Virus record (IMG/VR): IMGVR_UViG_3300042890_006148 | Coordinates: 1-64,000 of that record | Source: a virus | DNA: 64,000 nucleotides | Reading direction: 5' to 3' (one strand) | In this document: piece after piece, positions 1 through 64,000 of the stretch | Layout: each line of letters opens with the position of its first letter | How positions within the stretch are numbered: position 1 is the first letter of the stretch | Notes under the pieces: model-generated | What the model was told of the DNA's origin: nothing | The model's input: only the letters and a program-made list of their open reading frames with translations | The model's database searches: none | Translations under genes and position numbers: made by a program

Positions 1-552
1 GATATAGATTGGAATATTTTAGCTTATAATACAGATGTATTACTTAAAAACGAGTTAATTATCAAAATTATGACTGACCCTGTGTTAGTTTCATTGGCGC
101 AATCATATATAGGTTGCTTGCCCTCTGTACATATGCTAAGTATGTGGTGGAGTAAATTCACAGGTGAAGTTTTTCACACTCAAAAAATACACAGAGACGG
201 GGACGATTATAAGTTTTTAGCTTTTTTTGTTTTCTTGACTGATATTGATGAAAACAATGGACCTCATATTTTTTATCCAAGAACACAAAATGGTTCAGAT
301 GATCTTTCTGAAAAAGTTGTTATAACAGGAAAAGCAGGAACTGCAGTTTTAGCAGATACATTTGCTTGGCATCATGGAGCACCTCTAAAGGAAGGTAAAA
401 GAATGCTAATGTACAATAGATTTGGTCTATTTAAAAATAATAATTATTATAGAGATGAAAGCTACGTACATGCTCAAGATTCTGATGTATTCTTTAGTAA
501 AATTGAAGATTCATATACTAATAGGCATTTATTGAGGTTATTTATCAAATGA
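1..552 (+). CDS. PhyH-like Fe(II)/2-oxoglutarate dioxygenase, 5' end missing
   Basis: The reading frame is open back to base 1, so the N-terminus lies outside the window; an internal ATG at 70 is probably not the true start. Counting from that ATG, the double-stranded beta-helix signature is visible: His41-x-Asp43 (HRDGDDY), a GPH turn near residue 64, and the distal His101 in the WHHGAP segment followed by Arg111, the expected 2-oxoglutarate anchor. This matches phytanoyl-CoA hydroxylase-like oxygenases, which hydroxylate small molecules or lipids using Fe(II), O2 and 2-oxoglutarate. The substrate cannot be read from the sequence. The gene overlaps the next by four bases (ATGA), so the two are translationally coupled. 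Confidence 0.72.
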   Translation, partial: DIDWNILAYNTDVLLKNELIIKIMTDPVLVSLAQSYIGCLPSVHMLSMWWSKFTGEVFHTQKIHRDGDDYKFLAFFVFLTDIDENNGPHIFYPRTQNGSDDLSEKVVITGKAGTAVLADTFAWHHGAPLKEGKRMLMYNRFGLFKNNNYYRDESYVHAQDSDVFFSKIEDSYTNRHLLRLFIK

Positions 553-839
553 GTATGAAAGAATATTATGAAGTATATCTTACTTTACATCAAAATAAAA
601 TTTGCAGAAGATTACATGTTCTCGGTCAAATTATGACCATTTTTTGGATTGTAGGTTGTTTAAAATTCGAATATTACTGGTTTTTAATTTTGACTCCTTT
701 TGTTGTATATCCTTTTGCCTGGTCTGGTCATTTCTTTTTTGAAAAGAATCAACCAGCTGCTTTCAAAGATCCAATAAAAGCTAAAATAAGTGACTGGATT
801 ATGTTGTTTGACATATTGACAGGAAAAGTACCTTTTTGA
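549..839 (+). CDS. DUF962 / Mpo1-like small membrane protein
   Basis: A 96-residue protein with the DUF962 (YGL010w/Mpo1) layout. It has an early His14 (LHQN), His23 (RRLH), two hydrophobic segments at about 26-40 and 42-57, then His61 in a GHFFFEKNQPAAF box and a C-terminal DW-MLFDILTGK stretch. Yeast Mpo1 is an Fe(II)-dependent dioxygenase that removes one carbon from 2-hydroxy fatty acids; bacterial members are mostly uncharacterised. The three histidines that could bind metal are all present. It starts inside the stop codon of the upstream oxygenase (ATGA), and its TGA overlaps the next ATG, so the three genes form a tight operon. The family assignment is good; the reaction is inferred. 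Confidence 0.75.
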   Translation: MSMKEYYEVYLTLHQNKICRRLHVLGQIMTIFWIVGCLKFEYYWFLILTPFVVYPFAWSGHFFFEKNQPAAFKDPIKAKISDWIMLFDILTGKVPF

Positions 840-1648
840 TGAATTACAAGCTGTTTTTATGGATCAATCAATCAAATGGGGATACCTTAGGTATGATTCC
901 TTTGATTAATGCTTTGATAAGTAAATATCCAGAAACAAAAATAAGATTTGGATGTTATGAAGATCAAGCTTATTTGTTAAAACATTTACCTATTGAAGTG
1001 TTTCCAATATCTGGTGATTATAAAAATATGGCTGTTAGGACTAATCCACAGTATTTTATGTCTAAAGTTGATCCTTTAATTTACAAAAATTACACCTGCT
1101 TACATCTTTGGGGTGGTCTTTATAATTTAAAGCACATTTGGCAGGATCAAATCAAAACATTCAATCAACAATGCGCAAATAATAATATAAATTTATTTCT
1201 TGATAATTCAGAATTTGGGTATATTGAGTTACCTATAGTTGATGTAAATGTAAAAGCAAATGCAGTTTATGTAGAAAATAGTCAACCAGTTAGCGGACAA
1301 ACTAATTTTCAGTATGATATGTATAAATTGGGCTTGATGTTTCCAAGAATTAATTTTTATACTGTTGGACCAATTAATTTTTCTGCAAATAATGTACATG
1401 ATTGTAGCAAAAAATCTTTAATAGAACTTTCTAGTATTTCCAGAAAATGTAAACTTATTTTAGGAAAAGGAAGTGGTCCTTTTTTCTGTACATTAAATGA
1501 AGAAAACAAACATAAAACGAAGGTCTTGGCGGGTTTAATGGGTGGATTTAGATATAAGTTTTGGAATCTAAATGATGAAAATACATTACTACTTGATACT
1601 GAACAAGAAATATTTGAGCTATTAAGGCCAATAAATAGAGGTCAATGA
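839..1648 (+). CDS. GT9-like (GT-B fold) glycosyltransferase
   Basis: The protein has about 269 residues. I chose ATG 839, which overlaps the previous stop (TGATG), over a TTG three bases earlier. The N-terminus (NGDTLGMIPLINALISKYP) resembles the nucleotide-sugar heptosyltransferase-like GT9 start, in which a Gly-Asp turn precedes a helix that ends at Tyr-Pro. A Rossmann-like second half includes a GKGSGPFFC loop near residues 209-217, which could be the donor-binding region. GT9 enzymes build lipopolysaccharide cores, but similarity here is weak and the length is short for the family. The neighbouring sugar gene (RfbH-type) supports a role in surface glycan modification. The end of the gene lies inside a strong hairpin. 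Confidence 0.45.
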   Translation: MNYKLFLWINQSNGDTLGMIPLINALISKYPETKIRFGCYEDQAYLLKHLPIEVFPISGDYKNMAVRTNPQYFMSKVDPLIYKNYTCLHLWGGLYNLKHIWQDQIKTFNQQCANNNINLFLDNSEFGYIELPIVDVNVKANAVYVENSQPVSGQTNFQYDMYKLGLMFPRINFYTVGPINFSANNVHDCSKKSLIELSSISRKCKLILGKGSGPFFCTLNEENKHKTKVLAGLMGGFRYKFWNLNDENTLLLDTEQEIFELLRPINRGQ

Positions 1649-1669
1649 AGATCTCTATTTATTGGCCTT
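1624..1669. terminator. bidirectional terminator hairpin
   Basis: A perfect 17-bp inverted repeat (1624-1640 with 1653-1669) with a 12-base loop lies between the convergent glycosyltransferase and RfbH-type genes. The stop codon of the glycosyltransferase falls in the loop. AA and TT ends on both sides fit termination in both directions. Confidence 0.8.
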
Positions 1670-1696
1670 TAAATTCAGTTCTAATTGATTTTATTT

Positions 1697-3007
1697 TTAT
1701 TTGTCAAAAAAACTATCCAAAACATCACCTATATAAGAAATTTGTTCTTCAGTTATTACGGGTGATGTACCTAAAAAGAATGTGTCTGTAGTTACCTTTT
1801 TAGCTACAGGAAAATCACCAAGATCCATATCACCAACTAAATGACTATAAGCTGGTTGCATAAGAATATTACCAGCAAAATAAGGCCTAGTTTGAATTTT
1901 TCTTGACTCAAAATACTGACAAAGATCACTTCTCTTAAATGGTGCGTTATCTTTTATAGTAATAGGAAATGCAAACCAATTAACATCTGAATTTTTTTGT
2001 GCTACTGGAAGAACAAAGTATTCTTCATACTTGCTAAAAATATCAAAAAGCAACTTATGATTTCTTTGGCGAAGTTTCTTAATTTCATTAAGTTTATCAA
2101 TTTGAGCCAACAACATACTAGCTTGAACTTCGATTGGTTTTAAATTATAACCAATTTCCTCATACACATACTTGTGATCAAAAACTTCACCTGGGATACT
2201 TGGCAACCATTCAGAAAATCTTTTATTACAAGCACCACATTCTGTAATATTTTGTTTACCAATACAGAAACAGCCACGTCCCCAATCACGAAAAGAACGA
2301 ATTACTTTTTCAAGATTTTCATCATTACAAACAACTAATCCACCTTCTCCACAAGTAATATGATGAGCAGGGTAAAAAGAGCAAGAAGCCATAGTACCAA
2401 AACTACCCAAAGGATTACCGTCGAATTGTGATCCCAAGGCATCACAACAATCCTCCAATAAAATCAATCCATAGTGATCGACTATATCCATAAGCCTGTA
2501 AATATCAGGTGGATTTCCTAATACGTGTGCAAATGTTATTATTTTAATTTCTGGATCTGCTTGTAATGTTGCTTCTACATCATCTAAGCTAAGGTTCAAG
2601 CCATCCAAAGATATGTCAACAAATACAGGCTTAAATCCACATTGAAAAATCGGATTGATTGTAGTGGGAAATCCAGCAATAGGAGTTAGTACTTTGGTTC
2701 CTTCTGGTAAATTTAAGTATCTTTTTGACTTAATCGCTGACATCATAAGAAGATTAGAACTGCTACCAGAGTTCGTCAATAAAGCATGATTTTTGCCAAA
2801 CAAAGAAGCTAATTTCTTTTCAGCTTTATAGGCTTCAGCACCAAGAACTAACCAACCATCTAGAAGAGTTGATACTGATCTAACAATTTCAGTATGATCA
2901 AAGTAAGGCCCAGCATAATGTACATGATCTTTTCCTGGCCTCCAACTCTTATTTGGTTCATTCTTAACATACTCTTCTACTAATTTAAGCAATTCTTCTT
3001 TGGTCAT
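1697..3007 (-). CDS. RfbH/DdhC-type CDP-4-keto-6-deoxyglucose 3-dehydrase
   Basis: A 436-residue member of the DegT/DnrJ/EryC1 fold. The usual pyridoxal-phosphate lysine is replaced by histidine in the FYPAHHITCGEGG box (His215/His216), the hallmark of E1 (RfbH, DdhC). These use pyridoxamine phosphate and remove the 3-hydroxyl of CDP-6-deoxy-4-ketohexose to make 3,6-dideoxysugars of O-antigen. Asp186 (LLEDCCDA) is placed to contact the cofactor ring. Cysteines 246, 248, 257 and 260 in the RDWGRGCFC...CGAC region match the place where E1 enzymes hold a [2Fe-2S] cluster. The partner reductase (E3, AscD/RfbI-like) is not in this window and may come from the host or another locus. Length is normal for the family. 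Confidence 0.9.
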   Translation of the reverse strand: MTKEELLKLVEEYVKNEPNKSWRPGKDHVHYAGPYFDHTEIVRSVSTLLDGWLVLGAEAYKAEKKLASLFGKNHALLTNSGSSSNLLMMSAIKSKRYLNLPEGTKVLTPIAGFPTTINPIFQCGFKPVFVDISLDGLNLSLDDVEATLQADPEIKIITFAHVLGNPPDIYRLMDIVDHYGLILLEDCCDALGSQFDGNPLGSFGTMASCSFYPAHHITCGEGGLVVCNDENLEKVIRSFRDWGRGCFCIGKQNITECGACNKRFSEWLPSIPGEVFDHKYVYEEIGYNLKPIEVQASMLLAQIDKLNEIKKLRQRNHKLLFDIFSKYEEYFVLPVAQKNSDVNWFAFPITIKDNAPFKRSDLCQYFESRKIQTRPYFAGNILMQPAYSHLVGDMDLGDFPVAKKVTTDTFFLGTSPVITEEQISYIGDVLDSFFDK

Positions 3008-3034
3008 AATATAATTTTACCATTATTTAAAACA

Positions 3035-3066
3035 AAAAAGGAGAGATATTTCTATCTCTCCTTTTT
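3035..3066 (-). terminator. terminator after capsid gene
   Basis: A 14-bp perfect stem (3035-3048 with 3053-3066), loop TTTC, lies 15 bases past the capsid stop. The stem ends in five A and five T residues, so a U tract forms in either direction. It separates the capsid operon from the RfbH-type gene. Confidence 0.85.
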
Positions 3067-3081
3067 ATGACTAGTTTAGAA

Positions 3082-3936
3082 TTAGCTTACGGTAATTCTT
3101 GAAACTGCATAGTCATTGATGAGCGCAAAACCGAGCTCTTCGTAAACAACCCATCCGAGTCTAAGTCTCTTTGGATCGTCTGCAGGAAGAACAGTAATGT
3201 CTTGGCGAACTGGCATTGCACCAACGAATTGGGCAGGAGCAAGAACGTAAACACTGTTCTTAGGAACCATTGTGGAAACGTGGATGTCAGCGGAATAAAT
3301 ATGACCGTAAAGACCAGTCATAAGAATATCTCTTTGAGTTGCCTCATCGAAGAATTCCTTACCCCAGTTTCTGATATCCTTGTATCTTTGTGGGTGAAGA
3401 ACAACCTTAGCACCGATTAACTCGTGCTCTTCAATGAGGGTCAACGCAAGGTTGATATTCTCTGGTTGAAGAGTACCGGAAACGGAAATCGCTTGGTCAG
3501 TTGGAACACCAGCATTGATAACCTTGAAGACTTCAGTATCTTCTTGTCTTTGGAGGGAGTCCTTAGCACGGACTTGAGCTCTATCGACAATGTAGAATCT
3601 TCTTTGGCGGATTTCGTTCAATCTGATTTGTGGGTGTGCAGCTAATTCAACAGTAGGAACGAGAAGCTCTTCAGCCTCAACCTCAGCTGTTGGAACAGCA
3701 CCACGCTTAGGAATGACGTATGACTTAACAGCAACGTCTCTCTCATAGCGAGCAAGAGCGCCTTGTGGGAGCTCATCAACCATCAAAAGCTTGCGCCCGA
3801 TGGCTTGGTACATGAGGGAAGTCTTGATTGGCTCAACCATTGCTTGCGCAAGAGCTGTGCGTCCCTCTGGAGTCTCGAGAGCCATTGCAATAATGGATTC
3901 TCTTTGCTCATTTGTGTTTCTCTTAATCATTGACAT
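3082..3936 (-). CDS. major capsid protein (HK97-like fold)
   Basis: A 284-residue protein starting MSMIKRNTN with a good Shine-Dalgarno (AAAGGAG). It lacks a long N-terminal delta domain. It begins with a helical, charged region, followed by a segment (about 90-125) of the type LVPTVELAAHPQIRLNEIRQRRFYIVDRAQ, seen in the E-loop and spine region of large-phage capsid proteins. It ends in a beta-rich C-terminus with a VVYEELGFALINDYAVSRI strand typical of HK97-like shells. Context supports this: it is the last gene of the head block, after portal, protease and decoration protein, and has its own terminator. Codon choice is strongly biased toward C-ending codons compared with neighbours, as expected of a very highly expressed gene. 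Confidence 0.85.
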   Translation of the reverse strand: MSMIKRNTNEQRESIIAMALETPEGRTALAQAMVEPIKTSLMYQAIGRKLLMVDELPQGALARYERDVAVKSYVIPKRGAVPTAEVEAEELLVPTVELAAHPQIRLNEIRQRRFYIVDRAQVRAKDSLQRQEDTEVFKVINAGVPTDQAISVSGTLQPENINLALTLIEEHELIGAKVVLHPQRYKDIRNWGKEFFDEATQRDILMTGLYGHIYSADIHVSTMVPKNSVYVLAPAQFVGAMPVRQDITVLPADDPKRLRLGWVVYEELGFALINDYAVSRITVS

Positions 3937-3968
3937 TTGAATAATTCTCCTTTAAAAATTATTTACCG

Positions 3969-4622
3969 TTAGACGCCACTAAGTTGAGTGAAGTAAAGAA
4001 GGCCAGCAGCTGAGTCATAAGAATCAACTCTACCTACAATAACACCGTCAGTACCAATAGTACCTAACTTGGCAAGCTTACCAGCGTTTGCAGAACTTGC
4101 AGCAACAGTAAGAAGATCACCCACAGTAGGGGTCCATCCACCTGCAGCACCGTCTTGGGTTACAGATGTAGATGCAACTGATGAGAATCTATCGGTAATA
4201 AATTGTGCGCCTGGGGTATTGAAAACACCAACACCTCTTCTTGGACCTTCGTATCCTGAAGAACCAGCAGTTGGGTTTGTAACACCATTGACGTTCTCAG
4301 CTAAGAAGTCGCCAATAGCTCTTTTTGAAACAACGTAGAAACCGTTGTTATTTGCTTGAAGAACACCTGAAGAATCGGTGTATGAAGATCCAACTGGATC
4401 TGAAAGAATTATAGTGTTGCCACTTCTTGCAGTATCATCTGCAGAGAATCCGACAAACTTACCTAATTGTTGGTTAAGTGTTGTAAAACCTGTAGCTGAT
4501 CTATAGGCAGCTGCAACAGTTCCATCAGACTGAAGGAAAAGAGCATCGCCTGCAAGCCATGAGCCAGAAGCAGCTGTGTTGTAGTTAGCAACTACGAGTG
4601 TGTTTAATGCACGAATAGCCAT
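3969..4622 (-). CDS. probable capsid decoration/stabilisation protein
   Basis: The protein has 217 residues and is small-residue rich (Ala, Gly, Ser, Thr) with alternating hydrophobic strands and almost no long helix, which suggests a beta-rich fold. The end (LGTIGTDGVIVGRVDSYDSAAGLLYFTQLSGV) looks like a small beta barrel. There is no recognisable enzymatic motif and no cysteine. It sits directly upstream of the capsid gene with only 32 bases between them, has its own strong ribosome-binding site (AGGAG) and shares the biased codon use of the capsid gene, so it is probably made in high copy. Head decoration is the best guess; a fibre or vertex protein is an alternative. Confidence 0.5.
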   Translation of the reverse strand: MAIRALNTLVVANYNTAASGSWLAGDALFLQSDGTVAAAYRSATGFTTLNQQLGKFVGFSADDTARSGNTIILSDPVGSSYTDSSGVLQANNNGFYVVSKRAIGDFLAENVNGVTNPTAGSSGYEGPRRGVGVFNTPGAQFITDRFSSVASTSVTQDGAAGGWTPTVGDLLTVAASSANAGKLAKLGTIGTDGVIVGRVDSYDSAAGLLYFTQLSGV

Positions 4623-4653
4623 TGTTTATTTCTCCTAATTATTTGTGAGGAAA

Positions 4654-6333
4654 CTAATCCTCGATTTTTGGCATTGTCCAGGTACCCTTCAAAGCACCTT
4701 GAATGTCAAGAGCTGCACTATTGTTGGATAAACCACCACTTAGTGCAGGAGATGTAGATACGCCTAATGTTGAAGCGGTTCTAGTACTCATTCTTTCAGC
4801 TGCTGCAGCTACAACCCTTTCGGTTGAAGACTGTGCGGACTTAAGTAAGAGTTTGGTTTGTCTGATCATTGAATCAGACTTAAGACCATCATTGATCATT
4901 TGTTCTGCATATGAATCAACTTCTTCAGAAGTAATAATTCCAGCTAATGCTAATTTAGTAGCACAGCTGTAAGAAGTCTTGACTCTTGCAAGATCAACTG
5001 CAGATGATTTGAGTTGATTTACAGTCTCATAAGCGTCATTCAATTCTACTTGAGTATCATTGATATTCTTTTGAGTATTTACATGTTGTCTAGTGTCAAC
5101 ATTTTGCGCTTCAACTTCTTTGTCTTTGGAGCCAGCGTTTGATGGGCAATCCTTATTTGCACAACGAGTTGCTTCATCATTCATTTCTGCTTCAGACAGT
5201 CTCATCGATGCACCACAAGAAGTGCATTCACAATCATGCTTTGCTTCTTCATCTCTGGATGCTGCAACTGATCTGGTGGTCTTGTGTGGCATTGAAGGCA
5301 TTTGTGTTGGGATTTGTGGATGCTCTACATCTTCTAATCCTGCAGAAGGATTTTCTAAATTGTCCCAATCAACTGTGTACTCTAATGAACCATCTCCAGA
5401 ACCTTCAAACTTTCCAGGCTTTGTGACTGAAGGGAATTGCAATGAACCTGGATTCATTGTAGGAACCTTTTGTTCAGCCCAAGTTGGATTTTGTTCCTTA
5501 AGTGAGTTGCCTTCACTACCTTGCATTGTCATGCTTGGATATTCAACTTCACCATCCATATCAACCATATCTTCGTTATACTTAAATGAGGCTGACGCTG
5601 GATAAGTTTCTTCTTCTGAAGCAATCTTCTTGAGAATTTCTTCTCTTTCAGCTCTTCTTAAAAGAGCTTCTCTCTGTGCCTTGCGCTCAGCCAATGCTTG
5701 TTTAGTCATTGATCTAACCTCTTTGCTTGTTTTCATAAATTGTTTTTCATTGTCTTCGTCATCATCTGACTCATGTTCTGAATCCATATCATCTTCATCA
5801 TCATTAAAATGAGTGATATCTTCATCATCATCTTCGTCAGAATCATCATCTCCGCCAAGAAGATTATCTAGCGCCTCTTGCACAGCTTTTTGTGCTTGGT
5901 CAACCATATCAGCGGGAACTTCAATCTCAAAAGTGGCGACATCATCACTATCTTCTACTTCGTCTTCGTCATCCATATCTTCATCAGACATGTCATCGTC
6001 ATCTACATCTTCTGAATCTTCATCACTCGTAAAGTGATGAAATTCCATATCATCTTCTTCATCATCAGATTCATCGTTTGCGAAGTCAACAGTCTCTTTG
6101 CCATGATCAAGGTCTAAATTTGAAACGTTAAGACCAGCTTGTCTTGCAATATTAGGAAGATATTTTGCTCTGATTGCTTTTGCGACAACGACAGCTTCAT
6201 TGGTATTCAAAGATGCTGTCTTTTCCATGTCGGAAGCGCAGTTCATAAGATCTTCCTTATCAGTTGCATTAATTTCAGCTAATCTCATTGCTGCAAATTT
6301 TCCCTGATTGGCTTTATTCGAATTTTTATTCAT
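4654..6333 (-). CDS. acidic head/scaffold-like protein with zinc ribbon
   Basis: The protein has about 559 residues. The ATG at 6333 is preferred to a TTG further upstream because it has a purine-rich AAGGGA ahead of it. Residues about 85-210 are an extreme Asp/Glu/Ser tract. This is followed by a charged helical segment with many Arg, Lys and Ala (ALAERKAQREALLRRAE), a polar linker, a zinc ribbon (CECTSC...C...C) near 365-390 and a C-terminal helical part with YSCATKLALAGII. Acidic coils next to the capsid gene are typical of scaffolding or core proteins, and the helical segments contain K-x-A-S sites that could be processed. No enzymatic motif is visible. Function is inferred from place and composition. 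Confidence 0.45.
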   Translation of the reverse strand: MNKNSNKANQGKFAAMRLAEINATDKEDLMNCASDMEKTASLNTNEAVVVAKAIRAKYLPNIARQAGLNVSNLDLDHGKETVDFANDESDDEEDDMEFHHFTSDEDSEDVDDDDMSDEDMDDEDEVEDSDDVATFEIEVPADMVDQAQKAVQEALDNLLGGDDDSDEDDDEDITHFNDDEDDMDSEHESDDDEDNEKQFMKTSKEVRSMTKQALAERKAQREALLRRAEREEILKKIASEEETYPASASFKYNEDMVDMDGEVEYPSMTMQGSEGNSLKEQNPTWAEQKVPTMNPGSLQFPSVTKPGKFEGSGDGSLEYTVDWDNLENPSAGLEDVEHPQIPTQMPSMPHKTTRSVAASRDEEAKHDCECTSCGASMRLSEAEMNDEATRCANKDCPSNAGSKDKEVEAQNVDTRQHVNTQKNINDTQVELNDAYETVNQLKSSAVDLARVKTSYSCATKLALAGIITSEEVDSYAEQMINDGLKSDSMIRQTKLLLKSAQSSTERVVAAAAERMSTRTASTLGVSTSPALSGGLSNNSAALDIQGALKGTWTMPKIED

Positions 6334-6449
6334 TTTTATGCTGCTTCCCTTAATAAAAATAAAATCTTTTATCAAAGAATTTATAAATTAGTTATTCATA
6401 AACTTTTTTTTATCTTCTAGATAACTTGTTTTTACACCTTTTTTCAAGC

Positions 6450-6482
6450 AAAATAGTGGGGGAATTATTCCCCCACTATTTT
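6450..6482 (-). terminator. terminator after protease-scaffold gene
   Basis: A perfect 13-bp stem (6450-6462 with 6470-6482), loop of seven, begins six bases from the stop of the large protease fusion. The GGGGG/CCCCC core gives high stability, and the 3' arm ends in TTTT on the minus strand. Confidence 0.8.
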
Positions 6483-6487
6483 GTGTA

Positions 6488-9400
6488 CTAATCTATCCAA
6501 GTAATGGATACATCAAGCTTTGATGGATCTTTCTTTGATGCTTGTACAGTTGTTCTTGAATAATTTCCACACTTGTAACAGAATGTATTATTCTTGACTT
6601 TATGTGCTTCTCTATCACCACAAGATGGGCAAACCATACCGACAGGAAGCATTGATTCTGCAGTTCTATCAAACGATGGTAATGCAGTCTTCAAATAGAC
6701 ATCAGAATCAACTGTAGCGGACAATCTAACCATTGTTCTGATATCAGAAGCAACTGGCCCCATTCCTGGAGCAGCTGGTGCAGGAGCTGGTAATTCAGCA
6801 GGAGCAGTTGCAGCACCCAAACCTGTATCAGGACCAAGACCCATTGGATCTTCTTCAGGTGAGGTTTTACCCTTATCACCCATTGAAATTAATTCAATTT
6901 GTTGAAGAATTTTGTATGTAGTTCCACAGCTTTGGCAGTCTGCATTTGATTCTGAAATATTTACATCATCAGCACCACAAACTGGACAAACAGAACCCCA
7001 AGGCTTCTTTTCACCAGGCTCTGTTACTGCATCCATATCTGCAGACTCATTCATGTCAGCGCCACCAGTAAGTGAAGAAATACCTAAATCGCCACCAGCA
7101 GGAGCACCACCACCCAAACCTGGATCAACTGGACCAGCTGCAGGACCTTGAGGAGCTGGAGCTCCCATTCCTGGCATGGCTTGTGCGTATTTCGCTAAAA
7201 TATCATCTCTTCTAGACTTTCTAGCTAATCTTGCACCCTCTGTCATTATAACTGGCATTTCTGCGTTATCTTCAACATTCATTTCAACAGATTCTTCGTC
7301 AGTTTTGAAAGTTTTTGAGGAAGATGTAGAAACTGTTGCTGTTACATCACCATTTTCAGAAACAATCAAGTCTGTGAATGAGAATGTGCCTGGATCAACT
7401 TGGAATCCATGTCCTTGAAGAACTTCAATAGCTTTTTGCTTGAAAGACTCATCAAAATTACTATCGCTTGGTTGTGTGCCATTTAGATCTTCAGCTCTAC
7501 ACATAAATCTAATACAATCAGACTTGCTTTGAGTTACAGTCATACCAGCTGTTCTTTCAGAAGCAACTACAGCCTTGGCAACAAGTTTCTGTGCAACTTC
7601 AAATTCTTCACAAAGTCTCTTTGCAGCCTTTGCAATTCTTCTTGTGCTAATTCCAAAATTTGTTGAATAATCTGCTAACCAACCAACAACATTTTCAGAA
7701 ACACTTTTAGTTGATGCAGTTTTGACACCCCAGAATTCTCTTCTAGCTCTTGATCTTAATCTTCCGTCAGTTGCTGTAGCTGTCTTTGCTCTATCGATAG
7801 CAGCCATTAATTGTTTTTCTGGCATTGCTTCAACAGAATCAACTACTTCATCAGGAGTTGTGCCAGTTTCTTTAGAGGACATTGCCATAGCAGAAATAGC
7901 AGACTTGAGATCATCTTTGGAGATAAGATCTACATCAGCATCTACAGCAGACATAAGTGCAGACTTGAGTTCTTCATTTTTTGAAGGTGCAGTTTCAACA
8001 TCCAAACCTTCTCCAGGAACAGATGCTTGACCCATAAGAAGTTCAGCGATTCTTGAAACGCCTTCTTTAGTCATTTCACCTTCTTCAACTGCAACTGAAA
8101 GTGCATCAGCAAGATCTCTAGCTGTGATTTCAGAAGTTACAGCAGCACCTAATTGCTTAATAACAGCGGAAACTGAATTTTCTGGTGAAGCATCTCCACC
8201 AAAGAAATCTACCTTTTCTGCTTTATCTGCTTCCATTTCTGTTCCAGCAGCAGCAGTTCCAATCATTTCTGGAAGCATTGGCTCTTCAGATAATGTTTGC
8301 GCAACACGAAGAATTGTTTTAGGAGTTTCTAGTGAAGAAATAACAGCCTTACCTAATGCAGTAATGGTTGCTGTCATAATTTCATTTGCACTAGCAGATC
8401 CTTCTGTGCGATGATTTGACAATTGCTTTTCTAAAATTTCAGTTGGAACACCGTGAGTAACTTCGTCAATTAATTGAGTTAAGGACTTACGAACTTCTTC
8501 ATCCTTTACTCTTCTACCATAAAGTCCAGCATCTCCAAGAAGAATTTCTCTTACACAATCTTGGCTTGCACCTGTTTGTTTAGGCTCTAATTGCTTCTCA
8601 CGAACTTCATTTACAGTGCCAGTGTTCTTTGATTTAACACCTTCATATAAATTATCATATGACTCACCGCCTCTGACTTCATTGAGTTGGCTCTCTCTGT
8701 CATCAAGTCTTTCTTTGACATCAAGCAAAGCAGTCTTGATAAAATGTGAGTAGTCCTTGAGCAATTCTGCAGCAACTCTTGTTCCTTGTCCATTTTCCAT
8801 TAAACCAAGTTGGTTTTCATTTAGGATAGGTTCCCAAGTAGTTCTTTTTCCATTTGTGTAACCCGTGATTGACCCGTCAGTAGAAAGAACAACTCTATTA
8901 CCTGCATTATCCTCGACTTTAAAATCGATTGTAACTGCAGCAGCAAGTTTTTTTCTTTGCTCTGATGCAATCTTTGCAAAGTGATCCATTTGATTTCTGC
9001 TCCCCGCCACAAAAGGCGTATTTGTTTTTATATTTTTGCTTCTCTCATTAGCAACTCTAATGACATTATCAATACTTTTTTGAATTTGAGCATCGTTGTT
9101 TAAATTTTCTTTTAAATTTAATATGCTTTGTGAAAAATTCAAAATTCTATTGGAAGATGAACTTTTTTGAGTACTAGCAAAAACTTCTCTTTTGCCGTCT
9201 CTTGAAGCCCAGACCAAATTGTGATTGCTAGAGGCTAAAGCAACACCGCCTCCAACTTGACTGCCTTGATCTCCAGAATAGGTAAGGTCCATTACCTTAC
9301 CTACAGATTCAGTTGGTGCATAATTAGCCAGACCAACATTTGCATTCATAGGAGAAGCTTGTGGAGCTTGCCCCTGTTGCATATTTTGAGGTTGATTGAT

Positions 9401-10624
9401 TTGCTGTGGTCTTTGTCCACTCCCAACATCAACTCCGTCGTCAATCATGTCCTGCATGGTAGATTGAAGTTCGGCCATTGATTTGGTGATTTTGCCAACA
9501 TGCCCTAAATCAACGTTATCTTTTCTTGCAAACATATTCATCACTGCAACTTCCAAGAAATTTAGTGATAAATTGATTAAGTCAAGAATGTTCAATCCAG
9601 AAGCAGGATCTATACCAAGCGCTGTCAATACTGCTTGAACAGTAGAATTTTGATTTGCTCCAGCTCCTGCTAATAAAGGACCACCAACAAGAGTGCCAGC
9701 TTGTTGTGCTAACCTTACTGCTGTTTTAGCTGTAGAATTTGCTACTCTTAAACAATTTTCGTATTCTGGTCTTATAGAAGATTCTAGTGGAGATCCTTGC
9801 AACGCTAAAACAATATTTGCAGAAAGTTCATTTGCTTTCTTTTCCAAATTCATTGCAGCGTCTAAAACATCATCGACATCATAAATTTCTTGAATTTCAC
9901 AAGATTCAAAAGCACCATCGCCTACACAGCTTAATTCAATAAACTTAACACCATAGTTCTTTTCATATGCTTTTTTGCCAGATTCAGGATAAATCTTGCC
10001 TTTATACTTCTTAAGATGTTCACAATAATCTCTTTCAGTGTATGCTTTATTACCACAAATTGAACAGACACCCCATTCAACACTTGCACCCATTGAAACA
10101 TCGTGAATTACGCCAGTACGAATATTTCTTGCAATATCAGGATAAGCTTCTTCATCTACGAAGAATGTGCAGTATACGCAATTTTCTTTTTCGTCCCATT
10201 CTGCGTAAACAACCATACCTTTAGCCTGTTCGATGTCGTCATTCTTATGATTGGTGTAAATTGGAACACCTTCAAAAGTCTTATAAGCTGGAATTTTTTG
10301 GCCTTTAATTTCAGCTTCTTTTAGGAGTTCTTCTTTAGAAAATAAGTCTCCATTAGCATTTACAACATCTGCATCGATTGCTCTAGCTCTAACCCATAAA
10401 AGTTTTGCACCTTTACGAGCTTGCATTTCTTTAACGATGTCAAAATCTTTGTATTTTTCTAGGACTTCTTTTGGATCAGCATATAGAGATTGAAGACCAA
10501 TTTTAGCAGCTTCTCTCATATTAGATGAAGCAGTCTTAATAATATAATCTCTAGCTATATTTCGGTCATTTTCGTTGAGAAAACTATTAATAGTAATAGC
10601 TCCTCCTTTTGCAACCTTGTACAT
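6488..10624 (-). CDS. prohead protease-scaffold fusion with terminal zinc ribbons
   Basis: A very long protein of about 1,378 residues. Start ATG 10624 has GAGG nine bases upstream. Residues about 75-245 form a head-maturation protease-like domain. It has an NANGDLF entry and His126 in TNHKND. The strand GMVVYAEWD is followed by Ser177 in the DVSMGASVE box, then a CSICG...C-x-H zinc knuckle (Cys187, Cys190, Cys201, His203) and an IELSCVGDGAF segment. Residues about 250-1,100 are long, helical and polar, as in scaffold proteins. The C-terminus has Pro/Gly-rich linkers and two zinc ribbons (CPVCG...CQSCG and CPSCG...CYKCG). It lies between portal and the acidic protein, the classical place for protease and scaffold. 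Self-processing is likely but not shown. Confidence 0.75.
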   Translation of the reverse strand: MYKVAKGGAITINSFLNENDRNIARDYIIKTASSNMREAAKIGLQSLYADPKEVLEKYKDFDIVKEMQARKGAKLLWVRARAIDADVVNANGDLFSKEELLKEAEIKGQKIPAYKTFEGVPIYTNHKNDDIEQAKGMVVYAEWDEKENCVYCTFFVDEEAYPDIARNIRTGVIHDVSMGASVEWGVCSICGNKAYTERDYCEHLKKYKGKIYPESGKKAYEKNYGVKFIELSCVGDGAFESCEIQEIYDVDDVLDAAMNLEKKANELSANIVLALQGSPLESSIRPEYENCLRVANSTAKTAVRLAQQAGTLVGGPLLAGAGANQNSTVQAVLTALGIDPASGLNILDLINLSLNFLEVAVMNMFARKDNVDLGHVGKITKSMAELQSTMQDMIDDGVDVGSGQRPQQINQPQNMQQGQAPQASPMNANVGLANYAPTESVGKVMDLTYSGDQGSQVGGGVALASSNHNLVWASRDGKREVFASTQKSSSSNRILNFSQSILNLKENLNNDAQIQKSIDNVIRVANERSKNIKTNTPFVAGSRNQMDHFAKIASEQRKKLAAAVTIDFKVEDNAGNRVVLSTDGSITGYTNGKRTTWEPILNENQLGLMENGQGTRVAAELLKDYSHFIKTALLDVKERLDDRESQLNEVRGGESYDNLYEGVKSKNTGTVNEVREKQLEPKQTGASQDCVREILLGDAGLYGRRVKDEEVRKSLTQLIDEVTHGVPTEILEKQLSNHRTEGSASANEIMTATITALGKAVISSLETPKTILRVAQTLSEEPMLPEMIGTAAAGTEMEADKAEKVDFFGGDASPENSVSAVIKQLGAAVTSEITARDLADALSVAVEEGEMTKEGVSRIAELLMGQASVPGEGLDVETAPSKNEELKSALMSAVDADVDLISKDDLKSAISAMAMSSKETGTTPDEVVDSVEAMPEKQLMAAIDRAKTATATDGRLRSRARREFWGVKTASTKSVSENVVGWLADYSTNFGISTRRIAKAAKRLCEEFEVAQKLVAKAVVASERTAGMTVTQSKSDCIRFMCRAEDLNGTQPSDSNFDESFKQKAIEVLQGHGFQVDPGTFSFTDLIVSENGDVTATVSTSSSKTFKTDEESVEMNVEDNAEMPVIMTEGARLARKSRRDDILAKYAQAMPGMGAPAPQGPAAGPVDPGLGGGAPAGGDLGISSLTGGADMNESADMDAVTEPGEKKPWGSVCPVCGADDVNISESNADCQSCGTTYKILQQIELISMGDKGKTSPEEDPMGLGPDTGLGAATAPAELPAPAPAAPGMGPVASDIRTMVRLSATVDSDVYLKTALPSFDRTAESMLPVGMVCPSCGDREAHKVKNNTFCYKCGNYSRTTVQASKKDPSKLDVSITWID

Positions 10625-10698
10625 ATATTCAATCCTCAAAAAATAAAGTTATCAATAGGATTTGTTCTATTTTTAACATATTAAAACCTGTAAAATTT

Positions 10699-10722
10699 AA
10701 ACCCGTCGAAATCGACGGGTTT
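10699..10722 (-). terminator. terminator after portal gene
   Basis: A 10-bp GC-rich perfect stem (10699-10708 with 10713-10722) with a four-base loop lies between the portal stop and the start of the protease fusion. TTTAAATTTT follows on the minus strand. Confidence 0.75.
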
Positions 10723-10749
10723 ATTGTACAGTGACAAACTATTCTTCAA

Positions 10750-13113
10750 TTATAGATATTCCGAATTCCCTTCACCCATACCTGTTCGTTTCTTTATTGC
10801 TTTTATAAGAACATTCAAACAATCTTGTGGATGATCGTTTATTTCTTTATCAGTAAATCTTACAATAATCCATCCATTTGCAGCTAGTTCAGAATCTCTA
10901 CGTTTATCTTTTGCAATTTTATCTGGATTGTTATGCCAAATTTCTCCATCTGCTTCTATACCAATTTTTAAGTTAGGAATTGCAGCGTCTAATTGATAAT
11001 CCATAGTTGGACCAGCAGAATATTGAGCATATAGAGGAAATGGCATATTTAAAGACATTGTCAAACCATATAATTTCTTTTCTAGGCCAGTAAACATTTT
11101 TGGCTGTTGTGCAACGTCTACTTTCTTTTTTGCATATTTTTTGATAGCTTCATTATCATTATTGGCAAATTGATATATTTCTTCCAGAGCATAATTATTT
11201 AATGGATGAGAATTATCTCCACCACAAAGTGGAATCTGTATTGAACCAAATAATCCATCATATTCACTTGGTAGAGGACCAAGAGAACCTCTACCAGTCA
11301 CTGGAGTCAAAGACATCAAGAAATATTCATGGGCAGCAGACTTAATTCTTTTACTAGCAGTTCTTACACTTGAATTTTTTGCATTAATTCTTTCATCATA
11401 AATTTCATTTATCGTTGCACTGGCTAGCTTGTAATTTTTAGTCATAGTTGATGCTGTTGGAGCAGGAGCAGCACCTGGAGCTGGAGGAGCGGCTGCTGGT
11501 GGTGGAGCAGCTCCGCCAACAGCTAAATCAGCAGGTGGAGGCGCTCCCATCCCACCTAACATATCTGTAGGTGCTGCCCCAAAGCCTTGTCCAGTAACGC
11601 CACCACTTTGAAAGCTTAATGAAACATTAGGAGTACCAAAATTTTGATCATTCATAAAGTTTGCACCTTGTTCAAACCTTAATCTTTCAATTTCTTGATC
11701 AGAATCTAAACCAAAAGCTTCTATAAGAGAAACATTTGATATAACACCATTTTGGTTTGCAGTGACAAGCATTTGAAGCTTGCCAGTATCATCTCGTAAT
11801 TGAAGATCGTCAAATTTAATTTTAGGATAAACTAATTCGTCTTGACCTCTTTCACCCTCAATTACAAAGCCATTCCATTTAGCAACTGGCATAAAAACAT
11901 TTTGCTCAATCCAGTGTGCAACTTCTCTTCTAAAAGTCTCTAATCTTTGAGCCATTGCAAGAAGACCAACTTGAGCATTGCCATAAGTTGGACCCTCACC
12001 ATTCAAGAGAGCTTTGTTGAGCATAACACCATCTAAAATTTCTTGCTCAATTAATTCAAATTCACCAGTGAGAGGATGAATTTTTCCTGTAGCTCCATAC
12101 CATTCAAGATCAAAATTGTGGTGAGTTACAAGAGTTAAGTTTGGATCATTTGCAATAGATGCCAATTCATCTTGAACATTGTCAATATCTTCTTGTGATG
12201 CTGGTCTTGTATCACTACCAATTTTTACAACCTTGATTGGTAAAATAAGACGCTCAGCAATCATATATTGAGCTTGACGTAGTTTATCTTTGTAAGTTAA
12301 AATTGGAAACAATGGTCTGATCATAGAAATTCCATAATCTTCCCAAGGGTTTGATCCGTATTTAAAATGATGAATAGAGATCGGATTAAGTTTGATAGGA
12401 TTTCCCTGGATAATCATCTTTTTGATATCATCAGGAATCTTGTCATAGACTTCTTTAGGATGTCTTTCATTTACAATTCTAGTTTCTTCTGCAGATGGTC
12501 TGTAAGCATAACTTCCAGGCTGATCAATCATGCCTGGGCTTTTAATTACAGAATCTGGATTAAGAATTGATATTGATTTCCAAGTTGCACCATCGTGTTC
12601 ACATTCTTGATTTTTATCATCGTCCCAGTTTGACCCTTGACAATGTGGACAATCAAGAGAAAGCAAAACAAATGAATCACCAAGTAAGTGATATGTTTTG
12701 GAAATTTCAGGAAGCCATTTTTGAAAGTTTAGTGATTCTACTAACTTTTCAAAATAGTCTTTTACGTAAGAAGAAGAACATTCTAATTTCCAACCAGAGA
12801 ATGGATAGTTGGTGTAAAAATTGACAGCTGCAGCAATTTTTGGTTCGTTATTTCTCCACCAGTTAGCCCAAAGATAAACTTCACGACGAGCATTTGGAAT
12901 TTGGAATGATGATGGAGTTAAAAATGGCGAATAGAAATTAGGAGCTGTCGTAACTGTATTTAAACTAGCAGTTCTTGTTACGCCTGGTCCTAAACCTAAA
13001 CCAATTCGACTGCTTGCATAATTTCTATCTACAGTTGATGAAGTTGTTGATGCTCCTGATACTTGTGTTGCTGCTGTTCTGATAGCAGAAGCCAAAGATG
13101 TTCTATTTGCCAT
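10750..13113 (-). CDS. portal protein fused to C-terminal DUF559/Vsr-like nuclease
   Basis: A 787-residue protein. The first about 500 residues are portal-like: an N-terminal WANWWRNNEPKIAAAVNFY segment, a clip/wing region with a CPHC...C-x-H zinc-like site near 155-175, and a stem/crown section ending LLNGEGPTYGNAQVG and RREVAHWIEQNVFMPVA. A Pro/Ala-rich linker (about 515-560) leads to a C-terminal domain (about 660-775). This domain has the DUF559/Vsr fold signature: a LEKKLYGL helix, Asp709 (YQLDAAIP), Glu720-x-Asp722-Gly (IEADG), His727, Asp740 (RRDSEL) and GW-IVRF. It is a probable PD-(D/E)XK endonuclease. The start has no obvious Shine-Dalgarno. The terminase nearby keeps its own nuclease motifs, so the extra nuclease is not a simple replacement. 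Confidence 0.88.
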   Translation of the reverse strand: MANRTSLASAIRTAATQVSGASTTSSTVDRNYASSRIGLGLGPGVTRTASLNTVTTAPNFYSPFLTPSSFQIPNARREVYLWANWWRNNEPKIAAAVNFYTNYPFSGWKLECSSSYVKDYFEKLVESLNFQKWLPEISKTYHLLGDSFVLLSLDCPHCQGSNWDDDKNQECEHDGATWKSISILNPDSVIKSPGMIDQPGSYAYRPSAEETRIVNERHPKEVYDKIPDDIKKMIIQGNPIKLNPISIHHFKYGSNPWEDYGISMIRPLFPILTYKDKLRQAQYMIAERLILPIKVVKIGSDTRPASQEDIDNVQDELASIANDPNLTLVTHHNFDLEWYGATGKIHPLTGEFELIEQEILDGVMLNKALLNGEGPTYGNAQVGLLAMAQRLETFRREVAHWIEQNVFMPVAKWNGFVIEGERGQDELVYPKIKFDDLQLRDDTGKLQMLVTANQNGVISNVSLIEAFGLDSDQEIERLRFEQGANFMNDQNFGTPNVSLSFQSGGVTGQGFGAAPTDMLGGMGAPPPADLAVGGAAPPPAAAPPAPGAAPAPTASTMTKNYKLASATINEIYDERINAKNSSVRTASKRIKSAAHEYFLMSLTPVTGRGSLGPLPSEYDGLFGSIQIPLCGGDNSHPLNNYALEEIYQFANNDNEAIKKYAKKKVDVAQQPKMFTGLEKKLYGLTMSLNMPFPLYAQYSAGPTMDYQLDAAIPNLKIGIEADGEIWHNNPDKIAKDKRRDSELAANGWIIVRFTDKEINDHPQDCLNVLIKAIKKRTGMGEGNSEYL

Positions 13114-13146
13114 AACATATATTATACCGTTCTAAAAATATATAAC

Positions 13147-13680
13147 TTAATACCAAGTTTGATTAGAAGGTTTGTTTCCAAAAAGGATAGGATCTTGCTT
13201 GCCTTTTAGTGCTTGATAATATCCTTCTCCATTCTTGAAATGTTGAAAACTATTACCTTTTTCTGTAGAAGCCATACTTTGTGGATCTCTATTATTATTT
13301 TCTTGTTGAGATCCTCTAAGTTGTTCTTCTAAGGTTGTTTCTTCTGGATTCTCGTGAAACGGAGAATGTCTACGTGCTTCATTCGATGCGGATTGTGGAG
13401 ACTTGATAAAATTTCCAGTGTTATCCATGGTCATTCTGTGAGGACGATCAACAAGTAAATCCCAAATTTCTTTTTGTTGAATTTGATTCATACTGTAATA
13501 TTCATCAAGTGTTTTGCCCATTTTTTCAAGAATGCCTGACAATTCATCATATAATCCAGCAGGTTCGTTGTCTACATCTCTAATGTTGTAAATTTCAGAA
13601 TTGTTTTGAGAATCAACTTTTTCTTCTTCTGAAAAATTAACACCACCACCAAATTGGGCCAAAACTTGCTTATACCACAT
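13147..13680 (-). CDS. unknown virion-region protein with MWYK N-terminus
   Basis: A 177-residue polar protein, not recognised. It begins MWYKQVLAQFGGG, an N-terminal motif also seen at the start of the proteins at 28243, 37081 and 39017. The remainder is rich in Asn, Gln and Glu, probably extended, with a helical stretch at about 45-80 (LYDELSGILEKMGKTLDEYY) and an EEQLRGSQ element like those repeated in the upstream neighbour. The start overlaps the upstream gene by 11 bases. It sits next to the portal gene, so a head or internal virion role is likely but not proven. Confidence 0.55.
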   Translation of the reverse strand: MWYKQVLAQFGGGVNFSEEEKVDSQNNSEIYNIRDVDNEPAGLYDELSGILEKMGKTLDEYYSMNQIQQKEIWDLLVDRPHRMTMDNTGNFIKSPQSASNEARRHSPFHENPEETTLEEQLRGSQQENNNRDPQSMASTEKGNSFQHFKNGEGYYQALKGKQDPILFGNKPSNQTWY

Positions 13681-15331
13681 CGTCGTATTCTTCTCTTTTA
13701 GATTCCATAATGTAGTCTAAACCAAGTTCATCAGCAAATCTTTTGAGATCTTCTTCTGAAAAATGATGACCTATACTGTCTTCATCTTCAGCATCTAAAA
13801 GCGCTTCAATATTTTTGGTAATTTTTGTATTTTGTCTTCTGTCTTCTAATTGCTTGTCTCTAGATACATCAACAACATTTTTCTTTCTGGTTTCATTGAG
13901 AATTTGTTCTTGATTCATTTCTTTTTTAGAAGCAGTAATATTTTTATCTAATTGATGAATAATAGAATCTTTTGGCTCATTTTTATTCTTATTCAATTCA
14001 TCTCTGTAATTGATTGGATCTTTACCCTTCACATTTAATTGATCAGCATAAGATTCTTCCATCTCACCACGATGATTGTAAAGACCATCAGAATCAAGTT
14101 GATTTTCTCTAACTTCATCTGTTACAGATTCTTTATCATTCAATTTCCTCAAAAGCATTTCAAGGTAATCTGTGCCTTTTTGATCTTTTCTTGGTAATTG
14201 TGAATCGATTGTCTTATTAGTGTCAGATTGAGCTTGTTTTGGGCGCATAACTGGCTTATCGCCTTGTTGATGACCATAGCTTGATTGTTTGGCATCTGAT
14301 AATTGTTTTTCTCTAGAATCATCGACATTTTGCTTGCCTCTGATTTTATTAGCGCCTCTATCTGAATTTTCAAATCTAGCTTCGAATCCAATTTCACCTT
14401 CAGTAAGTTTCTTGGATCTTTCGCCTTCTTTAAGCTCAAGGGCATTAGCTTCATTATCTGGATGTTTATGAACATCTAATCTTGCCATAACTTCATCATG
14501 TGATTGGAAAGCTACTTTGAGCCAATCTTGATATGCACAAGTAACGTGTCCTTCTTTATCAACTCTGGAGTCAATACAGTTCTCACGGCATTTTGAAATT
14601 TCCATAGGGATTGGAGATTTATATCCTTGAAATTTACCTTTAGGGCAAAGTAAATAAGGCTCATTTGCTTGTGTTGATAATGTTGTGTAAGCTACTCTTC
14701 TATTTTCTTTTGGTGTGATTTCTGAATACCAATTATGTAAATAGTTTGATACTTTAGTAGTTTGTAATTTGTTTCCTGATAAAACAACATTTCTAGCACT
14801 TTCAAGTTTAGAAATTCTCAAGGAAGTGGATGCAAATTTCTTGAGTTTATCCAAAGAATTGATGGCTTCGATTTGCCAATATCCAGCAGATTTATCTGTT
14901 GATTTGTATGCTACTCTTTCTAATCTGGCTGCTTCATTATTCTTGTTTAAAAAGTTTTGCAAAGCCATATATGCATAACGAAGAGTATTTCTTTCTTCTG
15001 CTAATTTTATATTATTCAATTTATTAAAAGCGTGATGCAAATGATGATGTGCTTCTTTTCCAGGAAGGGCGACAATCTTTACGATATTTTCTGGTCCACC
15101 CATATTTTTAAAAGCTGAAATTACTGGATCATCACCAAAATCATTCATATCTAAAACGTGAAAAGGAGAAGACATTGGCGTAGAATCACCATCTCCAAGT
15201 CCAGCAATTGTGTCTTGAAGCATACTAAGTAATCCAGTTCCGCCGACTAATGGTTTTTTATCCATAATGTCTTGAATTTTTTTAGGATCGTGAGTCTCGT
15301 ATGTAGCTTTGATTTTATATCCCTTGTCCAT
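13670..15331 (-). CDS. unknown head-region protein with REKQL-type repeats
   Basis: The protein has 553 residues. The N-terminal half (to about 290) is helical and ordered, with a cysteine cluster at about 222-262 (CPKGKF...SKCRENC...VTCAYQDWLKVA) that could bind metal. The C-terminal half is highly polar and carries a recurring short motif in which Arg or Tyr is followed by Glu/Asp, a polar residue, Gln and Leu: SREKQL, VRENQL, YADQL, IIHQL, SRDKQL, IDSQL. The same motif appears in the 6488 and 13147 proteins. No enzymatic domain is recognised. Position in the head block between portal and terminase suggests a virion or core protein; tethering by the repeats is a guess. Confidence 0.5.
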   Translation of the reverse strand: MDKGYKIKATYETHDPKKIQDIMDKKPLVGGTGLLSMLQDTIAGLGDGDSTPMSSPFHVLDMNDFGDDPVISAFKNMGGPENIVKIVALPGKEAHHHLHHAFNKLNNIKLAEERNTLRYAYMALQNFLNKNNEAARLERVAYKSTDKSAGYWQIEAINSLDKLKKFASTSLRISKLESARNVVLSGNKLQTTKVSNYLHNWYSEITPKENRRVAYTTLSTQANEPYLLCPKGKFQGYKSPIPMEISKCRENCIDSRVDKEGHVTCAYQDWLKVAFQSHDEVMARLDVHKHPDNEANALELKEGERSKKLTEGEIGFEARFENSDRGANKIRGKQNVDDSREKQLSDAKQSSYGHQQGDKPVMRPKQAQSDTNKTIDSQLPRKDQKGTDYLEMLLRKLNDKESVTDEVRENQLDSDGLYNHRGEMEESYADQLNVKGKDPINYRDELNKNKNEPKDSIIHQLDKNITASKKEMNQEQILNETRKKNVVDVSRDKQLEDRRQNTKITKNIEALLDAEDEDSIGHHFSEEDLKRFADELGLDYIMESKREEYDDVV

Positions 15332-15333
15332 AA

Positions 15334-16332
15334 TTATTTACCCAATCCTAAATTCGATAATTCTTCTTTATCAAAACCTCTATCTTTGAGAGCTGCTTTG
15401 AGTTGCTTTAATTCTTCACTTACGCCTTTCTTATCAGCAGCATCTTTGAAATCGCCTTGTTTTGTTGTTTTAGAATAATCTTGTAAATCCATAAGAAAAC
15501 AAGCTCTCATAATTAACTCAGGTGTAGATCTCTTTTCAAAATTAGGTTTTGCATCATAATTTAAAGAAGCAATTTTAACTGAAGCATTTTTATTGCCTTT
15601 TTCTTCAGTGTCATTAATCAACTCTATTGTTTCTTCGACATCTTTAGTTTTTTTCTCAACGTCTTCTTTTTCTCTAACTAATTTATCAAGATCAACAGTA
15701 TCTGCAGTTTTTTCTGACTTTTCTGATTTTTTTGGCTTATCGTCTTTATCTTTGCCTTTCTCAAGTTTTTTGTTGTATTCCTTGACAATATCGACAGCAC
15801 GTTCAATTGTTTCTTTATTCCAATACTTAAGTTTTGATATGTATCTAACTATGTCGCTTTTTTCAACACCGTGATCAAGCAATTTACCCACTTTACCCAT
15901 TAAAACACGGAATGGATTGCCTCTAGTTTTCTTTTTCTTTTTGACCTGTGCTGTTTTGGAATTGTTGTACACGTTCTTAGCCTCGAATAAATAAGTTTGT
16001 TCAATCTTATTTGCTATATCAGAATAGCTTGGATCCAATTCTTGAGTAATTGGATCTTTTGTTCTTGTTCTATTACTATTTGACATAAGTAGTGCTTTTG
16101 ATAACTTATCTAATTGATGTTTTAAATTTTTATCTTGCACTTTGTCTGCTATGACAGTAACTTCATTTGAAAGTTCACTGAAATTATCATTAGCAGATTT
16201 GACCTTATTCATTAACTGTCTCATTTCATCTTTTGTCACACCTTCGACACTTTCACCATTTAACGGAATATTATTAATTCCATTTGCCGGATTTGATGCT
16301 AAAGGTGGAGCGGTTTGAGACAGTTTATTCAT
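15334..16332 (-). CDS. unknown helical, lysine-rich head-region protein
   Basis: The protein has 332 residues and is not recognised. It starts MNKLSQTAPPLAS and ends two bases from the next gene. Residues 30-115 are predicted helical; a basic patch (VKKKKKTRG) lies near 128-136. This is followed by a compact segment (NPFRVLMGKVGKLLDHGVEKSDIVRYISKLKYW) that resembles a small helical bundle, then a Lys/Asp/Glu-rich coiled stretch (about 190-250) and a final helical part. The ASVKIASLNYD segment contains a K-[VTI]-A-[SQ] site like those at the ends of the proposed N-terminal tags. The start overlaps the upstream stop (TAATG), so the two genes are coupled. Confidence 0.5.
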   Translation of the reverse strand: MNKLSQTAPPLASNPANGINNIPLNGESVEGVTKDEMRQLMNKVKSANDNFSELSNEVTVIADKVQDKNLKHQLDKLSKALLMSNSNRTRTKDPITQELDPSYSDIANKIEQTYLFEAKNVYNNSKTAQVKKKKKTRGNPFRVLMGKVGKLLDHGVEKSDIVRYISKLKYWNKETIERAVDIVKEYNKKLEKGKDKDDKPKKSEKSEKTADTVDLDKLVREKEDVEKKTKDVEETIELINDTEEKGNKNASVKIASLNYDAKPNFEKRSTPELIMRACFLMDLQDYSKTTKQGDFKDAADKKGVSEELKQLKAALKDRGFDKEELSNLGLGK

Positions 16333-17147
16333 TAGTCAATATCATCAAAATTAACGTCAATGCTATTATAAATTTCATTAACAGTTTTTGCTCTTGATTG
16401 AGCTTTGTTACTCATATCACTTTGAATGTTTTTCTTGATTGCCATTCTTTCAGTTCTGTTCTTCTCTTGATTAGCAATTCTCATTGATTCACGATTGTCC
16501 AGAGCAGATGGATCAATCATTCCAAATGTTGAATTGAATTCATTATCTGAAGATGTTCTCAAGATAGAATGTGCTCTTGAAGAAACTACAGAAGATTGTC
16601 TTAAATTATTAATTTGGCTTTCTTCCCAAGCCTTATGACGAGTTGCCTTAGCTTCTCTCAATCTTTGATTTTCAACAATAGATTGTTCACTGGTCGAAGA
16701 TTGTGAATTCAAGAATTCTTCTGAAATTGAAATCATATCTGGGTTGAAAATAGATGCTGATCTTGAAAGCATAGCATTCATATATTCATCAGCCGAAAAT
16801 GCTTTTAGTCCACTAGTTGTAGTTCTTGCAGTTTCTCCATCGTCGAACTGTGATCCAGCTCTTCTAATAGCACCAAAATCTTGTGAAAGAATTCTATCTT
16901 CAAGTGTGGTGTCTCTTAAATCTTGATAAGTTGATGCACCTTGAATCTTTTCCCAAGACTTGTTAATATTGTTTGCTTCTTTTGTGAAACCAATATTTTG
17001 TTTAGAAATTGATTGTCTGTTTGCAGTTGAATTTCTCTTTAACTCAGCGTATGGATCTTCTTCAACTTCAACTTGAGCGCCAATAAATCTCTTTTCCAAA
17101 AATGTTGGAATATTATCGATTTCTGATACTTTTCTAAATCTGCTCAT
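16332..17147 (-). CDS. unknown polar head-region protein
   Basis: The protein has 271 residues and is not recognised. It is almost entirely hydrophilic, rich in Ser, Asn, Arg and Gln, with few hydrophobic clusters. The start MSRFRKVSEIDNIPTFLEKRF may form a short helix. FTKEANNINKSWEKIQ near 54-69 and a Ser-rich middle (about 130-175) follow, and the end is acidic (NEIYNSIDVNFDDID). Such low-complexity proteins in a head operon are often internal or scaffold-associated. The ATG is preceded by AGGA, and a hairpin lies just upstream. Confidence 0.5.
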   Translation of the reverse strand: MSRFRKVSEIDNIPTFLEKRFIGAQVEVEEDPYAELKRNSTANRQSISKQNIGFTKEANNINKSWEKIQGASTYQDLRDTTLEDRILSQDFGAIRRAGSQFDDGETARTTTSGLKAFSADEYMNAMLSRSASIFNPDMISISEEFLNSQSSTSEQSIVENQRLREAKATRHKAWEESQINNLRQSSVVSSRAHSILRTSSDNEFNSTFGMIDPSALDNRESMRIANQEKNRTERMAIKKNIQSDMSNKAQSRAKTVNEIYNSIDVNFDDID

Positions 17148-17180
17148 GTTTATTATATCCTGATATTACTTTTCAAGAAT

Positions 17181-17204
17181 GTCCCAGGACTTTCGCCCTG
17201 GGAC
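17181..17204 (-). terminator. hairpin upstream of the 16332-17147 gene
   Basis: An 8-bp GC-rich perfect stem (17181-17188 with 17197-17204) and eight-base loop lie 24 bases after the stop of the acidic His-rich gene. On the minus strand no long U tract follows; on the plus strand TATTTTT follows. Termination or mRNA end protection are both possible. Confidence 0.5.
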
Positions 17205-17228
17205 TATTTTTCTTGAGGATGGTAATTG

Positions 17229-18311
17229 TTACTTGTCGTATTTTTTGGTAAAGAGTGCATCAATCCACTCTTGATCGCCATAACCAAGTTCATTTTTCCA
17301 GTAATCGACAATTCTGGAATAGTCTGCGTCTGAAAGAGTTGCAACTTTAATCATTGAAGAAGCTGCAGCAACCTTTACATTTGTGTTTAGGTCAGAAGCA
17401 AGAACGTTCTTGATGTCGGATAATTTATCAACTGTAGGCGCTGATGTTTCACCTAATCTTGCGTTGATATATTCTATTGGAAAACCTTCAGCAAGAGCTT
17501 TAGCAGCAAATGCTTTTCTAGCAGCTGATGAGAATGCTTTAGCTTCTTTCATACTTGATTTGTCAGCACATTCACATTTCTTGCCTGCATAAACTCCGCC
17601 ACATTTTTCGCAAGATTTTTCCATAGCTGCTTCTTTCTCATCATCCATCTTAGCAGCAACTTTTTGAACCAATGATTCTCTGTAAGCTCTTCTTTGTGCA
17701 AGCTTCAAATTGGTTTCTTGTTGTGCTTGAACTTGGCGCTCAATTTTGCCAGCTAATCTAACTCTTCTGTCGTGACGAGCAGCAAGAATAGCTTCTTTAA
17801 GGTCTTCATCACCAGCAGCCACTGCAGCTTCTACTGCTTCAGCTGACAATTGTGATGCATGATTGAAATGATAAGCTTTCTTTTCAGACTTGGACTTAGG
17901 TCCTTTTCTAGTCATAGGACCTTTGTCAGCTTTTTCTTCTTCATCTTCATGATCTTCATGATCTTTATCATCATGATCTTCATCTTCAGAATCTTCAGAC
18001 TTCTTCTTGCCCTTGCCATTCTCTTCCATCCACTTCTTCAAGCCTTCTGGAAGGCCTTTTTTAGCTTCTTTCATATAACCAGACTTATGGTCCATTGAAG
18101 CTTCATCATGATCATCATGATCTTCGCCTTGCAATCTATCGATTTCTTCGTCACCAATAGCGTCAATAAGAGCTTTGAGACCCTTGTTCTCTTTTGGCTC
18201 TTTTGCTTCAGCTAATCTTTGGTTAAAGTTATCCCAATCGATTCCTTGAAATACCAAGTCAGAATCAAGAGGATCTTCTTGAAATCTGTTTGGGAAAATT
18301 CTATCTGCCAT
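17229..18311 (-). CDS. acidic His/Asp-rich head-region protein with zinc motif
   Basis: The protein has 360 residues. Two tracts dominated by Asp, Glu and His (about residues 62-78 and 105-128) could bind divalent metals. A helical Ala/Arg-rich part follows (about 150-225), then a CEKCGGVYAGKKCEC zinc knuckle near 235-250 and a globular-looking helical C-terminus (FPIEYINARLGE...DYSRIVDYWKNELGYGDQEWIDALF). The acidic-then-helical-then-zinc order parallels the 4654-6333 protein, so both may be core or scaffold components. The gene has a clear ribosome-binding site (GAGGAG). No enzyme motif is visible. Confidence 0.5.
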   Translation of the reverse strand: MADRIFPNRFQEDPLDSDLVFQGIDWDNFNQRLAEAKEPKENKGLKALIDAIGDEEIDRLQGEDHDDHDEASMDHKSGYMKEAKKGLPEGLKKWMEENGKGKKKSEDSEDEDHDDKDHEDHEDEEEKADKGPMTRKGPKSKSEKKAYHFNHASQLSAEAVEAAVAAGDEDLKEAILAARHDRRVRLAGKIERQVQAQQETNLKLAQRRAYRESLVQKVAAKMDDEKEAAMEKSCEKCGGVYAGKKCECADKSSMKEAKAFSSAARKAFAAKALAEGFPIEYINARLGETSAPTVDKLSDIKNVLASDLNTNVKVAAASSMIKVATLSDADYSRIVDYWKNELGYGDQEWIDALFTKKYDK

Positions 18312-18389
18312 AATTAATTTTTCTCCTCAAGAAAAAATACATTAAGAAAATTTCTAAATTTAATGCTCAAATTCCTTTAATGCATCCAT

Positions 18390-18692
18390 TTATGTTTTTT
18401 TACTGAAAATTACTTTCTTGCCCTTCAAAAACAATTTATCTCCAACACCGATGCCTAATTTTTTGAACAATCCTTTCTTTGCTTCTACAACAAATACAAC
18501 ATTGTTCGAATCTGGAGATACAGATTTAGGGTCATCTGCTTCCATATCCTTAATATCCACAATCTTATAATTTTTATCTAAAAATGCTAAAGAAAGTGCA
18601 AATGATACGTTTTTATTCCAAAATGAATAGCAATCTGGATAATCAAAAGTAAAAAATACTACTTCATAATCATCTAAAGGCTCTGCATTCAT
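18390..18692 (-). CDS. DUF192-family domain lacking a normal start
   Basis: The reading frame gives the DUF192 pattern: GLMNAEPL, a phenylalanine-rich strand, SFWNKNVSFALSLAFLD, IVDIKDME and a C-terminal GIGVGDKLFLKGKKV. An ATG at 18692 would remove the first beta-strand of the domain. The missing strand (FDVRFVADTDKLRTKGLM) is encoded immediately upstream in the same frame, right after the TGA of the preceding gene at 18771-18773, and no ATG, GTG or TTG lies between that TGA and the TTG/ATG pair at 18695. An AAAGG sits only four to seven bases before these starts. The domain is therefore either truncated at ATG 18692 or made by readthrough of the upstream TGA. The role of DUF192 proteins is unclear. 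Confidence 0.7.
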   Translation of the reverse strand: MNAEPLDDYEVVFFTFDYPDCYSFWNKNVSFALSLAFLDKNYKIVDIKDMEADDPKSVSPDSNNVVFVVEAKKGLFKKLGIGVGDKLFLKGKKVIFSKKT

Positions 18693-18770
18693 CAAACCTT
18701 TAGTTCTTAATTTATCTGTGTCTGCTACAAACCTAACATCGAATTCATCACGGAATTCTTTGCTAGTGAG

Positions 18771-19262
18771 TCAAGAACCAACTTTCTTAAATTTACTTGA
18801 AGATGCTTTTACACTTCTTGCTTGATCAAGGTCAAATCTATCTTTTGTTCTTTGCTTTCTAAACTCATTAACATTATCTATGCTTAAATAATGATCACGT
18901 AATGCTAATCTTGCTCTTTCAGTAAGTTCTACAGATCTTCCATAACCAGTAAGTAATCCAGCTGTTTTCATAGCTAAAAGATCGTTGTCAGAAATTTCTG
19001 TTGGAACACCACAAATTGTACTGTCCTTGTGCAAAGCAACATAGCTAGCTGCAGTAACTAGTTCATCAGTATTTGCATCAATTGACTTGAGCATATTCAA
19101 GTATCTTTCACTCAATTTAGCAGCTTCAATTTTCTTTGGAGCTTGTGAAACACCAAGAAGTTGAATTTGAATATCTGAAAGTCCAAGGCCTTCCATTGAT
19201 GGGCCGTCAAATAATTCTGCATGTAAGTCTAAAGAATGAACTGGTTTAATTGGTATAGGCAT
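18771..19262 (-). CDS. unknown head-region protein ending at a possibly leaky TGA
   Basis: The protein has 163 residues and is not recognised. It is mainly helical, with a compact middle part (ERYLNMLKSIDANTDELVTAASYVALHKD and a DNDLLAMKTAGLL segment) and a basic C-terminus (FRKQRTKDRFDLDQARSVKASSSKFKK). The stop is TGA followed by C, a context that favours readthrough, and the frame stays open for a further 126 codons into a DUF192 domain. Its place between terminase and portal would suit a head-completion or connector role, but no motif shows this. Confidence 0.55.
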   Translation of the reverse strand: MPIPIKPVHSLDLHAELFDGPSMEGLGLSDIQIQLLGVSQAPKKIEAAKLSERYLNMLKSIDANTDELVTAASYVALHKDSTICGVPTEISDNDLLAMKTAGLLTGYGRSVELTERARLALRDHYLSIDNVNEFRKQRTKDRFDLDQARSVKASSSKFKKVGS

Positions 19263-19273
19263 AATTTAATTCC

Positions 19274-19732
19274 TTATCTGTATGGTATTCTGTTTTTCCA
19301 AGCATTCCCTTCATCAACATTTTTCTCATATGTTTCTTCCCAGGAAAATTTATCGCACAAATCTTCTCCACTGTGAACTGCCATTGAGGGGCTTGATGCT
19401 GGATTACCTGGATCAATATATGCTGGCCCTGGAACATTGTCAGGACCATGTAGTTGACCTTCGATACTTTGTCCATCAGCTTCTCCACCCAAGTCAAAAT
19501 ATTCTTTTGGAATTTTTCTTGGATTAATTTTTTGTCGCCAGAAATCATTTTGCTTGGTTTCTTCTTCAATGTCTTCATAGGGAACTAAAGATACATTTGG
19601 CGATTGAGTTACTGATTGTTGGGGATAGTATTGAGCAATTTTTTCAAACAAAAGATCAGCTTTAGAATAGTGGCCTGTTTTGTCTAATCTTGAACAAAGC
19701 TTGATTATTGTTTGGATTGAATTTGCTTTCAT
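19274..19732 (-). CDS. unknown protein with helical N-terminal tag module
   Basis: The protein has 152 residues. Residues 1-34 form a two-helix pattern ending in LFEKIAQ, similar to the first 36-38 residues of the proteins at 30993, 47380 and 48039. The remainder is polar and Pro/Gly-rich, with GQSIEGQLHGPDNVPGP and a Trp-containing end. No domain is recognised. It is separated by 11 bases from the downstream gene and belongs to the head operon. The shared N-terminus suggests a common targeting or assembly signal. Confidence 0.5.
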   Translation of the reverse strand: MKANSIQTIIKLCSRLDKTGHYSKADLLFEKIAQYYPQQSVTQSPNVSLVPYEDIEEETKQNDFWRQKINPRKIPKEYFDLGGEADGQSIEGQLHGPDNVPGPAYIDPGNPASSPSMAVHSGEDLCDKFSWEETYEKNVDEGNAWKNRIPYR

Positions 19733-19766
19733 AATTTGTTGTTGTTAACTCTCTCTTTATTTACCT

Positions 19767-20759
19767 TTACAAACTATGACCGCTAATTCCATAAAATGCG
19801 GAACCATCATAAACTTCCTCTACACCTTTGTCTTCTTTTAAGGATTGATCGTTGTAATCAAGGTAAGTGGTGAATTTCTTGTTTGGATGCATTTGACCTT
19901 CTAAAGACATAAAAACATTAACATCTTTCATTTCTTCTGGTTCTGGTGCAATATCTTTTGGAGCGTGTACATTTGCTTTACCATCTGGCTCAGGATAGGT
20001 TAAAACAGTATCCTTAAGCTCATATTCCTGAAATCCATCGTGATCAGGAGTATTAACAGACATCAAGTCTTGCATATAAATATCAATATCTTCACCTTGA
20101 ATTAAGATTGGTGTTTTGCCAATAGGAGCATATGAAAATTGTTTTTCATCAAACTCATTCCTATCTTCTGGATATTCATCAGTAAGTCTGTTTCTTCTTC
20201 TAACTGCATAATCTTCAGCTACACGGTTCATAGCTTGATCCGAAATAGCAAAATGTAATCTTTCTGGTTTATCAGGATCTTTGTATTCTTCTCTTGGATA
20301 TTTGAAGTCTTTATTATATTTATGACGATCTTCTAAAGATTGCTCCATAGTCATCATATGTTCAGCTTTAGGATGATAATGTTCTTTTATGTAAGCTGGA
20401 CTATTTTTCATCAAACTGTTTGCAGCATTTTCAAGTGAGTTTTTATAATTATGAAGTTGAGCTCTAAATTTAGCTCTCATTCTTTCTTCAGGAGTTAATT
20501 CATATGGAATCATCTCTTCATAATGTTTGTGCTGAGGAGTAAGTCTCGACTCAATATTTACATCTCTATTATCAGGCTCAATATGGGTTCTTCTTAATAA
20601 TTTATCAAAACTAGCATCTTCATCAACATAAATGTTAATCTCGTGACCACCCCTATTAGATCCACCACGACCTAAAGGGCTACCACCAGGCTGAAAAGCA
20701 GAGCCATTTCCCCCGCCGCCTACACCACCAAATTGAGCTGTTCTGATATTGTTAGACAT
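19767..20759 (-). CDS. unknown polar head-region protein
   Basis: The protein has 330 residues and is not recognised. It begins MSNNIRTAQFGGVGGGG, followed by a Gly-rich stretch to about residue 38. The rest is highly charged and mostly helical or extended, rich in Tyr, Pro, Asp and Glu (for example the PHYEEMIPYELTPEERMRAKFRAQL type region and repeated YPEDRNEFDEKQF elements). The IRTAQ start resembles the K/R-x-A-Q ends of the N-terminal tags found in other genes here. It lies next to the large terminase, so a head-assembly role is plausible. Confidence 0.5.
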   Translation of the reverse strand: MSNNIRTAQFGGVGGGGNGSAFQPGGSPLGRGGSNRGGHEINIYVDEDASFDKLLRRTHIEPDNRDVNIESRLTPQHKHYEEMIPYELTPEERMRAKFRAQLHNYKNSLENAANSLMKNSPAYIKEHYHPKAEHMMTMEQSLEDRHKYNKDFKYPREEYKDPDKPERLHFAISDQAMNRVAEDYAVRRRNRLTDEYPEDRNEFDEKQFSYAPIGKTPILIQGEDIDIYMQDLMSVNTPDHDGFQEYELKDTVLTYPEPDGKANVHAPKDIAPEPEEMKDVNVFMSLEGQMHPNKKFTTYLDYNDQSLKEDKGVEEVYDGSAFYGISGHSL

Positions 20760-20793
20760 AATGATTTGTTCTTATTATTTAAAAAAATAACCT

Positions 20794-22905
20794 TTATCGC
20801 CTATTTAGATTGACCATTTTTGATCTTGGTAATCTAATCATAATTTTTGAAGTAAGACATTCGTAAGCAACAGCAGCTACAGCATCACAAATATCGTCTT
20901 TGTAACCTGATAGAGCTTCAATGTAATATCTTTTACCTTTCCACTTCTTTTGTAAAAACAAAAACTGAATTTTAGCTTCTTGAATCTCATTCAAAGATAT
21001 CAATCTGTGATCTAAATCTCGATATTCACCACCAGATAAATCATAAATATCAATTCGGTCATCTCGAACTAGTTGAGAAAGTTCGGTATAAATTTTCTCT
21101 TTATATTCTTTATTGAATTGACGTTCTACGATAGGAATTCTTCGTGATTGTAAAGTTATAAGAGAGGATTGAGAATTCCATTGATCAATGCTTACTTGTT
21201 TAAATTTAAACTTTCTATGCAATTCAATTACATAATCTTCAACATCTTTTTCTTTAACGGGTTGATTTTTTGTTCTTGGATTCCAAAAATGAATGTGATC
21301 AATAACAACTCTTTTTAATGGCTGAAAATCAGGACCAATTTGACCATACATATTTTCTGTATGAGCAATAACAAGGGCGTAATAATCTGAAGTTCTTGCA
21401 GGATCTAAATGACAAAAATATTCAAAATGTCCTTCTGCTTGTTCTTTTCTTTTCACCATAGACATTGAAGAGAACATTCTGTCAACATCTTCAACATTGA
21501 ACATTGGGTCAGATGATGATGCACCAAACTCTGCACCATATTGCATTTGAAATTCTTGAGGATCTTTTTTCTTTTGACCGTCTAACCATTCTTTATCAAT
21601 GTTTGGATTAGTAAGCCAAGTTGGTAGTCTCATAACAAGTGTAGTAGGATCTTCTTGTCTATTCTCGTGCAAATCATAAAGTAACCCAAGAGGACCTTTG
21701 GGGTTGGAAAGAAGCATCATCTTTCCGTCTTTACCAAATGTAGCAAGAGATGGCTTCAAATCATCATAAAGAGCATAGTCAACACCAGATTCAGGATTGT
21801 CTCCTGCCATTGCTGCAACTTCGTCCATAATAATTGTCCAACAAGTTAAACCAACGAGACCTGAAGCATTACTAGAACCACATCGTAATACTAAAGAACC
21901 CGCAAAAAGATTGATATTTTGCTCTTTTCTTCTTACATTCTCTTCCCGGTCGTGTTCAGTGTAGAATCTCATTTCAAGCTCTGTATCTTTGCCAATATAA
22001 GGTGCAAAAAATGGAGAAGCTAAAACTGTTTGCTTGATTTTTGAGAAGATTGCTTTTTTAGCCTGTTCTTCATTACGAGCAACGTTGAGAATAACAACTT
22101 CATCAAATTCCATCAAACCATATCTTGCTTGAGGATGTCCCATAGAAATCAATCTATATAATTCATAAAGAGCCATAGCAGACACTAGGAATGATTTTCC
22201 TGAACGTCTGCCAAGTACTAAAACTAATTCTTCAAATTTATATCTTTTAGTGCATTTCTCTTGAACTTGCATTCTCAATTTTGGATCAAATTCTTCAGAA
22301 TAAAGTAAATCAAACTCACTTTGAAAACCATCAATAATTGGTCTTGCTTCTAATACTTCTACTTGTCTTTCTGCATCAGGGTTTGTAGCTTCGTCTTTGG
22401 CATATTTATATCTTTCTTCTCTAACATTATTATCAAGACGCTTACATTGCAAACAAGGAGAATTAACAACATTAAAAATTGTTTTAAATTGCTTACTTTC
22501 TGAACGAGATTTTAAAAATTCATTCTCATTCTTTTGAACATAATCCCAAACACACCCCTTGCAATCTTCTTGATTATCAGATTCATTGATTACAAGATTA
22601 GTATTGCCTTCTTGTCCCATATAAAAACACTTTAATATAAGTTTTTGCCAAGGATAAGGTCTTAGATTACAAAAATAGGGATGTTCGATAAATGTAATAA
22701 TATCTACAATTTGATCAGGATTAAATCTGTCTTTAGGTGGCTTTAATGGAGGAGCGACTTCTGATCTTGTGGCAGGAGCAATTTCGTCAACAAAATCATC
22801 TGCATATTCAGTACCCTTAAATAATTCTGTTACTGTATTGGCTTGTTGAAGTAATTGGTTTCTTAATTCTGTTGGAGATTTAGGAACTTGTGTTTGTTTT
22901 CTCAT
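20794..22905 (-). CDS. terminase large subunit (ATPase and nuclease)
   Basis: A 703-residue packaging motor. A Walker A-like GRRSGKS lies at 232-238 and Walker B with catalytic Glu at IIMDE (Asp361-Glu362). The RNase H-like nuclease shows Asp501 (HLDPARTSDYYA), Asp574 (VSIDQW) and Asp670/Asp671 (YKDDICDA). An insertion before the ATPase core carries Cys115-x-x-Cys118 and Cys151-x-x-Cys154, a probable zinc site that is not standard for the family. The protein docks on the portal and cuts and translocates DNA into the head. Its ATG overlaps the stop of the upstream gene (TAATG), so the two are coupled. Confidence 0.95.
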   Translation of the reverse strand: MRKQTQVPKSPTELRNQLLQQANTVTELFKGTEYADDFVDEIAPATRSEVAPPLKPPKDRFNPDQIVDIITFIEHPYFCNLRPYPWQKLILKCFYMGQEGNTNLVINESDNQEDCKGCVWDYVQKNENEFLKSRSESKQFKTIFNVVNSPCLQCKRLDNNVREERYKYAKDEATNPDAERQVEVLEARPIIDGFQSEFDLLYSEEFDPKLRMQVQEKCTKRYKFEELVLVLGRRSGKSFLVSAMALYELYRLISMGHPQARYGLMEFDEVVILNVARNEEQAKKAIFSKIKQTVLASPFFAPYIGKDTELEMRFYTEHDREENVRRKEQNINLFAGSLVLRCGSSNASGLVGLTCWTIIMDEVAAMAGDNPESGVDYALYDDLKPSLATFGKDGKMMLLSNPKGPLGLLYDLHENRQEDPTTLVMRLPTWLTNPNIDKEWLDGQKKKDPQEFQMQYGAEFGASSSDPMFNVEDVDRMFSSMSMVKRKEQAEGHFEYFCHLDPARTSDYYALVIAHTENMYGQIGPDFQPLKRVVIDHIHFWNPRTKNQPVKEKDVEDYVIELHRKFKFKQVSIDQWNSQSSLITLQSRRIPIVERQFNKEYKEKIYTELSQLVRDDRIDIYDLSGGEYRDLDHRLISLNEIQEAKIQFLFLQKKWKGKRYYIEALSGYKDDICDAVAAVAYECLTSKIMIRLPRSKMVNLNRR

Positions 22906-23585
22906 TAATTATCTTGTTGGATCTTTTCTCTTAAAGCAACAATTTCTTCTCTAATAATTCTTTTATCATTTTCAGAATCCATCTTTTCGTGCAATTTAGC
23001 AAGAATTTCGAAAATGTTGATATTATAAATACCTTGATTATCTCTTACTTCTTTAAGATGTAAGATTTTAGAAATTAACTTTTCTACCATTGCTGCTCTT
23101 TTAAGCTTCATATCATTGTTTTTAGAGCAGTCAATTCCTCTTACATCATCAAGTTCTACAAGTAATGCAGTCAAGGCAAGATGATGTTCACGAAAAATCC
23201 AAGGAGCAATAAGTTCTTCCCTTTGCTCATAATTTTTAAGACCTGAAGTTGAGATTTTTTTGAAATCACAGTGTTGTTCCATGTGAGTATTAATCTGCAT
23301 CCAGTTCATCTGTGCATCAAAATACTGTAGGAAGAATCTAATTACTGATTGATTTTTACGTCCAGAATCAAGATATACGTGTTCTACCAAATCTCTGAAA
23401 GGTGAAGTACAAATTGCGCATCTTGGTTCCATAAATTGAGGATAAGATATATCACTCATATTATCAGGGGGAAGAGGCGCTAATGGTTTGTCCCCTTCTT
23501 TCAAATCCCTGAACATTTTAGATGCTTTCTTTGGTCCTTCATCAGGAACAATGAGTGCATCTACAGTTTCTTTTTTTGATTCCAT
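22905..23585 (-). CDS. unknown terminase-associated protein with Cys/His motif
   Basis: The protein has about 226 residues; ATG 23585 is chosen over a TTG further upstream. A PRCAICTSPFRDLVEHVYLD segment and a later HMEQHCDF form a possible CxxC...H...HC zinc site (about residues 55-110), with helical regions on either side and a charged helical C-terminus (LREKIQQ). It is directly upstream of, and coupled to, the large terminase, the usual place for a small terminase subunit. There is no clear helix-turn-helix, so that role is inferred from position only. Confidence 0.5.
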   Translation of the reverse strand: MESKKETVDALIVPDEGPKKASKMFRDLKEGDKPLAPLPPDNMSDISYPQFMEPRCAICTSPFRDLVEHVYLDSGRKNQSVIRFFLQYFDAQMNWMQINTHMEQHCDFKKISTSGLKNYEQREELIAPWIFREHHLALTALLVELDDVRGIDCSKNNDMKLKRAAMVEKLISKILHLKEVRDNQGIYNINIFEILAKLHEKMDSENDKRIIREEIVALREKIQQDN

Positions 23586-23605
23586 TTCTTTAGTTATACA
23601 AAACA

Positions 23606-23631
23606 AACAAGCCGCTTAAAAGCGGCTTGTT
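23606..23631 (-). terminator. terminator hairpin
   Basis: An 11-bp perfect stem (23606-23616 with 23621-23631) with a four-base loop lies between the 23651 gene and the terminase pair. GTTTTG follows on the minus strand. The next start codon is only 20 bases further on. Confidence 0.75.
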
Positions 23632-23650
23632 CAATAGTTTAGAGTGTGAG

Positions 23651-24364
23651 TTAGTCTTTGAGAGCTCTTTTCAATCTCTGATATGGCGAAACTGTATCAG
23701 CGGCCTTCACCATAAATTCATCAGCAAGCCCAAAATCAACATAATTTCCAGCAATAAATTTGTCGCTTGATGAAGTTGCATTTGATAAATCAACTTCAGC
23801 AGTTCCCTTCTTCATAGATACAACAAATTTGGTTTTTGAAGCAGTCTTGATTTGTGCTTCTTGGGATTGTGCTAAAAGAACATTGTTGAGAAGTGTTTCT
23901 TCGATGTAAGGTCTTAATGATGCGTGTAAATGATTCTTCCCAGAAGTACTATCTTTAGCAGCTTGAGTAATTCTTAACCAGAATCCTAATCCCTTTTCAT
24001 CAGTTTTTACAATTGAATGAGGACCACCACAAAGTCTCTTGACGAATTCCTTTGCAGACAATTTAGTTAATGATCTTTCAATAACAGGAGCACAGTCAGA
24101 ATATCTAGTTGGAACTACAGCAACTTCAACAGCAGTGTTTTGTTCTACTTTTTCAGCAGAATCAAATAACTTTGAAGCGATTCTATTAGCAACGTCTAAA
24201 TCAAAATTATCAGCTGCGAGCAATTCTACAACTTCGGACTTATCGAAACCTTGATTTTTGTATTTTTGAGCTTGACTATTTGCAACAATAAGAACACCAT
24301 CATTATGTGAACGTAATTCATTGCGCCAGTTGTAAATCATGTCATTTGAGTTGTTTTCAGACAC
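23651..24364 (-). CDS. unknown protein at the head of the terminase operon
   Basis: The protein has about 237 residues. GTG at 24364 is the best start because AGGGAG lies nine bases upstream; longer frames lack this. It is helical and polar, with a UBA-like segment (GFDKSEVVELLAADNFDLDVANRIASKL) at about 40-68, a GFWLRITQAA stretch near 130 and an IKTASKTKFVVSMKK element. No domain could be assigned with confidence. It is flanked by terminators on both sides and so may be transcribed alone. Confidence 0.5.
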   Translation of the reverse strand: MSENNSNDMIYNWRNELRSHNDGVLIVANSQAQKYKNQGFDKSEVVELLAADNFDLDVANRIASKLFDSAEKVEQNTAVEVAVVPTRYSDCAPVIERSLTKLSAKEFVKRLCGGPHSIVKTDEKGLGFWLRITQAAKDSTSGKNHLHASLRPYIEETLLNNVLLAQSQEAQIKTASKTKFVVSMKKGTAEVDLSNATSSSDKFIAGNYVDFGLADEFMVKAADTVSPYQRLKRALKD

Positions 24365-24422
24365 TTCTCTTATCTCCCTTTGATTTTTTATCCCCACCAA
24401 TAAAGGAACTTATTTAAATAAT

Positions 24423-24460
24423 AAAACCTCTAGACGCAATTATAATGTCTTAGAGGTTTT
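24423..24460 (-). terminator. terminator after sigma factor gene
   Basis: A 10-bp stem (24423-24432 with 24451-24460) is extended by three more pairs past a one-base bulge. It lies about 46 bases after the stop of the 24507 gene; the arms end in AAAA/TTTT. Confidence 0.7.
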
Positions 24461-24506
24461 TGTGGAACATATCTATATAATACGAGAAATCAAAAAATAT
24501 ATTCCA

Positions 24507-25073
24507 TTAATCAAAAAGGAAATCTTTTCCCAATATATTTTTCATTTGTTCAAGCGCTTTAGATAGTCTTTTAGAAAAGGCACCTTGAGTAATTCCTAAC
24601 TTTTCAGAAGCTTCTTTTTGATCTAATTGCTCAAAGAAATAAACTTGTATCACTTCTTTGCTTTTCTCATTTAATTTTTCATAAGCTTGATGAATGCAAA
24701 TTACATTGTCAATTTTATTAAATGGATCATCATATTGCTCTTGAAATTCTACTTCTTCTACTGACTCTTCTTTTGGAAAATATTTGTCAGAAATATAACG
24801 AAATAAATTTATATCAATTCTAGTAGATAAGAAGTATGAGAAATAAGATAATTTAGGATCATATTGGTCTATCAACTTAATAAAAACAAATAATGTATCG
24901 CCTAAAATATCTTCTCTGTAAGGAGAAAGTCTAGGTTCTTTATAGATAATTCTTTTTACGGATGAAATAAATAAGGGTTTATAAAATTCATACAATTCAT
25001 ATAAAGCCGAATCATTACCAGCTTTGTACTTATATAGTAATTTATTAATTTCGTCGTAGTTATGATCAGCCAT
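24507..25073 (-). CDS. sigma-70 family RNA polymerase sigma factor
   Basis: The protein has 188 residues. Region 2 is visible at about 15-95 (YKAGNDSALYELYEFYKPLF, then REDILGDTLFVFIKLIDQYDP and SYFLSTRIDINLFRYI). Region 4 lies at about 130-180, with a helix-turn-helix (KEASEKLGITQGAFSKRLSKALEQM). The short form resembles ECF-type or phage sigma factors, which redirect host RNA polymerase to phage promoters. It is flanked by the head genes and the clamp genes and may control either set. There is no anti-sigma gene next to it. Confidence 0.85.
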   Translation of the reverse strand: MADHNYDEINKLLYKYKAGNDSALYELYEFYKPLFISSVKRIIYKEPRLSPYREDILGDTLFVFIKLIDQYDPKLSYFSYFLSTRIDINLFRYISDKYFPKEESVEEVEFQEQYDDPFNKIDNVICIHQAYEKLNEKSKEVIQVYFFEQLDQKEASEKLGITQGAFSKRLSKALEQMKNILGKDFLFD

Positions 25074-25080
25074 AAAAAAA

Positions 25081-26082
25081 TTATACAGATGCCAGTTTTG
25101 AAATCAATATTGGAACTGAATGATTGACAGAGCCATTAGTACGTAAATCCACAATGCTATCTACCACTAATGTAATCATTTTAGAAAACTGAGCTGGACT
25201 ATATAAATTTTCTTTGCTTGATTGTATGCGAATCCTAATTGGATTTTGAGCTTTAACAGTGAATGTAGGCTCTTTGTATTCATCATCTAAATACTTGCCT
25301 AAAATATCCCGTAATTCAACAATTTCTTGAACTTCTGTAAGTGGATGAAATTTCTTATCAGTTTCTGATATTACAAGCATAAAGTTCAATTGGCTTAAAA
25401 GAACCAATAAAAACCCTTGCTCACCCATAGAATCAATTAGTAGATCTATCTTTAACAAGCAATAGTCTAGATCTTTATTCATCAGTTTATCGATAAATTC
25501 GAATATGTCGCATTCTTCATTGAAAGAAGCATTTGAAAGATCACGCAAAAATATTTTATCTGTGTAAGAAATGATCTTTTCTAGTTCTTTAAATAAAATA
25601 TCAATATCGTAGCACAAGATTTCTTTCTTACTGCCAGACTGTTTTGATTTGATACGTAAAATAGGACAAATTTGAACTAAATGGTTTAAAGTCTCACCAT
25701 TTATATTCGCATTGTTTTTCATAACAAAATTATTGATATGGCGTTTTAATGAATTAGAATCTCCAGCAAGCGGATAACTACAATCAAAAATCAAGCTATT
25801 CTTCTTGGCTTTTGCAATGAGAGATAATCTACCATCAAAGCTATCATCCTCATATAAAATGATGTGTTTGATTCCTAGTTTTTCACTCTTATCTTGAATG
25901 AGTTTAATATCTTCATTGGAAATATTTGTGTGGATATAAATATTATTCATATCAAAGAATTTAGAATAACCATTGACAATCTTTTCAACATTGTTATCGA
26001 TACAAAGAATAAGACCAGGGAATTCTTCCTTGATCTTATTCAATGCTAAAGTGGTTGATCCATAGTAAATTCTTGGGAACAT
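25081..26082 (-). CDS. clamp-loader delta subunit-like protein
   Basis: A 333-residue protein with the layout of HolA. A degenerate Rossmann/RecA-like N-terminal domain (residues 1-120) lacks a Walker A. A middle helical part follows (SLKRHINNFVMKNNANINGETLNHLVQICP; then the DLSNASFNEECDIFEFIDKLMNKDLDYCLLKIDLLIDSM segment), where HolA has its iF-l-dal repeat, and then a C-terminal helical collar domain. Sequence identity is low, but the gene directly follows the sliding clamp gene (one base apart), and a DnaX homologue is present at 33963. It should open the clamp during loading. The assignment rests on pattern and context. Confidence 0.65.
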   Translation of the reverse strand: MFPRIYYGSTTLALNKIKEEFPGLILCIDNNVEKIVNGYSKFFDMNNIYIHTNISNEDIKLIQDKSEKLGIKHIILYEDDSFDGRLSLIAKAKKNSLIFDCSYPLAGDSNSLKRHINNFVMKNNANINGETLNHLVQICPILRIKSKQSGSKKEILCYDIDILFKELEKIISYTDKIFLRDLSNASFNEECDIFEFIDKLMNKDLDYCLLKIDLLIDSMGEQGFLLVLLSQLNFMLVISETDKKFHPLTEVQEIVELRDILGKYLDDEYKEPTFTVKAQNPIRIRIQSSKENLYSPAQFSKMITLVVDSIVDLRTNGSVNHSVPILISKLASV

Positions 26083-26083
26083 T

Positions 26084-27181
26084 TTAATCCATTGGAAACA
26101 ATATGTGCTTGAAGTTTTCTGCTTCTAACATTAATAAAATAAAGTCATTATGCTTGATAAAATTTAGTTTAATTTTCTTATTGTCAAGTAAATCTAAAGC
26201 TCTGATTAGATGAGAAGACACATACGAGACTGAAAATAATTCATTATTCTCTATTTCAATTGTATCTACCACTGCATTTTTTTCATTGCTGTTTCCAGAT
26301 ATGACAAGCTTATCAGCATCTAAATTCAAGCTTATCATATGAGAATTTGCGATGCTTGAAACAAACTTCACACTCTTAACTAATGCATCTTTTTCAAGTG
26401 CAAGAGACAAGAAGAAGCTATCACTAAAGAATTGATTGAAATTTGAAAATATCTTTTCAAAAGTATTCTTCTCAAGATTACAAAACAATTCTCCGCCATC
26501 CCAAGAAAGGTAAAGCTTGCTATTGTGTAATGAAAAGACAACAGCTGATACTTTTTCTACATAATACAAAACGATATCAGAGATAGTTTTTGAAATTAAG
26601 TAAGATGGCTGTAATTCATACTTCTTGCCAAACACACTAATTCTATGTTTGTCTGAAGATTGAGTATTGATTTTCCCATCTTCAATAAACCAAAGAATAG
26701 AAGTATAAGGGTGCTCATCAAAATCAGGGGCACAAGAAAATGAAGTCATCTTGATACTGTGAACAAAATCGTCAACAGTAATATCCAAAGGCTCTAAATT
26801 ACTAGAAAAATCTACTGTAAAGTTATCAACAGGTGCAGAAGCCAAAGACACTCTTGTTTTCTTATTACCAAAGATAAGCATATTTTCTTCAGCATTATAG
26901 ATAAATTGAATTTCTTCTGTTGGAAAATTATTTACAGCATTATAGAAAGAGGATATATCTAAGCCAAAAGTGCCATCTTCAGTAGGTTCAACATTTTTTA
27001 GTAGAAATTTAGAACAACAAAAATTGTTTTCTGACTGCACATATAATTTTCCATCAGAAGAATGAAATATAAGACTACTAGATGATGCTTTGTTTTCTCG
27101 CATCGATAGCTTAGATTTCTCAATTTTATTAAGTAAGGCAAAGCATACAAGATGCTCTGCCTTATTCAACTTAAATTTCAA
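26084..27181 (-). CDS. dnaN: DNA polymerase III beta sliding clamp
   Basis: A 365-residue protein with the length and three-domain pattern of DnaN. Recognisable elements are APVDNFTV at the first domain boundary, SDKHRISVFGK (TDGHRLA-like) in the middle and a C-terminal VSYVSSHLIRALDLLDNKKIKLNF followed by HILFPMD, which matches the typical yvlMP-R end. It forms a ring that tethers the polymerase to DNA. The start is TTG, overlapping the purA stop (TTGA), with AAGGG in the tail of purA as a ribosome-binding site. It is followed at once by the delta-like gene. Confidence 0.85.
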   Translation of the reverse strand: MKFKLNKAEHLVCFALLNKIEKSKLSMRENKASSSSLIFHSSDGKLYVQSENNFCCSKFLLKNVEPTEDGTFGLDISSFYNAVNNFPTEEIQFIYNAEENMLIFGNKKTRVSLASAPVDNFTVDFSSNLEPLDITVDDFVHSIKMTSFSCAPDFDEHPYTSILWFIEDGKINTQSSDKHRISVFGKKYELQPSYLISKTISDIVLYYVEKVSAVVFSLHNSKLYLSWDGGELFCNLEKNTFEKIFSNFNQFFSDSFFLSLALEKDALVKSVKFVSSIANSHMISLNLDADKLVISGNSNEKNAVVDTIEIENNELFSVSYVSSHLIRALDLLDNKKIKLNFIKHNDFILLMLEAENFKHILFPMD

Positions 27182-28173
27182 TGTAGTTGCCCTTGGAATT
27201 GGATAAATATACCAGGAAGTACCATTCCAACTTCTTTCGAAATATTAGAAACAAATGTATCTTCATTTGCACAAGAAATCAACATATTGTTTTCGTAATA
27301 ATTCCAAGCACTGTCAACTTGTCGAAGAACATCCATTTTATTAATGATGAGTTTAGTAACACCATTCATTTGACAAGCAGTTATAACTTCTTGGATGTTG
27401 AGCCAGTCAATTTGTCTTGGTCGTCCTGTCGTGGCTCCATACTCTTGACCAATTTCTCTGAGCTGCTCAAATCGCTCGTCATCTTTTTGGTATCCTTTAG
27501 CTCCAACATAGGTAGAATAACACTTGATAACCCCGATAACATTCCGTACTTGCTTATAATTGAAACCATTATTTAATACTGCTCCTACACCTGTATTTGA
27601 TGATGTGACATAAGGGTAATCGCCAAAGTCAACATCAAGCCAATAACCTTGAGCTCCTTCGGCTAAAAAGCTCTTAGGGGAAGAATGAATAAGACTATGC
27701 ATATCAACAAGATATGGAGCTAATTCTGGAACATCTTTGGCACGAAGACCTATACGGGCAAACTTGTCTCGATAACAAGGTCCATTTCCAGTGCGAGTTG
27801 TTCCAATTTTTGTATCTTTGGAATCTTCGTCAATGTGATCTTGGGTTATTATATGTGCGTTTTCTGCTATTTTAAGGATTGATGTGTCAAACCCAAATCC
27901 TTCAAGATATTTAAGTTCGTCAAATAATTTTTGCGTATTGATAACACAACCATTACCGATGATACTAGGAATACCATGCAGAATGCCGCAAGGAACAAGG
28001 TGTGTAACAATTTTCTCTCCATTGAGGTAAATTGTATGACCAGCATTGCCTCCACCATTAAAGCGGACGACATAATCATAATTACCAGTACTTACCAGTT
28101 GATTAGCAATTTTACCTTTGCCCTCATCACCATACTGCATACCAATAACTACATCAACAGTTGAAGTTTCCAT
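27178..28173 (-). CDS. purA: adenylosuccinate synthetase (short phage/archaeal-type)
   Basis: The protein has 331 residues, shorter than the roughly 430 of bacterial PurA and close to phage PurZ and archaeal forms. Visible motifs are YGDEGKGK (GTP loop with catalytic Asp), GGGNAGHT with the catalytic His, GTTRTGNGPCYRDK, EGAQGYWLDVDFG, PYVTSSNT, and ATTGRPRQIDW with NKMDVL for GTP binding. It makes adenylosuccinate from IMP and aspartate. In phages that use 2-aminoadenine, PurZ commonly lacks the loop Asp; here it is kept, which favours ordinary PurA activity. It is the first gene of a purA-dnaN-delta cluster. Confidence 0.88.
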   Translation of the reverse strand: METSTVDVVIGMQYGDEGKGKIANQLVSTGNYDYVVRFNGGGNAGHTIYLNGEKIVTHLVPCGILHGIPSIIGNGCVINTQKLFDELKYLEGFGFDTSILKIAENAHIITQDHIDEDSKDTKIGTTRTGNGPCYRDKFARIGLRAKDVPELAPYLVDMHSLIHSSPKSFLAEGAQGYWLDVDFGDYPYVTSSNTGVGAVLNNGFNYKQVRNVIGVIKCYSTYVGAKGYQKDDERFEQLREIGQEYGATTGRPRQIDWLNIQEVITACQMNGVTKLIINKMDVLRQVDSAWNYYENNMLISCANEDTFVSNISKEVGMVLPGIFIQFQGQLH

Positions 28174-28242
28174 AAAAGAATATTACCAAGCCTATCTTTT
28201 AAAATCAAGGGTTTCTGGGGATAAATGTAAAATAAACTAAAT

Positions 28243-30960
28243 ATGTGGTACTCAAAAATTATCGAATCAGCAACTGCCTGGGATGTCCTTTCAACTAAAG
28301 AAGTTGTTTGGAGTGGCTCTTTTTCTAGAACATTCAAAGATTTTTCATTTTACAGCCCAAATAATATGCCTACTATGACTGCTATGCTTAAGTTGTTATT
28401 TGACATAGAAAAAGGCAAAAATAATGATTCTATTATTGATAAATATTTTGAAAAAGCTACAACAGATGTTAATGCTATGGCAGATATAATCAATTTTACT
28501 AGCGGATTATCAAAATTTATTGATAATGAAATGAAAAAACAAGGTAGTTCTGCCAATACAGATATGATGAAAGTTCTAGATTTTTTGGGAAAATTAAATA
28601 GTTTTTCAAAATCTCAAGGACATAAAGGAAATAAATTAGGAGACGAAATTCCTGATGCTGAAAAAGCAAAAGCATATGTCAATTCTACTTTAGGTATTGG
28701 ATTTACGACACTTAATTTATTAGTTAGAAAAGGCACTGAAATAAGTGATTCTCTCTCTTTATTTATGATGCGTGGTGATGACAAAGCATTACTGGGAATA
28801 CCCGATTCTGAACAAAGAAATTTATTGATAGAACAATTAAAACAACAGAAACCTGAATTGGAAAAGTTTGAGAGTTACGATGCTGCAATTACTACAATTT
28901 GGAGTGGAGAAATAAAGAATTATCTGCCCCTATTAAAGAGTTTTCTTTTTTCAGGAATTGATCCACCTCAAATTTTAAATATGATTATTCAGATATTAAA
29001 TCAATCTGATATAGAACAAAAAGATGTTGTTAGCATGGTTATGGGCTTACCTACAGAGTCTTTAGTTGACACACTTACTAATTTAGAACAATATACCCAG
29101 TATGATGAATTCGTAACACCTTTAGTCAAAAGATTATATAACGTAATTAATTCATATGAACTAGACAACAATCCTTTGCTAATTGGAAAACTTAAAAGAA
29201 GTAAAAAATTTATTGCTTATATTGATTCGCTAGGTGATGATTGCACACCTATGTATATAATAAAGGGAATTGCAAAGCCTGAAGTCATCATAAGGTATTT
29301 GGAAAAAAACCCAGAAGATTTTGATAAATTTAATATAAATCTTTTGAGCAGTTTGGGTGATGAGATTAAAAATAAAATCATTGCTCGTGGAACTGCAGCC
29401 AAAGCAAAAATTCAATCTGACGGTTTAGCTTTATTGGAAAAAGCTGCAAAACAGGGTGTAATTAAAATTACTAAAGCATCAGATAGTTCTTTCAACTATG
29501 CATATGGAAAAGGACCTAAAAATGAAGTAGTTCCAGAAGGTATGTCAGAAAGCGGAATTAGACAAAAAAATAAATCTGACGAAATTTTTGGAAAAATATA
29601 TCAATCCTATGAAGATCGTATGATGCAAGAAGCACCCTTTGCTGGAACAAGCATAAAAGACATCAAAACATATGCTGATCAGATGGTAATCATAGAATTT
29701 AGCACTTGGAGCTTACAAAACTTTATGCAAGAAAATAATGCTCCAAAAATGAAAATTGGTCCTGTAGATTTGATTGATGAAAAATGGGGTGGATTATTTG
29801 TCCCAAGATTTCCAACTAAAGATAGAGGCCCAGTACCAGCTATCTTAATTAAAACTGACATATGGAATCAACTTTCTTATCATAAAGCTTTAGCAGAAAA
29901 CATTGGTATGGATGCTGAAAATTATGTTGAAGCTACCAGAAGACACGAAGTTGCTCACGCATTGCAATATTTACAGTCTGGTGATTTGACGATGCAAGAT
30001 TCTATTGCATTAAATCCAGAATTGACACCAGAAGAAGCATATATCTCTAATCCATCAGAGCTTTATGCAAGAATCCACGGAGACATTCCTTATCTTTCAA
30101 AAATATTTGATGCTCATATTGGTAACTTGATGTCTGATAGAAAAATCTATAATGCTGCAAAAGAACAATGGATTTTAGATATTCAGGATGAGATGGTTCA
30201 CTTAATGTCAGGTGGAACCAATGCTACAAGATTACTTGCAGACATGGAAGCTGGAAGATTTGGTACTTTCACATCTGATTCTGGTCAAACCATAAAATTA
30301 ACAGACCCACTTGAAGCAATTAATAAAAAATTACAACGTCAAAGAAATAGACTTGAGATGATTTTTCACGAAACATTTCAAATACAAGGCAGAAGAGATT
30401 ACAGAAGAGGCTTGATTGGTAGGAAAAATCAATTATTACAACAAATACAGTCTACTCCTATTTATTCTCGTGAAAGAACAGATCTTGAAAAAGAATTAAA
30501 AGAAGTAGAAACCCAATTAATAGAATCTGGAAAAATGTTAATCTTTGATGTTAAAGATGTATCTGAAGCTGTAGTTGAAGGATATATGTCTGATTATTAT
30601 TCAAAGATTGCAGAAGCTGTGGCTAACGGATTGCTTACTACAGACATTGTAAATCCAGAAGGCGAAGATAGAAGAAAAGAAAATGAGCAATTAAGAGAAC
30701 AAGCTAAAAAGACACAAGATCCTCCAACAGCTCAAGATATCAAGGGACACTCAAGATTCCAAATACAGCAGACAGAACCAATTCCTAGTGGTAGAAAAAT
30801 TGATGTCATTATTCCTAGATTTAAAGGACCAGGAAGACCACCGGGCAATTTTCCAGGATTTGATGATGCTGAACAAGATGAAACACAAGTTGATCTTTCT
30901 ATAGAGAGAGATGAAGATAAAACTGCTAAAGTTTATAATTTTAGAAAAAGTTTAGGATAG
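28243..30960 (+). CDS. MWY-tagged protein with zincin (HExxH) domain
   Basis: The protein has 905 residues. It starts MWYSKIIESA, one of four genes here with an MWY start. The first about 400 residues are helical and unknown. At 568-572 is HEVAH, the zinc metalloprotease motif, preceded by ATRR and followed by a likely third ligand Glu606 in NPSELYARIHGD. After it come a coiled, charged region (about 690-770) and a Pro-rich, acidic tail with a GRPPGNFPG element. Zincins in phages may mature virion proteins or act on host proteins after injection. The flanking genes are unknown. The start lies 70 bases from the divergent purA gene. Confidence 0.7.
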   Translation: MWYSKIIESATAWDVLSTKEVVWSGSFSRTFKDFSFYSPNNMPTMTAMLKLLFDIEKGKNNDSIIDKYFEKATTDVNAMADIINFTSGLSKFIDNEMKKQGSSANTDMMKVLDFLGKLNSFSKSQGHKGNKLGDEIPDAEKAKAYVNSTLGIGFTTLNLLVRKGTEISDSLSLFMMRGDDKALLGIPDSEQRNLLIEQLKQQKPELEKFESYDAAITTIWSGEIKNYLPLLKSFLFSGIDPPQILNMIIQILNQSDIEQKDVVSMVMGLPTESLVDTLTNLEQYTQYDEFVTPLVKRLYNVINSYELDNNPLLIGKLKRSKKFIAYIDSLGDDCTPMYIIKGIAKPEVIIRYLEKNPEDFDKFNINLLSSLGDEIKNKIIARGTAAKAKIQSDGLALLEKAAKQGVIKITKASDSSFNYAYGKGPKNEVVPEGMSESGIRQKNKSDEIFGKIYQSYEDRMMQEAPFAGTSIKDIKTYADQMVIIEFSTWSLQNFMQENNAPKMKIGPVDLIDEKWGGLFVPRFPTKDRGPVPAILIKTDIWNQLSYHKALAENIGMDAENYVEATRRHEVAHALQYLQSGDLTMQDSIALNPELTPEEAYISNPSELYARIHGDIPYLSKIFDAHIGNLMSDRKIYNAAKEQWILDIQDEMVHLMSGGTNATRLLADMEAGRFGTFTSDSGQTIKLTDPLEAINKKLQRQRNRLEMIFHETFQIQGRRDYRRGLIGRKNQLLQQIQSTPIYSRERTDLEKELKEVETQLIESGKMLIFDVKDVSEAVVEGYMSDYYSKIAEAVANGLLTTDIVNPEGEDRRKENEQLREQAKKTQDPPTAQDIKGHSRFQIQQTEPIPSGRKIDVIIPRFKGPGRPPGNFPGFDDAEQDETQVDLSIERDEDKTAKVYNFRKSLG

Positions 30961-30992
30961 GTATTAAGTTTTATAAATAAGTAAACAATGAT

Positions 30993-32618
30993 ATGAAAAC
31001 ATTTGATCTAGTACTTTTTCATGATATTATCACAACTTTTGAAAATAATAATTTCAAAGAAGCTTCAATATTACATTCGCATTTTATAAAAGTTGCTCAA
31101 CCTACACAAAATCCAAGTGATAAAGAAGCTTTAGATATTATTGCTGAAAAAGGTTTAGAAGAAGAATATAAAAATTTTGCAATTGAATATTTTAGATCTC
31201 AACCACAATTTGAAGAATCTGATGATTTTGAAGAAATTTTTAATGTATATGGAGCAAACAACAGTTTACTTGCAGAACAATTTTTACAATCTACAGGAAA
31301 TGATCAATTCATAGATGTTCAAGAAAGATCTGAAAAAGGTGAAGAAATTGTCGAAATGCTTGAAACTTTATCAGTATCAGACAAAAGAATTAATAAGTTA
31401 AATGAAACATTAAAAGTAGCTATAAGAAAAGGCTTGCCAGTTGCTTTTGTTTTAGCAGGATCTGCAAAATTATATTATTTACTTAAATATCTCATTGAAA
31501 ACAGAGAAGAGATTGCAAAATACATCACTGTAATTTTTGGAGTAATATCTTCAATTTTATCTTCTTTACCTCCAGTCAATTTTACATTATTTAATATCCA
31601 GCAAATACCTTCCGTTTCTGAAATTGTTGAAGATAGAAGAATTATCAATGTCACTAGAGTCAATGATGTGTATAGATATTTTATTCAATATCAAACTCCG
31701 AGTGATGATAAATTCCATCAAATTATTATTGAGACAGTAGACGAAAATAATGATAGAAACACTACCAAACTTAAAGCAAAATCTGGTGAAAAAATTTCAG
31801 AACCATTTACTAGTCCAAAAAAATTCAAATCAATAAAAGTTTTTGATAATGGAAAGCTTGTTGATTCACAATCAAAAGCTCAAGCCTCCAAACAGATAGA
31901 AGATAAAAAAGAAAGAGTAAATCAACATTCTGATACGCCTCCATCAAAACAATCGCCTACAAAAATTAAATCTGAAGAAAATATTAAAGTACCATTACCT
32001 CAGGCAGTAAGTAAACCAAAGAGTAAAATTGGTCCTGCTGAAGAAAAAATAGATCAAAAAAATACAGAAAATAATGTATCTGATCAGGCTATGTCCTTAA
32101 CTACACCTACATTTAATAATAGGCAATTTAATACTCCACAAATCAATGTTGAAACAGAGCCAGTGGAAGTTCAACCAAGTTCTTCTCGTATCAAGCCAAA
32201 TATTCCTGAAAAAAGAGAAGACAATAAATATTATTTAGAAAATAAACCAGATACTGCTTTGGATAAGCCAGAAGAATTCAATTCTAAAAGAAGCAGAATA
32301 CCTGGAATACACCCTGAATTAGATGATATGGTTGTTGACACTATGCGAAAACATTTGGGTGAAAATGTGTCATTGAGAATACACGAACCTACTTCAAATG
32401 AATATGACGATGTAAATCAGTTTGTTGAATTTATTTTCCCAGATAAAAAGAAAAATTATATTGTTGAATTTAATTTAAATGGAAACACTGGAAGAAAATC
32501 TAAAGAAAATCATTCTGCAGACTTCTTTAAGAAAAAATCAAGATTTAGTTTGCCTAAAGTTAATTTAGATGATGAGCAAGTTCAAGGCATTTTATCAGGA
32601 TTATTAAGAAGAAGATAA
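30993..32618 (+). CDS. unknown tagged protein with hydrophobic segment
   Basis: The protein has 541 residues. Residues 1-36 form the two-helix tag module ending FIKVAQ, shared with the 47380 and 48039 proteins. A helical region follows, with a strongly hydrophobic run at about 178-200 (YITVIFGVISSILSSL) that could cross or touch a membrane. A beta-rich piece lies near 205-275, then a long disordered Lys/Pro/Ser stretch (about 285-420), and a small C-terminal domain (about 430-500). It overlaps the convergent downstream gene by 15 bases. Membrane insertion after injection is conceivable but unproven. Confidence 0.5.
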   Translation: MKTFDLVLFHDIITTFENNNFKEASILHSHFIKVAQPTQNPSDKEALDIIAEKGLEEEYKNFAIEYFRSQPQFEESDDFEEIFNVYGANNSLLAEQFLQSTGNDQFIDVQERSEKGEEIVEMLETLSVSDKRINKLNETLKVAIRKGLPVAFVLAGSAKLYYLLKYLIENREEIAKYITVIFGVISSILSSLPPVNFTLFNIQQIPSVSEIVEDRRIINVTRVNDVYRYFIQYQTPSDDKFHQIIIETVDENNDRNTTKLKAKSGEKISEPFTSPKKFKSIKVFDNGKLVDSQSKAQASKQIEDKKERVNQHSDTPPSKQSPTKIKSEENIKVPLPQAVSKPKSKIGPAEEKIDQKNTENNVSDQAMSLTTPTFNNRQFNTPQINVETEPVEVQPSSSRIKPNIPEKREDNKYYLENKPDTALDKPEEFNSKRSRIPGIHPELDDMVVDTMRKHLGENVSLRIHEPTSNEYDDVNQFVEFIFPDKKKNYIVEFNLNGNTGRKSKENHSADFFKKKSRFSLPKVNLDDEQVQGILSGLLRRR

Positions 32619-33236
32619 ATCTATATCTTTTTCTTCATCAAAAAATTCCCTGTCATCCACACCATTCATTTGATAATCAATGTGGGCATCAGGGAATTTT
32701 TGTCTTATTCTACTTATAGCTTCGTCTTTGCTGTAATCTTCTAATGGTAAATTAGTGGTGAAAACAACCTCATGATGAATTTCTTCTGCATCTTCTTCAT
32801 CACTATATAATTCTTCTAAACCAGGAATAGACAATTGATCTGTAATTAGTTTACCTTCTTTATCAGACCCTCTTGATAATGCCTTAAATGACAAAGGATC
32901 CATAAAGAAAAATTTCCAAACACCACTTTCAGGAAATAATAAAATTTGAGGATAAAGCTCAAAATGTTTTCTTGTGCCTTTATGTTTGTCAGAAATTTGT
33001 TCTAAAGGATCTTTTGAACGATCAAAAGTGAAGTTATCATCACCTAAAACTTCAATAGGATCTTTGCCTTCTTTTCTAGCTCTGGTTAAGGCAAAATCAG
33101 AAAATGTCTGAGGATTTTTATATACCTGATCAAAATCCAAATCAGAAGAATCAATTGCTACTTTGGTAAATTTATCTGCAAGTTTGAAGCATCCTAAGAT
33201 ATCCAAAACAGATGCTGTGCGAAGAAAGTTTATCAT
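32604..33236 (-). CDS. unknown protein with short N-terminal tag
   Basis: The protein has 210 residues. It begins MINFLRTASVLDILGCFKLADKFTKVA, a shorter version of the helical tag (helix, Gly turn, Ala-Asp, F-x-K-V-A). The body is acidic, with a FDRSKDPLEQISDKHKG stretch, a beta segment (ILLFPESGVWKFFFMDPLSF) and an acidic C-terminus. No family is recognised. Its ATG overlaps the TGA of the upstream sigma factor gene (ATGA), so it is co-translated with that regulator. Confidence 0.5.
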   Translation of the reverse strand: MINFLRTASVLDILGCFKLADKFTKVAIDSSDLDFDQVYKNPQTFSDFALTRARKEGKDPIEVLGDDNFTFDRSKDPLEQISDKHKGTRKHFELYPQILLFPESGVWKFFFMDPLSFKALSRGSDKEGKLITDQLSIPGLEELYSDEEDAEEIHHEVVFTTNLPLEDYSKDEAISRIRQKFPDAHIDYQMNGVDDREFFDEEKDIDLSSS

Positions 33237-33922
33237 GATCTACCTTTTGGCTTCTTATGAGTAGCATCATTGTTCTCATCATCTTTGAATTGAACATAAA
33301 CCTCAGATGCTTTTTTTCTAATTCTAGTGAGTGCATTGTCAACACATTTAGCTGGAACATTCAAGGTGTGAGAAATTTCTTTGTATGATGAATTGTGACC
33401 ATATTCAACAAAAATGTCTGCTTCTAATGAAGTGAGTTTATCCATCAACATTTCTGAATTTAATTCTAATTCTTGTCTAACAATAATATCTTCAACTAAA
33501 TTTACTTCTGGAGATTCATCATAAGGATTTTTCTTATCAGGAATATAGTCTCCTAATGAATGGAAATTACCATCATCATTTAAAATAAAAGGAGCGTCTA
33601 GCGAAATAGAATCATTCAAAGCTGAATTCTTCATTCTTTTCGCTGACGCTATAGCTGTTGCAAGATGTCTTTTACAAACTAAATTTACGCAAAAGTTCTT
33701 AAATGTTGTGTCTTTAGTGCAATCGTAGGAATTTACCGCTTTAAATACACCTAATCTCAATTCTTGCATTACATCTTCTCTGTCTCCACCGACTATGAAA
33801 AAGTGTGGTGCAATTTTCTTGAGATCTGGTTCTACCATCTTGAGCAACTTTTTAAATGCTGCTTGGTTTCCTGCTTTAGCTCTATTTACTATTCTGACTA
33901 TTCTGAAATCTTCGGTTGCCAT
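33233..33922 (-). CDS. second sigma-70 family sigma factor
   Basis: The protein has about 229 residues; ATG 33922 has GGGAG five bases upstream. Region 2 is at about 15-95 (RAKAGNQAAFKKLLKMVEPDL, DREDVMQELRLGVFKAVNSYDCTKDTTFKNFCVNLVCKRHL). A linker with an acidic insert follows, and region 4 (KLTSLEADIFVEYGHNSSYKEISHTLNVPAKCVDNALTRIRKK) contains the helix-turn-helix. The pattern resembles SigH/SigB-like factors. It is a regulator distinct from the 24507 sigma factor, so at least two promoter classes are expected. The C-terminus is basic and polar. Confidence 0.85.
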   Translation of the reverse strand: MATEDFRIVRIVNRAKAGNQAAFKKLLKMVEPDLKKIAPHFFIVGGDREDVMQELRLGVFKAVNSYDCTKDTTFKNFCVNLVCKRHLATAIASAKRMKNSALNDSISLDAPFILNDDGNFHSLGDYIPDKKNPYDESPEVNLVEDIIVRQELELNSEMLMDKLTSLEADIFVEYGHNSSYKEISHTLNVPAKCVDNALTRIRKKASEVYVQFKDDENNDATHKKPKGRS

Positions 33923-33962
33923 CAAAACTCCCGAAGGCACAATTCATTAAAAAAACTTCTTT

Positions 33963-35024
33963 TTACGCCTTTTCCCTATTTGCGTACTTTTCTATAATTT
34001 TGAGGACACCAGTAGTTGCAACGATATCCTCTGAGACAGTTTGCCTTATATCTTTTGAAATATTATACAATTGTTCTGCGATATCTATAAGCAACAAAGT
34101 ATCAACAGACTTGGCTATATTTTCTATATCCTCATCTCTTTCCACCTTTTTTGTTTTAATAACAATATACTTAAAAGCAGTAATGAAGATTTGTGATGTT
34201 TCTGATAATAAATTACCTAAATTTCTTCCTTCTGCGTTAGCTGATTGAATTATTCTAAACGCATTAGCAAAATCTTCATTAATTATTGTGTAAGAAAGGT
34301 CTATTGCAAGCTGTTTTGGAGATCTATCAAGCAATTCTCTGATGTTTTCTTCAGATATATCTTTGTAAGAAGCTTGCTCAAGAATAGATAAAGCTGTTCT
34401 AGCACTACCTTCAGCATCAGTAGCAATAAGATTTAATGCCTCTTCTTCAAAAACAAGATTTTCTTTCTCACAAACTTCTGTAAGTAATTCAACTAAATTT
34501 TGTTTAGTCAACTTCTTCATCATAAATGTCTGGCAACGAGTATGGATAGCACGAAGAATTTTATGTGGATCTGTAGTGCAAAAGAAAAATTTTACATATG
34601 CTGGCGGTTCTTCAGTAAGCTTGATAAGAGATGTTTGAGCTTGAGTGGTTAGCATTTGAGCTTCATCAAGGATAAAAATCTTATATTTACCTAGTGTTGG
34701 AGCAAGACGAGATAATTGAACAACATTTTCTCGGATATGATCAACACCATTATTTACAGCACAATTAATTTCATAAACATCTGGATGCTCATCAGTTAAG
34801 ACCATATCTTTCAAATCATCTTGGCCTTCATTGCAAAGAAGATGAGCTGAAGCAACACGAGCAAGAGTTGTCTTACCAGTACCAGGAGGGCCAGCAAAAA
34901 TATAGGCGTGAGTAGTTCTGTTATTCTTAATTTGAATTTCAAGAATATCTGCTGACTTACTGCCCTTTATATCTTTGAATGTTTTAGGGCGATATTTATT
35001 GTAATAGCTTTGACTAATCATCAT
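33963..35024 (-). CDS. dnaX: clamp-loader gamma/tau subunit (DnaX-like)
   Basis: A 353-residue AAA+ protein. It has a YNKYRPKTFKDIKG start, Walker A GPPGTGKT at about 44-51, INCAVNNGVDHIREN, Walker B ILDEAQML near 115, sensor 1 FFCTTDPHKIL and a TRCQTF arginine-finger region. A clear difference from bacterial DnaX is the loss of the four-cysteine zinc module after Walker A. The C-terminal collar is short, as in a gamma form; there is no tau extension. It should load the beta clamp together with the delta-like protein of 25081; no delta-prime gene is in the window. It overlaps the upstream gene by 11 bases. Confidence 0.9.
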   Translation of the reverse strand: MMISQSYYNKYRPKTFKDIKGSKSADILEIQIKNNRTTHAYIFAGPPGTGKTTLARVASAHLLCNEGQDDLKDMVLTDEHPDVYEINCAVNNGVDHIRENVVQLSRLAPTLGKYKIFILDEAQMLTTQAQTSLIKLTEEPPAYVKFFFCTTDPHKILRAIHTRCQTFMMKKLTKQNLVELLTEVCEKENLVFEEEALNLIATDAEGSARTALSILEQASYKDISEENIRELLDRSPKQLAIDLSYTIINEDFANAFRIIQSANAEGRNLGNLLSETSQIFITAFKYIVIKTKKVERDEDIENIAKSVDTLLLIDIAEQLYNISKDIRQTVSEDIVATTGVLKIIEKYANREKA

Positions 35025-35496
35025 CTTCCATCGGTAATATAAGAGATAAGGCGTGAGTACCTTCTAAAAGAGACGGTAAACCTTCCTTGGACATCCAATA
35101 AGGGCCAAATCCAGATCTAACAAAATATTCTGTAATAAAGCCATAATCTTGAACATCGAATGTACGAATTTTACCATCCAATGAGGGACTTATCGAATAT
35201 AAGCAACGGAAAATAATCCATTCCTTTTTAGATTGTTCTAATTCTTCCCATAAGTCAGACCACACACCAAGGCAGTAAACTTTTCCATTACCAAGAGATT
35301 GTAAAATTCCCCTAGCCCAAGATTGAGTTAGCCCCGACATAATATATGGCGGGGCATTCTTTCCTTTATATCCATCCATCTCTACAAAATGAACTAAATC
35401 TAAATTTACATATCCTAAAAAGGGATAATATTTAGAAACGAGCTTTTCTGCAATTTCTTTGCATTCAATGGACTCAATAAATTCTGGATCACTCAT
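35014..35496 (-). CDS. degenerate phage metallopeptidase-like protein
   Basis: The 160-residue sequence matches the layout of the phage putative metallopeptidase family (PhageMetallopep-like): AEKLVSKYYPFLGYVNLDLV at the start, a VWSDLWEELEQSKKEW strand-helix and a C-terminal GKIRTFDVQDYGFITEYFV box like the HDVEDF element. Where family members carry HExxH, this protein has IFRCLYSI, so zinc hydrolase activity is probably lost. It may have kept a structural or regulatory role. It is coupled by overlaps to the clamp-loader gene and to a small conserved gene. Confidence 0.5.
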   Translation of the reverse strand: MSDPEFIESIECKEIAEKLVSKYYPFLGYVNLDLVHFVEMDGYKGKNAPPYIMSGLTQSWARGILQSLGNGKVYCLGVWSDLWEELEQSKKEWIIFRCLYSISPSLDGKIRTFDVQDYGFITEYFVRSGFGPYWMSKEGLPSLLEGTHALSLILPMEDDD

Positions 35497-35828
35497 AATG
35501 ATAGCTGTGTAACCGCTACTACTTGTCCACTTTGATCACGAATTGCTGTTGGACCAGTATCAACACTAAATACATCTTCACGATCAAATGGAACAAAGTC
35601 CATTACAATTCTGCTTACAATGTAATAAACACCATCTTCAGAATCAGGAAGATTTACAATTTTTTCAAAGTGAGTTTCAGCAATAGGAATTCCAGACAAA
35701 TAAGCAACAATTCTTTGCTTGGTTTCTATTCGGCAAGGATTCTCACATCTAGGCAATGTAGCGTGTCCTGAAATTGTAATATCGTGACCAATTAAGTTCA
35801 CAAACTTTTTAAATTCTGGATGTATCAT
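35493..35828 (-). CDS. small conserved hypothetical protein
   Basis: A 111-residue beta-rich protein. From memory the pattern (VNLIGHDITI, a CR-I-TKQRIVAYLSGIPI stretch, VNLPDSEDGVYYIVSRIV, then DTGPTAIRDQSGQVVAVTQL) resembles small proteins of phage and actinobacterial genomes of unknown function. Conserved Gly-Pro and Arg-Asp in GPTAIRD may form a loop. It overlaps both neighbours by four bases (ATGA), next to the HAD phosphatase gene. No role can be given. Confidence 0.5.
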   Translation of the reverse strand: MIHPEFKKFVNLIGHDITISGHATLPRCENPCRIETKQRIVAYLSGIPIAETHFEKIVNLPDSEDGVYYIVSRIVMDFVPFDREDVFSVDTGPTAIRDQSGQVVAVTQLSL

Positions 35829-36202
35829 AAATTAATACCTGCAATTCCTTCATTACGTGCTGGCTGATAAACAAAAGCAGATTGGTCTCCATTAGCTCTT
35901 AAATCGTTAATAAGAACCCTAGACCCACCACCAATGCCCATAACTAGTTGATCATAAACAACACCAGCGTAAGAAAGCTGCTTGACCGTAACATCACGCA
36001 AACTTTCTTTTCTGCCAGTAGTGAGAATAATTTTGAAACCCTTGCTATCCCATTCACGAATCTTCTCTACAGTTCCGTGAATAATTTTTGGTTGATATCC
36101 AGGTTTAGCAATTTCTGTAGGATCGCCTTGCTCCCAAAGTGTTCCGTCTAAATCACAAAAAATAGTGTAATTTTTTGTGGCTTGATCAATATTATGTTCC
36201 AT
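35825..36202 (-). CDS. HAD-superfamily phosphatase
   Basis: The protein has 125 residues. HAD motif I is DLDGT (Asp17 nucleophile, Asp19 acid), motif II is ILTTGR (Thr at about 61) and motif III is represented by SRVLINDL near residues 93-100. No cap domain is present, so it is a small C0-type enzyme. It resembles phage HAD proteins and polynucleotide 3'-phosphatase-like domains, but the substrate cannot be determined. It lies between dUTPase and small unknown genes in a coupled cluster. Confidence 0.8.
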   Translation of the reverse strand: MEHNIDQATKNYTIFCDLDGTLWEQGDPTEIAKPGYQPKIIHGTVEKIREWDSKGFKIILTTGRKESLRDVTVKQLSYAGVVYDQLVMGIGGGSRVLINDLRANGDQSAFVYQPARNEGIAGINL

Positions 36203-36723
36203 TACTTGCCTGTACTACCCAATCCACCCTTACGAGATGTCTTATCAGTCTTACCAAATTCTTCAACTTCAACAAGTTCGTGATCAGCCAACTTTGCTAC
36301 AACCATTTGAGCAATTCGATCTCCGTGCTTGATAGAAAATGGAATCTTGTTATGATTGATAAGAATTACCTTAAGTTCAAAATCTTCGCCATCACCACAA
36401 TAATCACTGTCAATAGTACCTGGAGTATTAAGAACAGTAACACCAAATTTAGCAGCCAAACCAGAACGAGGTCGAATTTGAATTTCGTAACCATTTGGAA
36501 TATTTACATTGAGACCAGTGGGAACAATCAAAGTTGAATGAGGAGTAACAAGAGTTTGCTCATCATAAGAATCTTTCAGCCAAGCACAAAGATCATATCC
36601 TGCTGCACTTTCTGTAGCCTTCTTAGGGATAATTGCATCCTCACGAAAAGCCTTAATTTCAACTGTTGCTTTGTAACCACTAGGACCTGATACTGATACC
36701 TGTCCACTTCCTGATGCTGCCAT
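36202..36723 (-). CDS. dut: dUTPase
   Basis: The protein has about 173 residues. ATG 36723 is chosen because GAGGAAGG lies eight bases upstream; a longer in-frame ATG at 36741 would overlap the previous gene. All trimeric dUTPase motifs are visible: AAGYDLCA (motif 1), RPRSGLAAK (motif 2), GTIDSDYCGD (motif 3, uracil pocket), RIAQMVV (motif 4) and a glycine-rich GGLGSTGK end (motif 5). It hydrolyses dUTP to dUMP and keeps uracil out of phage DNA. An Asp/Gly-rich GDGEDFEL insert follows motif 3. Confidence 0.95.
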   Translation of the reverse strand: MAASGSGQVSVSGPSGYKATVEIKAFREDAIIPKKATESAAGYDLCAWLKDSYDEQTLVTPHSTLIVPTGLNVNIPNGYEIQIRPRSGLAAKFGVTVLNTPGTIDSDYCGDGEDFELKVILINHNKIPFSIKHGDRIAQMVVAKLADHELVEVEEFGKTDKTSRKGGLGSTGK

Positions 36724-36724
36724 G

Positions 36725-37042
36725 TTAAATACCTTCCTCATTCTTAATCATATCTACAGTAATCTCTTGGTCTTCTGGATTAAATATAAGAGACAATGGA
36801 TGCTCACGATTCTTAAGAGCAATGCTGAAATTTATCAGTTCACGACCTTCTAAATAACGATCCATCTTTGTCAAATCTTTAATATCTTCCAGTGATAACA
36901 CAGCAGTATATACTCTTTCAGACTTTACATCTTGAAGTTGAAGCCAAATAAATTGAACAATTGTAGGCTCATCTTCAGTGCCTTCATCTTCTTTCAATAC
37001 TGCATCTAAAATTTTTACTTCTCTAACTACTGATTTTGCCAT
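36725..37042 (-). CDS. small conserved hypothetical protein
   Basis: The protein has 105 residues and is not recognised. It is acidic, with beta-strand-like segments (VREVKILDAVLKE, IVQFIWLQLQDV, ERVYTAVLSLEDI) and a C-terminal PLSLIFNPEDQEITVDMI. It ends one base before the start of dut and is the first gene of the dut-HAD-dnaX cluster, so it could be a small partner of one of these proteins. The divergent gene at 37081 starts 38 bases away. Confidence 0.5.
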   Translation of the reverse strand: MAKSVVREVKILDAVLKEDEGTEDEPTIVQFIWLQLQDVKSERVYTAVLSLEDIKDLTKMDRYLEGRELINFSIALKNREHPLSLIFNPEDQEITVDMIKNEEGI

Positions 37043-37080
37043 ACAAGGATTTTACCCGTTTTTGAAGTAAAAAGAAAGGT

Positions 37081-39015
37081 ATGTGGTACAAAACAGCTCA
37101 GAATAAATTTAACTATAATATTACCCAAGAAGGAAATTTTTTAAAAATTTCTTTGAAAAGTACTTTGACTTCTAATGGATTGCCTGAGTATCCAACTGTT
37201 AATATATATCAAAGTTTACCTGGTGGTGATTCAAAACTACAAACAGAATCAAAATCTAAGTTAACTTTGGAAACATTTAAAAATTTAGTTCAATCTCAAA
37301 TCAATGAAATTTTTTCTACTGTAATGAATGTTTTTGCATTATACCCTAAAGGAGCCTTAAACACTATTGCTTCAAAGGGTCTTGATATAAATGTGGGCAA
37401 AGAAGGCGGAGGCACAGTTTTAACTAACATAGGTATTAATAAAAACTTGCCTTGGACAGGTTTGTATGAACCCACAAGTGATAAAATATTTATTAATTTC
37501 GATTATATTATGTCTTCATTAAATCATGAGATTGGACACGCTATTGATAAATCAACACGACTAGATCGTAGTAATCAAGACATGAAGAAATATCAAAGAA
37601 TGGCTCCAACTGGCTACGCAAAAACGAATAAGTTCGAGGCATTTGCTGAAGGTTACGAAATATTATCATTGATGGGGTTTGAGTATAGATTCCCAGAAAC
37701 TTCTGAGCAAAATATCAGACAAAATCAGTTGTTAGATATTGTAAGACAAGAAGTCAAAAAAAATCCTAGCAGCTTTAAAGATTTTGGTTCTGATATAAAA
37801 TTTGATTCTTTGAAGCAAAAAGGTCAATTATCTAAATCTGATACAACTACGAACCTTAAATCAAGAAGATTGAGTACTTTAGTTGGGGCATTTCAAAATG
37901 CAATAGATAAATTTTCTGGTGACAAACACGAATATGCAAAAAATTTAATCAATGATCAACAAAAAATAAATGATATTGTAGGATTCTTGAATAAAAATGA
38001 ATATTTTTTTAGTATAGAACCTGTTTCTCAAGATGAATTAGAGTTAGCACTTTACAGGTTATCTTTATCATTGGATAAAACCAAAGATCCATCTTCTTTC
38101 AATTATAAAAATTTTACTTTCAAAGATAGAGAAAAAATAAGTCCAATTAATCAACTTATAAACAATTTTTACTTACCAAAAAATATTAAAGATTTTATTG
38201 ACCAACATTTGGATATTTACGAATCATCAATTGGTCAAAAAGTTATGGAATGGATGAAATATGATGGTATGCCATTTCATTTCACTCCTGACAATAAAGA
38301 ATTTAGATATTTTAAAAATAAATTAATGCCCGAAGCTGTAAGATATTTCATGTCTGCAGGTTTTCCAAATAAATCTGATTTGCAAAAAATACCACAAGTT
38401 TCTTTATTGGATGAAATGGTACTAGCCAATCAATATGAATATGAAATTGGGCAAAAAATTATTAATGCCATATCAACAAAAAATTCTAAGTATATTGATG
38501 ATCAGGCAAATATTGACAGAATATATCAGCAATTAATTAAGACAATTTTTCCTCCGTTGACTTTTAATAATCCTGAAGATTTTTTCTTATATGACTTCCA
38601 AATTTCACAAACAAGCAAACCAACATATCAAGGTATGCATTCGCCTTATCAAATCGCCTCAACTGCTTATACGCTAGATCCAAATATTGTCAAGCAAAAA
38701 ATAAATCAAACTTTAGAGCAAGATAATTTCACTAAGAACTCATTAGAAAATGTCAAACAGAAAATTGCAAATGATTTATATATTAAAATAATGAGCTTGA
38801 AAGAAAAATATGAAAAGTTAATTCAAAATAATACAAAATTAAAAATTACTTTTCAATCAGCTATAAAGGCAATAGATAAATTGATGGCCAGCAATATAAA
38901 AATTAAAGGACCTATTTTTATGAGAATTTATAATCTCAATGAATGGTCGGAAGCCCAAAAACAAGAATTACTAAATTATTACAAATCCAAACAAGCGCAA
39001 GTTGTTAGGAAATAA
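37081..39015 (+). CDS. MWY-tagged zincin (HExxH) protein
   Basis: The protein has 644 residues. The start is MWYKTAQNKF, combining the MWY tag with a K-T-A-Q ending. HEIGH at 149-153 is a metalloprotease motif, with likely third ligands in KFEAFAEGYE (Glu186 or Glu190). The layout resembles small zincins followed by a long helical part (about 300-640) rich in Lys, Asn and Ile with no known domain. This is the second MWY protein with a zincin, after 28243, and it is followed by an MWY-tagged acetyltransferase; the three may form a set of effectors. The sequence before the ATG contains AAAGAAAGG as ribosome-binding site. Confidence 0.7.
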   Translation: MWYKTAQNKFNYNITQEGNFLKISLKSTLTSNGLPEYPTVNIYQSLPGGDSKLQTESKSKLTLETFKNLVQSQINEIFSTVMNVFALYPKGALNTIASKGLDINVGKEGGGTVLTNIGINKNLPWTGLYEPTSDKIFINFDYIMSSLNHEIGHAIDKSTRLDRSNQDMKKYQRMAPTGYAKTNKFEAFAEGYEILSLMGFEYRFPETSEQNIRQNQLLDIVRQEVKKNPSSFKDFGSDIKFDSLKQKGQLSKSDTTTNLKSRRLSTLVGAFQNAIDKFSGDKHEYAKNLINDQQKINDIVGFLNKNEYFFSIEPVSQDELELALYRLSLSLDKTKDPSSFNYKNFTFKDREKISPINQLINNFYLPKNIKDFIDQHLDIYESSIGQKVMEWMKYDGMPFHFTPDNKEFRYFKNKLMPEAVRYFMSAGFPNKSDLQKIPQVSLLDEMVLANQYEYEIGQKIINAISTKNSKYIDDQANIDRIYQQLIKTIFPPLTFNNPEDFFLYDFQISQTSKPTYQGMHSPYQIASTAYTLDPNIVKQKINQTLEQDNFTKNSLENVKQKIANDLYIKIMSLKEKYEKLIQNNTKLKITFQSAIKAIDKLMASNIKIKGPIFMRIYNLNEWSEAQKQELLNYYKSKQAQVVRK

Positions 39016-39016
39016 T

Positions 39017-39379
39017 ATGTGGTATCGACTTGCTCAAAATCAAAATGATATTCAAGAATTAATCAATTTTTTTATGAATAAATATCCAGAAATTGTTTTA
39101 AGAATCAATGAATTTGAAAACAAAATCAAATTAGATAAAATATTCATACCAAAAGAGATGAGAGGTATGGGTATAGGAACAGAAATAATTACTGCTCTTA
39201 AAGATTATAGCCAAAGAGTAAGCAAGCCAATTGTTTTAAACCCTGAACCTGAGAAAGGCAAAAAGGGTGCACTTCAAAGATTTTATGAGCGAAATGAATT
39301 TGTAGATAATGCTGGAAAAAGAAAAGATTATGATTTGACAGATACATTTTCCAGAACTATGTACTATAAACCAAAATAA
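39017..39379 (+). CDS. MWY-tagged GNAT acetyltransferase-like protein
   Basis: The protein has 120 residues. ATG 39017 follows AGGA by six bases and gives the start MWYRLAQNQND. The GNAT fold appears as FIPKEMRGMGIGTEIITAL (the acetyl-CoA pyrophosphate loop R-x-x-G-x-G) and a C-terminal ALQRFYERNEFV, the usual FYer-GF segment. It likely transfers acetyl groups to a protein or small molecule. The start codon is just after the stop of the upstream zincin gene, so the two are in one operon. The convergent nrdA gene is on the other side of a hairpin. Confidence 0.75.
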   Translation: MWYRLAQNQNDIQELINFFMNKYPEIVLRINEFENKIKLDKIFIPKEMRGMGIGTEIITALKDYSQRVSKPIVLNPEPEKGKKGALQRFYERNEFVDNAGKRKDYDLTDTFSRTMYYKPK

Positions 39380-39408
39380 AAAAAGAGGGGATTTCTCCCC
39401 TCTTTTTT
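39379..39408. terminator. bidirectional terminator hairpin
   Basis: A perfect 13-bp stem (39379-39391 with 39396-39408), loop TTTC, with A and T ends. It overlaps the final stop bases of the convergent acetyltransferase and nrdA genes and works for both. Confidence 0.85.
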
Positions 39409-41851
39409 ATGCTCCGCAGCTTTCACAATCCGGATCGCTCAACGAACATACTTTAGCAGCAAATTCTTCAGCATTAAAATCCTTCATTTGTTCTACTTCT
39501 TTAGGTTTTTCTACCTCTTGGATAGATGCACTTGAAAGATCAATTCCAAGTCCCTTTAATGCTTGTGCTTTAGGCTTGACACGTAGGTAGTACATACCTG
39601 TCTTCAATCCTAATTTCCAACCATACATGTGAGCAGAAGATAATTTACTTGGAGTAGGTTCAGCCATAAACATATTCAATGATTGTGATTGATCAATAAA
39701 ATATGAACGATCACGAGCCATTTCAAGAATAGACTTGCCCTTCATCTCCCAAACTGTCTTATAAACTTCTTTGATATCAGTAGGAATTTCAGGAATGTTT
39801 TGAACTGAACCATTCTCATTGAATAGCTTCAATCTAACATTGTCACTCCAGATGCCAAGATTTACAAGATCTTCTACTAAATGCTTATTGATAACAGCAT
39901 ATTCACCACTCAACGTATTACGCTTATAGAGATTGGTAGTAAAAGGCTCGAAACACTCATTATTTCCAAGAATCTGTGCTGTTGAAGCGGTAGGCATTGG
40001 AGCAACAAGAAGTGAATTTCTCAAACCAAATTGCTTGATTTCTTCTTTGAGCGCTGAAAAATTCCACATACCGGAAAGATCATTTTCAGTAAGTCCCCAT
40101 AGGTCATATTGTAATAAACCTTGAGATGCTGGAGATCCTTCAAAAGACGCATAAGAGCCATGTTTCTTTGCCAAATCCTTAGACGCAGTAAGAGCAGCAA
40201 AATAAATTGTTTCAAAGATATCTTTGTTCAATTTCTTTGCTTCATCTGATTCGAAAGGTAAACCCATCATAACAAAGGTGTCAGCCAAACCTTGAACACC
40301 CAAGCCAATTGGACGATGCTTGTTATTTGAATTCTTTGTTTCAGGAGTTGGGTAGAAATTTACATCAATAACTTGATTCAAATTAACTGTTGCTTGGTAA
40401 ACAACTTCATATAAGAATTTAAAGTCATATTTACGTAATTTCTTATCCTTCTCACGAACTTTGCCAGATGGAATAAGTACATATTTAGGCAATGCAACAG
40501 AAGCAAGATTACATACGGCAATCTCATTCTTATCCGTATATTCTAAAATTTCTGTGCACAAATTTGAAGATTTGATTGTTCCAAGATTCTTCTGATTGCT
40601 CTTATAATTACACGCATCTTTGTAAAGCATATAAGGAGTACCAGTTTCAACTTGTGAATCTAAAATCTTTTCCCACAACTCACGAGCCTTAATAGTCTTG
40701 AGTGCTTTACCTTCAGCTTCATACTTCTCAAAAAGCTCAGTAAAAGATTTCTTGTCTGGAGAATCGTATGCATCAATCAATCCTGGAACTTGATCAGGAG
40801 AGAATAATGACCAATCACCATCAGCTTCAACACGCTTCATAAATAAGTCAGGAATCCACATAGCTAAGAACAAGTCTCTAGCACGTAATTCTTCCTTACC
40901 TTGATTCTTTCTCAAGTCAAGAAAATCAAAGATATCACCATGCCAAGGCTCAAGATAAACAGCTATTGAACCCTTACGCTTTCCACCACCTTGATCAACG
41001 TATCTAGCAGTCTCATTGAATACCTTGAGCATAGGGATGATTCCATTAGAATATCCATTAGTACCCTTAATATAACTACCTTTAGCACGAATCTTGTGAA
41101 TGTTGATGCCAATTCCACCAGCAGATTGAGAAATTAACGCACAGTCTGAAATTGTCTTATAAATTCCAGGAATGCTATCATCATCAATATCAAGCAAGAA
41201 ACAAGATGAAAGTTGAGGGCGATTAGTTGAAGCATTAAAAAGAGTTGGAGTAGCGTGAGTAAAAAGACCTTGAGAGAGCATATCGTAAGTCTTTTGAACC
41301 ATCTCCAAATTTTCACGCCAAATACCAACAGCAACACGCATATAAAGATGCTGTGGAGTTTCTGCAGCTTGTGAATCAATCTTCAAGAGATAAGATTTAC
41401 GCAATGTCATAAAACCGAAATAATCAAAATTGAAATCTCGATCGTGAACAATCATTGCATCTAATTCTTGAGAATACTTCTGAATGACAGCATAAACCTC
41501 ATCAGAAATCATCCCAGCCTTATCACCAGTCTTGGGATTGATGTAGTCATAAAGCTTCTTTGCTATAACTGAGAAGTCTTTTTCAACATCCTTGTATAGT
41601 GCTGTAATTGCAATACGAGCAGCAAGTTTACCAAAGTCAGGATGAACTGTGACCATAGATGCAGCTGTTTCAGAACTTAGCTGATCAAGTTCGGTACTAG
41701 AAACACCATCATAAAGACCAGAAACAACTTTGGTACTTACAATGTCTGGGTCTACACGTTCATTCAAGCCATATGTAAGCTTCTTGATACGTGAGGAGAT
41801 CTTTTCTAATTTCAATGGCTCTCTTGAACCATTACGCTTGATAATATCCAT
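39407..41851 (-). CDS. nrdA: class Ia ribonucleotide reductase alpha subunit
   Basis: An 814-residue protein. An N-terminal ATP cone (MDIIKRNGSREPLKLEKISSRI) regulates activity. The catalytic barrel shows SSCFLLDIDDD, GGIGINIHKIRAKGS, QGGGKRKGSIAVYLEPWHGDI, CNLASVALP and an APMPTASTAQILG segment. The C-terminal tail ends with Cys802, Cys809 and Cys812 (CESCGA), the redox cysteines that pass electrons from thioredoxin or glutaredoxin. It reduces ribonucleotides to deoxyribonucleotides together with NrdB. Length and motifs are complete, and the gene follows nrdB by two bases. Confidence 0.96.
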   Translation of the reverse strand: MDIIKRNGSREPLKLEKISSRIKKLTYGLNERVDPDIVSTKVVSGLYDGVSSTELDQLSSETAASMVTVHPDFGKLAARIAITALYKDVEKDFSVIAKKLYDYINPKTGDKAGMISDEVYAVIQKYSQELDAMIVHDRDFNFDYFGFMTLRKSYLLKIDSQAAETPQHLYMRVAVGIWRENLEMVQKTYDMLSQGLFTHATPTLFNASTNRPQLSSCFLLDIDDDSIPGIYKTISDCALISQSAGGIGINIHKIRAKGSYIKGTNGYSNGIIPMLKVFNETARYVDQGGGKRKGSIAVYLEPWHGDIFDFLDLRKNQGKEELRARDLFLAMWIPDLFMKRVEADGDWSLFSPDQVPGLIDAYDSPDKKSFTELFEKYEAEGKALKTIKARELWEKILDSQVETGTPYMLYKDACNYKSNQKNLGTIKSSNLCTEILEYTDKNEIAVCNLASVALPKYVLIPSGKVREKDKKLRKYDFKFLYEVVYQATVNLNQVIDVNFYPTPETKNSNNKHRPIGLGVQGLADTFVMMGLPFESDEAKKLNKDIFETIYFAALTASKDLAKKHGSYASFEGSPASQGLLQYDLWGLTENDLSGMWNFSALKEEIKQFGLRNSLLVAPMPTASTAQILGNNECFEPFTTNLYKRNTLSGEYAVINKHLVEDLVNLGIWSDNVRLKLFNENGSVQNIPEIPTDIKEVYKTVWEMKGKSILEMARDRSYFIDQSQSLNMFMAEPTPSKLSSAHMYGWKLGLKTGMYYLRVKPKAQALKGLGIDLSSASIQEVEKPKEVEQMKDFNAEEFAAKVCSLSDPDCESCGA

Positions 41852-41853
41852 AA

Positions 41854-42810
41854 CTAAAAGTCCTCGTCGAATGAAATTTGCTCTTGAACTTCACCAACAC
41901 CACTTTTTACATAGTCAGCAACTCTCTTCTCAAAGAAATTGGTCTTATTCTGTAAAGCAATATTAGCCATAAAGTCAAAAGGGTTCTCTGTATTATAGAC
42001 TTTTCCAACGCCCAAATCCATCAAAAGACGATCACAAACATACTCTAAATACTGCTTCATCAATTCAGAATTCATACCAATCAATGAGACAGGTAAAGCT
42101 TCAGTGATAAATTCTTTTTCAATAATAAGAGCAGAATTAATAATCTCAAGAATACGCTCACGAGAAAGTTTATTCTCAATGTGATTCTTGTAAAGATGAA
42201 CTGCGAAGTCCGTGTGAAGACCTTCATCACGAGAAATTAATTCGTTTGAGAATGAAAGACCTGGCATCAAACCACGCTTTTTAAGCCAGAAAATTGAACA
42301 GAAAGATCCAGAAAAGAAAATTCCCTCAACAGCGGCAAAAGCAACAAGACGTTCAACAAATGATTCAGAACCAATCCACTTGAGAGCCCATTCAGCTTTC
42401 TTTTGAACAGCTGGAACTGTATCAATTGCATTGAAAAGATGGTTCTGTTCTTCTTTATCTTTAATATATGTGTCAATAAGAAGGGAGTATGTCTCGGAGT
42501 GAACATTCTCCATCATAATTTGAAAACCGTAGAAAAATTTTGCTTCTGTGTATTGAACTTCTGAAACAAAGTTTTCTGCTAAATTTTCATTTACGATTCC
42601 ATCAGATGCAGCAAAGAAAGCTAGAACGTGCTTTACAAAATGCTGTTCTCCTTCATTTAGCTTTTCCCAATCAGTATAATCTTGTGCTAAATCAATTTCT
42701 TCAGCAGTCCAGAAAACTTGCTGTGCCTTCTTGTAATAATCCCAAATGTCATGATGTTCAATTGGGAATAAAACGAAACGATTTTTATTCTCTTGAAGTA
42801 TTTTTTCCAT
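41854..42810 (-). CDS. nrdB: class Ia ribonucleotide reductase beta subunit
   Basis: The protein has 318 residues. Metal-ligand regions are visible: DYTDWEKL, then [30 protein letters not shown] (with the radical tyrosine), EGIFFSGSF and [15 protein letters not shown]. The [14 protein letters not shown] pattern resembles the eukaryotic and viral R2 group more than enterobacterial NrdB. The C-terminus ([14 protein letters not shown]) should bind the alpha subunit. The start has no obvious Shine-Dalgarno, and a strong hairpin lies only ten bases upstream of the ATG, which may be regulatory. Confidence 0.95.
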
Positions 42811-42820
42811 AGTTTTGACA

Positions 42821-42860
42821 ATAAAAAATATCTGAAAGAAAACTATCAGATATTTTTTAT
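42821..42860 (-). terminator. terminator or attenuator hairpin before nrdB
   Basis: A perfect 15-bp stem (42821-42835 with 42846-42860) with a ten-base loop and A6/T6 arms lies between the 42886 gene and nrdB, only ten bases before the nrdB ATG. It can end the upstream transcript; a role in controlling nrdB translation is also possible. Confidence 0.75.
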
Positions 42861-42885
42861 CCCTTCCTTTAATTAGTATGAGGTA

Positions 42886-43329
42886 TTAATTGTAATTCTG
42901 CAACTCAAACGGGTCTAAATTTTTAAGCTTTTTGATTAGTTCTTCCAGCCTCTTCTTATATAATCTGTTTGCAATAATATAATCTAATAATTTTTCCTGA
43001 ACTGTAGATTTTTCTAAATCTTTTTCATCTAATGTTTCTAAAATTTCATCCACTTTTTTATTAAAACCAGAGTCCAAAATAGATTGAGCTTTAGAATCAT
43101 CTGTCCTAAAACCAGATGGATGAATGTCTAAAGATGACAACACAAACGATGAATTTAAGTCCTTAGACTCGTCAATAAGTTTTGTCCAAGAATGATATTT
43201 ACTGACTATACTATTCTCTTTGGGATTAGAATATTCCTCAACAAAAACGTTAATAATTCCGTTGTTTTTCTTAGCAAAATAATCTGATAGAAATTGTCTT
43301 TTTTGATCAAGCCAACTAGTTTTTCTCAT
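42886..43329 (-). CDS. unknown small helical protein
   Basis: The protein has 147 residues and is not recognised. A basic start (MRKTSWLDQKRQFLSDYFAKKN) precedes a short beta part with DIHPSGFRTDD and a long C-terminal helical coil (VDEILETLDEKDLEKSTVQEKLL...KKRLEELIKKLKNLD). It lies four bases from the SpoVS/Alba-like gene and is the last gene before a terminator. It may form a complex with that protein or with the sigma-like protein further upstream. Confidence 0.5.
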   Translation of the reverse strand: MRKTSWLDQKRQFLSDYFAKKNNGIINVFVEEYSNPKENSIVSKYHSWTKLIDESKDLNSSFVLSSLDIHPSGFRTDDSKAQSILDSGFNKKVDEILETLDEKDLEKSTVQEKLLDYIIANRLYKKRLEELIKKLKNLDPFELQNYN

Positions 43330-43332
43330 CTC

Positions 43333-43719
43333 TTACAATGCAAACTTAATATCAATAGCAAAAATACGAGTGGAAATTCCCTTTGTTTTCTTGCCAGCAA
43401 CTTCAGCACTATATTCTGATTGACGACAAACTAAAACTGATCCATTAGTCAAACTTTCAACTTCTCTGGACGCTAGTCTGAATGCTGTCATAATTGAATT
43501 TAATGCAGTAGGTCCAACAGATAAAATTCTAACATACTCGTGCTCTTTAAGTACATGCAAAATACTACGACTTAAGCCAATAGGATCAGTAGGTCTCTTC
43601 AAAGGATCCTCAGCATTTGGATCTCCTCCTCGTGCTTTTAATATCCTTGGGTCATTTGTATTATTCTTTGGTTTTTCATTTGTGGCAATAGTGCTCACAG
43701 GTTCTTCAATCTTATCCAT
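43333..43719 (-). CDS. SpoVS/Alba-like nucleic-acid-binding protein
   Basis: The protein has 128 residues. After a polar N-terminal tail (about 50 residues) the C-terminal domain reads SRSILHVLKEHEYVRILSVGPTALNSIMTAFRLAS, then a VLVCRQSE strand and a TRIFAIDIKF end. This is the beta-alpha-beta pattern of SpoVS, which is related to the Alba DNA/RNA-binding fold; the Gly-Pro/Ala-x-Asn turn matches its GAxAVNQA element. It probably binds nucleic acid. Identity is modest, so this is a fold-level call. It is transcribed together with the zinc-finger sigma-like gene just upstream. Confidence 0.6.
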   Translation of the reverse strand: MDKIEEPVSTIATNEKPKNNTNDPRILKARGGDPNAEDPLKRPTDPIGLSRSILHVLKEHEYVRILSVGPTALNSIMTAFRLASREVESLTNGSVLVCRQSEYSAEVAGKKTKGISTRIFAIDIKFAL

Positions 43720-43721
43720 TT

Positions 43722-44696
43722 TTAGTTTTCCTCAATTCCAATAAGAGACATTTTCGTCTTTATATTTTCTACAGCTTTATTGAACTCTGAAGCACTGCAG
43801 CCATATAGCTTTGAATCATATTTTAGCTTTGATGATCCATTTAGAATGGTTGAAATAATTTTATTTTCAACTTCATCTAAACTTAAATTCATTAAATTAT
43901 TAATTTTATTTTCATCTTTGATGCTGTCGTAATAACAGATATTTTCATTGTCATCTTCTTCAGACATATAAACACTTAAAGCTCTAGGAGAAACAGTTTG
44001 ATAATCTGGATAAAGTTCATTAAATTTTTGAAAAAGCATAGATGAATGCTTGGATAAAATATGCTTTCTAATAATTGCTGTTCTTTGAATTATCATACAT
44101 TTCTCACACGATCCATCTTTTTTATTTTCACAATTTTCAAGACATTCATAGCTTCTTGGCATTTTATGAGATTTACAAAATGAACATCTTTCAAGGTCTT
44201 CTAGAATAATTCCAGTGTTTTTTAAATGATCCCAAAGAATATGATGATGATGAACTAATATATGGGTTGAAAGAGGATTTACCCATTTTTCACAAATTGG
44301 GCATTTTTGAGAGGGATTTCTTTTACCAGCATTATCAGCTTTGACTAAGTTGATATAGTTGTGTTGTAATGCGCCGATAAAATAGTTTTTGAATTCCCCA
44401 CTTCCTCCATAACGAGATACTTTTCTGGTATTGCGGGGTTTCCAATTTGACAAGACATTGCAGAAAATTTTTATATAATCTGATGCAAAATCTTCTTGTG
44501 AGTCATACAAGTAATGATATTGATTCCACCATTCTTGCATATGTAGATAAGGCGGATAAAGCTTACATACTTCTTTGTATTGCCTGTCTATCCGCCATTT
44601 ATTGCCTGATAGTAAAGCCTCTTGATATTTTAGAATGGCTATTTCTAAATTTTCTTGAGTCCTTATCTTTGCTTGTTTTGTAATATCCTCGTTCAC
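43722..44696 (-). CDS. sigma-like protein with zinc-finger insertion
   Basis: The protein has 324 residues and starts with GTG (GAGGG eight bases upstream). Residues about 65-120 resemble sigma region 2 (QEDFASDYIKIFCNVLSNWKP, then GEFKNYFIGALQHNYINLVKAD). From about 130 to 215 is a cysteine- and histidine-rich part: a CPICEKW...H-x-x-x-H finger, a CSFCKSHK finger and a CEKC pair, hence at least two zinc sites. The end (SLDEVENKIISTILNGSSKLKYDSKLYGCSASEFNKAVENI) could be a divergent region 4 helix-turn-helix. It may be a third, phage-specific sigma factor or a transcription regulator. Identification is by pattern only. Confidence 0.5.
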   Translation of the reverse strand: MNEDITKQAKIRTQENLEIAILKYQEALLSGNKWRIDRQYKEVCKLYPPYLHMQEWWNQYHYLYDSQEDFASDYIKIFCNVLSNWKPRNTRKVSRYGGSGEFKNYFIGALQHNYINLVKADNAGKRNPSQKCPICEKWVNPLSTHILVHHHHILWDHLKNTGIILEDLERCSFCKSHKMPRSYECLENCENKKDGSCEKCMIIQRTAIIRKHILSKHSSMLFQKFNELYPDYQTVSPRALSVYMSEEDDNENICYYDSIKDENKINNLMNLSLDEVENKIISTILNGSSKLKYDSKLYGCSASEFNKAVENIKTKMSLIGIEEN

Positions 44697-44750
44697 TTAA
44701 GATTCCCTCGTTGATATTACAATTATAGTTACTGTTTTTAAAATTAGAAA

Positions 44751-46544
44751 TCAACCAGAGAGTTTTATATCCTCAAGAATCATAACTAAATTATTTCCAC
44801 CTGACCAATTATCTATCTCGACAGTGTAAACAACATCAACTTTGTCGCCAGGTTTAAATTCATTACAAATATATCCCCGCCTCCAAGCATTAGCAGGAAC
44901 CCAAGTTTTCTCACCATTTGATAATTTTAATTTTGCGTGTTTACCTTGAGTAAGTGGTTTAGCTTCAACAAGAGTCATATTCTTTGTGATGAAGATTGGA
45001 TTATGATTACCACTACCAAAAGGTGAGATTTTTGAAAGATGAACATATGTCTTAATGTTCAAATCACCAAATGGCATACGAGCATCAATATCAATAATCT
45101 TTTCAGAAGATGGTTCTCCCAATCTATCTTGAGCATAATTATTCAATGCTGCTCTCATTGCTGGAATATTATCTATAGCAAGTTCAAAACCAGCAGCAAA
45201 AGCATGACCCCCACAAACAGTAGAACCATCTGCTCTTTTCTTGAATAATTTCCAAGCCTCTTCTGACTTGAGAGCATCCAAGATATTAAAATCACGAGTG
45301 GAACGACAAGAACCTTTAGCATATCCATCCTTCTTAAATGAACAAACCAAAGTAGGCTTGTTGTACATTTCTGCAATTTTGCCAGCAATTAAACCAATCA
45401 ATCCTGGATGCCAATCTTCTTCACCCAAAATCAATATATGCTCTTTCTCTAAATCAAAATTTCTCTCAACAAAATCTATAGCTTGTTGAGTTGCTTTCTC
45501 TTGCTGTTCTTGTCTTTTAGTATTGGCATTGTTCATCTGCTTGGCAAGATTAGCTGCTGTTATGTCATCTTTGGACAGCATCAATGATAAAGCAGTACCA
45601 GCATCAGCAAGTCTACCTATAGCATTGATTCTTGGGCCAATTTGAAAACCAATAGTAGTTGGAGTTACATCTTTGACACCAGCAATACGAAGAAGTTCTT
45701 TTATTCCTGGCTTATTACTGTTAGAAAGAATTGAACATCCATAATTAACTATAACTCTGTTTTCATCAATCATCGGAGCAACGTCAGCTACAGTGCCCAA
45801 AGCTGCAAATTCAATTAGATTATCTACAAAATCAAAAACATTTAGCTTACGATACCTAGCTAATCCAAGCATCAATTTAAAAGCAATTCCACAACCAGCC
45901 AGATAATCAAATGGATAGCGTTCAAAACTATCTTTCTTATAAGACTGAAAATGTTCTCCTGGATAGAAAGGATCATCTCTGTTTGGATTTACCACTGCCA
46001 TAGCTTCAGGCAACGATCCATCTTCACTAGGATGATGGTGGTCAGTGATAATCAAATCAAGATTTTTCTCTTTTGCATATGCACCAGTTTCAAATGCAAC
46101 AATTCCACAGTCCACGCTCATAAGAAGAGTTGCACCAGAAGCCAAAGCCTGATCAACAGAATGCATCTTGATATCGTATCCATCTTCCATTCTGTGAGGA
46201 ACTTTGTATTCTATATTTGCTCCCATTTTCTCAAGAGCAGTGACAACAATTGCAGTGGAAGTAATGCCATCCACATCATAGTCGCCCCATACAAAGATCT
46301 TCTCACCTGTATCGATGGCTTTGCTAATTCTTTTGATAGCAATTTCAGCATCAGGAAGAGTCATTGGATTATGAAGTTTATTAATTTTAAGATCTAAAAA
46401 TTGTTCAGCTTTGTCTACTGAATCAATTCCACGAGTAAGCATAACTTGGGCTACAGGAATAGGTATCTCAAGTTCATATGCAAGTTCTTTAACTTCTTGC
46501 ATACTACATTCTCTCATTTTCCAAACTGTTTCAATTCTATCCAT
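44751..46544 (-). CDS. recJ: RecJ-like single-stranded DNA 5'-3' exonuclease
   Basis: A 597-residue DHH-family protein. Motifs in order: WGDYDVDGITS (motif I), SVDCGIVAFE (II), ITDHHHPSEDG (III) and VNPNRDD, a GCGIAFKL helix and an AALGTVADVAP segment. The DHHA1 domain follows with GRLADAGTAL, WHPGLIGLIAGKIA and GGHAFAAGFEL, and an OB-fold C-terminus (VHLSKISPFGSGNHNPIF) closes the core. It degrades single-stranded DNA 5'-3' in recombination and repair. It begins within the last bases of the primase core gene (8-base overlap). All catalytic motifs are intact. Confidence 0.95.
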   Translation of the reverse strand: MDRIETVWKMRECSMQEVKELAYELEIPIPVAQVMLTRGIDSVDKAEQFLDLKINKLHNPMTLPDAEIAIKRISKAIDTGEKIFVWGDYDVDGITSTAIVVTALEKMGANIEYKVPHRMEDGYDIKMHSVDQALASGATLLMSVDCGIVAFETGAYAKEKNLDLIITDHHHPSEDGSLPEAMAVVNPNRDDPFYPGEHFQSYKKDSFERYPFDYLAGCGIAFKLMLGLARYRKLNVFDFVDNLIEFAALGTVADVAPMIDENRVIVNYGCSILSNSNKPGIKELLRIAGVKDVTPTTIGFQIGPRINAIGRLADAGTALSLMLSKDDITAANLAKQMNNANTKRQEQQEKATQQAIDFVERNFDLEKEHILILGEEDWHPGLIGLIAGKIAEMYNKPTLVCSFKKDGYAKGSCRSTRDFNILDALKSEEAWKLFKKRADGSTVCGGHAFAAGFELAIDNIPAMRAALNNYAQDRLGEPSSEKIIDIDARMPFGDLNIKTYVHLSKISPFGSGNHNPIFITKNMTLVEAKPLTQGKHAKLKLSNGEKTWVPANAWRRGYICNEFKPGDKVDVVYTVEIDNWSGGNNLVMILEDIKLSG

Positions 46545-47301
46545 TTTCAGCCCTTATACTTAAAGTTTTCTTACCAGAGTCAATCATCTTCAAAATAGTT
46601 TCATCAAGAAGAGATACATCAAATTTTTGTGCAAAGTCATCAGGATCCATACCAGAAGGAAGAAATATTCTAATAGCTTTCAATCCCAATTCTTCTATTT
46701 TGCTGATTACTTTTTCTGATGCAATTTTGCCAGCATCATCAGCATCCATAAGAACAACTAGATTATCACAATATCTGGAGGCAAGAGCAATTTGATGATC
46801 AGAAATAGCAGTTCCACAAAGGGCAACTACATTTTCTAAACCATTGTCATAAAATGAATAAACATCAAAGTATCCTTCTGTCAATATAAGATAGTTCTTT
46901 TGACGTGCCATTGTTTTTGCTACATCAAGAAAGAATAGATTTTTATTCTTTTGATATGGCTCGTTTATCCATTTGCCTTTATTCCATTTGTTGATTTTGT
47001 CAGCACATTTAGCAGGTTCGTGCCCATAAAGATCCCAAAATGCTTGCACTGTTTGTTCTCTTAAATCTGGAATTTGTCTGCCAGCAAGAGCAATAAAATT
47101 ACCGTGAACATCTCTAATTGGAACGATCAATCTGCCTTTTAATAATGGAAATTCATACCTTGAATAAGAAGGGCAGAATGCAATAAGATTATTTTGGATA
47201 ATTTTGTTAGATAAATTTCTAGTTTGGAAATAATCTTGAACAGTTTTATTCTCACCAAAGTTGCGGAGAAATTGATTATAGTTCAATTCAATGCTGTTCA
47301 T
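46537..47301 (-). CDS. DnaG-type primase catalytic (TOPRIM) core, lacking zinc domain
   Basis: A 254-residue protein. The N-terminal subdomain (IQNNLIAFCPSYSRYEFPLLKGRLIVPIRDVHGNFIALAGRQI) is typical of DnaG. The TOPRIM part shows Glu142 (LILTEGYFDV), Asp186-x-Asp188 (LMDADDAGK) and an IRIFLPSGMDPDDF segment. There is no CHC2 zinc domain and no helicase-binding domain; the zinc domain is encoded separately at 56137-56769. It should make RNA primers for phage replication. It ends in TAG, overlapping recJ by eight bases. The start has no Shine-Dalgarno, and a candidate promoter lies directly ahead. Confidence 0.85.
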   Translation of the reverse strand: MNSIELNYNQFLRNFGENKTVQDYFQTRNLSNKIIQNNLIAFCPSYSRYEFPLLKGRLIVPIRDVHGNFIALAGRQIPDLREQTVQAFWDLYGHEPAKCADKINKWNKGKWINEPYQKNKNLFFLDVAKTMARQKNYLILTEGYFDVYSFYDNGLENVVALCGTAISDHQIALASRYCDNLVVLMDADDAGKIASEKVISKIEELGLKAIRIFLPSGMDPDDFAQKFDVSLLDETILKMIDSGKKTLSIRAENG

Positions 47302-47308
47302 CAGTTAA

Positions 47309-47336
47309 ATTGTATCATTAAAGGTAGAAAAATCAA
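47309..47336 (-). promoter_or_regulatory. candidate sigma-70 promoter for primase core gene
   Basis: On the minus strand TTGATT (47331-47336) and TACAAT (47309-47314) are 16 bases apart, close to a host -35/-10 pair. The -10 ends eight bases before the primase ATG, so the transcript would be leaderless. There is no experimental support. Confidence 0.3.
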
Positions 47337-47379
47337 CTCTTGGGAAAACTATAATATCATTTTAGTCTAGGTTGTAAAA

Positions 47380-48036
47380 ATGAACAAATTTCAAAAATTA
47401 GCTCAATTAAATAGAGATATCGAATTATTAGAGAATGCTGGCAAAATCAAAGCAGCAGAAATATTACATCAGAAGTTTATTAAAGAGGCACAGTATGCAA
47501 TGCCTCAAATGATGACCACAATGATGCCTCAAATGATGATGCCACAAATGATGCCAATGATGATGCCTCAAATGATGGCAAGACCAATGATCGCTCCAAC
47601 AACTCTAGCCAAACCAGTTGTTGCACCTGCACAAATGCCTGTAGCTCAACCAAGAACAACTCCTGTTCAAACAATAGGCCCACCAAATCCAGGAGTAAGC
47701 CCAGCTCCAAGCCCTGCTCCAGCTCCTAAACCGAGCCCTGGAAATATGCAGATAGCACCATTACCTTCACCTGCGCCTGCACCTGGTGGACAAGTACAGC
47801 CTCCTTACGAAGGAAGTAATACAAATCCAGGTGGACAAAATGTACCTCCTCCTACTCCACCTCCAACTCAGTATGGTGATAAAAATAAAAAAGATCAAGA
47901 ACTGCAATATTTAGAAAACGAATTGCAAAGATTACAGCGAGAATATGGTATGGATTGTGGACCATTTGCAGCACAGTGCAATACATTGAGAGGAATGATT
48001 GATAAAAATAAAGGTGGATCAGTAGCAAAGAGTTAA
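47380..48036 (+). CDS. tagged Met/Pro-rich low-complexity protein
   Basis: The protein has 218 residues. Residues 1-38 are the helical tag module (helix, Gly turn, KAAEILHQKFIKEAQ). Residues 40-70 are a run of short Pro-Gln-Met-Met-type repeats, followed by Pro/Ala/Gly-rich sequence to about 165 and a coiled C-terminal part (ELQYLENELQRLQREYG) with two Cys. Low-complexity Met-rich tracts are rare in phage proteins. No enzymatic domain is present. A TATAAT at 47350-47355 could be a -10 element. It is three bases from a second gene with the same N-terminal module. Confidence 0.6.
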   Translation: MNKFQKLAQLNRDIELLENAGKIKAAEILHQKFIKEAQYAMPQMMTTMMPQMMMPQMMPMMMPQMMARPMIAPTTLAKPVVAPAQMPVAQPRTTPVQTIGPPNPGVSPAPSPAPAPKPSPGNMQIAPLPSPAPAPGGQVQPPYEGSNTNPGGQNVPPPTPPPTQYGDKNKKDQELQYLENELQRLQREYGMDCGPFAAQCNTLRGMIDKNKGGSVAKS

Positions 48037-48038
48037 TT

Positions 48039-48689
48039 ATGAATAAATTTATAAAGTTATCAAAAATCAACAAAGATATTGAATTATTAGAAACTTATGG
48101 AGATTTCAAAGCTGCAGAAGTGCTTCATAAACAATTTTTAAAAGTATCCCAAATTGTATCCAATGAAGTAAAAACTCCTGAAAAATTTATGGATGAGTTG
48201 TTTCTTTTGGCTCAAAATCCAAATGAAGATTTTGAAAATTTAGTCAAGTGGTATCAAAATGATCCAGGCCGATATTCTGAAGAAGAAAGAGAGTATATTG
48301 ATAAAGCTATAGAAAAAGCCACTGATCAAAGAAATAGATTGGGTAAATTTACAACTGTAATAGATCCAGATAATCCTACTTTAAGACCTGAAAAAAATGA
48401 AAATGTGGAAGATACACCTTCTGGTAATTCTAACACTGATATTACTATTAATAAACCCTCTGGTCCAAAAATGCCTATTCTTGATGAAAGAGAGCAAGGT
48501 TATGTATACAGAAGAATTATTGGTCAAATCAAAGAATTGCTCAAAAATAAGAAGAAGTTTAAAGCTGACAAATTAGCTTTAGATTATCAAGATTTTTTTG
48601 AAAATTCTGCAAGAAACGAAGCTTTTGTAAAACAAGTTAACAGAATATACAAAGATTTCAGAAAAGCAAGTCCATTACCAATGATGTAA
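48039..48689 (+). CDS. unknown tagged protein, paralogous N-terminus
   Basis: The protein has 216 residues. Its first 38 residues align closely with those of the preceding gene (both have DIELLE, G-x-x-KAAE and a final F-[IL]-K-x-[AS]-Q). After the tag the sequence is polar, with FMDELFLLAQNPNEDFENLVKWYQ near 54-78, an acidic middle and a helical C-terminus (YVYRRIIGQIKELLKNKKKFKADKLALDYQDFF). The two genes look like a duplicated tag joined to different bodies. The gene ends at a terminator shared with recA. Confidence 0.5.
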   Translation: MNKFIKLSKINKDIELLETYGDFKAAEVLHKQFLKVSQIVSNEVKTPEKFMDELFLLAQNPNEDFENLVKWYQNDPGRYSEEEREYIDKAIEKATDQRNRLGKFTTVIDPDNPTLRPEKNENVEDTPSGNSNTDITINKPSGPKMPILDEREQGYVYRRIIGQIKELLKNKKKFKADKLALDYQDFFENSARNEAFVKQVNRIYKDFRKASPLPMM

Positions 48690-48716
48690 AAAAACCCCTC
48701 TTTCGAGGGGTTTTTT
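48689..48716. terminator. bidirectional terminator hairpin
   Basis: A perfect 12-bp stem (48689-48700 with 48705-48716) with the sequence AAAAAACCCCTC, loop TTTC. It serves the convergent tagged gene and recA, with A6/T6 arms. Confidence 0.85.
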
Positions 48717-48718
48717 AA

Positions 48719-49939
48719 TTATTCAAGCATTTGTTTTGCAGCAACATCAAAATCAATGCCACCATCGTCACCATCATCATCGTCTTCATCAATATCGTCA
48801 GAAGATGGACCTTTACTGATCGCTTCAACAAGATCAGCAAGTGGTTTTCCAACTACTTTCAAACGTCCACAAATAAATTCAAATGCCGTAGTAGAATTAT
48901 CATTACGAGTACGCTTTTCAGGAGCTGGTTGAGTCATTAAAAGTTTGCAGAATTCATATGCATCTTTAGATTCTATAACTTCTCCAGTATCAATGTTCGT
49001 GTAAATAAACTTCTTACGAACTTCCTTGACGTATTCAAACCCCTTGGCCTTAGCCTTATAGAGAAATTCATCAACAGGATTTGTAGTTTCATCATCAGTG
49101 AACATAATTTTGAATTCACCAGTGACACCAGGTTGACCATAACGAGTCTTCATAACAAGAACTTTGCTCTTGCCACCAATTACGACATCTTTACCTTCAG
49201 CATCTTTCTTGGTAACTTGTCCAGCAGCACCATTGATCTTATTGATCCATAGGCGCATGTGAGTGAAGTAGTTCATAGCATTACCACCAGAAGCAGTTTT
49301 TGCCATTGTCCCAGGCATCACTCCAGCACCCATATAGAGCTGATTGATAAGTACAACAATAGTTCCAGATGCAGCAGTTTTAGCAGTTAAATCTTTGGTT
49401 AATCTTTTTACAAATCGTGCATGAAGTCCAATTGTTTGAACTTGCTCCATAGACTTAACTAATTCATCATTTGGTATCATTGCTGATATAGAGTCAACAA
49501 TAATTACAGAATAGTCTCCAGTTTCAACCATAAACTTGAGCAATTCACCGTACTTTTCTGCGGAGCCAACGTTTTCAACAAGCAAAAGTTGAGCAGTGTT
49601 GACACCACAAGATAAGGCACGTAAAGGATAATATGAATTCTCAACATTGAAGAAAGCACACTTCTTACCCAATTTTTGAGCTTCAGCAATCAGCTTGTAA
49701 CCAAGCCAAGTTTTGCCAGATTGTGATTCACCACAAAATTCAATCAATGTGCCAGCAGGAATTCCCATACCTGCGCCAAGGATTGAATCAACTTCAAAAA
49801 CACCTGTGGGAATAAATTCAATATTCTCTACATCACCAGACTTAACACACTTTTCATCAATTCCAAGTGCTTTAAGTTTTTGTTTCAATAAACGCTCTTG
49901 ATCTTTATCAATTGCTTCGTTTAGTTCTTTTCTAGCCAT
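48719..49939 (-). CDS. RecA/UvsX-like recombinase
   Basis: The protein has 406 residues. Walker A is GESQSGKT at 70-77. The region that in RecA reads like DAEHA is here FFNVENSYYPL, keeping Glu but not the His. Walker B is YSVIIVDSISAMIP near 140, with INQLYMGAGVMPG (L2 region) and a GGNAMNYFTHMRLWI strand. The C-terminus has a highly acidic tail (DDIDEDDDDGDDGGIDFD), often used to control DNA loading or to bind partners. It should catalyse strand exchange for repair and recombination-driven replication. It is preceded by its own GAGG ribosome-binding site directly after a terminator. Confidence 0.93.
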   Translation of the reverse strand: MARKELNEAIDKDQERLLKQKLKALGIDEKCVKSGDVENIEFIPTGVFEVDSILGAGMGIPAGTLIEFCGESQSGKTWLGYKLIAEAQKLGKKCAFFNVENSYYPLRALSCGVNTAQLLLVENVGSAEKYGELLKFMVETGDYSVIIVDSISAMIPNDELVKSMEQVQTIGLHARFVKRLTKDLTAKTAASGTIVVLINQLYMGAGVMPGTMAKTASGGNAMNYFTHMRLWINKINGAAGQVTKKDAEGKDVVIGGKSKVLVMKTRYGQPGVTGEFKIMFTDDETTNPVDEFLYKAKAKGFEYVKEVRKKFIYTNIDTGEVIESKDAYEFCKLLMTQPAPEKRTRNDNSTTAFEFICGRLKVVGKPLADLVEAISKGPSSDDIDEDDDDGDDGGIDFDVAAKQMLE

Positions 49940-49952
49940 AATTTATCCTCAA

Positions 49953-49981
49953 AAAAGGGATGGAATAAATCCATCCCTTTT
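49953..49981 (-). terminator. terminator before recA
   Basis: A 12-bp perfect stem (49953-49964 with 49970-49981) with loop of five, followed on the minus strand by six T then the GAGG of recA. It ends the transcript of the 49987 gene. Confidence 0.85.
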
Positions 49982-49986
49982 ATCAA

Positions 49987-50994
49987 TTACTTCTTGCCCA
50001 TCCATCCAAGAGAAGGAGCATCATCATCACCTTCTTCGTCATCCTCATCTAAGATAACAGCCTTCTTAGCAGGACGAGCTGGTTTTGGTGCTGGAATAAA
50101 TTCTTCCTCATCATCATCTTCATCTTCAACAACAGGCGCTGGTTTAGCAACAACCTTTGGAGCCTCTACTGGAGCAGAGACCTTGTAAGAATTTGAAGAT
50201 ACTTCAGAATCAGCATTCTTTGGAACAGTGAATTTGAAAATCTTGAGCAGAGGAAAACCATAGGTAAAGAAATCTTCCCATTCTGGCATATTAGGATCAT
50301 CTTCACGATCGTTGTTGTAATTTACACGCTCTGCCACAAGATCTTCTGTTGATGGCTCACCAGCTTTACGAAGAAGCTCAATCATTTCATCAGTAATGTA
50401 AGTTGGCTTGCCTTCAAAATATAGTGTGTAATCAACTGAAAGAGGAGCTGGTTGACCTGTAGCGGTAGCAGTAATCTTTACGCAAGGAGAATTGCGAGTA
50501 CCATAGTGACGACCATCGCCATCTTCATTCTCAGCATCTTCATAATTCTGAATGGTTTGTTCAGCAATACGATTGAAAATGCTCTTACCCTTCTTTAGGA
50601 TCTTTGCTTCCCAGGAACCATCTTCTTGCTTCTCAAGAACATTCTGGGCATACTGTGTGGTACCAACATAACCCATTTTCTTCCAAGGACATTGCTTTGG
50701 ATCATCATGTCCAATTCGAACAAAGGACTTGTTCAAATCAGCATCTGGAAATGGTACACGTTGAGTCTTACCACGAAGGGAAGGATCATTGTTAGGGTTT
50801 GGAATATAAACCTTGTCAGTGAATTCAATAAATGAAATTGGGTCACCGATAAGCTTCAGACGACGGACAACCTTTGGTGAGTCCTTGACTGAAAGATTTA
50901 CGAGAATATCCTGCAAGCGAGGAAATGAATTACGAGGAGTTGATGGATTTGGCTGTGAAGCAACCATCTTTGTAGCAGAAACACGTCGAGTCAT
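49987..50994 (-). CDS. probable single-stranded DNA-binding protein with acidic tail
   Basis: The protein has 335 residues. The N-terminal and middle parts are mixed beta/alpha and have a region (CPWKKMGYVGTTQYAQNVLEKQEDGSWEAKILKKGKSIFNRIAEQTIQN) like the core of T4 gp32-type ssDNA-binding proteins. A disordered Val/Pro/Ala-rich linker leads to an acidic C-terminal tail (DEDDDEEEF and DEDDEEGDDD), typical of ssDNA-binding proteins that contact replisome partners. It lies between recA and the polymerase genes. There is no simple OB-fold signature that I can see, so this is an inference. Confidence 0.55.
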   Translation of the reverse strand: MTRRVSATKMVASQPNPSTPRNSFPRLQDILVNLSVKDSPKVVRRLKLIGDPISFIEFTDKVYIPNPNNDPSLRGKTQRVPFPDADLNKSFVRIGHDDPKQCPWKKMGYVGTTQYAQNVLEKQEDGSWEAKILKKGKSIFNRIAEQTIQNYEDAENEDGDGRHYGTRNSPCVKITATATGQPAPLSVDYTLYFEGKPTYITDEMIELLRKAGEPSTEDLVAERVNYNNDREDDPNMPEWEDFFTYGFPLLKIFKFTVPKNADSEVSSNSYKVSAPVEAPKVVAKPAPVVEDEDDDEEEFIPAPKPARPAKKAVILDEDDEEGDDDAPSLGWMGKK

Positions 50995-51084
50995 TTTATA
51001 TTTTCTCCAATTGGGCTCTTCCGTCCCACATTTATTAGTTTACTGTATGTTTTTAGCTGAAGCAATAGTAATTCAAAAATATTT

Positions 51085-51831
51085 TCACATTCTTGAATTT
51101 CTAGTTCTTACTGTAGCATTTCCCTTATTCATAGGAGTCTTATCTTTCGCAAAAAGATTTGACATTCCCTCGTTATTAAAGGATTGGTTGATTCTGGATA
51201 AAGCTTGATGCTCACGCAAAATTCTATCCATTTGAGATGCTGCAAATTCAATATTTTTTAAATATTGCTCCAAATATGTTAGCAGCCTTTTGGAATTTGT
51301 CATTGGAATGACAAATGGGTGTACAGTGAAAGCAGCATTAGCCTCTTTATCCTTTGCTGTTCCTGTAGATAATTTGATAGCCATTTCTCGAAGGTTTTTG
51401 TGCGCTTGAGAAATCATTTCATAGTGTGCAAAAACAACAGACATAATTTCAGTCAATCTGTTTCTGTATTGAACTTGCAAAGCATAGGCAGCTGAAAATG
51501 ATTCAAATTCATAATCATCTTTGCTTGGAATAGAAATATCCCATTGCCTTACTTCAGTGCGAATTTCAATTTCATCATAGTGTGGAAGAAGACTAATTGC
51601 ATCTTGCCAAATCTGAACTTCTTTTGCAAATGAATCTTCAGTGACACCTTTAAGACGACTTACTAAATCTTTTGAAAAATTAGGATCCTGCCAAGAAACT
51701 GTTTCTGGCATAGGCGACCATTCTAAAGTTGCAAGTAAAACTGATTTTTCTTCATCAAAATCTTCATCTTCCTCAGAGCTGATTTTGAATTCTGGATCGT
51801 CGTATTCTTCGTATTCGTCAAAAATTCCCAT
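51085..51831 (-). CDS. unknown acidic replication-region protein
   Basis: The protein has 248 residues and is not recognised. The N-terminus is strongly acidic (DEYEEYDDPEF...EEDEDFDEE, residues 4-29). A helical middle contains FAKEVQIWQDAISLLPHYDEIEIRTEVRQWDISIPSKDDYE, and a long helical part follows (AYALQVQYRNRLTEIMSVVFAHYEMI) with a final basic tail. Its location between the ssDNA-binding candidate and dnaE suggests a replication or recombination helper, for example a loader or mediator. That is inferred from position only. Confidence 0.5.
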   Translation of the reverse strand: MGIFDEYEEYDDPEFKISSEEDEDFDEEKSVLLATLEWSPMPETVSWQDPNFSKDLVSRLKGVTEDSFAKEVQIWQDAISLLPHYDEIEIRTEVRQWDISIPSKDDYEFESFSAAYALQVQYRNRLTEIMSVVFAHYEMISQAHKNLREMAIKLSTGTAKDKEANAAFTVHPFVIPMTNSKRLLTYLEQYLKNIEFAASQMDRILREHQALSRINQSFNNEGMSNLFAKDKTPMNKGNATVRTRNSRM

Positions 51832-51839
51832 AATAATTC

Positions 51840-54800
51840 CTAATCAAACAATCCATCACTCAGTAATGTTTTAACAGATGATGAAGTGGATTTTGTTTTT
51901 CTTTCTTTGTTGTTAATTATATCATCATATGACACAGAATTTTTCTCTGCAAGTTTCTGCATCCTTAAAGAATTCTTTTCTTCTTTGTTTCTTTCTGCAA
52001 CAATATTGTCCCAGTATTCCAAGAAATCTTCTACAACTTCAAATTGCATAGTATCTGGCAAGCAACTTAGTGCATCATGTTCAGCCAGGAAAGCCACCAT
52101 TCCACGATTAGGTCTAGCTCTGTATGCCAAGTCTTTGCAATCTTCATAAGGTTGATGTTGAACTATATCAATTGCTCTTGCTCCGACACCCTTAATTGCA
52201 GAAAGAGGAAGCAAAATCTCACCCTTCTTATTTACAGTAGTTTCAACACCAGACTCATTTACATTTGCTGGCTTTACTGTAATTCTATCCATACTGCATT
52301 CTTTAAGTAATACAGCAAGTTTATCTTCATCAAGCCTATCTATTTGAATACAAGCAGCCAACCACTCAGAAGGATAATAATTACGCAAATAAGCAGTGTA
52401 ATAAGAAAGCAAAGCATAAGAACAAGCGTGAGATCTATTGAAGGCATATCCTCCAAATTTAGCCATTAATGCAAGTACTTCATCAATAACTGGTTCAGGA
52501 ATTCCACGCTCTTTACTCTTTGTAGCAAAAAGATTACAAACATCATCAAAATCTTTACCAGACTTCTTTGAAATTGCTTTACGTAGTTTGTCCACTTGTT
52601 GCCAGGTAAATCCAGCCATATCACGAGCCAAGAACATAGCTTGCTCCTGATACACCATAATTCCATATGTCACTGAAAGATGCTTCTCAATAATAGGGTG
52701 AGCATACTTGATTAATTCTGGATGTCTTTTACCTTCAGCATATTGAGGAATATAATCCATAGGACCAGGACGATAAAGAGCAGCCACAGCAATCAAATCT
52801 TCAACATTAGAGGCGTTTACATCCCGAAGAGATTGTTGCATTCCTTTTGAAGCAAATTGGAAAACACTAGCAGTTTTTCCCCTAGCATAAATGTTCTTAA
52901 AAATTTTAGCATCGTCAAGATTGATCTTTTTGAAATCAATTTCTTTATTATGAAGTCTCTTTATATGTTCAAGACAAAGAGCAACTTGATGAAAAGCAGC
53001 TAGTCCAAGAAAATCGTACTTTACCAAACCAACACGTTCTACATTTTTCATATCGTATGCAGAACACAAGTTTCCCTTACTGTTTTCTATAGGGGCATTT
53101 AAATAAATTGGTTCAGAAGATACAAGAACTCCAGAAGCGTGAACACCAAAGTTAGAATATGTACCAACCAATTGAATAGCGCTATCTAATTCTTCTTGCC
53201 ACTGGTTATAGTAATGTTTGAACTCCTCATTTTCTTGAATAGTTTCTTCAATTGTTGTTCCTGGCTTTTTAGAAATACAAGCAGAAATCTTTAAAGCCTG
53301 ATTGTGAAAATCATTAGGATATGTATCTTGAAACCTTGTAGAGGATTTCAAACATCCTACTACAGAGTTTTTTGCAGCATATTTACCCCAAGTTCCAATT
53401 TGAGCAACATGATCATCTCCAAATCTTTCTTTAGTCCAATCAATAACTTCAGAGCGACGTGAATCATCAATATCTGTATCAACGTCAGGAAGGGCAGCAA
53501 CTTTTGAAATTACTAGACCATCTGAAGGCATTTCTTTCGTAATTTCAAGAATATGAGCAGTCCAAAGTTGAGAATCATTCTTCTTTGCTTTGATTCCCAT
53601 TTTAGCAAGGTTATAAATATAAGATGATAAACCTTGATTTTCTAATACCCATAATTCTTTCTCAATTTCAGGCTCATATTTGCGATTTTCTGGAAAAAAT
53701 TCTAGCCATTGTTGAGTAATCTTCCTTAACTTCTTACTGTAAGGAATTTGATCCATATCACCATACTCATTAATAAATTGAGATGCTGGAAATTCAGATA
53801 TATCTACTTTGTATTGAGTTCCACGACCAGGATTCAAGAAGCGTTCAAACATCAAGTTCCAACGTACTGGATCCACATTACAAACTTCAAGACAGAAGTT
53901 TACTAATGATCCAACACCAGAACCACGAATACCAAAATGGATATCCTTATGCTTCATAAATTCAACTAATTCTCTTTGAATCAAGAAGTAGTCAGTAACA
54001 CCCATGTACCAAATTTGGCGCAATTCACTATCAAGACGGGCTAAATAATTGTTTGAGAATAAGTTAGCCTGACGTAAACCAGAAATACAAAGAAAGGCTA
54101 AATACGCTTCATTTGCTTTGTGATGAGGTAATTTGGATTTCCAGAAATTATTAAACTCTTGATTGTCTTTAGGAATACGAGCAGCTGGAAGTAAGTGGGG
54201 AACATCAAGTTTGAAGAAATCTTCTACCATCTCTGAAATAAGAACAGAATTTTTTAAAGCTTCAGGCACACTTGATCCAAAAACCTTGTGCATTTCATCA
54301 TAAGGTTTTAGATAAAACTGATGACTGCCATAAGCTTCTTTCTTACCATTCTTTTTATCTGTTCTGCTGTCTCTTTGGTCACGCATCTGAATTAAGACAT
54401 CGTGAATTTTCCAGTCTAACTTGTCAAGATAATGTACATCATTAGATGCAACAACAGGAATGTCATATTTATTAGCAAGATCTAAAAGAAATGGCATATT
54501 ATGAGCTTGTTCATCAATTCCGTGATGCTGCAATTCAACAAAATAGCGATCTTGAAATACATTCTTAAATCGATTTATAACACGATTTGCAAGATCAACA
54601 TCTTCTCTCATTAGGGATTGATTTAGTTCAGAAGCGAGACAGCCAGAAAGAGCAATTACACCTTCACTATGTTTTTCAATACACCCCCAATCAACACGAG
54701 GGGAATAATGAAAAGCATCTGGGTCATTGCCAAGAGCTGAAAGAGAAAGAAGATTCTTATATCCTGTTTCGTTTTGAGCAAGAAGAGTAAGGTGATTTAA

Positions 54801-55085
54801 TTTCTTACGTCTGCCATCTTCTGTTTTACTCTTATCAAAACGATCTTCACAGGTATACACTTCAATACCAATGATAGGTTTAATAGGTTCAAAACTGCCT
54901 TGCATACGACAAGCTTCAACAAATTCAACAGCACCACCCATTTTTCCGTGGTCTGTAATTGCTGTGGCTCTGAAACCCATCTCACGAGCTTTTAATGCGT
55001 ATTTAGCTGGTGTGGGTAATGCATCTTGAATAGAAAAATGCGTATGGGCGTGTAAATGAACGAAATCTTTATTAGAACTACACAT
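51840..55085 (-). CDS. dnaE: DNA polymerase III alpha subunit (DnaE-type)
   Basis: A 1,081-residue C-family polymerase. ATG 55085 has AAGAGG six bases upstream. The PHP domain keeps all expected metal ligands: His12, His14, Asp21, His46, Glu75, His98, Cys149, Asp216 and His218, so it is probably an active 3'-5' exonuclease. The palm has GSGVGSLVNF, then PDVDTDIDDSRR (catalytic Asp pair) and KYDFLGLAAFH with the third Asp. Helix-hairpin-helix-like and OB-fold segments follow near the C-terminus (PLSAIKGVGARAID). The end is shorter than in E. coli DnaE and lacks a clear tau-binding domain. It is the replicative polymerase and would use the phage clamp and loader. Confidence 0.95.
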   Translation of the reverse strand: MCSSNKDFVHLHAHTHFSIQDALPTPAKYALKAREMGFRATAITDHGKMGGAVEFVEACRMQGSFEPIKPIIGIEVYTCEDRFDKSKTEDGRRKKLNHLTLLAQNETGYKNLLSLSALGNDPDAFHYSPRVDWGCIEKHSEGVIALSGCLASELNQSLMREDVDLANRVINRFKNVFQDRYFVELQHHGIDEQAHNMPFLLDLANKYDIPVVASNDVHYLDKLDWKIHDVLIQMRDQRDSRTDKKNGKKEAYGSHQFYLKPYDEMHKVFGSSVPEALKNSVLISEMVEDFFKLDVPHLLPAARIPKDNQEFNNFWKSKLPHHKANEAYLAFLCISGLRQANLFSNNYLARLDSELRQIWYMGVTDYFLIQRELVEFMKHKDIHFGIRGSGVGSLVNFCLEVCNVDPVRWNLMFERFLNPGRGTQYKVDISEFPASQFINEYGDMDQIPYSKKLRKITQQWLEFFPENRKYEPEIEKELWVLENQGLSSYIYNLAKMGIKAKKNDSQLWTAHILEITKEMPSDGLVISKVAALPDVDTDIDDSRRSEVIDWTKERFGDDHVAQIGTWGKYAAKNSVVGCLKSSTRFQDTYPNDFHNQALKISACISKKPGTTIEETIQENEEFKHYYNQWQEELDSAIQLVGTYSNFGVHASGVLVSSEPIYLNAPIENSKGNLCSAYDMKNVERVGLVKYDFLGLAAFHQVALCLEHIKRLHNKEIDFKKINLDDAKIFKNIYARGKTASVFQFASKGMQQSLRDVNASNVEDLIAVAALYRPGPMDYIPQYAEGKRHPELIKYAHPIIEKHLSVTYGIMVYQEQAMFLARDMAGFTWQQVDKLRKAISKKSGKDFDDVCNLFATKSKERGIPEPVIDEVLALMAKFGGYAFNRSHACSYALLSYYTAYLRNYYPSEWLAACIQIDRLDEDKLAVLLKECSMDRITVKPANVNESGVETTVNKKGEILLPLSAIKGVGARAIDIVQHQPYEDCKDLAYRARPNRGMVAFLAEHDALSCLPDTMQFEVVEDFLEYWDNIVAERNKEEKNSLRMQKLAEKNSVSYDDIINNKERKTKSTSSSVKTLLSDGLFD

Positions 55086-55135
55086 ATAATGCCTCTTTTG
55101 CAAGCGCCATCAAAGATAGTCATTCACTTGCTGAT

Positions 55136-55933
55136 TTAGAGAATTGCTTTATTGCGACTCGAATAAAGTTTACCATTTTTTTCGTGGTAATGCCTTGGTT
55201 CTAAATTAAGAATTAGATTTTTATCAATCATCTTTAATGCTTTTGGACGAGTGCGCAAAGGCAATCTGTCAAACTCCAATAGTCTATAAGAATTAGAAAT
55301 TTGTTTACAGATAATGTAAGAATAATTTTTCTGGATGAGTTTGAGTTTCTTGTACTCTTGCACTTGTTCATTTGTAAGGGATAATTTTGTCTTCTTAAGG
55401 GTTTTATCTATTACTTCGTGATTTTGCCTTGAAGATATATATTTGCAGCTTTTTATGGCATTTCTCACTGTAGATTCACTTTGCCCAGTGTAGATAGAAA
55501 TAGTTTCTATAGCTACTGGTCTTTCATCTTCATATCTAGCAGCAAAAATACAAATCAAAAGTTCTTTGACATATTTAGAGCTTTGACTTTGAAGAGCCGA
55601 TAATGGGACAGCTACAGGTTTTGATCTTGTGATTTCGGGCTTTAAGCGATTAATAATTTTGTTGATAGAAAATAAACAGACACTCTTTTTGCCAAATTTA
55701 CCGTGAGGAGCTGTCCAATAAAGATCTGTTCCTTTTTTGATTTTGTCATAAACAAAAGTAGAGGAATACTGAAATACAATTTTAGCTATGTTAATGATTT
55801 CTTCGATAGGAACAATACCTGAATTATTCTCATCAACCAATTTAGAGATAGCCCAAAGAATATAAACATCCACTTCGTTGTGTTTTAAAACTTGAGCTAT
55901 AACTTCAGGATTCAGGATAATCGTTTTGGACAT
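55136..55933 (-). CDS. putative helix-turn-helix DNA-binding protein
   Basis: A 265-residue basic protein. Residues about 145-165 (IETISIYTGQSESTVRNAIKSC) form a helix-turn-helix, with a second, weaker one in the first 60 residues. The remainder is rich in Lys and Ile with a C-terminal basic segment (LPLRTRPKALKMIDKNLILN...). It could bind the origin or regulate the replication operon; a Rep-like initiator is possible, but no conserved motif supports it. It overlaps the small gene upstream by 29 bases. Confidence 0.5.
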   Translation of the reverse strand: MSKTIILNPEVIAQVLKHNEVDVYILWAISKLVDENNSGIVPIEEIINIAKIVFQYSSTFVYDKIKKGTDLYWTAPHGKFGKKSVCLFSINKIINRLKPEITRSKPVAVPLSALQSQSSKYVKELLICIFAARYEDERPVAIETISIYTGQSESTVRNAIKSCKYISSRQNHEVIDKTLKKTKLSLTNEQVQEYKKLKLIQKNYSYIICKQISNSYRLLEFDRLPLRTRPKALKMIDKNLILNLEPRHYHEKNGKLYSSRNKAIL

Positions 55934-56150
55934 TATTAGCTAGATCTTCTAAAATTTTATTTGAACCAGACCAGAAAATATACTTGTAAACATCTTCTTC
56001 AGTATATCCTGGATTTTCAGCCAACATTAGCTGATGAATAAAATAGATTTTATTAGCTAAATGCCCATTAACAAGAATGTTCACTGGAATTTCATCAGGA
56101 GCATCATTAAAAGTTTGTTTTAGTTTTTCAATAATTTCAATGCTGTTCAT
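55905..56150 (-). CDS. small unknown protein
   Basis: The protein has 81 residues and is not recognised. It is helical and acidic, beginning MNSIEIIEKLKQTF (like the first residues of the primase core protein) and with a GHLANKIYFIHQLML segment and a YKYIFW stretch. It overlaps the downstream gene by 29 bases and the upstream zinc-domain gene by 14, so it is translated as part of the replication operon. It may be a small helicase or primase partner. Confidence 0.5.
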   Translation of the reverse strand: MNSIEIIEKLKQTFNDAPDEIPVNILVNGHLANKIYFIHQLMLAENPGYTEEDVYKYIFWSGSNKILEDLANNVQNDYPES

Positions 56151-56769
56151 TTAGTTCTCCCATCTTTATTTTTGCACTCTTGATAAAATTTTTCCATAAG
56201 ATATTTAAATTCTTAAAGTTTTCTTTGTGTAAGTCTTCATCTATCTGCTTATAAACACTATCAGTCCAAGTGATGAATTCAGGATTATAATTATTAAGCC
56301 GTTCGTATTTTTTAATCTTTTCAGAAAAAGAAATTAAGAAATCTACCTCTGATAAACCGCCAGGATAATTACTAGCATTATTTTCTTTCTCTAGATATTT
56401 CTTGATTGTATTGCTTACTTCTCTCATAAGATATTTGACATCAAAATCAACAGTTTCGACATCAATTTTAGCAAATACAGAGAGTTTATGTATTGCTTCT
56501 ACAAAATTCAATCCTTCAACATCCTGAACAAGTTGAATTAAGTCTCCAGTAGCACCACAGCCAAAACAATTGTAGGTGTTAGTTTTGGTATTGACACCAA
56601 AAGAAGGGTTACCATCATCGTGATTTGGCATGGGACATCTTGTATTAGCCCAATCAGTATGTTTTGATATTATGAAGTCAGAATCATACTCAGACTCCAT
56701 AAACTCCATGATATCAATCGATTTTACTAAATTATCAATAAAATTACGTGTGATTGTAGCTTTATTCAT
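56137..56769 (-). CDS. DnaG-type primase zinc-binding (CHC2) domain protein
   Basis: The protein has 210 residues. The CHC2 module is intact: Cys45, His50, Cys68 and Cys71 in CPMPNHDD...YNCFGCGATGDLIQLVQ, followed by a LNFVEAIHKL helix as in DnaG. After it is a helical C-terminal part (about 100-200) that is not DnaG-like and could bind the TOPRIM core or helicase. The catalytic half is a separate gene at 46537. It overlaps the helicase gene by eight bases. Zinc domains of primases read template initiation sites, so this protein probably chooses priming sequences. Confidence 0.85.
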   Translation of the reverse strand: MNKATITRNFIDNLVKSIDIMEFMESEYDSDFIISKHTDWANTRCPMPNHDDGNPSFGVNTKTNTYNCFGCGATGDLIQLVQDVEGLNFVEAIHKLSVFAKIDVETVDFDVKYLMREVSNTIKKYLEKENNASNYPGGLSEVDFLISFSEKIKKYERLNNYNPEFITWTDSVYKQIDEDLHKENFKNLNILWKNFIKSAKIKMGELNEQH

Positions 56770-58411
56770 AAATCATCCAGTCTGGCACTGAAAGTTCTCT
56801 ATTATCATCAAGATTCAAAGGTACAAATTCTTCTTCATCTAGTTCAAGCACATTATCAACAACAGTGCCATCATTTGAAATAATAGTAGGTCGTCTTATA
56901 GGAGTTTTGCCATCTGGGCGATCTGTTTTGGGAACTTCCTTGACAACTGTATTACCAGTTGCAACACCGTGCAATGCTAATATCTGTTGTTGCTCTTCTT
57001 CATCTAATTCAGTGACTTTGTTATATTCTCTGTTCATACGAATAGGAAATGGATTAAACCAAGCATCACGCATTTTTACAGGATGAAGAATGCAATATCC
57101 GTGCTCACGATTAGGTTCCATGGCAATAGCATAGGTACAAAGGTGCATAAGGTTTTGACCTCCAGATGCTGCAGCCTGATCATAAGACATGAATTTCTTC
57201 TCATCTTTAGACTTACGAGAATCTCTAATTGTATCCCGATTAATCTGTTGAGCAGTAAGCACTGGAATGTTATATCTTTTAGCTAGTAAGAATAATCCCT
57301 TAACTGCTTGAGATTGATTTTCCCAATCTTTTGCTCCATTAACTGCCTTACGTACAGTCATATTTCCGATATAGTCAACAACAAGAAGATCTGGCTTGCC
57401 TTTAGTGTTAATCAACTCTCTAATTTTCTGATCAATATACTCTGGCGTAGGATCTTCCATATTGACATCATATTCAAAATATGGACCATTCTCTTGTGTT
57501 TTTAATCCATCATAAATTGTCTTCATTTCATCAGGAGAAAGATCTGTGCCTTTGATTTGATCATAAGGAATTTCGAAATTTAATGAAACATGGCGAAGCA
57601 AACAAAGCCAAGAGTTCATTTCAAAAGAGAGATACAAAACTTTCTTCTTGCCAACTTTATTAGCATGAAGAGCAGAGTTTAAGAGCATTACACTCTTACC
57701 ACCAGAAGAAGGAGCTAGAAAAACAATAATTTGTCCAGGCATCCATCCAAAAGTTTTAGAGTCAATGTTGCTTATCCCACACTCAATACCTTTAAATAAT
57801 TCAGGCTGTGTAAGACGCTTTTCATATTCTTTCTTGAAAAAATCAGCGCTATTAGAAACATCAAAGTTCTGAATCTCTGAAAATTTTTCAGAAAGTTCAT
57901 CTTGTATATCATCAAGATCTTTTTGAATAGCTTCTACAGTTTTAGAAAGATCGCCATTAGCAAGAAAAGAATTGGAAGATTCAAAAGTTTTAGTAAGTGT
58001 ACGCAGACCCTTATTTTTCTTTAATAAACTAGTAACCTCATGAAAATCATTCTCATCAAAATCAAAATTCTCAATCTCATCCCATAAAGAAATATATTTT
58101 CTACGAGTGTAATCTTTAATATTGCTTTCATTTAAAGAAGATTCAAGAACAAAGCCAGTGAGCAAACTTCCACCACTTCTTTCCCAGTACTTCATTATAA
58201 AATCGTACATTTTCTGGGTGTAAGAAGAAGTGTCGCTAGGCTCTATGTGAACGAAATGATCTTTTGTAATTTGACGTGCAAGAGCCTTATCCATACACTT
58301 TGTACTTTTAGTGATGGATGATAAAAACATAATTTCTAATGAACGTTGATCTAATTTCATCTTGCGTAAGGCAACCTTATCGTAATACAACTGCGAAGTA
58401 AAGAATTCCAT
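56762..58411 (-). CDS. DnaB-like replicative helicase
   Basis: The protein has 549 residues. The N-terminal region is about 210 residues and helical. The RecA-like core begins near 210 with GISNIDSKTFGWMPGQ, Walker A APSSGGKS at 233-240, LSFEMNSW, Walker B LLVVDYIGN, an LTAQQINRD motif and an arginine-finger region. It unwinds DNA at the fork. The start used has AGGA upstream and overlaps the loader gene by 55 bases; an alternative ATG at 58360 would overlap the loader stop by four bases and remove 17 residues. The order loader-helicase-primase zinc domain is typical. Confidence 0.92.
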   Translation of the reverse strand: MEFFTSQLYYDKVALRKMKLDQRSLEIMFLSSITKSTKCMDKALARQITKDHFVHIEPSDTSSYTQKMYDFIMKYWERSGGSLLTGFVLESSLNESNIKDYTRRKYISLWDEIENFDFDENDFHEVTSLLKKNKGLRTLTKTFESSNSFLANGDLSKTVEAIQKDLDDIQDELSEKFSEIQNFDVSNSADFFKKEYEKRLTQPELFKGIECGISNIDSKTFGWMPGQIIVFLAPSSGGKSVMLLNSALHANKVGKKKVLYLSFEMNSWLCLLRHVSLNFEIPYDQIKGTDLSPDEMKTIYDGLKTQENGPYFEYDVNMEDPTPEYIDQKIRELINTKGKPDLLVVDYIGNMTVRKAVNGAKDWENQSQAVKGLFLLAKRYNIPVLTAQQINRDTIRDSRKSKDEKKFMSYDQAAASGGQNLMHLCTYAIAMEPNREHGYCILHPVKMRDAWFNPFPIRMNREYNKVTELDEEEQQQILALHGVATGNTVVKEVPKTDRPDGKTPIRRPTIISNDGTVVDNVLELDEEEFVPLNLDDNRELSVPDWMIYE

Positions 58412-59154
58412 CCTGATCCTGTTGAGATGTTTGAAGTTCCATACGTCAATAAAATAAAAGGTTTACCAGAATTTACTCTCGATTTTGATAGTCTATCCAA
58501 ATTTTGTGGGAATTGAGGGTGGGTTTGCTTGTATTGTTCAATACCATCAATAACGATAAAATCAAGATTTTTGAATTCTTCGTTCATCTTGTCAAATTCA
58601 TCTTTTTTATCAAAATCACTTAAGATGCTTATAATTTCAGTCCAATCATAATACTTGGAAGACAAGCCTTTTTTGATAGCAGATTGAACTAAAACAGCAC
58701 CTATGAATGTTTTGCCACTACCATTCTTGCCATCAAAAATAATTGAAGTAAGTGGTGTCCTGATGTTTCCGGTATGACGAATATTTGGAGGATCATTATT
58801 GACAATATCAATCAAAAACTTCTCAAAATACTTTAGTAAAAGTAATACTCGTTCACTAGTTTTAGATTCTTGGCCAAGATCTCTTCCATGAGCGTCTGCA
58901 CGAATGTTCCAATCATCCAAGCTTTTACCAATATAAACTCTTGGAACATTGGCCTTGACATATAATTCTCGGAGAAATTTTTCTTTCTCACAAGAACACA
59001 TTACAGATTTACCCTTGTAATTTGTAGTGTAACCAAAATAATCACAAAGAGCACAGCCAATACCTTTATTCATTCTAAGGTTTCTAGCGCTATTTTGTAA
59101 GTTTTCTTTTAAATCATTTAGACCCAATATATCTTCAAAATTAGGTTCAGCCAT
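58357..59154 (-). CDS. DnaC-like helicase loader ATPase
   Basis: The protein has 265 residues. An N-terminal zinc site (Cys34, Cys37, Cys53, Cys55 in GCALCDYFGYTT...MCSC) precedes an AAA+ domain with Walker A GKNGSGKT at 142-149 and Walker B FIVIDGIEQ (Asp203). The LTYGTSNIS segment near 240 is a sensor. The layout is like DnaC/DnaI-type loaders. It should place the helicase on single-stranded DNA. It overlaps the AAA+ gene upstream (TAATG) and the helicase gene downstream. Confidence 0.82.
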   Translation of the reverse strand: MAEPNFEDILGLNDLKENLQNSARNLRMNKGIGCALCDYFGYTTNYKGKSVMCSCEKEKFLRELYVKANVPRVYIGKSLDDWNIRADAHGRDLGQESKTSERVLLLLKYFEKFLIDIVNNDPPNIRHTGNIRTPLTSIIFDGKNGSGKTFIGAVLVQSAIKKGLSSKYYDWTEIISILSDFDKKDEFDKMNEEFKNLDFIVIDGIEQYKQTHPQFPQNLDRLSKSRVNSGKPFILLTYGTSNISTGSGWNSLLRSCITIRLPYAR

Positions 59155-60758
59155 TACAAATCATCCTCGTTCCCATTGTATCTCTTAATTTCAGAATTGC
59201 TACTGGATGCATTTCGTGCTCTTTCACTAGCCCAAGATCTCAAGTATTGTATCTCTTCTTTCATCAATTTAGAAATGGGAACGGAATCTTTAATTGCGTC
59301 TGCTATATCGGATGTAATAATTTCTCTTTTGTTATCACTAAATGCTTCATATAATGCTGCTTCTATGGCTGCTTCGATTTCAGCTCCAGTAAAACTTTCA
59401 GATAAATCTGCTAATAATTCCAAATTAAAATTCTTAGGATTTCTGTTTCTTTTTTCAAGGTGGATTTTAAATATAGTTTTTCTTTCCAGTAATTTAGGAA
59501 GATCTACAAAGAAAATCTCATCAAATCTACCTTTTCTTAATAATTCTGGCGGTAAGGAAGAAACATCATTGGCAGTAGCAACAACAAATACTGGAGATTT
59601 TCTATCCTGCATCCATGTGAGCCAAGAACCCAAAACTCTTGAAGTTGTACCGCCATCAGTTGTGCTAGATGCTTTTGATCCAGACATACCCTTATCAATT
59701 TCATCACACCAAAGAATACAGGGGGCAACAGATTCAGCCACTTTGAAAACCTGTCGCATATTTTGTTCAGAACTTCCAACAAGACCAGAAAATACTTTGC
59801 CCATATCAAGTCTTAATAAGGGGAAATTCCAGAATGATGATATTGCTTTGGCGAATAATGATTTGCCAGCACCTTGAATACCTACAAGTAATATGCCTTT
59901 AGGATTTGCTGGCAATCCATAGTCCAATGCTTCTAATGAAAAAGCATCTTTACGTTTTTCAAGCCAAGATTTTAAACCTGACAAACCACCAATACTATTC
60001 ATATCAGTGGGATCATCAATCCAATCTAATAAACCTGACTTACGGATAATATCTTTCTTTTGTTGGATAATTGATTCTGGTAATAAAGAAGTGTGCTTGA
60101 TCATACAATATGTACAAACTTGCTCACATTCAGATATGGTCAAACCTCTGAAACAATTGACTACATTGTCTAATTCTTCTTTGATGTATGATGTTTGAAA
60201 TTTAGCAGCAAGGTCAGGTCTTTTAGATGCTTTTTCTAAAAGATATGTAATTTTTTCTGTTATTTCATCTTTACTAGGAAGTGGGAAATCAATTACAGGA
60301 ACAGACTTTTCTAGATCTGTTGGTAATTCTAGTATTGAAGAAAGAATAATTATTGCTTTGTTCTCTGTGGAAAAATCAAAGCTTAAGTTTTTCAATTGGC
60401 GGACAACTTTTATTTCAACTTGTCCACGATAGTTTCCAGAACCAAAAAATTTGTTGTAATCTTTAAGTACCAGTATACAAAATTTATTCTTTGGTACTAT
60501 AAGTTTTTTGAACCAGCCCAATACTTCTTCTTGATCTAGTACACAATCAGAAGCTTTTGCGGGTAAAAATTCTGGGAAAGTTGAATGAAGTCCAGAAACA
60601 ATATCCCATTTTACGAGATCCCAAGAAGTATCAGCTTTGGAACATAAATTTTCCAAAGCTGATATTACTCTATTTTCTTCTTGAGATACTAAATATAAGA
60701 CAGTTCTTTTAGATCTTATTAGCAGCTCAATTTCATCTATTGTTTGATTGCTGTCCAT
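59154..60758 (-). CDS. Ycf46-like AAA+ ATPase
   Basis: The protein has 534 residues. The N-terminal half (IDEIELLIRSKRTVLYLVSQEENRVISAL and a VLVLKDYNKFF strand) is like the Ycf46 family, and the C-terminal AAA+ has Walker A GIQGAGKS at 293-300, Walker B LWCDEIDK (Asp352-Glu353), FVVATANDVS sensor 1, and a GRFDEIFFVDLP arginine-finger region with a lid (FTGAEIEAAIEAAL). Such proteins act as protein-remodelling ATPases; the role in phages is unknown. It is tightly linked to the helicase loader gene and may remodel replication or repair complexes. Confidence 0.85.
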   Translation of the reverse strand: MDSNQTIDEIELLIRSKRTVLYLVSQEENRVISALENLCSKADTSWDLVKWDIVSGLHSTFPEFLPAKASDCVLDQEEVLGWFKKLIVPKNKFCILVLKDYNKFFGSGNYRGQVEIKVVRQLKNLSFDFSTENKAIIILSSILELPTDLEKSVPVIDFPLPSKDEITEKITYLLEKASKRPDLAAKFQTSYIKEELDNVVNCFRGLTISECEQVCTYCMIKHTSLLPESIIQQKKDIIRKSGLLDWIDDPTDMNSIGGLSGLKSWLEKRKDAFSLEALDYGLPANPKGILLVGIQGAGKSLFAKAISSFWNFPLLRLDMGKVFSGLVGSSEQNMRQVFKVAESVAPCILWCDEIDKGMSGSKASSTTDGGTTSRVLGSWLTWMQDRKSPVFVVATANDVSSLPPELLRKGRFDEIFFVDLPKLLERKTIFKIHLEKRNRNPKNFNLELLADLSESFTGAEIEAAIEAALYEAFSDNKREIITSDIADAIKDSVPISKLMKEEIQYLRSWASERARNASSSNSEIKRYNGNEDDL

Positions 60759-61575
60759 TTATAAACTTATCGAATTGAAATCTTGGATTACCTGGATAAT
60801 CTTCATCTCTCCACCAGGTTTCTTCCTTGTATTTAGCAGTGTATTTAATAAAAATTTCACGCCAATCAAGCATTTCAAATTCAGGAAGATATGGTGATCT
60901 AGAAACAGATTTTTGGAAAGTATCAGCAATCAGTTTCTTTTCTTCAGCATTACCTTTAGAGAGTGTCAAGAAAAGTTGATTCAAGCCAGAGGTAAAATCT
61001 TCTTTGCTAATATTTTGTGTATTAGCGTAGTAAGAGCAAACAATAGGAATTCCAAACTTTGAAAACAATTCTTTGGACCTACCAAGCTTTGCCAAATTCT
61101 TTACTTCATCATAGATATCAATAAGAGGAGTGGTACTACTTGTGTTGATTATGTCTTGATAATAACGATTCAAATAGTGAGGAAATTCCATAAGTAAGAA
61201 ATGTCCTGACCTTTGCATAATCACAGTCTTGTTTGTGAAGCACCAATCAATAAATTTCTTGGTCCATTCATTCTTGTCTAACTTATTGTCTTCCATAAAA
61301 TCAGCAATTATGTTGATGATTTTATTGTCAGATGTGTAAGTGACTCGATAGACCCCATCAAATGCTTTCTTGTATTCATTTAAAAAATAGTCAGTGAAGT
61401 GCTTGGCAGTCCAATCCTTAAGATCTTCAGGTGCTTCTTTGAGTGTCTTAACTACAGGCTTTTTACGCTGACGTTTATTAGCTTGAAATGGGTTGACCAA
61501 TTCAGATTGTAGAGGAACGTGTTGCATATAAATACCTTTTACGAAATCATAAGTGGGATCTTTTACTGTTTTCAT
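60733..61575 (-). CDS. unknown replication-region protein
   Basis: The protein has 280 residues and is not recognised. It begins with a basic stretch (ANKRQRKKPVVKTLK) and continues as a helical, aromatic-rich protein (TAKHFTDYFLNEYKKAFDGVYRVTYTSDNKIINIIADFMEDNK), with a CFTNKTVIMQRSGHFLLMEFPHYLNRYY segment and a C-terminal YKEETWWRDEDYPGNPRFQFDKF. It overlaps the split SbcC C-terminal gene upstream by four bases and the AAA+ gene by 26. The position suggests work with repair or replication proteins. Confidence 0.5.
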   Translation of the reverse strand: MKTVKDPTYDFVKGIYMQHVPLQSELVNPFQANKRQRKKPVVKTLKEAPEDLKDWTAKHFTDYFLNEYKKAFDGVYRVTYTSDNKIINIIADFMEDNKLDKNEWTKKFIDWCFTNKTVIMQRSGHFLLMEFPHYLNRYYQDIINTSSTTPLIDIYDEVKNLAKLGRSKELFSKFGIPIVCSYYANTQNISKEDFTSGLNQLFLTLSKGNAEEKKLIADTFQKSVSRSPYLPEFEMLDWREIFIKYTAKYKEETWWRDEDYPGNPRFQFDKFINGQQSNNR

Positions 61576-62285
61576 TTTTTTGCGCTTATAGCCAAACTTT
61601 GCATTTCAAGGATATCATCTCTAGATGCAAGTTTGATCTTAGCAATACCATCCTCTTTATAAACAAGATAATTCTGTGCAGAAATTTGAGAAAAACTTTC
61701 AGCAGAATGGGTAATTAATATCACTTGCAATCCTAATTCGGCAATATATCTGTCTAAAAATATGAGCAATTGTCCCATTATTCCATCTTTAGAAACAGCA
61801 GAGAATGCTTCATCAAGTACGTAAACACTATCATAGTTGTTGTAGGTTCCAAATGCAAAACGCAAGAGGACACTAACAATCTCCATCAAGCCTCCACCAT
61901 TAGAACCCTTGATTGGGCGCTTAGATCTTTTGCCATCATGCAATTTCTCAACACAAGGTAAGATAGTAAATAGACCAGTGTTTTCGCCTTCTTTGCTACT
62001 TACTTCTTTCAATTCCAAAGAGAATACATAGTCTTCACCATACATTTCTTTTAATGCTGCGGTGACGATTTCTTCAATAGATGCAAGGGCTTGAACTCTA
62101 GTGTCAGCAGCTTTCATACGTAAAAATATCTGCCCCTTTTTATTATGATCTTTTTTAGTTTCAAGTTCTAGCAATTTAAGTTCTTGTTCTTCTAAAAGGG
62201 CTGCAAGGGCGTTTCTTTCAATTTCGAGTGCAATCAAGTTTCTTTCAATTTTGTTGCACTCTTTCTTGATTTCTAATAAGTCCAA
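61572..62285 (-). CDS. SbcC/Rad50-like C-terminal ATPase half
   Basis: The protein has 237 residues and starts TTG with AGGAG seven bases upstream. Residues 1-65 are coiled coil. The ATPase lobe follows: signature SNGGGLMEIV at 128-137, Walker B VYVLDEAF (Asp158-Glu159), and a switch His193 in LITHSAE. There is no Walker A, which in SbcC/Rad50 sits in the N-terminal lobe. It is therefore half of an ABC-type ATPase that must pair with another chain; the partial gene at 63522-64000 is the natural candidate. With SbcD it should process DNA ends and hairpins. Confidence 0.82.
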   Translation of the reverse strand: MDLLEIKKECNKIERNLIALEIERNALAALLEEQELKLLELETKKDHNKKGQIFLRMKAADTRVQALASIEEIVTAALKEMYGEDYVFSLELKEVSSKEGENTGLFTILPCVEKLHDGKRSKRPIKGSNGGGLMEIVSVLLRFAFGTYNNYDSVYVLDEAFSAVSKDGIMGQLLIFLDRYIAELGLQVILITHSAESFSQISAQNYLVYKEDGIAKIKLASRDDILEMQSLAISAKK

Positions 62286-62287
62286 GA

Positions 62288-62542
62288 TTATTCTCCTGTG
62301 AGCTCTTGGAGTTTCTCTTCAATTTCTTGAAGTTTAGCTTCTAATTCAGATTGTTTCGTAGCCATAAGTTTTTTAAGATCTTTTGGCTTACAACCAAACT
62401 TCTCTTCACAGGTATCTACAAGTGTTTGAAAGTCAACTTCTAAAGCATCAAGTTGTTCAGTCAAGGTTTGAACTCTGCCTTCTGCTTTACCTTTCTTGTT
62501 CTTGTATGATTCGATTTGATCTAAAATTTCTTGAGCGGTCAT
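62288..62542 (-). CDS. small coiled-coil protein of the SbcCD cluster
   Basis: The protein has 84 residues, nearly all coiled coil with heptad Leu/Ile spacing and two cysteines (Cys45 and Cys51, CEEKFGC) near the middle. It lies between the SbcD gene (four-base overlap) and the SbcC C-terminal half (two-base gap). It may form part of the coiled-coil arm or hook of a split SbcC. Confidence 0.6.
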   Translation of the reverse strand: MTAQEILDQIESYKNKKGKAEGRVQTLTEQLDALEVDFQTLVDTCEEKFGCKPKDLKKLMATKQSELEAKLQEIEEKLQELTGE

Positions 62543-63525
62543 TTTTCATTTACCTTTTTAACAGCATCTACAACAATGTTAGTAATTTCTTCACCAATTT
62601 CTGATTGTTCTGCCATTACCTTTAAAGCAGCTAGTTTATCATCCAAAGATGTAAATTGCCAAGTGTGAGTTCTCATTTGGGCAACTTTTATCTTAAATTC
62701 TAAAGTATCTTTTTTCAAATCTTTAGCAGCCTTTATTTCATCTAACTTGAAAACTTCACTAGCTGGCTTTGCAGATTTAAGCTTGAGATATTCTTCATTG
62801 AGAATTTCACCATCAAGAGTGTAATCTAGGATAAGAATTTCAATATCTTTCTCTAAATTGTCTCTTGATGCAGAATAACGACTAATTGCACCTGGGTTGA
62901 TAAAACGCTTACCATCACTTCTAGTTTGCTTCATTTCGTGGTGAATATGCCCTGAAATAACCAAAGAAGTATTAGGATGCAATGGAGTGTCTTCAAAAAG
63001 AAAAGTATATTCTCCAAAGCGATCAAGTTTATTTGAAATAGAAGCGTGACAAACCCAGATAATTGCTGGTGAAGTAGTTAAGTGTCCAGCCTTAATATCT
63101 CTATCTAATGAAGGATGATAATGAGCGAATGAAATTCCTAATGTTGGTTCGTAGTCTGTTTTGATCAAATAACCAGCAGAAATAAGAGTTCCAAGGGCTG
63201 TTTTTTCAAGATTAGATGAACTATCAAGATCGTGGTTTCCTACACAAACATAGATAGGAAATGACCAAGGTTTGTTGCCATTAGGACCACCTTTAAGAAT
63301 ATCTAAAGTTTGATTACGAAGAAGTGGGCCAACTTCATAAACTTCGAATAAATCACCAAGAAGGACTACAGCGTCAACTTTCTTTTCTTCAGCAACTGTA
63401 AAGCATTCAATGAGTTTGGTTCTAATTGCCAAACTATAATCATCAAGTCTGTTTTTAGGTTGCTTATCCATCAAGTGGATATCACCTACAAACATCACTT
63501 TATTTTGTTTGATAAGGTTATTCAT
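62539..63525 (-). CDS. SbcD/Mre11-like nuclease
   Basis: The protein has about 328 residues; ATG 63525 overlaps the upstream stop (ATGA) and is preferred to a TTG 15 bases earlier. Metallophosphoesterase motifs: Asp15-x-His17 (VGDIHLMD), LLGDLFEV, CVGNHDLD, a VCHAS His and SGHIHHE. The C-terminal part (about 240-328) is helical with some coiled coil, suited to contact the ATPase. It should be the exonuclease/endonuclease of an SbcCD-type complex that trims DNA ends. The binuclear metal ligands appear complete. Confidence 0.9.
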   Translation of the reverse strand: MNNLIKQNKVMFVGDIHLMDKQPKNRLDDYSLAIRTKLIECFTVAEEKKVDAVVLLGDLFEVYEVGPLLRNQTLDILKGGPNGNKPWSFPIYVCVGNHDLDSSSNLEKTALGTLISAGYLIKTDYEPTLGISFAHYHPSLDRDIKAGHLTTSPAIIWVCHASISNKLDRFGEYTFLFEDTPLHPNTSLVISGHIHHEMKQTRSDGKRFINPGAISRYSASRDNLEKDIEILILDYTLDGEILNEEYLKLKSAKPASEVFKLDEIKAAKDLKKDTLEFKIKVAQMRTHTWQFTSLDDKLAALKVMAEQSEIGEEITNIVVDAVKKVNEK

Positions 63526-64000
63526 TTTACGTTTCCACAAACATCACAAACTTCAAAATTATCTTTCAAGTATTGCTCAAGTTCTTTGATATTTGTATCG
63601 CAATCTTCAATGATATTATTTTGACTTTGAATTGCATTGTTTTTTGTATCAATATCCAAAGAAATTTCATTAAAATCATCATCAAGATTGATTATTTCAT
63701 CTAGGATTGTATGTTCATTTACACATCCTGAAATTAGAGTGCCTATTACACCTTCAGCAATTTCATAAAAGACGTTGTATTTTTCTTTTGTGATTTTGAA
63801 TTGTTCCCGTGTTTTAAGGATGTTCTCATTTAAAATAAGACCATCAGAAATTTCATTAAATTGCTTTTCTAATACAGGAATATTATCAGAAAGAAATTGG
63901 AATAATTTTTCAGATTTTTCTTTTTCAGCCTTGCAATCAGCATATTGCTTGCCAATCTTTTGATACTCAGCACAAAGATCGTTTATGTCTTTAATTTCTT
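63522..64000 (-). CDS. SbcC/Rad50-like N-terminal half, partial (coiled coil ending in CxxC)
   Basis: The 3' part of a gene that runs off the window; about 158 codons are visible with no stop until TGA at 63522-63524. The sequence is almost pure coiled coil (Glu/Lys/Leu/Asn-rich) and ends in VCDVCGNVK, a CxxC like the zinc hook at the tip of Rad50/SbcC arms. In Rad50 the hook is in mid-protein; here the protein stops right after it. The Walker A part, if present, lies outside the window. It overlaps the SbcD start by four bases. Confidence 0.6.
   Translation of the reverse strand, partial: EIKDINDLCAEYQKIGKQYADCKAEKEKSEKLFQFLSDNIPVLEKQFNEISDGLILNENILKTREQFKITKEKYNVFYEIAEGVIGTLISGCVNEHTILDEIINLDDDFNEISLDIDTKNNAIQSQNNIIEDCDTNIKELEQYLKDNFEVCDVCGNVK

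Follow-up and report, generated by a model that had tools for sequence, protein, structure and literature searches.

The stretch of viral DNA analysed here, which we call the window, comprises 64,000 nucleotides (positions 1 to 64,000 of IMG/VR record IMGVR_UViG_3300042890_006148) and carries a gene in which a portal protein is joined through a linker to a predicted nuclease (Table 1). The gene is a single frame of 787 codons, uninterrupted in its own 83,235-base virus record, where it is the lone match. It sits in the head and packaging module, between the terminase gene and the genes for a protease and the major head protein (PHROG and Pfam), and a gap of 110 bases separates it from the protease gene. 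Replication genes are found in the same window (RNR, RecJ, RecA, DNA polymerase III alpha with PHP, and DnaB), and the window's protease domain is 39% identical to gp19 of phage G over 158 columns. Both the replication genes and the likeness to gp19 are consistent with a large phage that is a relative of phage G.

Table 1. Genes, domains and candidate sites of the portal-nuclease locus, in window coordinates
Feature	Position	Strand	Basis
Whole fusion protein: portal, linker and nuclease	10750..13113	-	787-aa ORF, Pfam, homologues
N-terminal low-confidence tail, residues 1-65	12919..13113	-	pLDDT; [KR]-x-A-[SA]-like motifs at residues 12 and 47
Portal body, residues 66-490	11644..12918	-	Pfam, PHROG, Foldseek, VIA
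Pro/Ala/Gly-rich linker, residues 491-556	11446..11643	-	pLDDT <50; pooled pN/pS 0.208
Candidate site 1, residues 562-565 (KLAS)	11419..11430	-	pattern in 23/27 divergent homologues
Candidate site 2, residues 584-587 (RTAS)	11353..11364	-	pattern in 16/27
Candidate site 3, residues 591-594 (KSAA)	11332..11343	-	pattern in 13/27
Predicted Vsr/DUF559/MTES_1575-type nuclease domain, residues 675-779	10777..11091	-	profiles, fold; pooled pN/pS 0.060
Predicted active-site Asp709	10987..10989	-	invariant
Predicted active-site core, residues 720-727 (E720, D722, H727)	10933..10956	-	invariant in 35/35 aligned, 27/27 divergent
D736-x2-R739-D740 helix	10894..10908	-	invariant
Neighbour gene, 1383 aa, with head maturation protease domain (residues ~57-249)	6488..10639	-	PHROG 'head maturation protease' 1e-21
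Terminase large subunit	20794..22905	-	Pfam, PHROG; own nuclease residues kept
Major head protein	3082..3936	-	PHROG 2.4e-68

A preliminary description had recognised a portal-type body in the N-terminal part, and profiles and predicted structure bear this out. PF06074 matches residues 66-457 with 33.4 bits against a curated cut-off of 23.9, the PHROG portal family phrog_16240 matches at 5.2e-33, and portal structures head the matches of the predicted model in both Foldseek (E down to 5.7e-9) and VIA (Z up to 17.6, residues 69-441). The full-length AlphaFold model is poor overall, with a mean pLDDT of 57.4, and in it the portal part closes with helices up to residue 486. The Pro/Ala linker of the same description begins at about residue 491 and ends at about residue 556; it is rich in Gly as well as Pro and Ala, of low model confidence and fast-evolving. 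VIA listed no structure for residues 491-670, which is not evidence of a new fold.

At the other end of the protein, the PD-(D/E)XK nuclease that had been proposed is supported by profiles and by structure prediction. As had been anticipated, the DUF559 profile matches, with 28.4 bits on the whole protein (residues 704-773) against a cut-off of 20.6; MTES_1575 reaches 37.5 bits on the whole protein, slightly below its cut-off of 38.2, and passes with 39.7 on the isolated domain. Both families are matched at E <= 0.01 by 24 of 24 homologous domains. The C-terminal 210 residues, modelled separately with AlphaFold, give a mean pLDDT of 71.7, with blocks of 74-90 across model residues 51-200, and the predicted fold is Vsr-like, the closest structures being NGO0050 (3hrl; Z 10.9, 2.0 A, 93 aligned), I-Bth0305I (3r3p; Z 10.8, 2.4 A, 96 aligned) and E. 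coli Vsr (1cw0; Z 8.8, 2.3 A, 100 aligned). The best Foldseek E for this model is 3e-4. Lower matches include mitoribosomal proteins (Z 6.0-7.9), which we take to be of the RAP type, the RAP module of FASTKD4 (Z 7.7) and TnsA (6.1), among others. The likeness to Vsr is a fold match, as none of the Pfam matches up to E = 1 is Vsr-named, weak matches being dropped by the filters; a PADLOC homing-endonuclease profile matches at 2.1e-5. The residues singled out beforehand (Asp709, Glu720, Asp722, His727, Asp740 and the GW-IVRF motif) are all present as written and are invariant in 35 of 35 aligned proteins, the motif as GW-(x3)-RF. Across 27 divergent sequences the invariant positions are D709, E720, A721, D722, H727, D736, R739, D740, W748 and R752. 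We predict that the domain is a catalytically active nuclease, and consider this likely.

How widely the two parts travel together was assessed in a set of homologues from five scans, four over viral contigs and one over genome contigs, which gave 80 contigs of the lineage besides the window's own record (L002-L070, L072-L077, L142, L150, L152, L161 and L170). These contigs are not independent lineages, many being near-identical, and some hold part of the portal alone. Two of the viral-contig scans contributed the best 80 of 83 matching stretches (69 loci) and the best 80 of 91 (77 loci), and the weakest matches beyond these may include nuclease-free portals. Among the matches listed, both parts lie in one frame in 72 of the 80 related contigs, and seven contigs stop before the C-terminus. 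Of the 73 listed contigs that reach the C-terminus, 72 carry one ORF (some starting within the portal part); in the 73rd, L062, an in-frame TGA falls in the linker and the nuclease continues in the same frame. An assembly error joining two separate genes, a possibility raised at the outset, is ruled out by these contigs. The fusion is also present in records of 300-441 kb, and in the contig of lowest identity to the window, L152, both parts are present at 46% (portal) and 39% (nuclease), so that the fusion must be older than the divergence of L152. In 11 large relatives of 120-379 kb, MTES_1575 matches exactly once per record, at coordinates within the portal gene. The clear mobile elements in the portal gene are inteins with LAGLIDADG, at two loci.

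Outside the lineage, MTES_1575 has no match in the whole phage G genome, and the nuclease is absent from 12 of 12 classified closed portals, namely those of phage G (under two locus ids), seven G-like contigs, LR745208, Rctr197k and Vibrio phage D69. One G-like contig, L153, has a different C-terminal portal extension that is 30% identical to a separate post-portal ORF in L156, and this match suggests that this end of the portal took up domains more than once. In a deposited phage collection of 50,697 records, 196 match the portal and none of these matches covers 80% of the fusion protein; the nuclease part matches 33 deposited phage records, none of them annotated as a portal (helicases, endonucleases, methylases, hypothetical or unannotated proteins). 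A portal-nuclease fusion is not described in the titles and opening lines of abstracts of the open-licence literature searched, and where that literature pairs 'portal protein' with DUF559, in a review, DUF559 concerns another protein in the portion of text available; a paper on the tail of phage G is silent about the portal. The arrangement seems to be undescribed, its component families being known. We conclude that the protein is, almost certainly, a real fusion, that is, a genuine, old and fixed joining of a portal with a Vsr-like, metal-dependent DNA endonuclease of predicted activity.

Selection on the two parts is similar. For 12 chosen pairs taken together, pN/pS comes to 0.045 in the portal and 0.060 in the nuclease, with 0.208 in the linker, 0.160 and 0.233 in two stretches from the linker to the nuclease, and 0.178 in the N-terminal tail. 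Purifying selection on the nuclease is almost as strict as on the portal.

The position of the nuclease in the particle can be judged by analogy. As given in the available part of PMC8703570, the C-terminus of portals is generally the capsid-facing crown, which contacts inner proteins and DNA. Because portal C-termini form the crown, the nuclease should face the head interior, away from the terminase, and by this comparison it is probably located inside the head. The terminase, for its part, appears to keep a nuclease of its own, as had been claimed: D501, D507, D574, D670, D671 and D674 are kept in eight of eight sequences (the window and seven relatives), residues to which we presumptively assign a catalytic role from TerL motifs.

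Candidate processing sites lie between the linker and the nuclease. Tyr561 is invariant (35/35 aligned, 27/27 divergent) and Ala564 almost so (35/35 and 26/27), in a surrounding stretch that is poorly conserved. We scored the motif [KR][ILVTFSYM]A[SA], with expected counts from shuffling. In 27 divergent portals, the stretch of residues 557-674 holds 56 sites versus 2.0 expected, distributed over 24 of the 27 proteins, while the linker holds none and the nuclease one, versus 1.6 expected; L152, L161 and L170 have no motif from linker to nuclease. The N-terminal tails hold 20 motifs against 3.0 expected, with 14 of the 27 homologues having one. The motif also occurs in the folded portal body of 21 of the 27 proteins (21 sites versus 3.5 expected), around a conserved K92.

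Beyond the portal, 13 head-region proteins of the window, chosen by hand from 3082-20759, contain 20 sites versus 3.9 expected. Another hand-chosen set, 35 other window ORFs of at least 150 aa that do not include those at 70-552 and 836-1648, is enriched too (15 versus 5.6), and therefore the enrichment is not confined to the head module. With a looser pattern counted per protein, the major head protein has 0 sites and the terminase 1 versus 1.2 expected, so neither is enriched. In phage G, 15 chosen head-region proteins (from gp5-gp26, minus gp6, gp10, gp13, the endolysins, gp24 and gp25, with gp27, the major head protein, also out) contain 12 sites versus 2.1 expected, and 30 chosen control proteins from a 49-kb stretch with 67 features contain 4 versus 2.6; the motif was defined by eye from window proteins, with some phage G sequence already known, so this comparison was not blind. 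The phage G portal, which is nuclease-free, has the motif near both ends, at residues 55 and 625 (KIAS) of 648.

The herpesvirus assemblin cuts Ala-Ser bonds. T4-type and herpes proteases are homologous according to the accessible part of PMC5694885, which also gives the T4 portal as uncut. In the portions available of PMC10052503 and PMC5694885, the prohead protease cuts the portals of the giant phages SPN3US, phiKZ and 201phi2-1, and it does so at N-terminal propeptides, after Glu; SPN3US sites favour Ser after the cut (PMC10052503, in part). We tentatively regard the [KR]-x-A-[SA] motifs as candidate maturation-protease sites, a hypothesis whose motif was chosen after the data. Lying just past the linker, they lend indirect support to the cleavage at the linker that the preliminary description had in mind. 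The conserved block past the linker may be a helix with another job.

We suggest the following model. About twelve nucleases would be tethered to the crown by flexible linkers and reach into the interior of the head, as portal anatomy implies, and the neighbouring head maturation protease, to judge by the motifs, may cut the portal just past the linker, between the Ala and the following residue of [KR]-x-A-[SA] sites. Such a cut would set the nuclease free within the head, close to the portal, from where it could exit with, or just before, the DNA at infection and then cut host or competing DNA, with the phage's own DNA presumably spared by being modified, by the enzyme's choice of sequence or by control over the enzyme. 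A portal-borne nuclease that is freed by a protease in the head, ejected and active after ejection is our leading model, and we advance it as a tentative one. As to its parts, release by the protease, which the motifs suggest, falls only a little short of being evenly balanced, and ejection of the nuclease to act in the host is the more doubtful step. Degradation of host DNA and action at genome entry, two roles that the preliminary description had offered, are both possible.

We count in favour of this model the fixed fusion, the invariant residues, the selection, the fold, the single copy, the crown position, the motifs and the cutting of portals in giant phages. Against it we count that the known portal cuts are N-terminal and follow Glu rather than Ala, that the T4 portal is uncut, that no candidate site is universal (23, 16 and 13 of 27), that the motif occurs in the portal body as well and is enriched in the other window proteins, and that a freed DNase would have to be kept in check next to the packaged DNA. 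A broader and more speculative form, which we think unlikely at present, sees the portal as an effector carrier, with twelve nuclease copies freed between Ala and Ser and ejected against the DNA of the host or of rival phages, the portal C-terminus being a delivery slot that is filled otherwise in sister lineages. This idea of a slot is hinted at by the unrelated extension of L153 and its separate gene in L156.

The main rival is a vertex-bound nuclease of head morphogenesis that remains attached to the portal, or within the head, and processes phage DNA during or after packaging, for instance by trimming ends, flaps or branches, as has been proposed for gp4 of T4-like phages. It is a serious alternative, though we would not expect it to prove correct. 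Its precedent is this gp4, a virion-associated, TnsA-like head-completion nuclease of the REase fold that is reported to be required for packaging (PMC7824862, available part), but gp4 belongs to a different nuclease family. The portal nuclease is fixed and single-copy, as a structural function would be, and no immunity-like gene is adjacent in the 110 bases up to the protease gene. Moreover, searches for phrog_218, to which gp4 belongs, gave nothing in phage G and six large relatives, the T4 control being positive, and the post may thus be vacant in the lineage; the relatives' records may be incomplete, however, and phage G, which by these searches has neither phrog_218 nor this nuclease, shows that a sister phage manages without either. 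The portal nuclease as a gp4 homologue was considered separately and rejected: phrog_218 and phrog_14892 are not among the PHROG matches of the window portal (E <= 1) or of two relatives (E <= 0.001).

Delivery after ejection, as in our leading model, could also be imagined for a MuF-like toxin directed against bacteria or competitors, which is improbable here. MuF proteins are head proteins of temperate phages, that of SPP1 binds the portal, and among 191 putative MuF toxins, for which delivery with the DNA has been proposed, a majority carry nucleases (PMC5576092, in the part available), so nuclease-bearing head proteins tied to the portal do exist. However, no MuF domain was found by Pfam in the window protein (E <= 1) or in four relatives (E <= 0.1), the effector is of one conserved family rather than polymorphic (24/24 domains; 72 contigs among the matches listed), and the 110-base gap has no space for a downstream immunity gene. 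We give slightly less credence still to a catalytically dead or RNA-directed domain of Vsr fold that binds nucleic acid in the manner of RAP proteins. The list of fold matches includes the FASTKD4 RAP module and the mitoribosomal proteins, and the top-scoring of these lie no more than about 1 Z unit below Vsr (8.8), but the two best matches, NGO0050 and I-Bth0305I, outscore the RAP matches by about 3 Z units, and neither His727 nor the acidic residues of the active site vary in any of the 27 divergent sequences.

A cutter of the headful at packaging termination, the remaining role in the preliminary description, is very unlikely and does not sit well with portal anatomy. The portal is the route of the head-full signal (PMC9958956, in part) and would in that respect be a fitting place for such a nuclease, but in the available parts of the sources the T4 terminase binds the portal at the clip and makes the termination cut there (PMC9958956), whereas the portal C-terminus lies at the crown, within the head (PMC8703570). 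Given this crown-side position and the intact nuclease residues of the terminase in 8/8 sequences, a second cutter for termination is not to be expected. Least credible of all is a selfish, homing-type nuclease stuck on the portal gene, which the likeness to the homing enzyme I-Bth0305I, among the closest solved relatives, and the PADLOC homing profile might suggest, and which we reject because the domain is near-universal at one fixed place (72 of the 73 listed contigs that reach the C-terminus) rather than patchy, in contrast to the real inteins of the gene.

Portals are among the most conserved of phage proteins, and we know of none that is recognised as a carrier of an enzyme. A fixed and selected nuclease at the portal crown makes one ask how packaged DNA and a DNase can exist side by side, and whether the enzyme's task lies in completing the head or in the entry of the genome. 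The arrangement could place a nuclease in every virus particle of this giant environmental phage lineage. The motifs, in turn, suggest that the maturation protease of giant phages related to phage G may have a specificity of the Ala-Ser type, which, if true, would indicate where proteins throughout their heads are processed and assist in finding other packaged proteins.

In its components the fusion resembles several known systems. The DUF559, MTES_1575 and Vsr-like nucleases share the fold of the fusion's C-terminal domain, with, in this family, a core of the form D-(x10)-E-x-D and an R-D helix that is conserved; I-Bth0305I has Ala where the fusion has His727, and NGO0050 has a His two residues off from it, next to an alignment gap. 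The portal of Bacillus phage G (Donellivirus gee), gp14, is 28.8% identical to the fusion over residues 1-486 of the latter. Phage G shares with the window the order of portal and then protease, and gp14 has a proline-rich stretch after the crown and KIAS near its C-terminus; unlike the window protein, it ends about 20 residues past KIAS and is nuclease-free. T4 gp4 is similarly a head-linked nuclease of the REase fold, but it is a separate protein of a different family (PMC7824862, in part). MuF toxins likewise place a C-terminal nuclease on a head protein tied to the portal, as far as the available text of PMC5576092 goes, whereas here the nuclease is of one fixed family and on the portal itself, with no MuF domain found. 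Finally, SPN3US, phiKZ and 201phi2-1 are, like the window's virus, giant phages with a large portal extension, and in the accessible portions of the sources cited above theirs is removed by the prohead protease; their extension is N-terminal and cut after Glu, whereas that of the fusion is C-terminal and, if it is cut, would probably be cut after Ala.

The C-terminal end of the portal may have served repeatedly as a site of domain fusion. On one of the contigs related to Bacillus phage G, the portal carries a C-terminal extension that differs from the Vsr-like nuclease of the window lineage, and its counterpart on a second contig is a stand-alone ORF directly after the portal, to which it is 30% identical (E 2e-33). 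A Pfam search with this extension returned no family above its cut-off. Among the matches listed, a single copy of the portal-nuclease out of 73, that of L062, is interrupted: an in-frame TGA lies in the linker (L062:7681-7683), and the first start-like codon after it is the TTG at 7744. This TGA may be a sequencing error or may mark a true split of the portal from the nuclease.

Some head genes also carry inteins or intein-like inserts. In two relatives of the window, the portal body contains an in-frame, intein-type insert upstream of the nuclease. Judged by eye, intein-like inserts in the terminases of L193 and L194 sit exactly at the Walker A site, and in L142 and L152 the beginning of an intein-like stretch can be made out in the protease gene. 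Immediately before a distant portal homologue in Vibrio phage D69 lies a gene whose annotation is homing endonuclease (L081:5396-5995).

Portal extensions, inserts and the MAG contig with portal-nuclease
Feature	Location	Description
Intein-bearing portal	L150:5788-9312	LAGLIDADG insert in portal body
Intein-bearing portal	L152:3101-6652	LAGLIDADG insert in portal body
Alternative C-terminal portal extension	L153:7501-8751	G-like contig; ~400 residues
Separate ORF directly after portal	L156:7482-8495	Counterpart of L153 extension
Armatimonadetes MAG contig	JAFDWS010000002.1	1,363,254 bases; loci L161, L162-L169, L172-L190, L198

The phage genes of the Armatimonadetes contig include the portal-nuclease at 145 kb and the terminase at 165 kb, and its portal is 88% identical over 446 residues to that of a viral contig of 478,840 bases (L170). 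In sampled stretches, GC content is ~0.50-0.57 from the first base to ~531 kb and ~0.60 thereafter, and a tRNA cluster is found at 516-520 kb. The phage part is either a giant prophage or else an assembly chimera.

In the window, the gene at 6488-10639 joins the maturation protease domain to a tail of ~1100 residues; Cys pairs near the C-terminus of the product resemble zinc ribbons, with weak Pfam matches under the cut-off. Head-region proteins are enriched in the motif [KR]-x-A-[SA] both in the window (3082-20759) and in phage G (gp5-gp26), and the motif may mark the sites that the maturation proteases of phage G-like giant phages prefer to cut.
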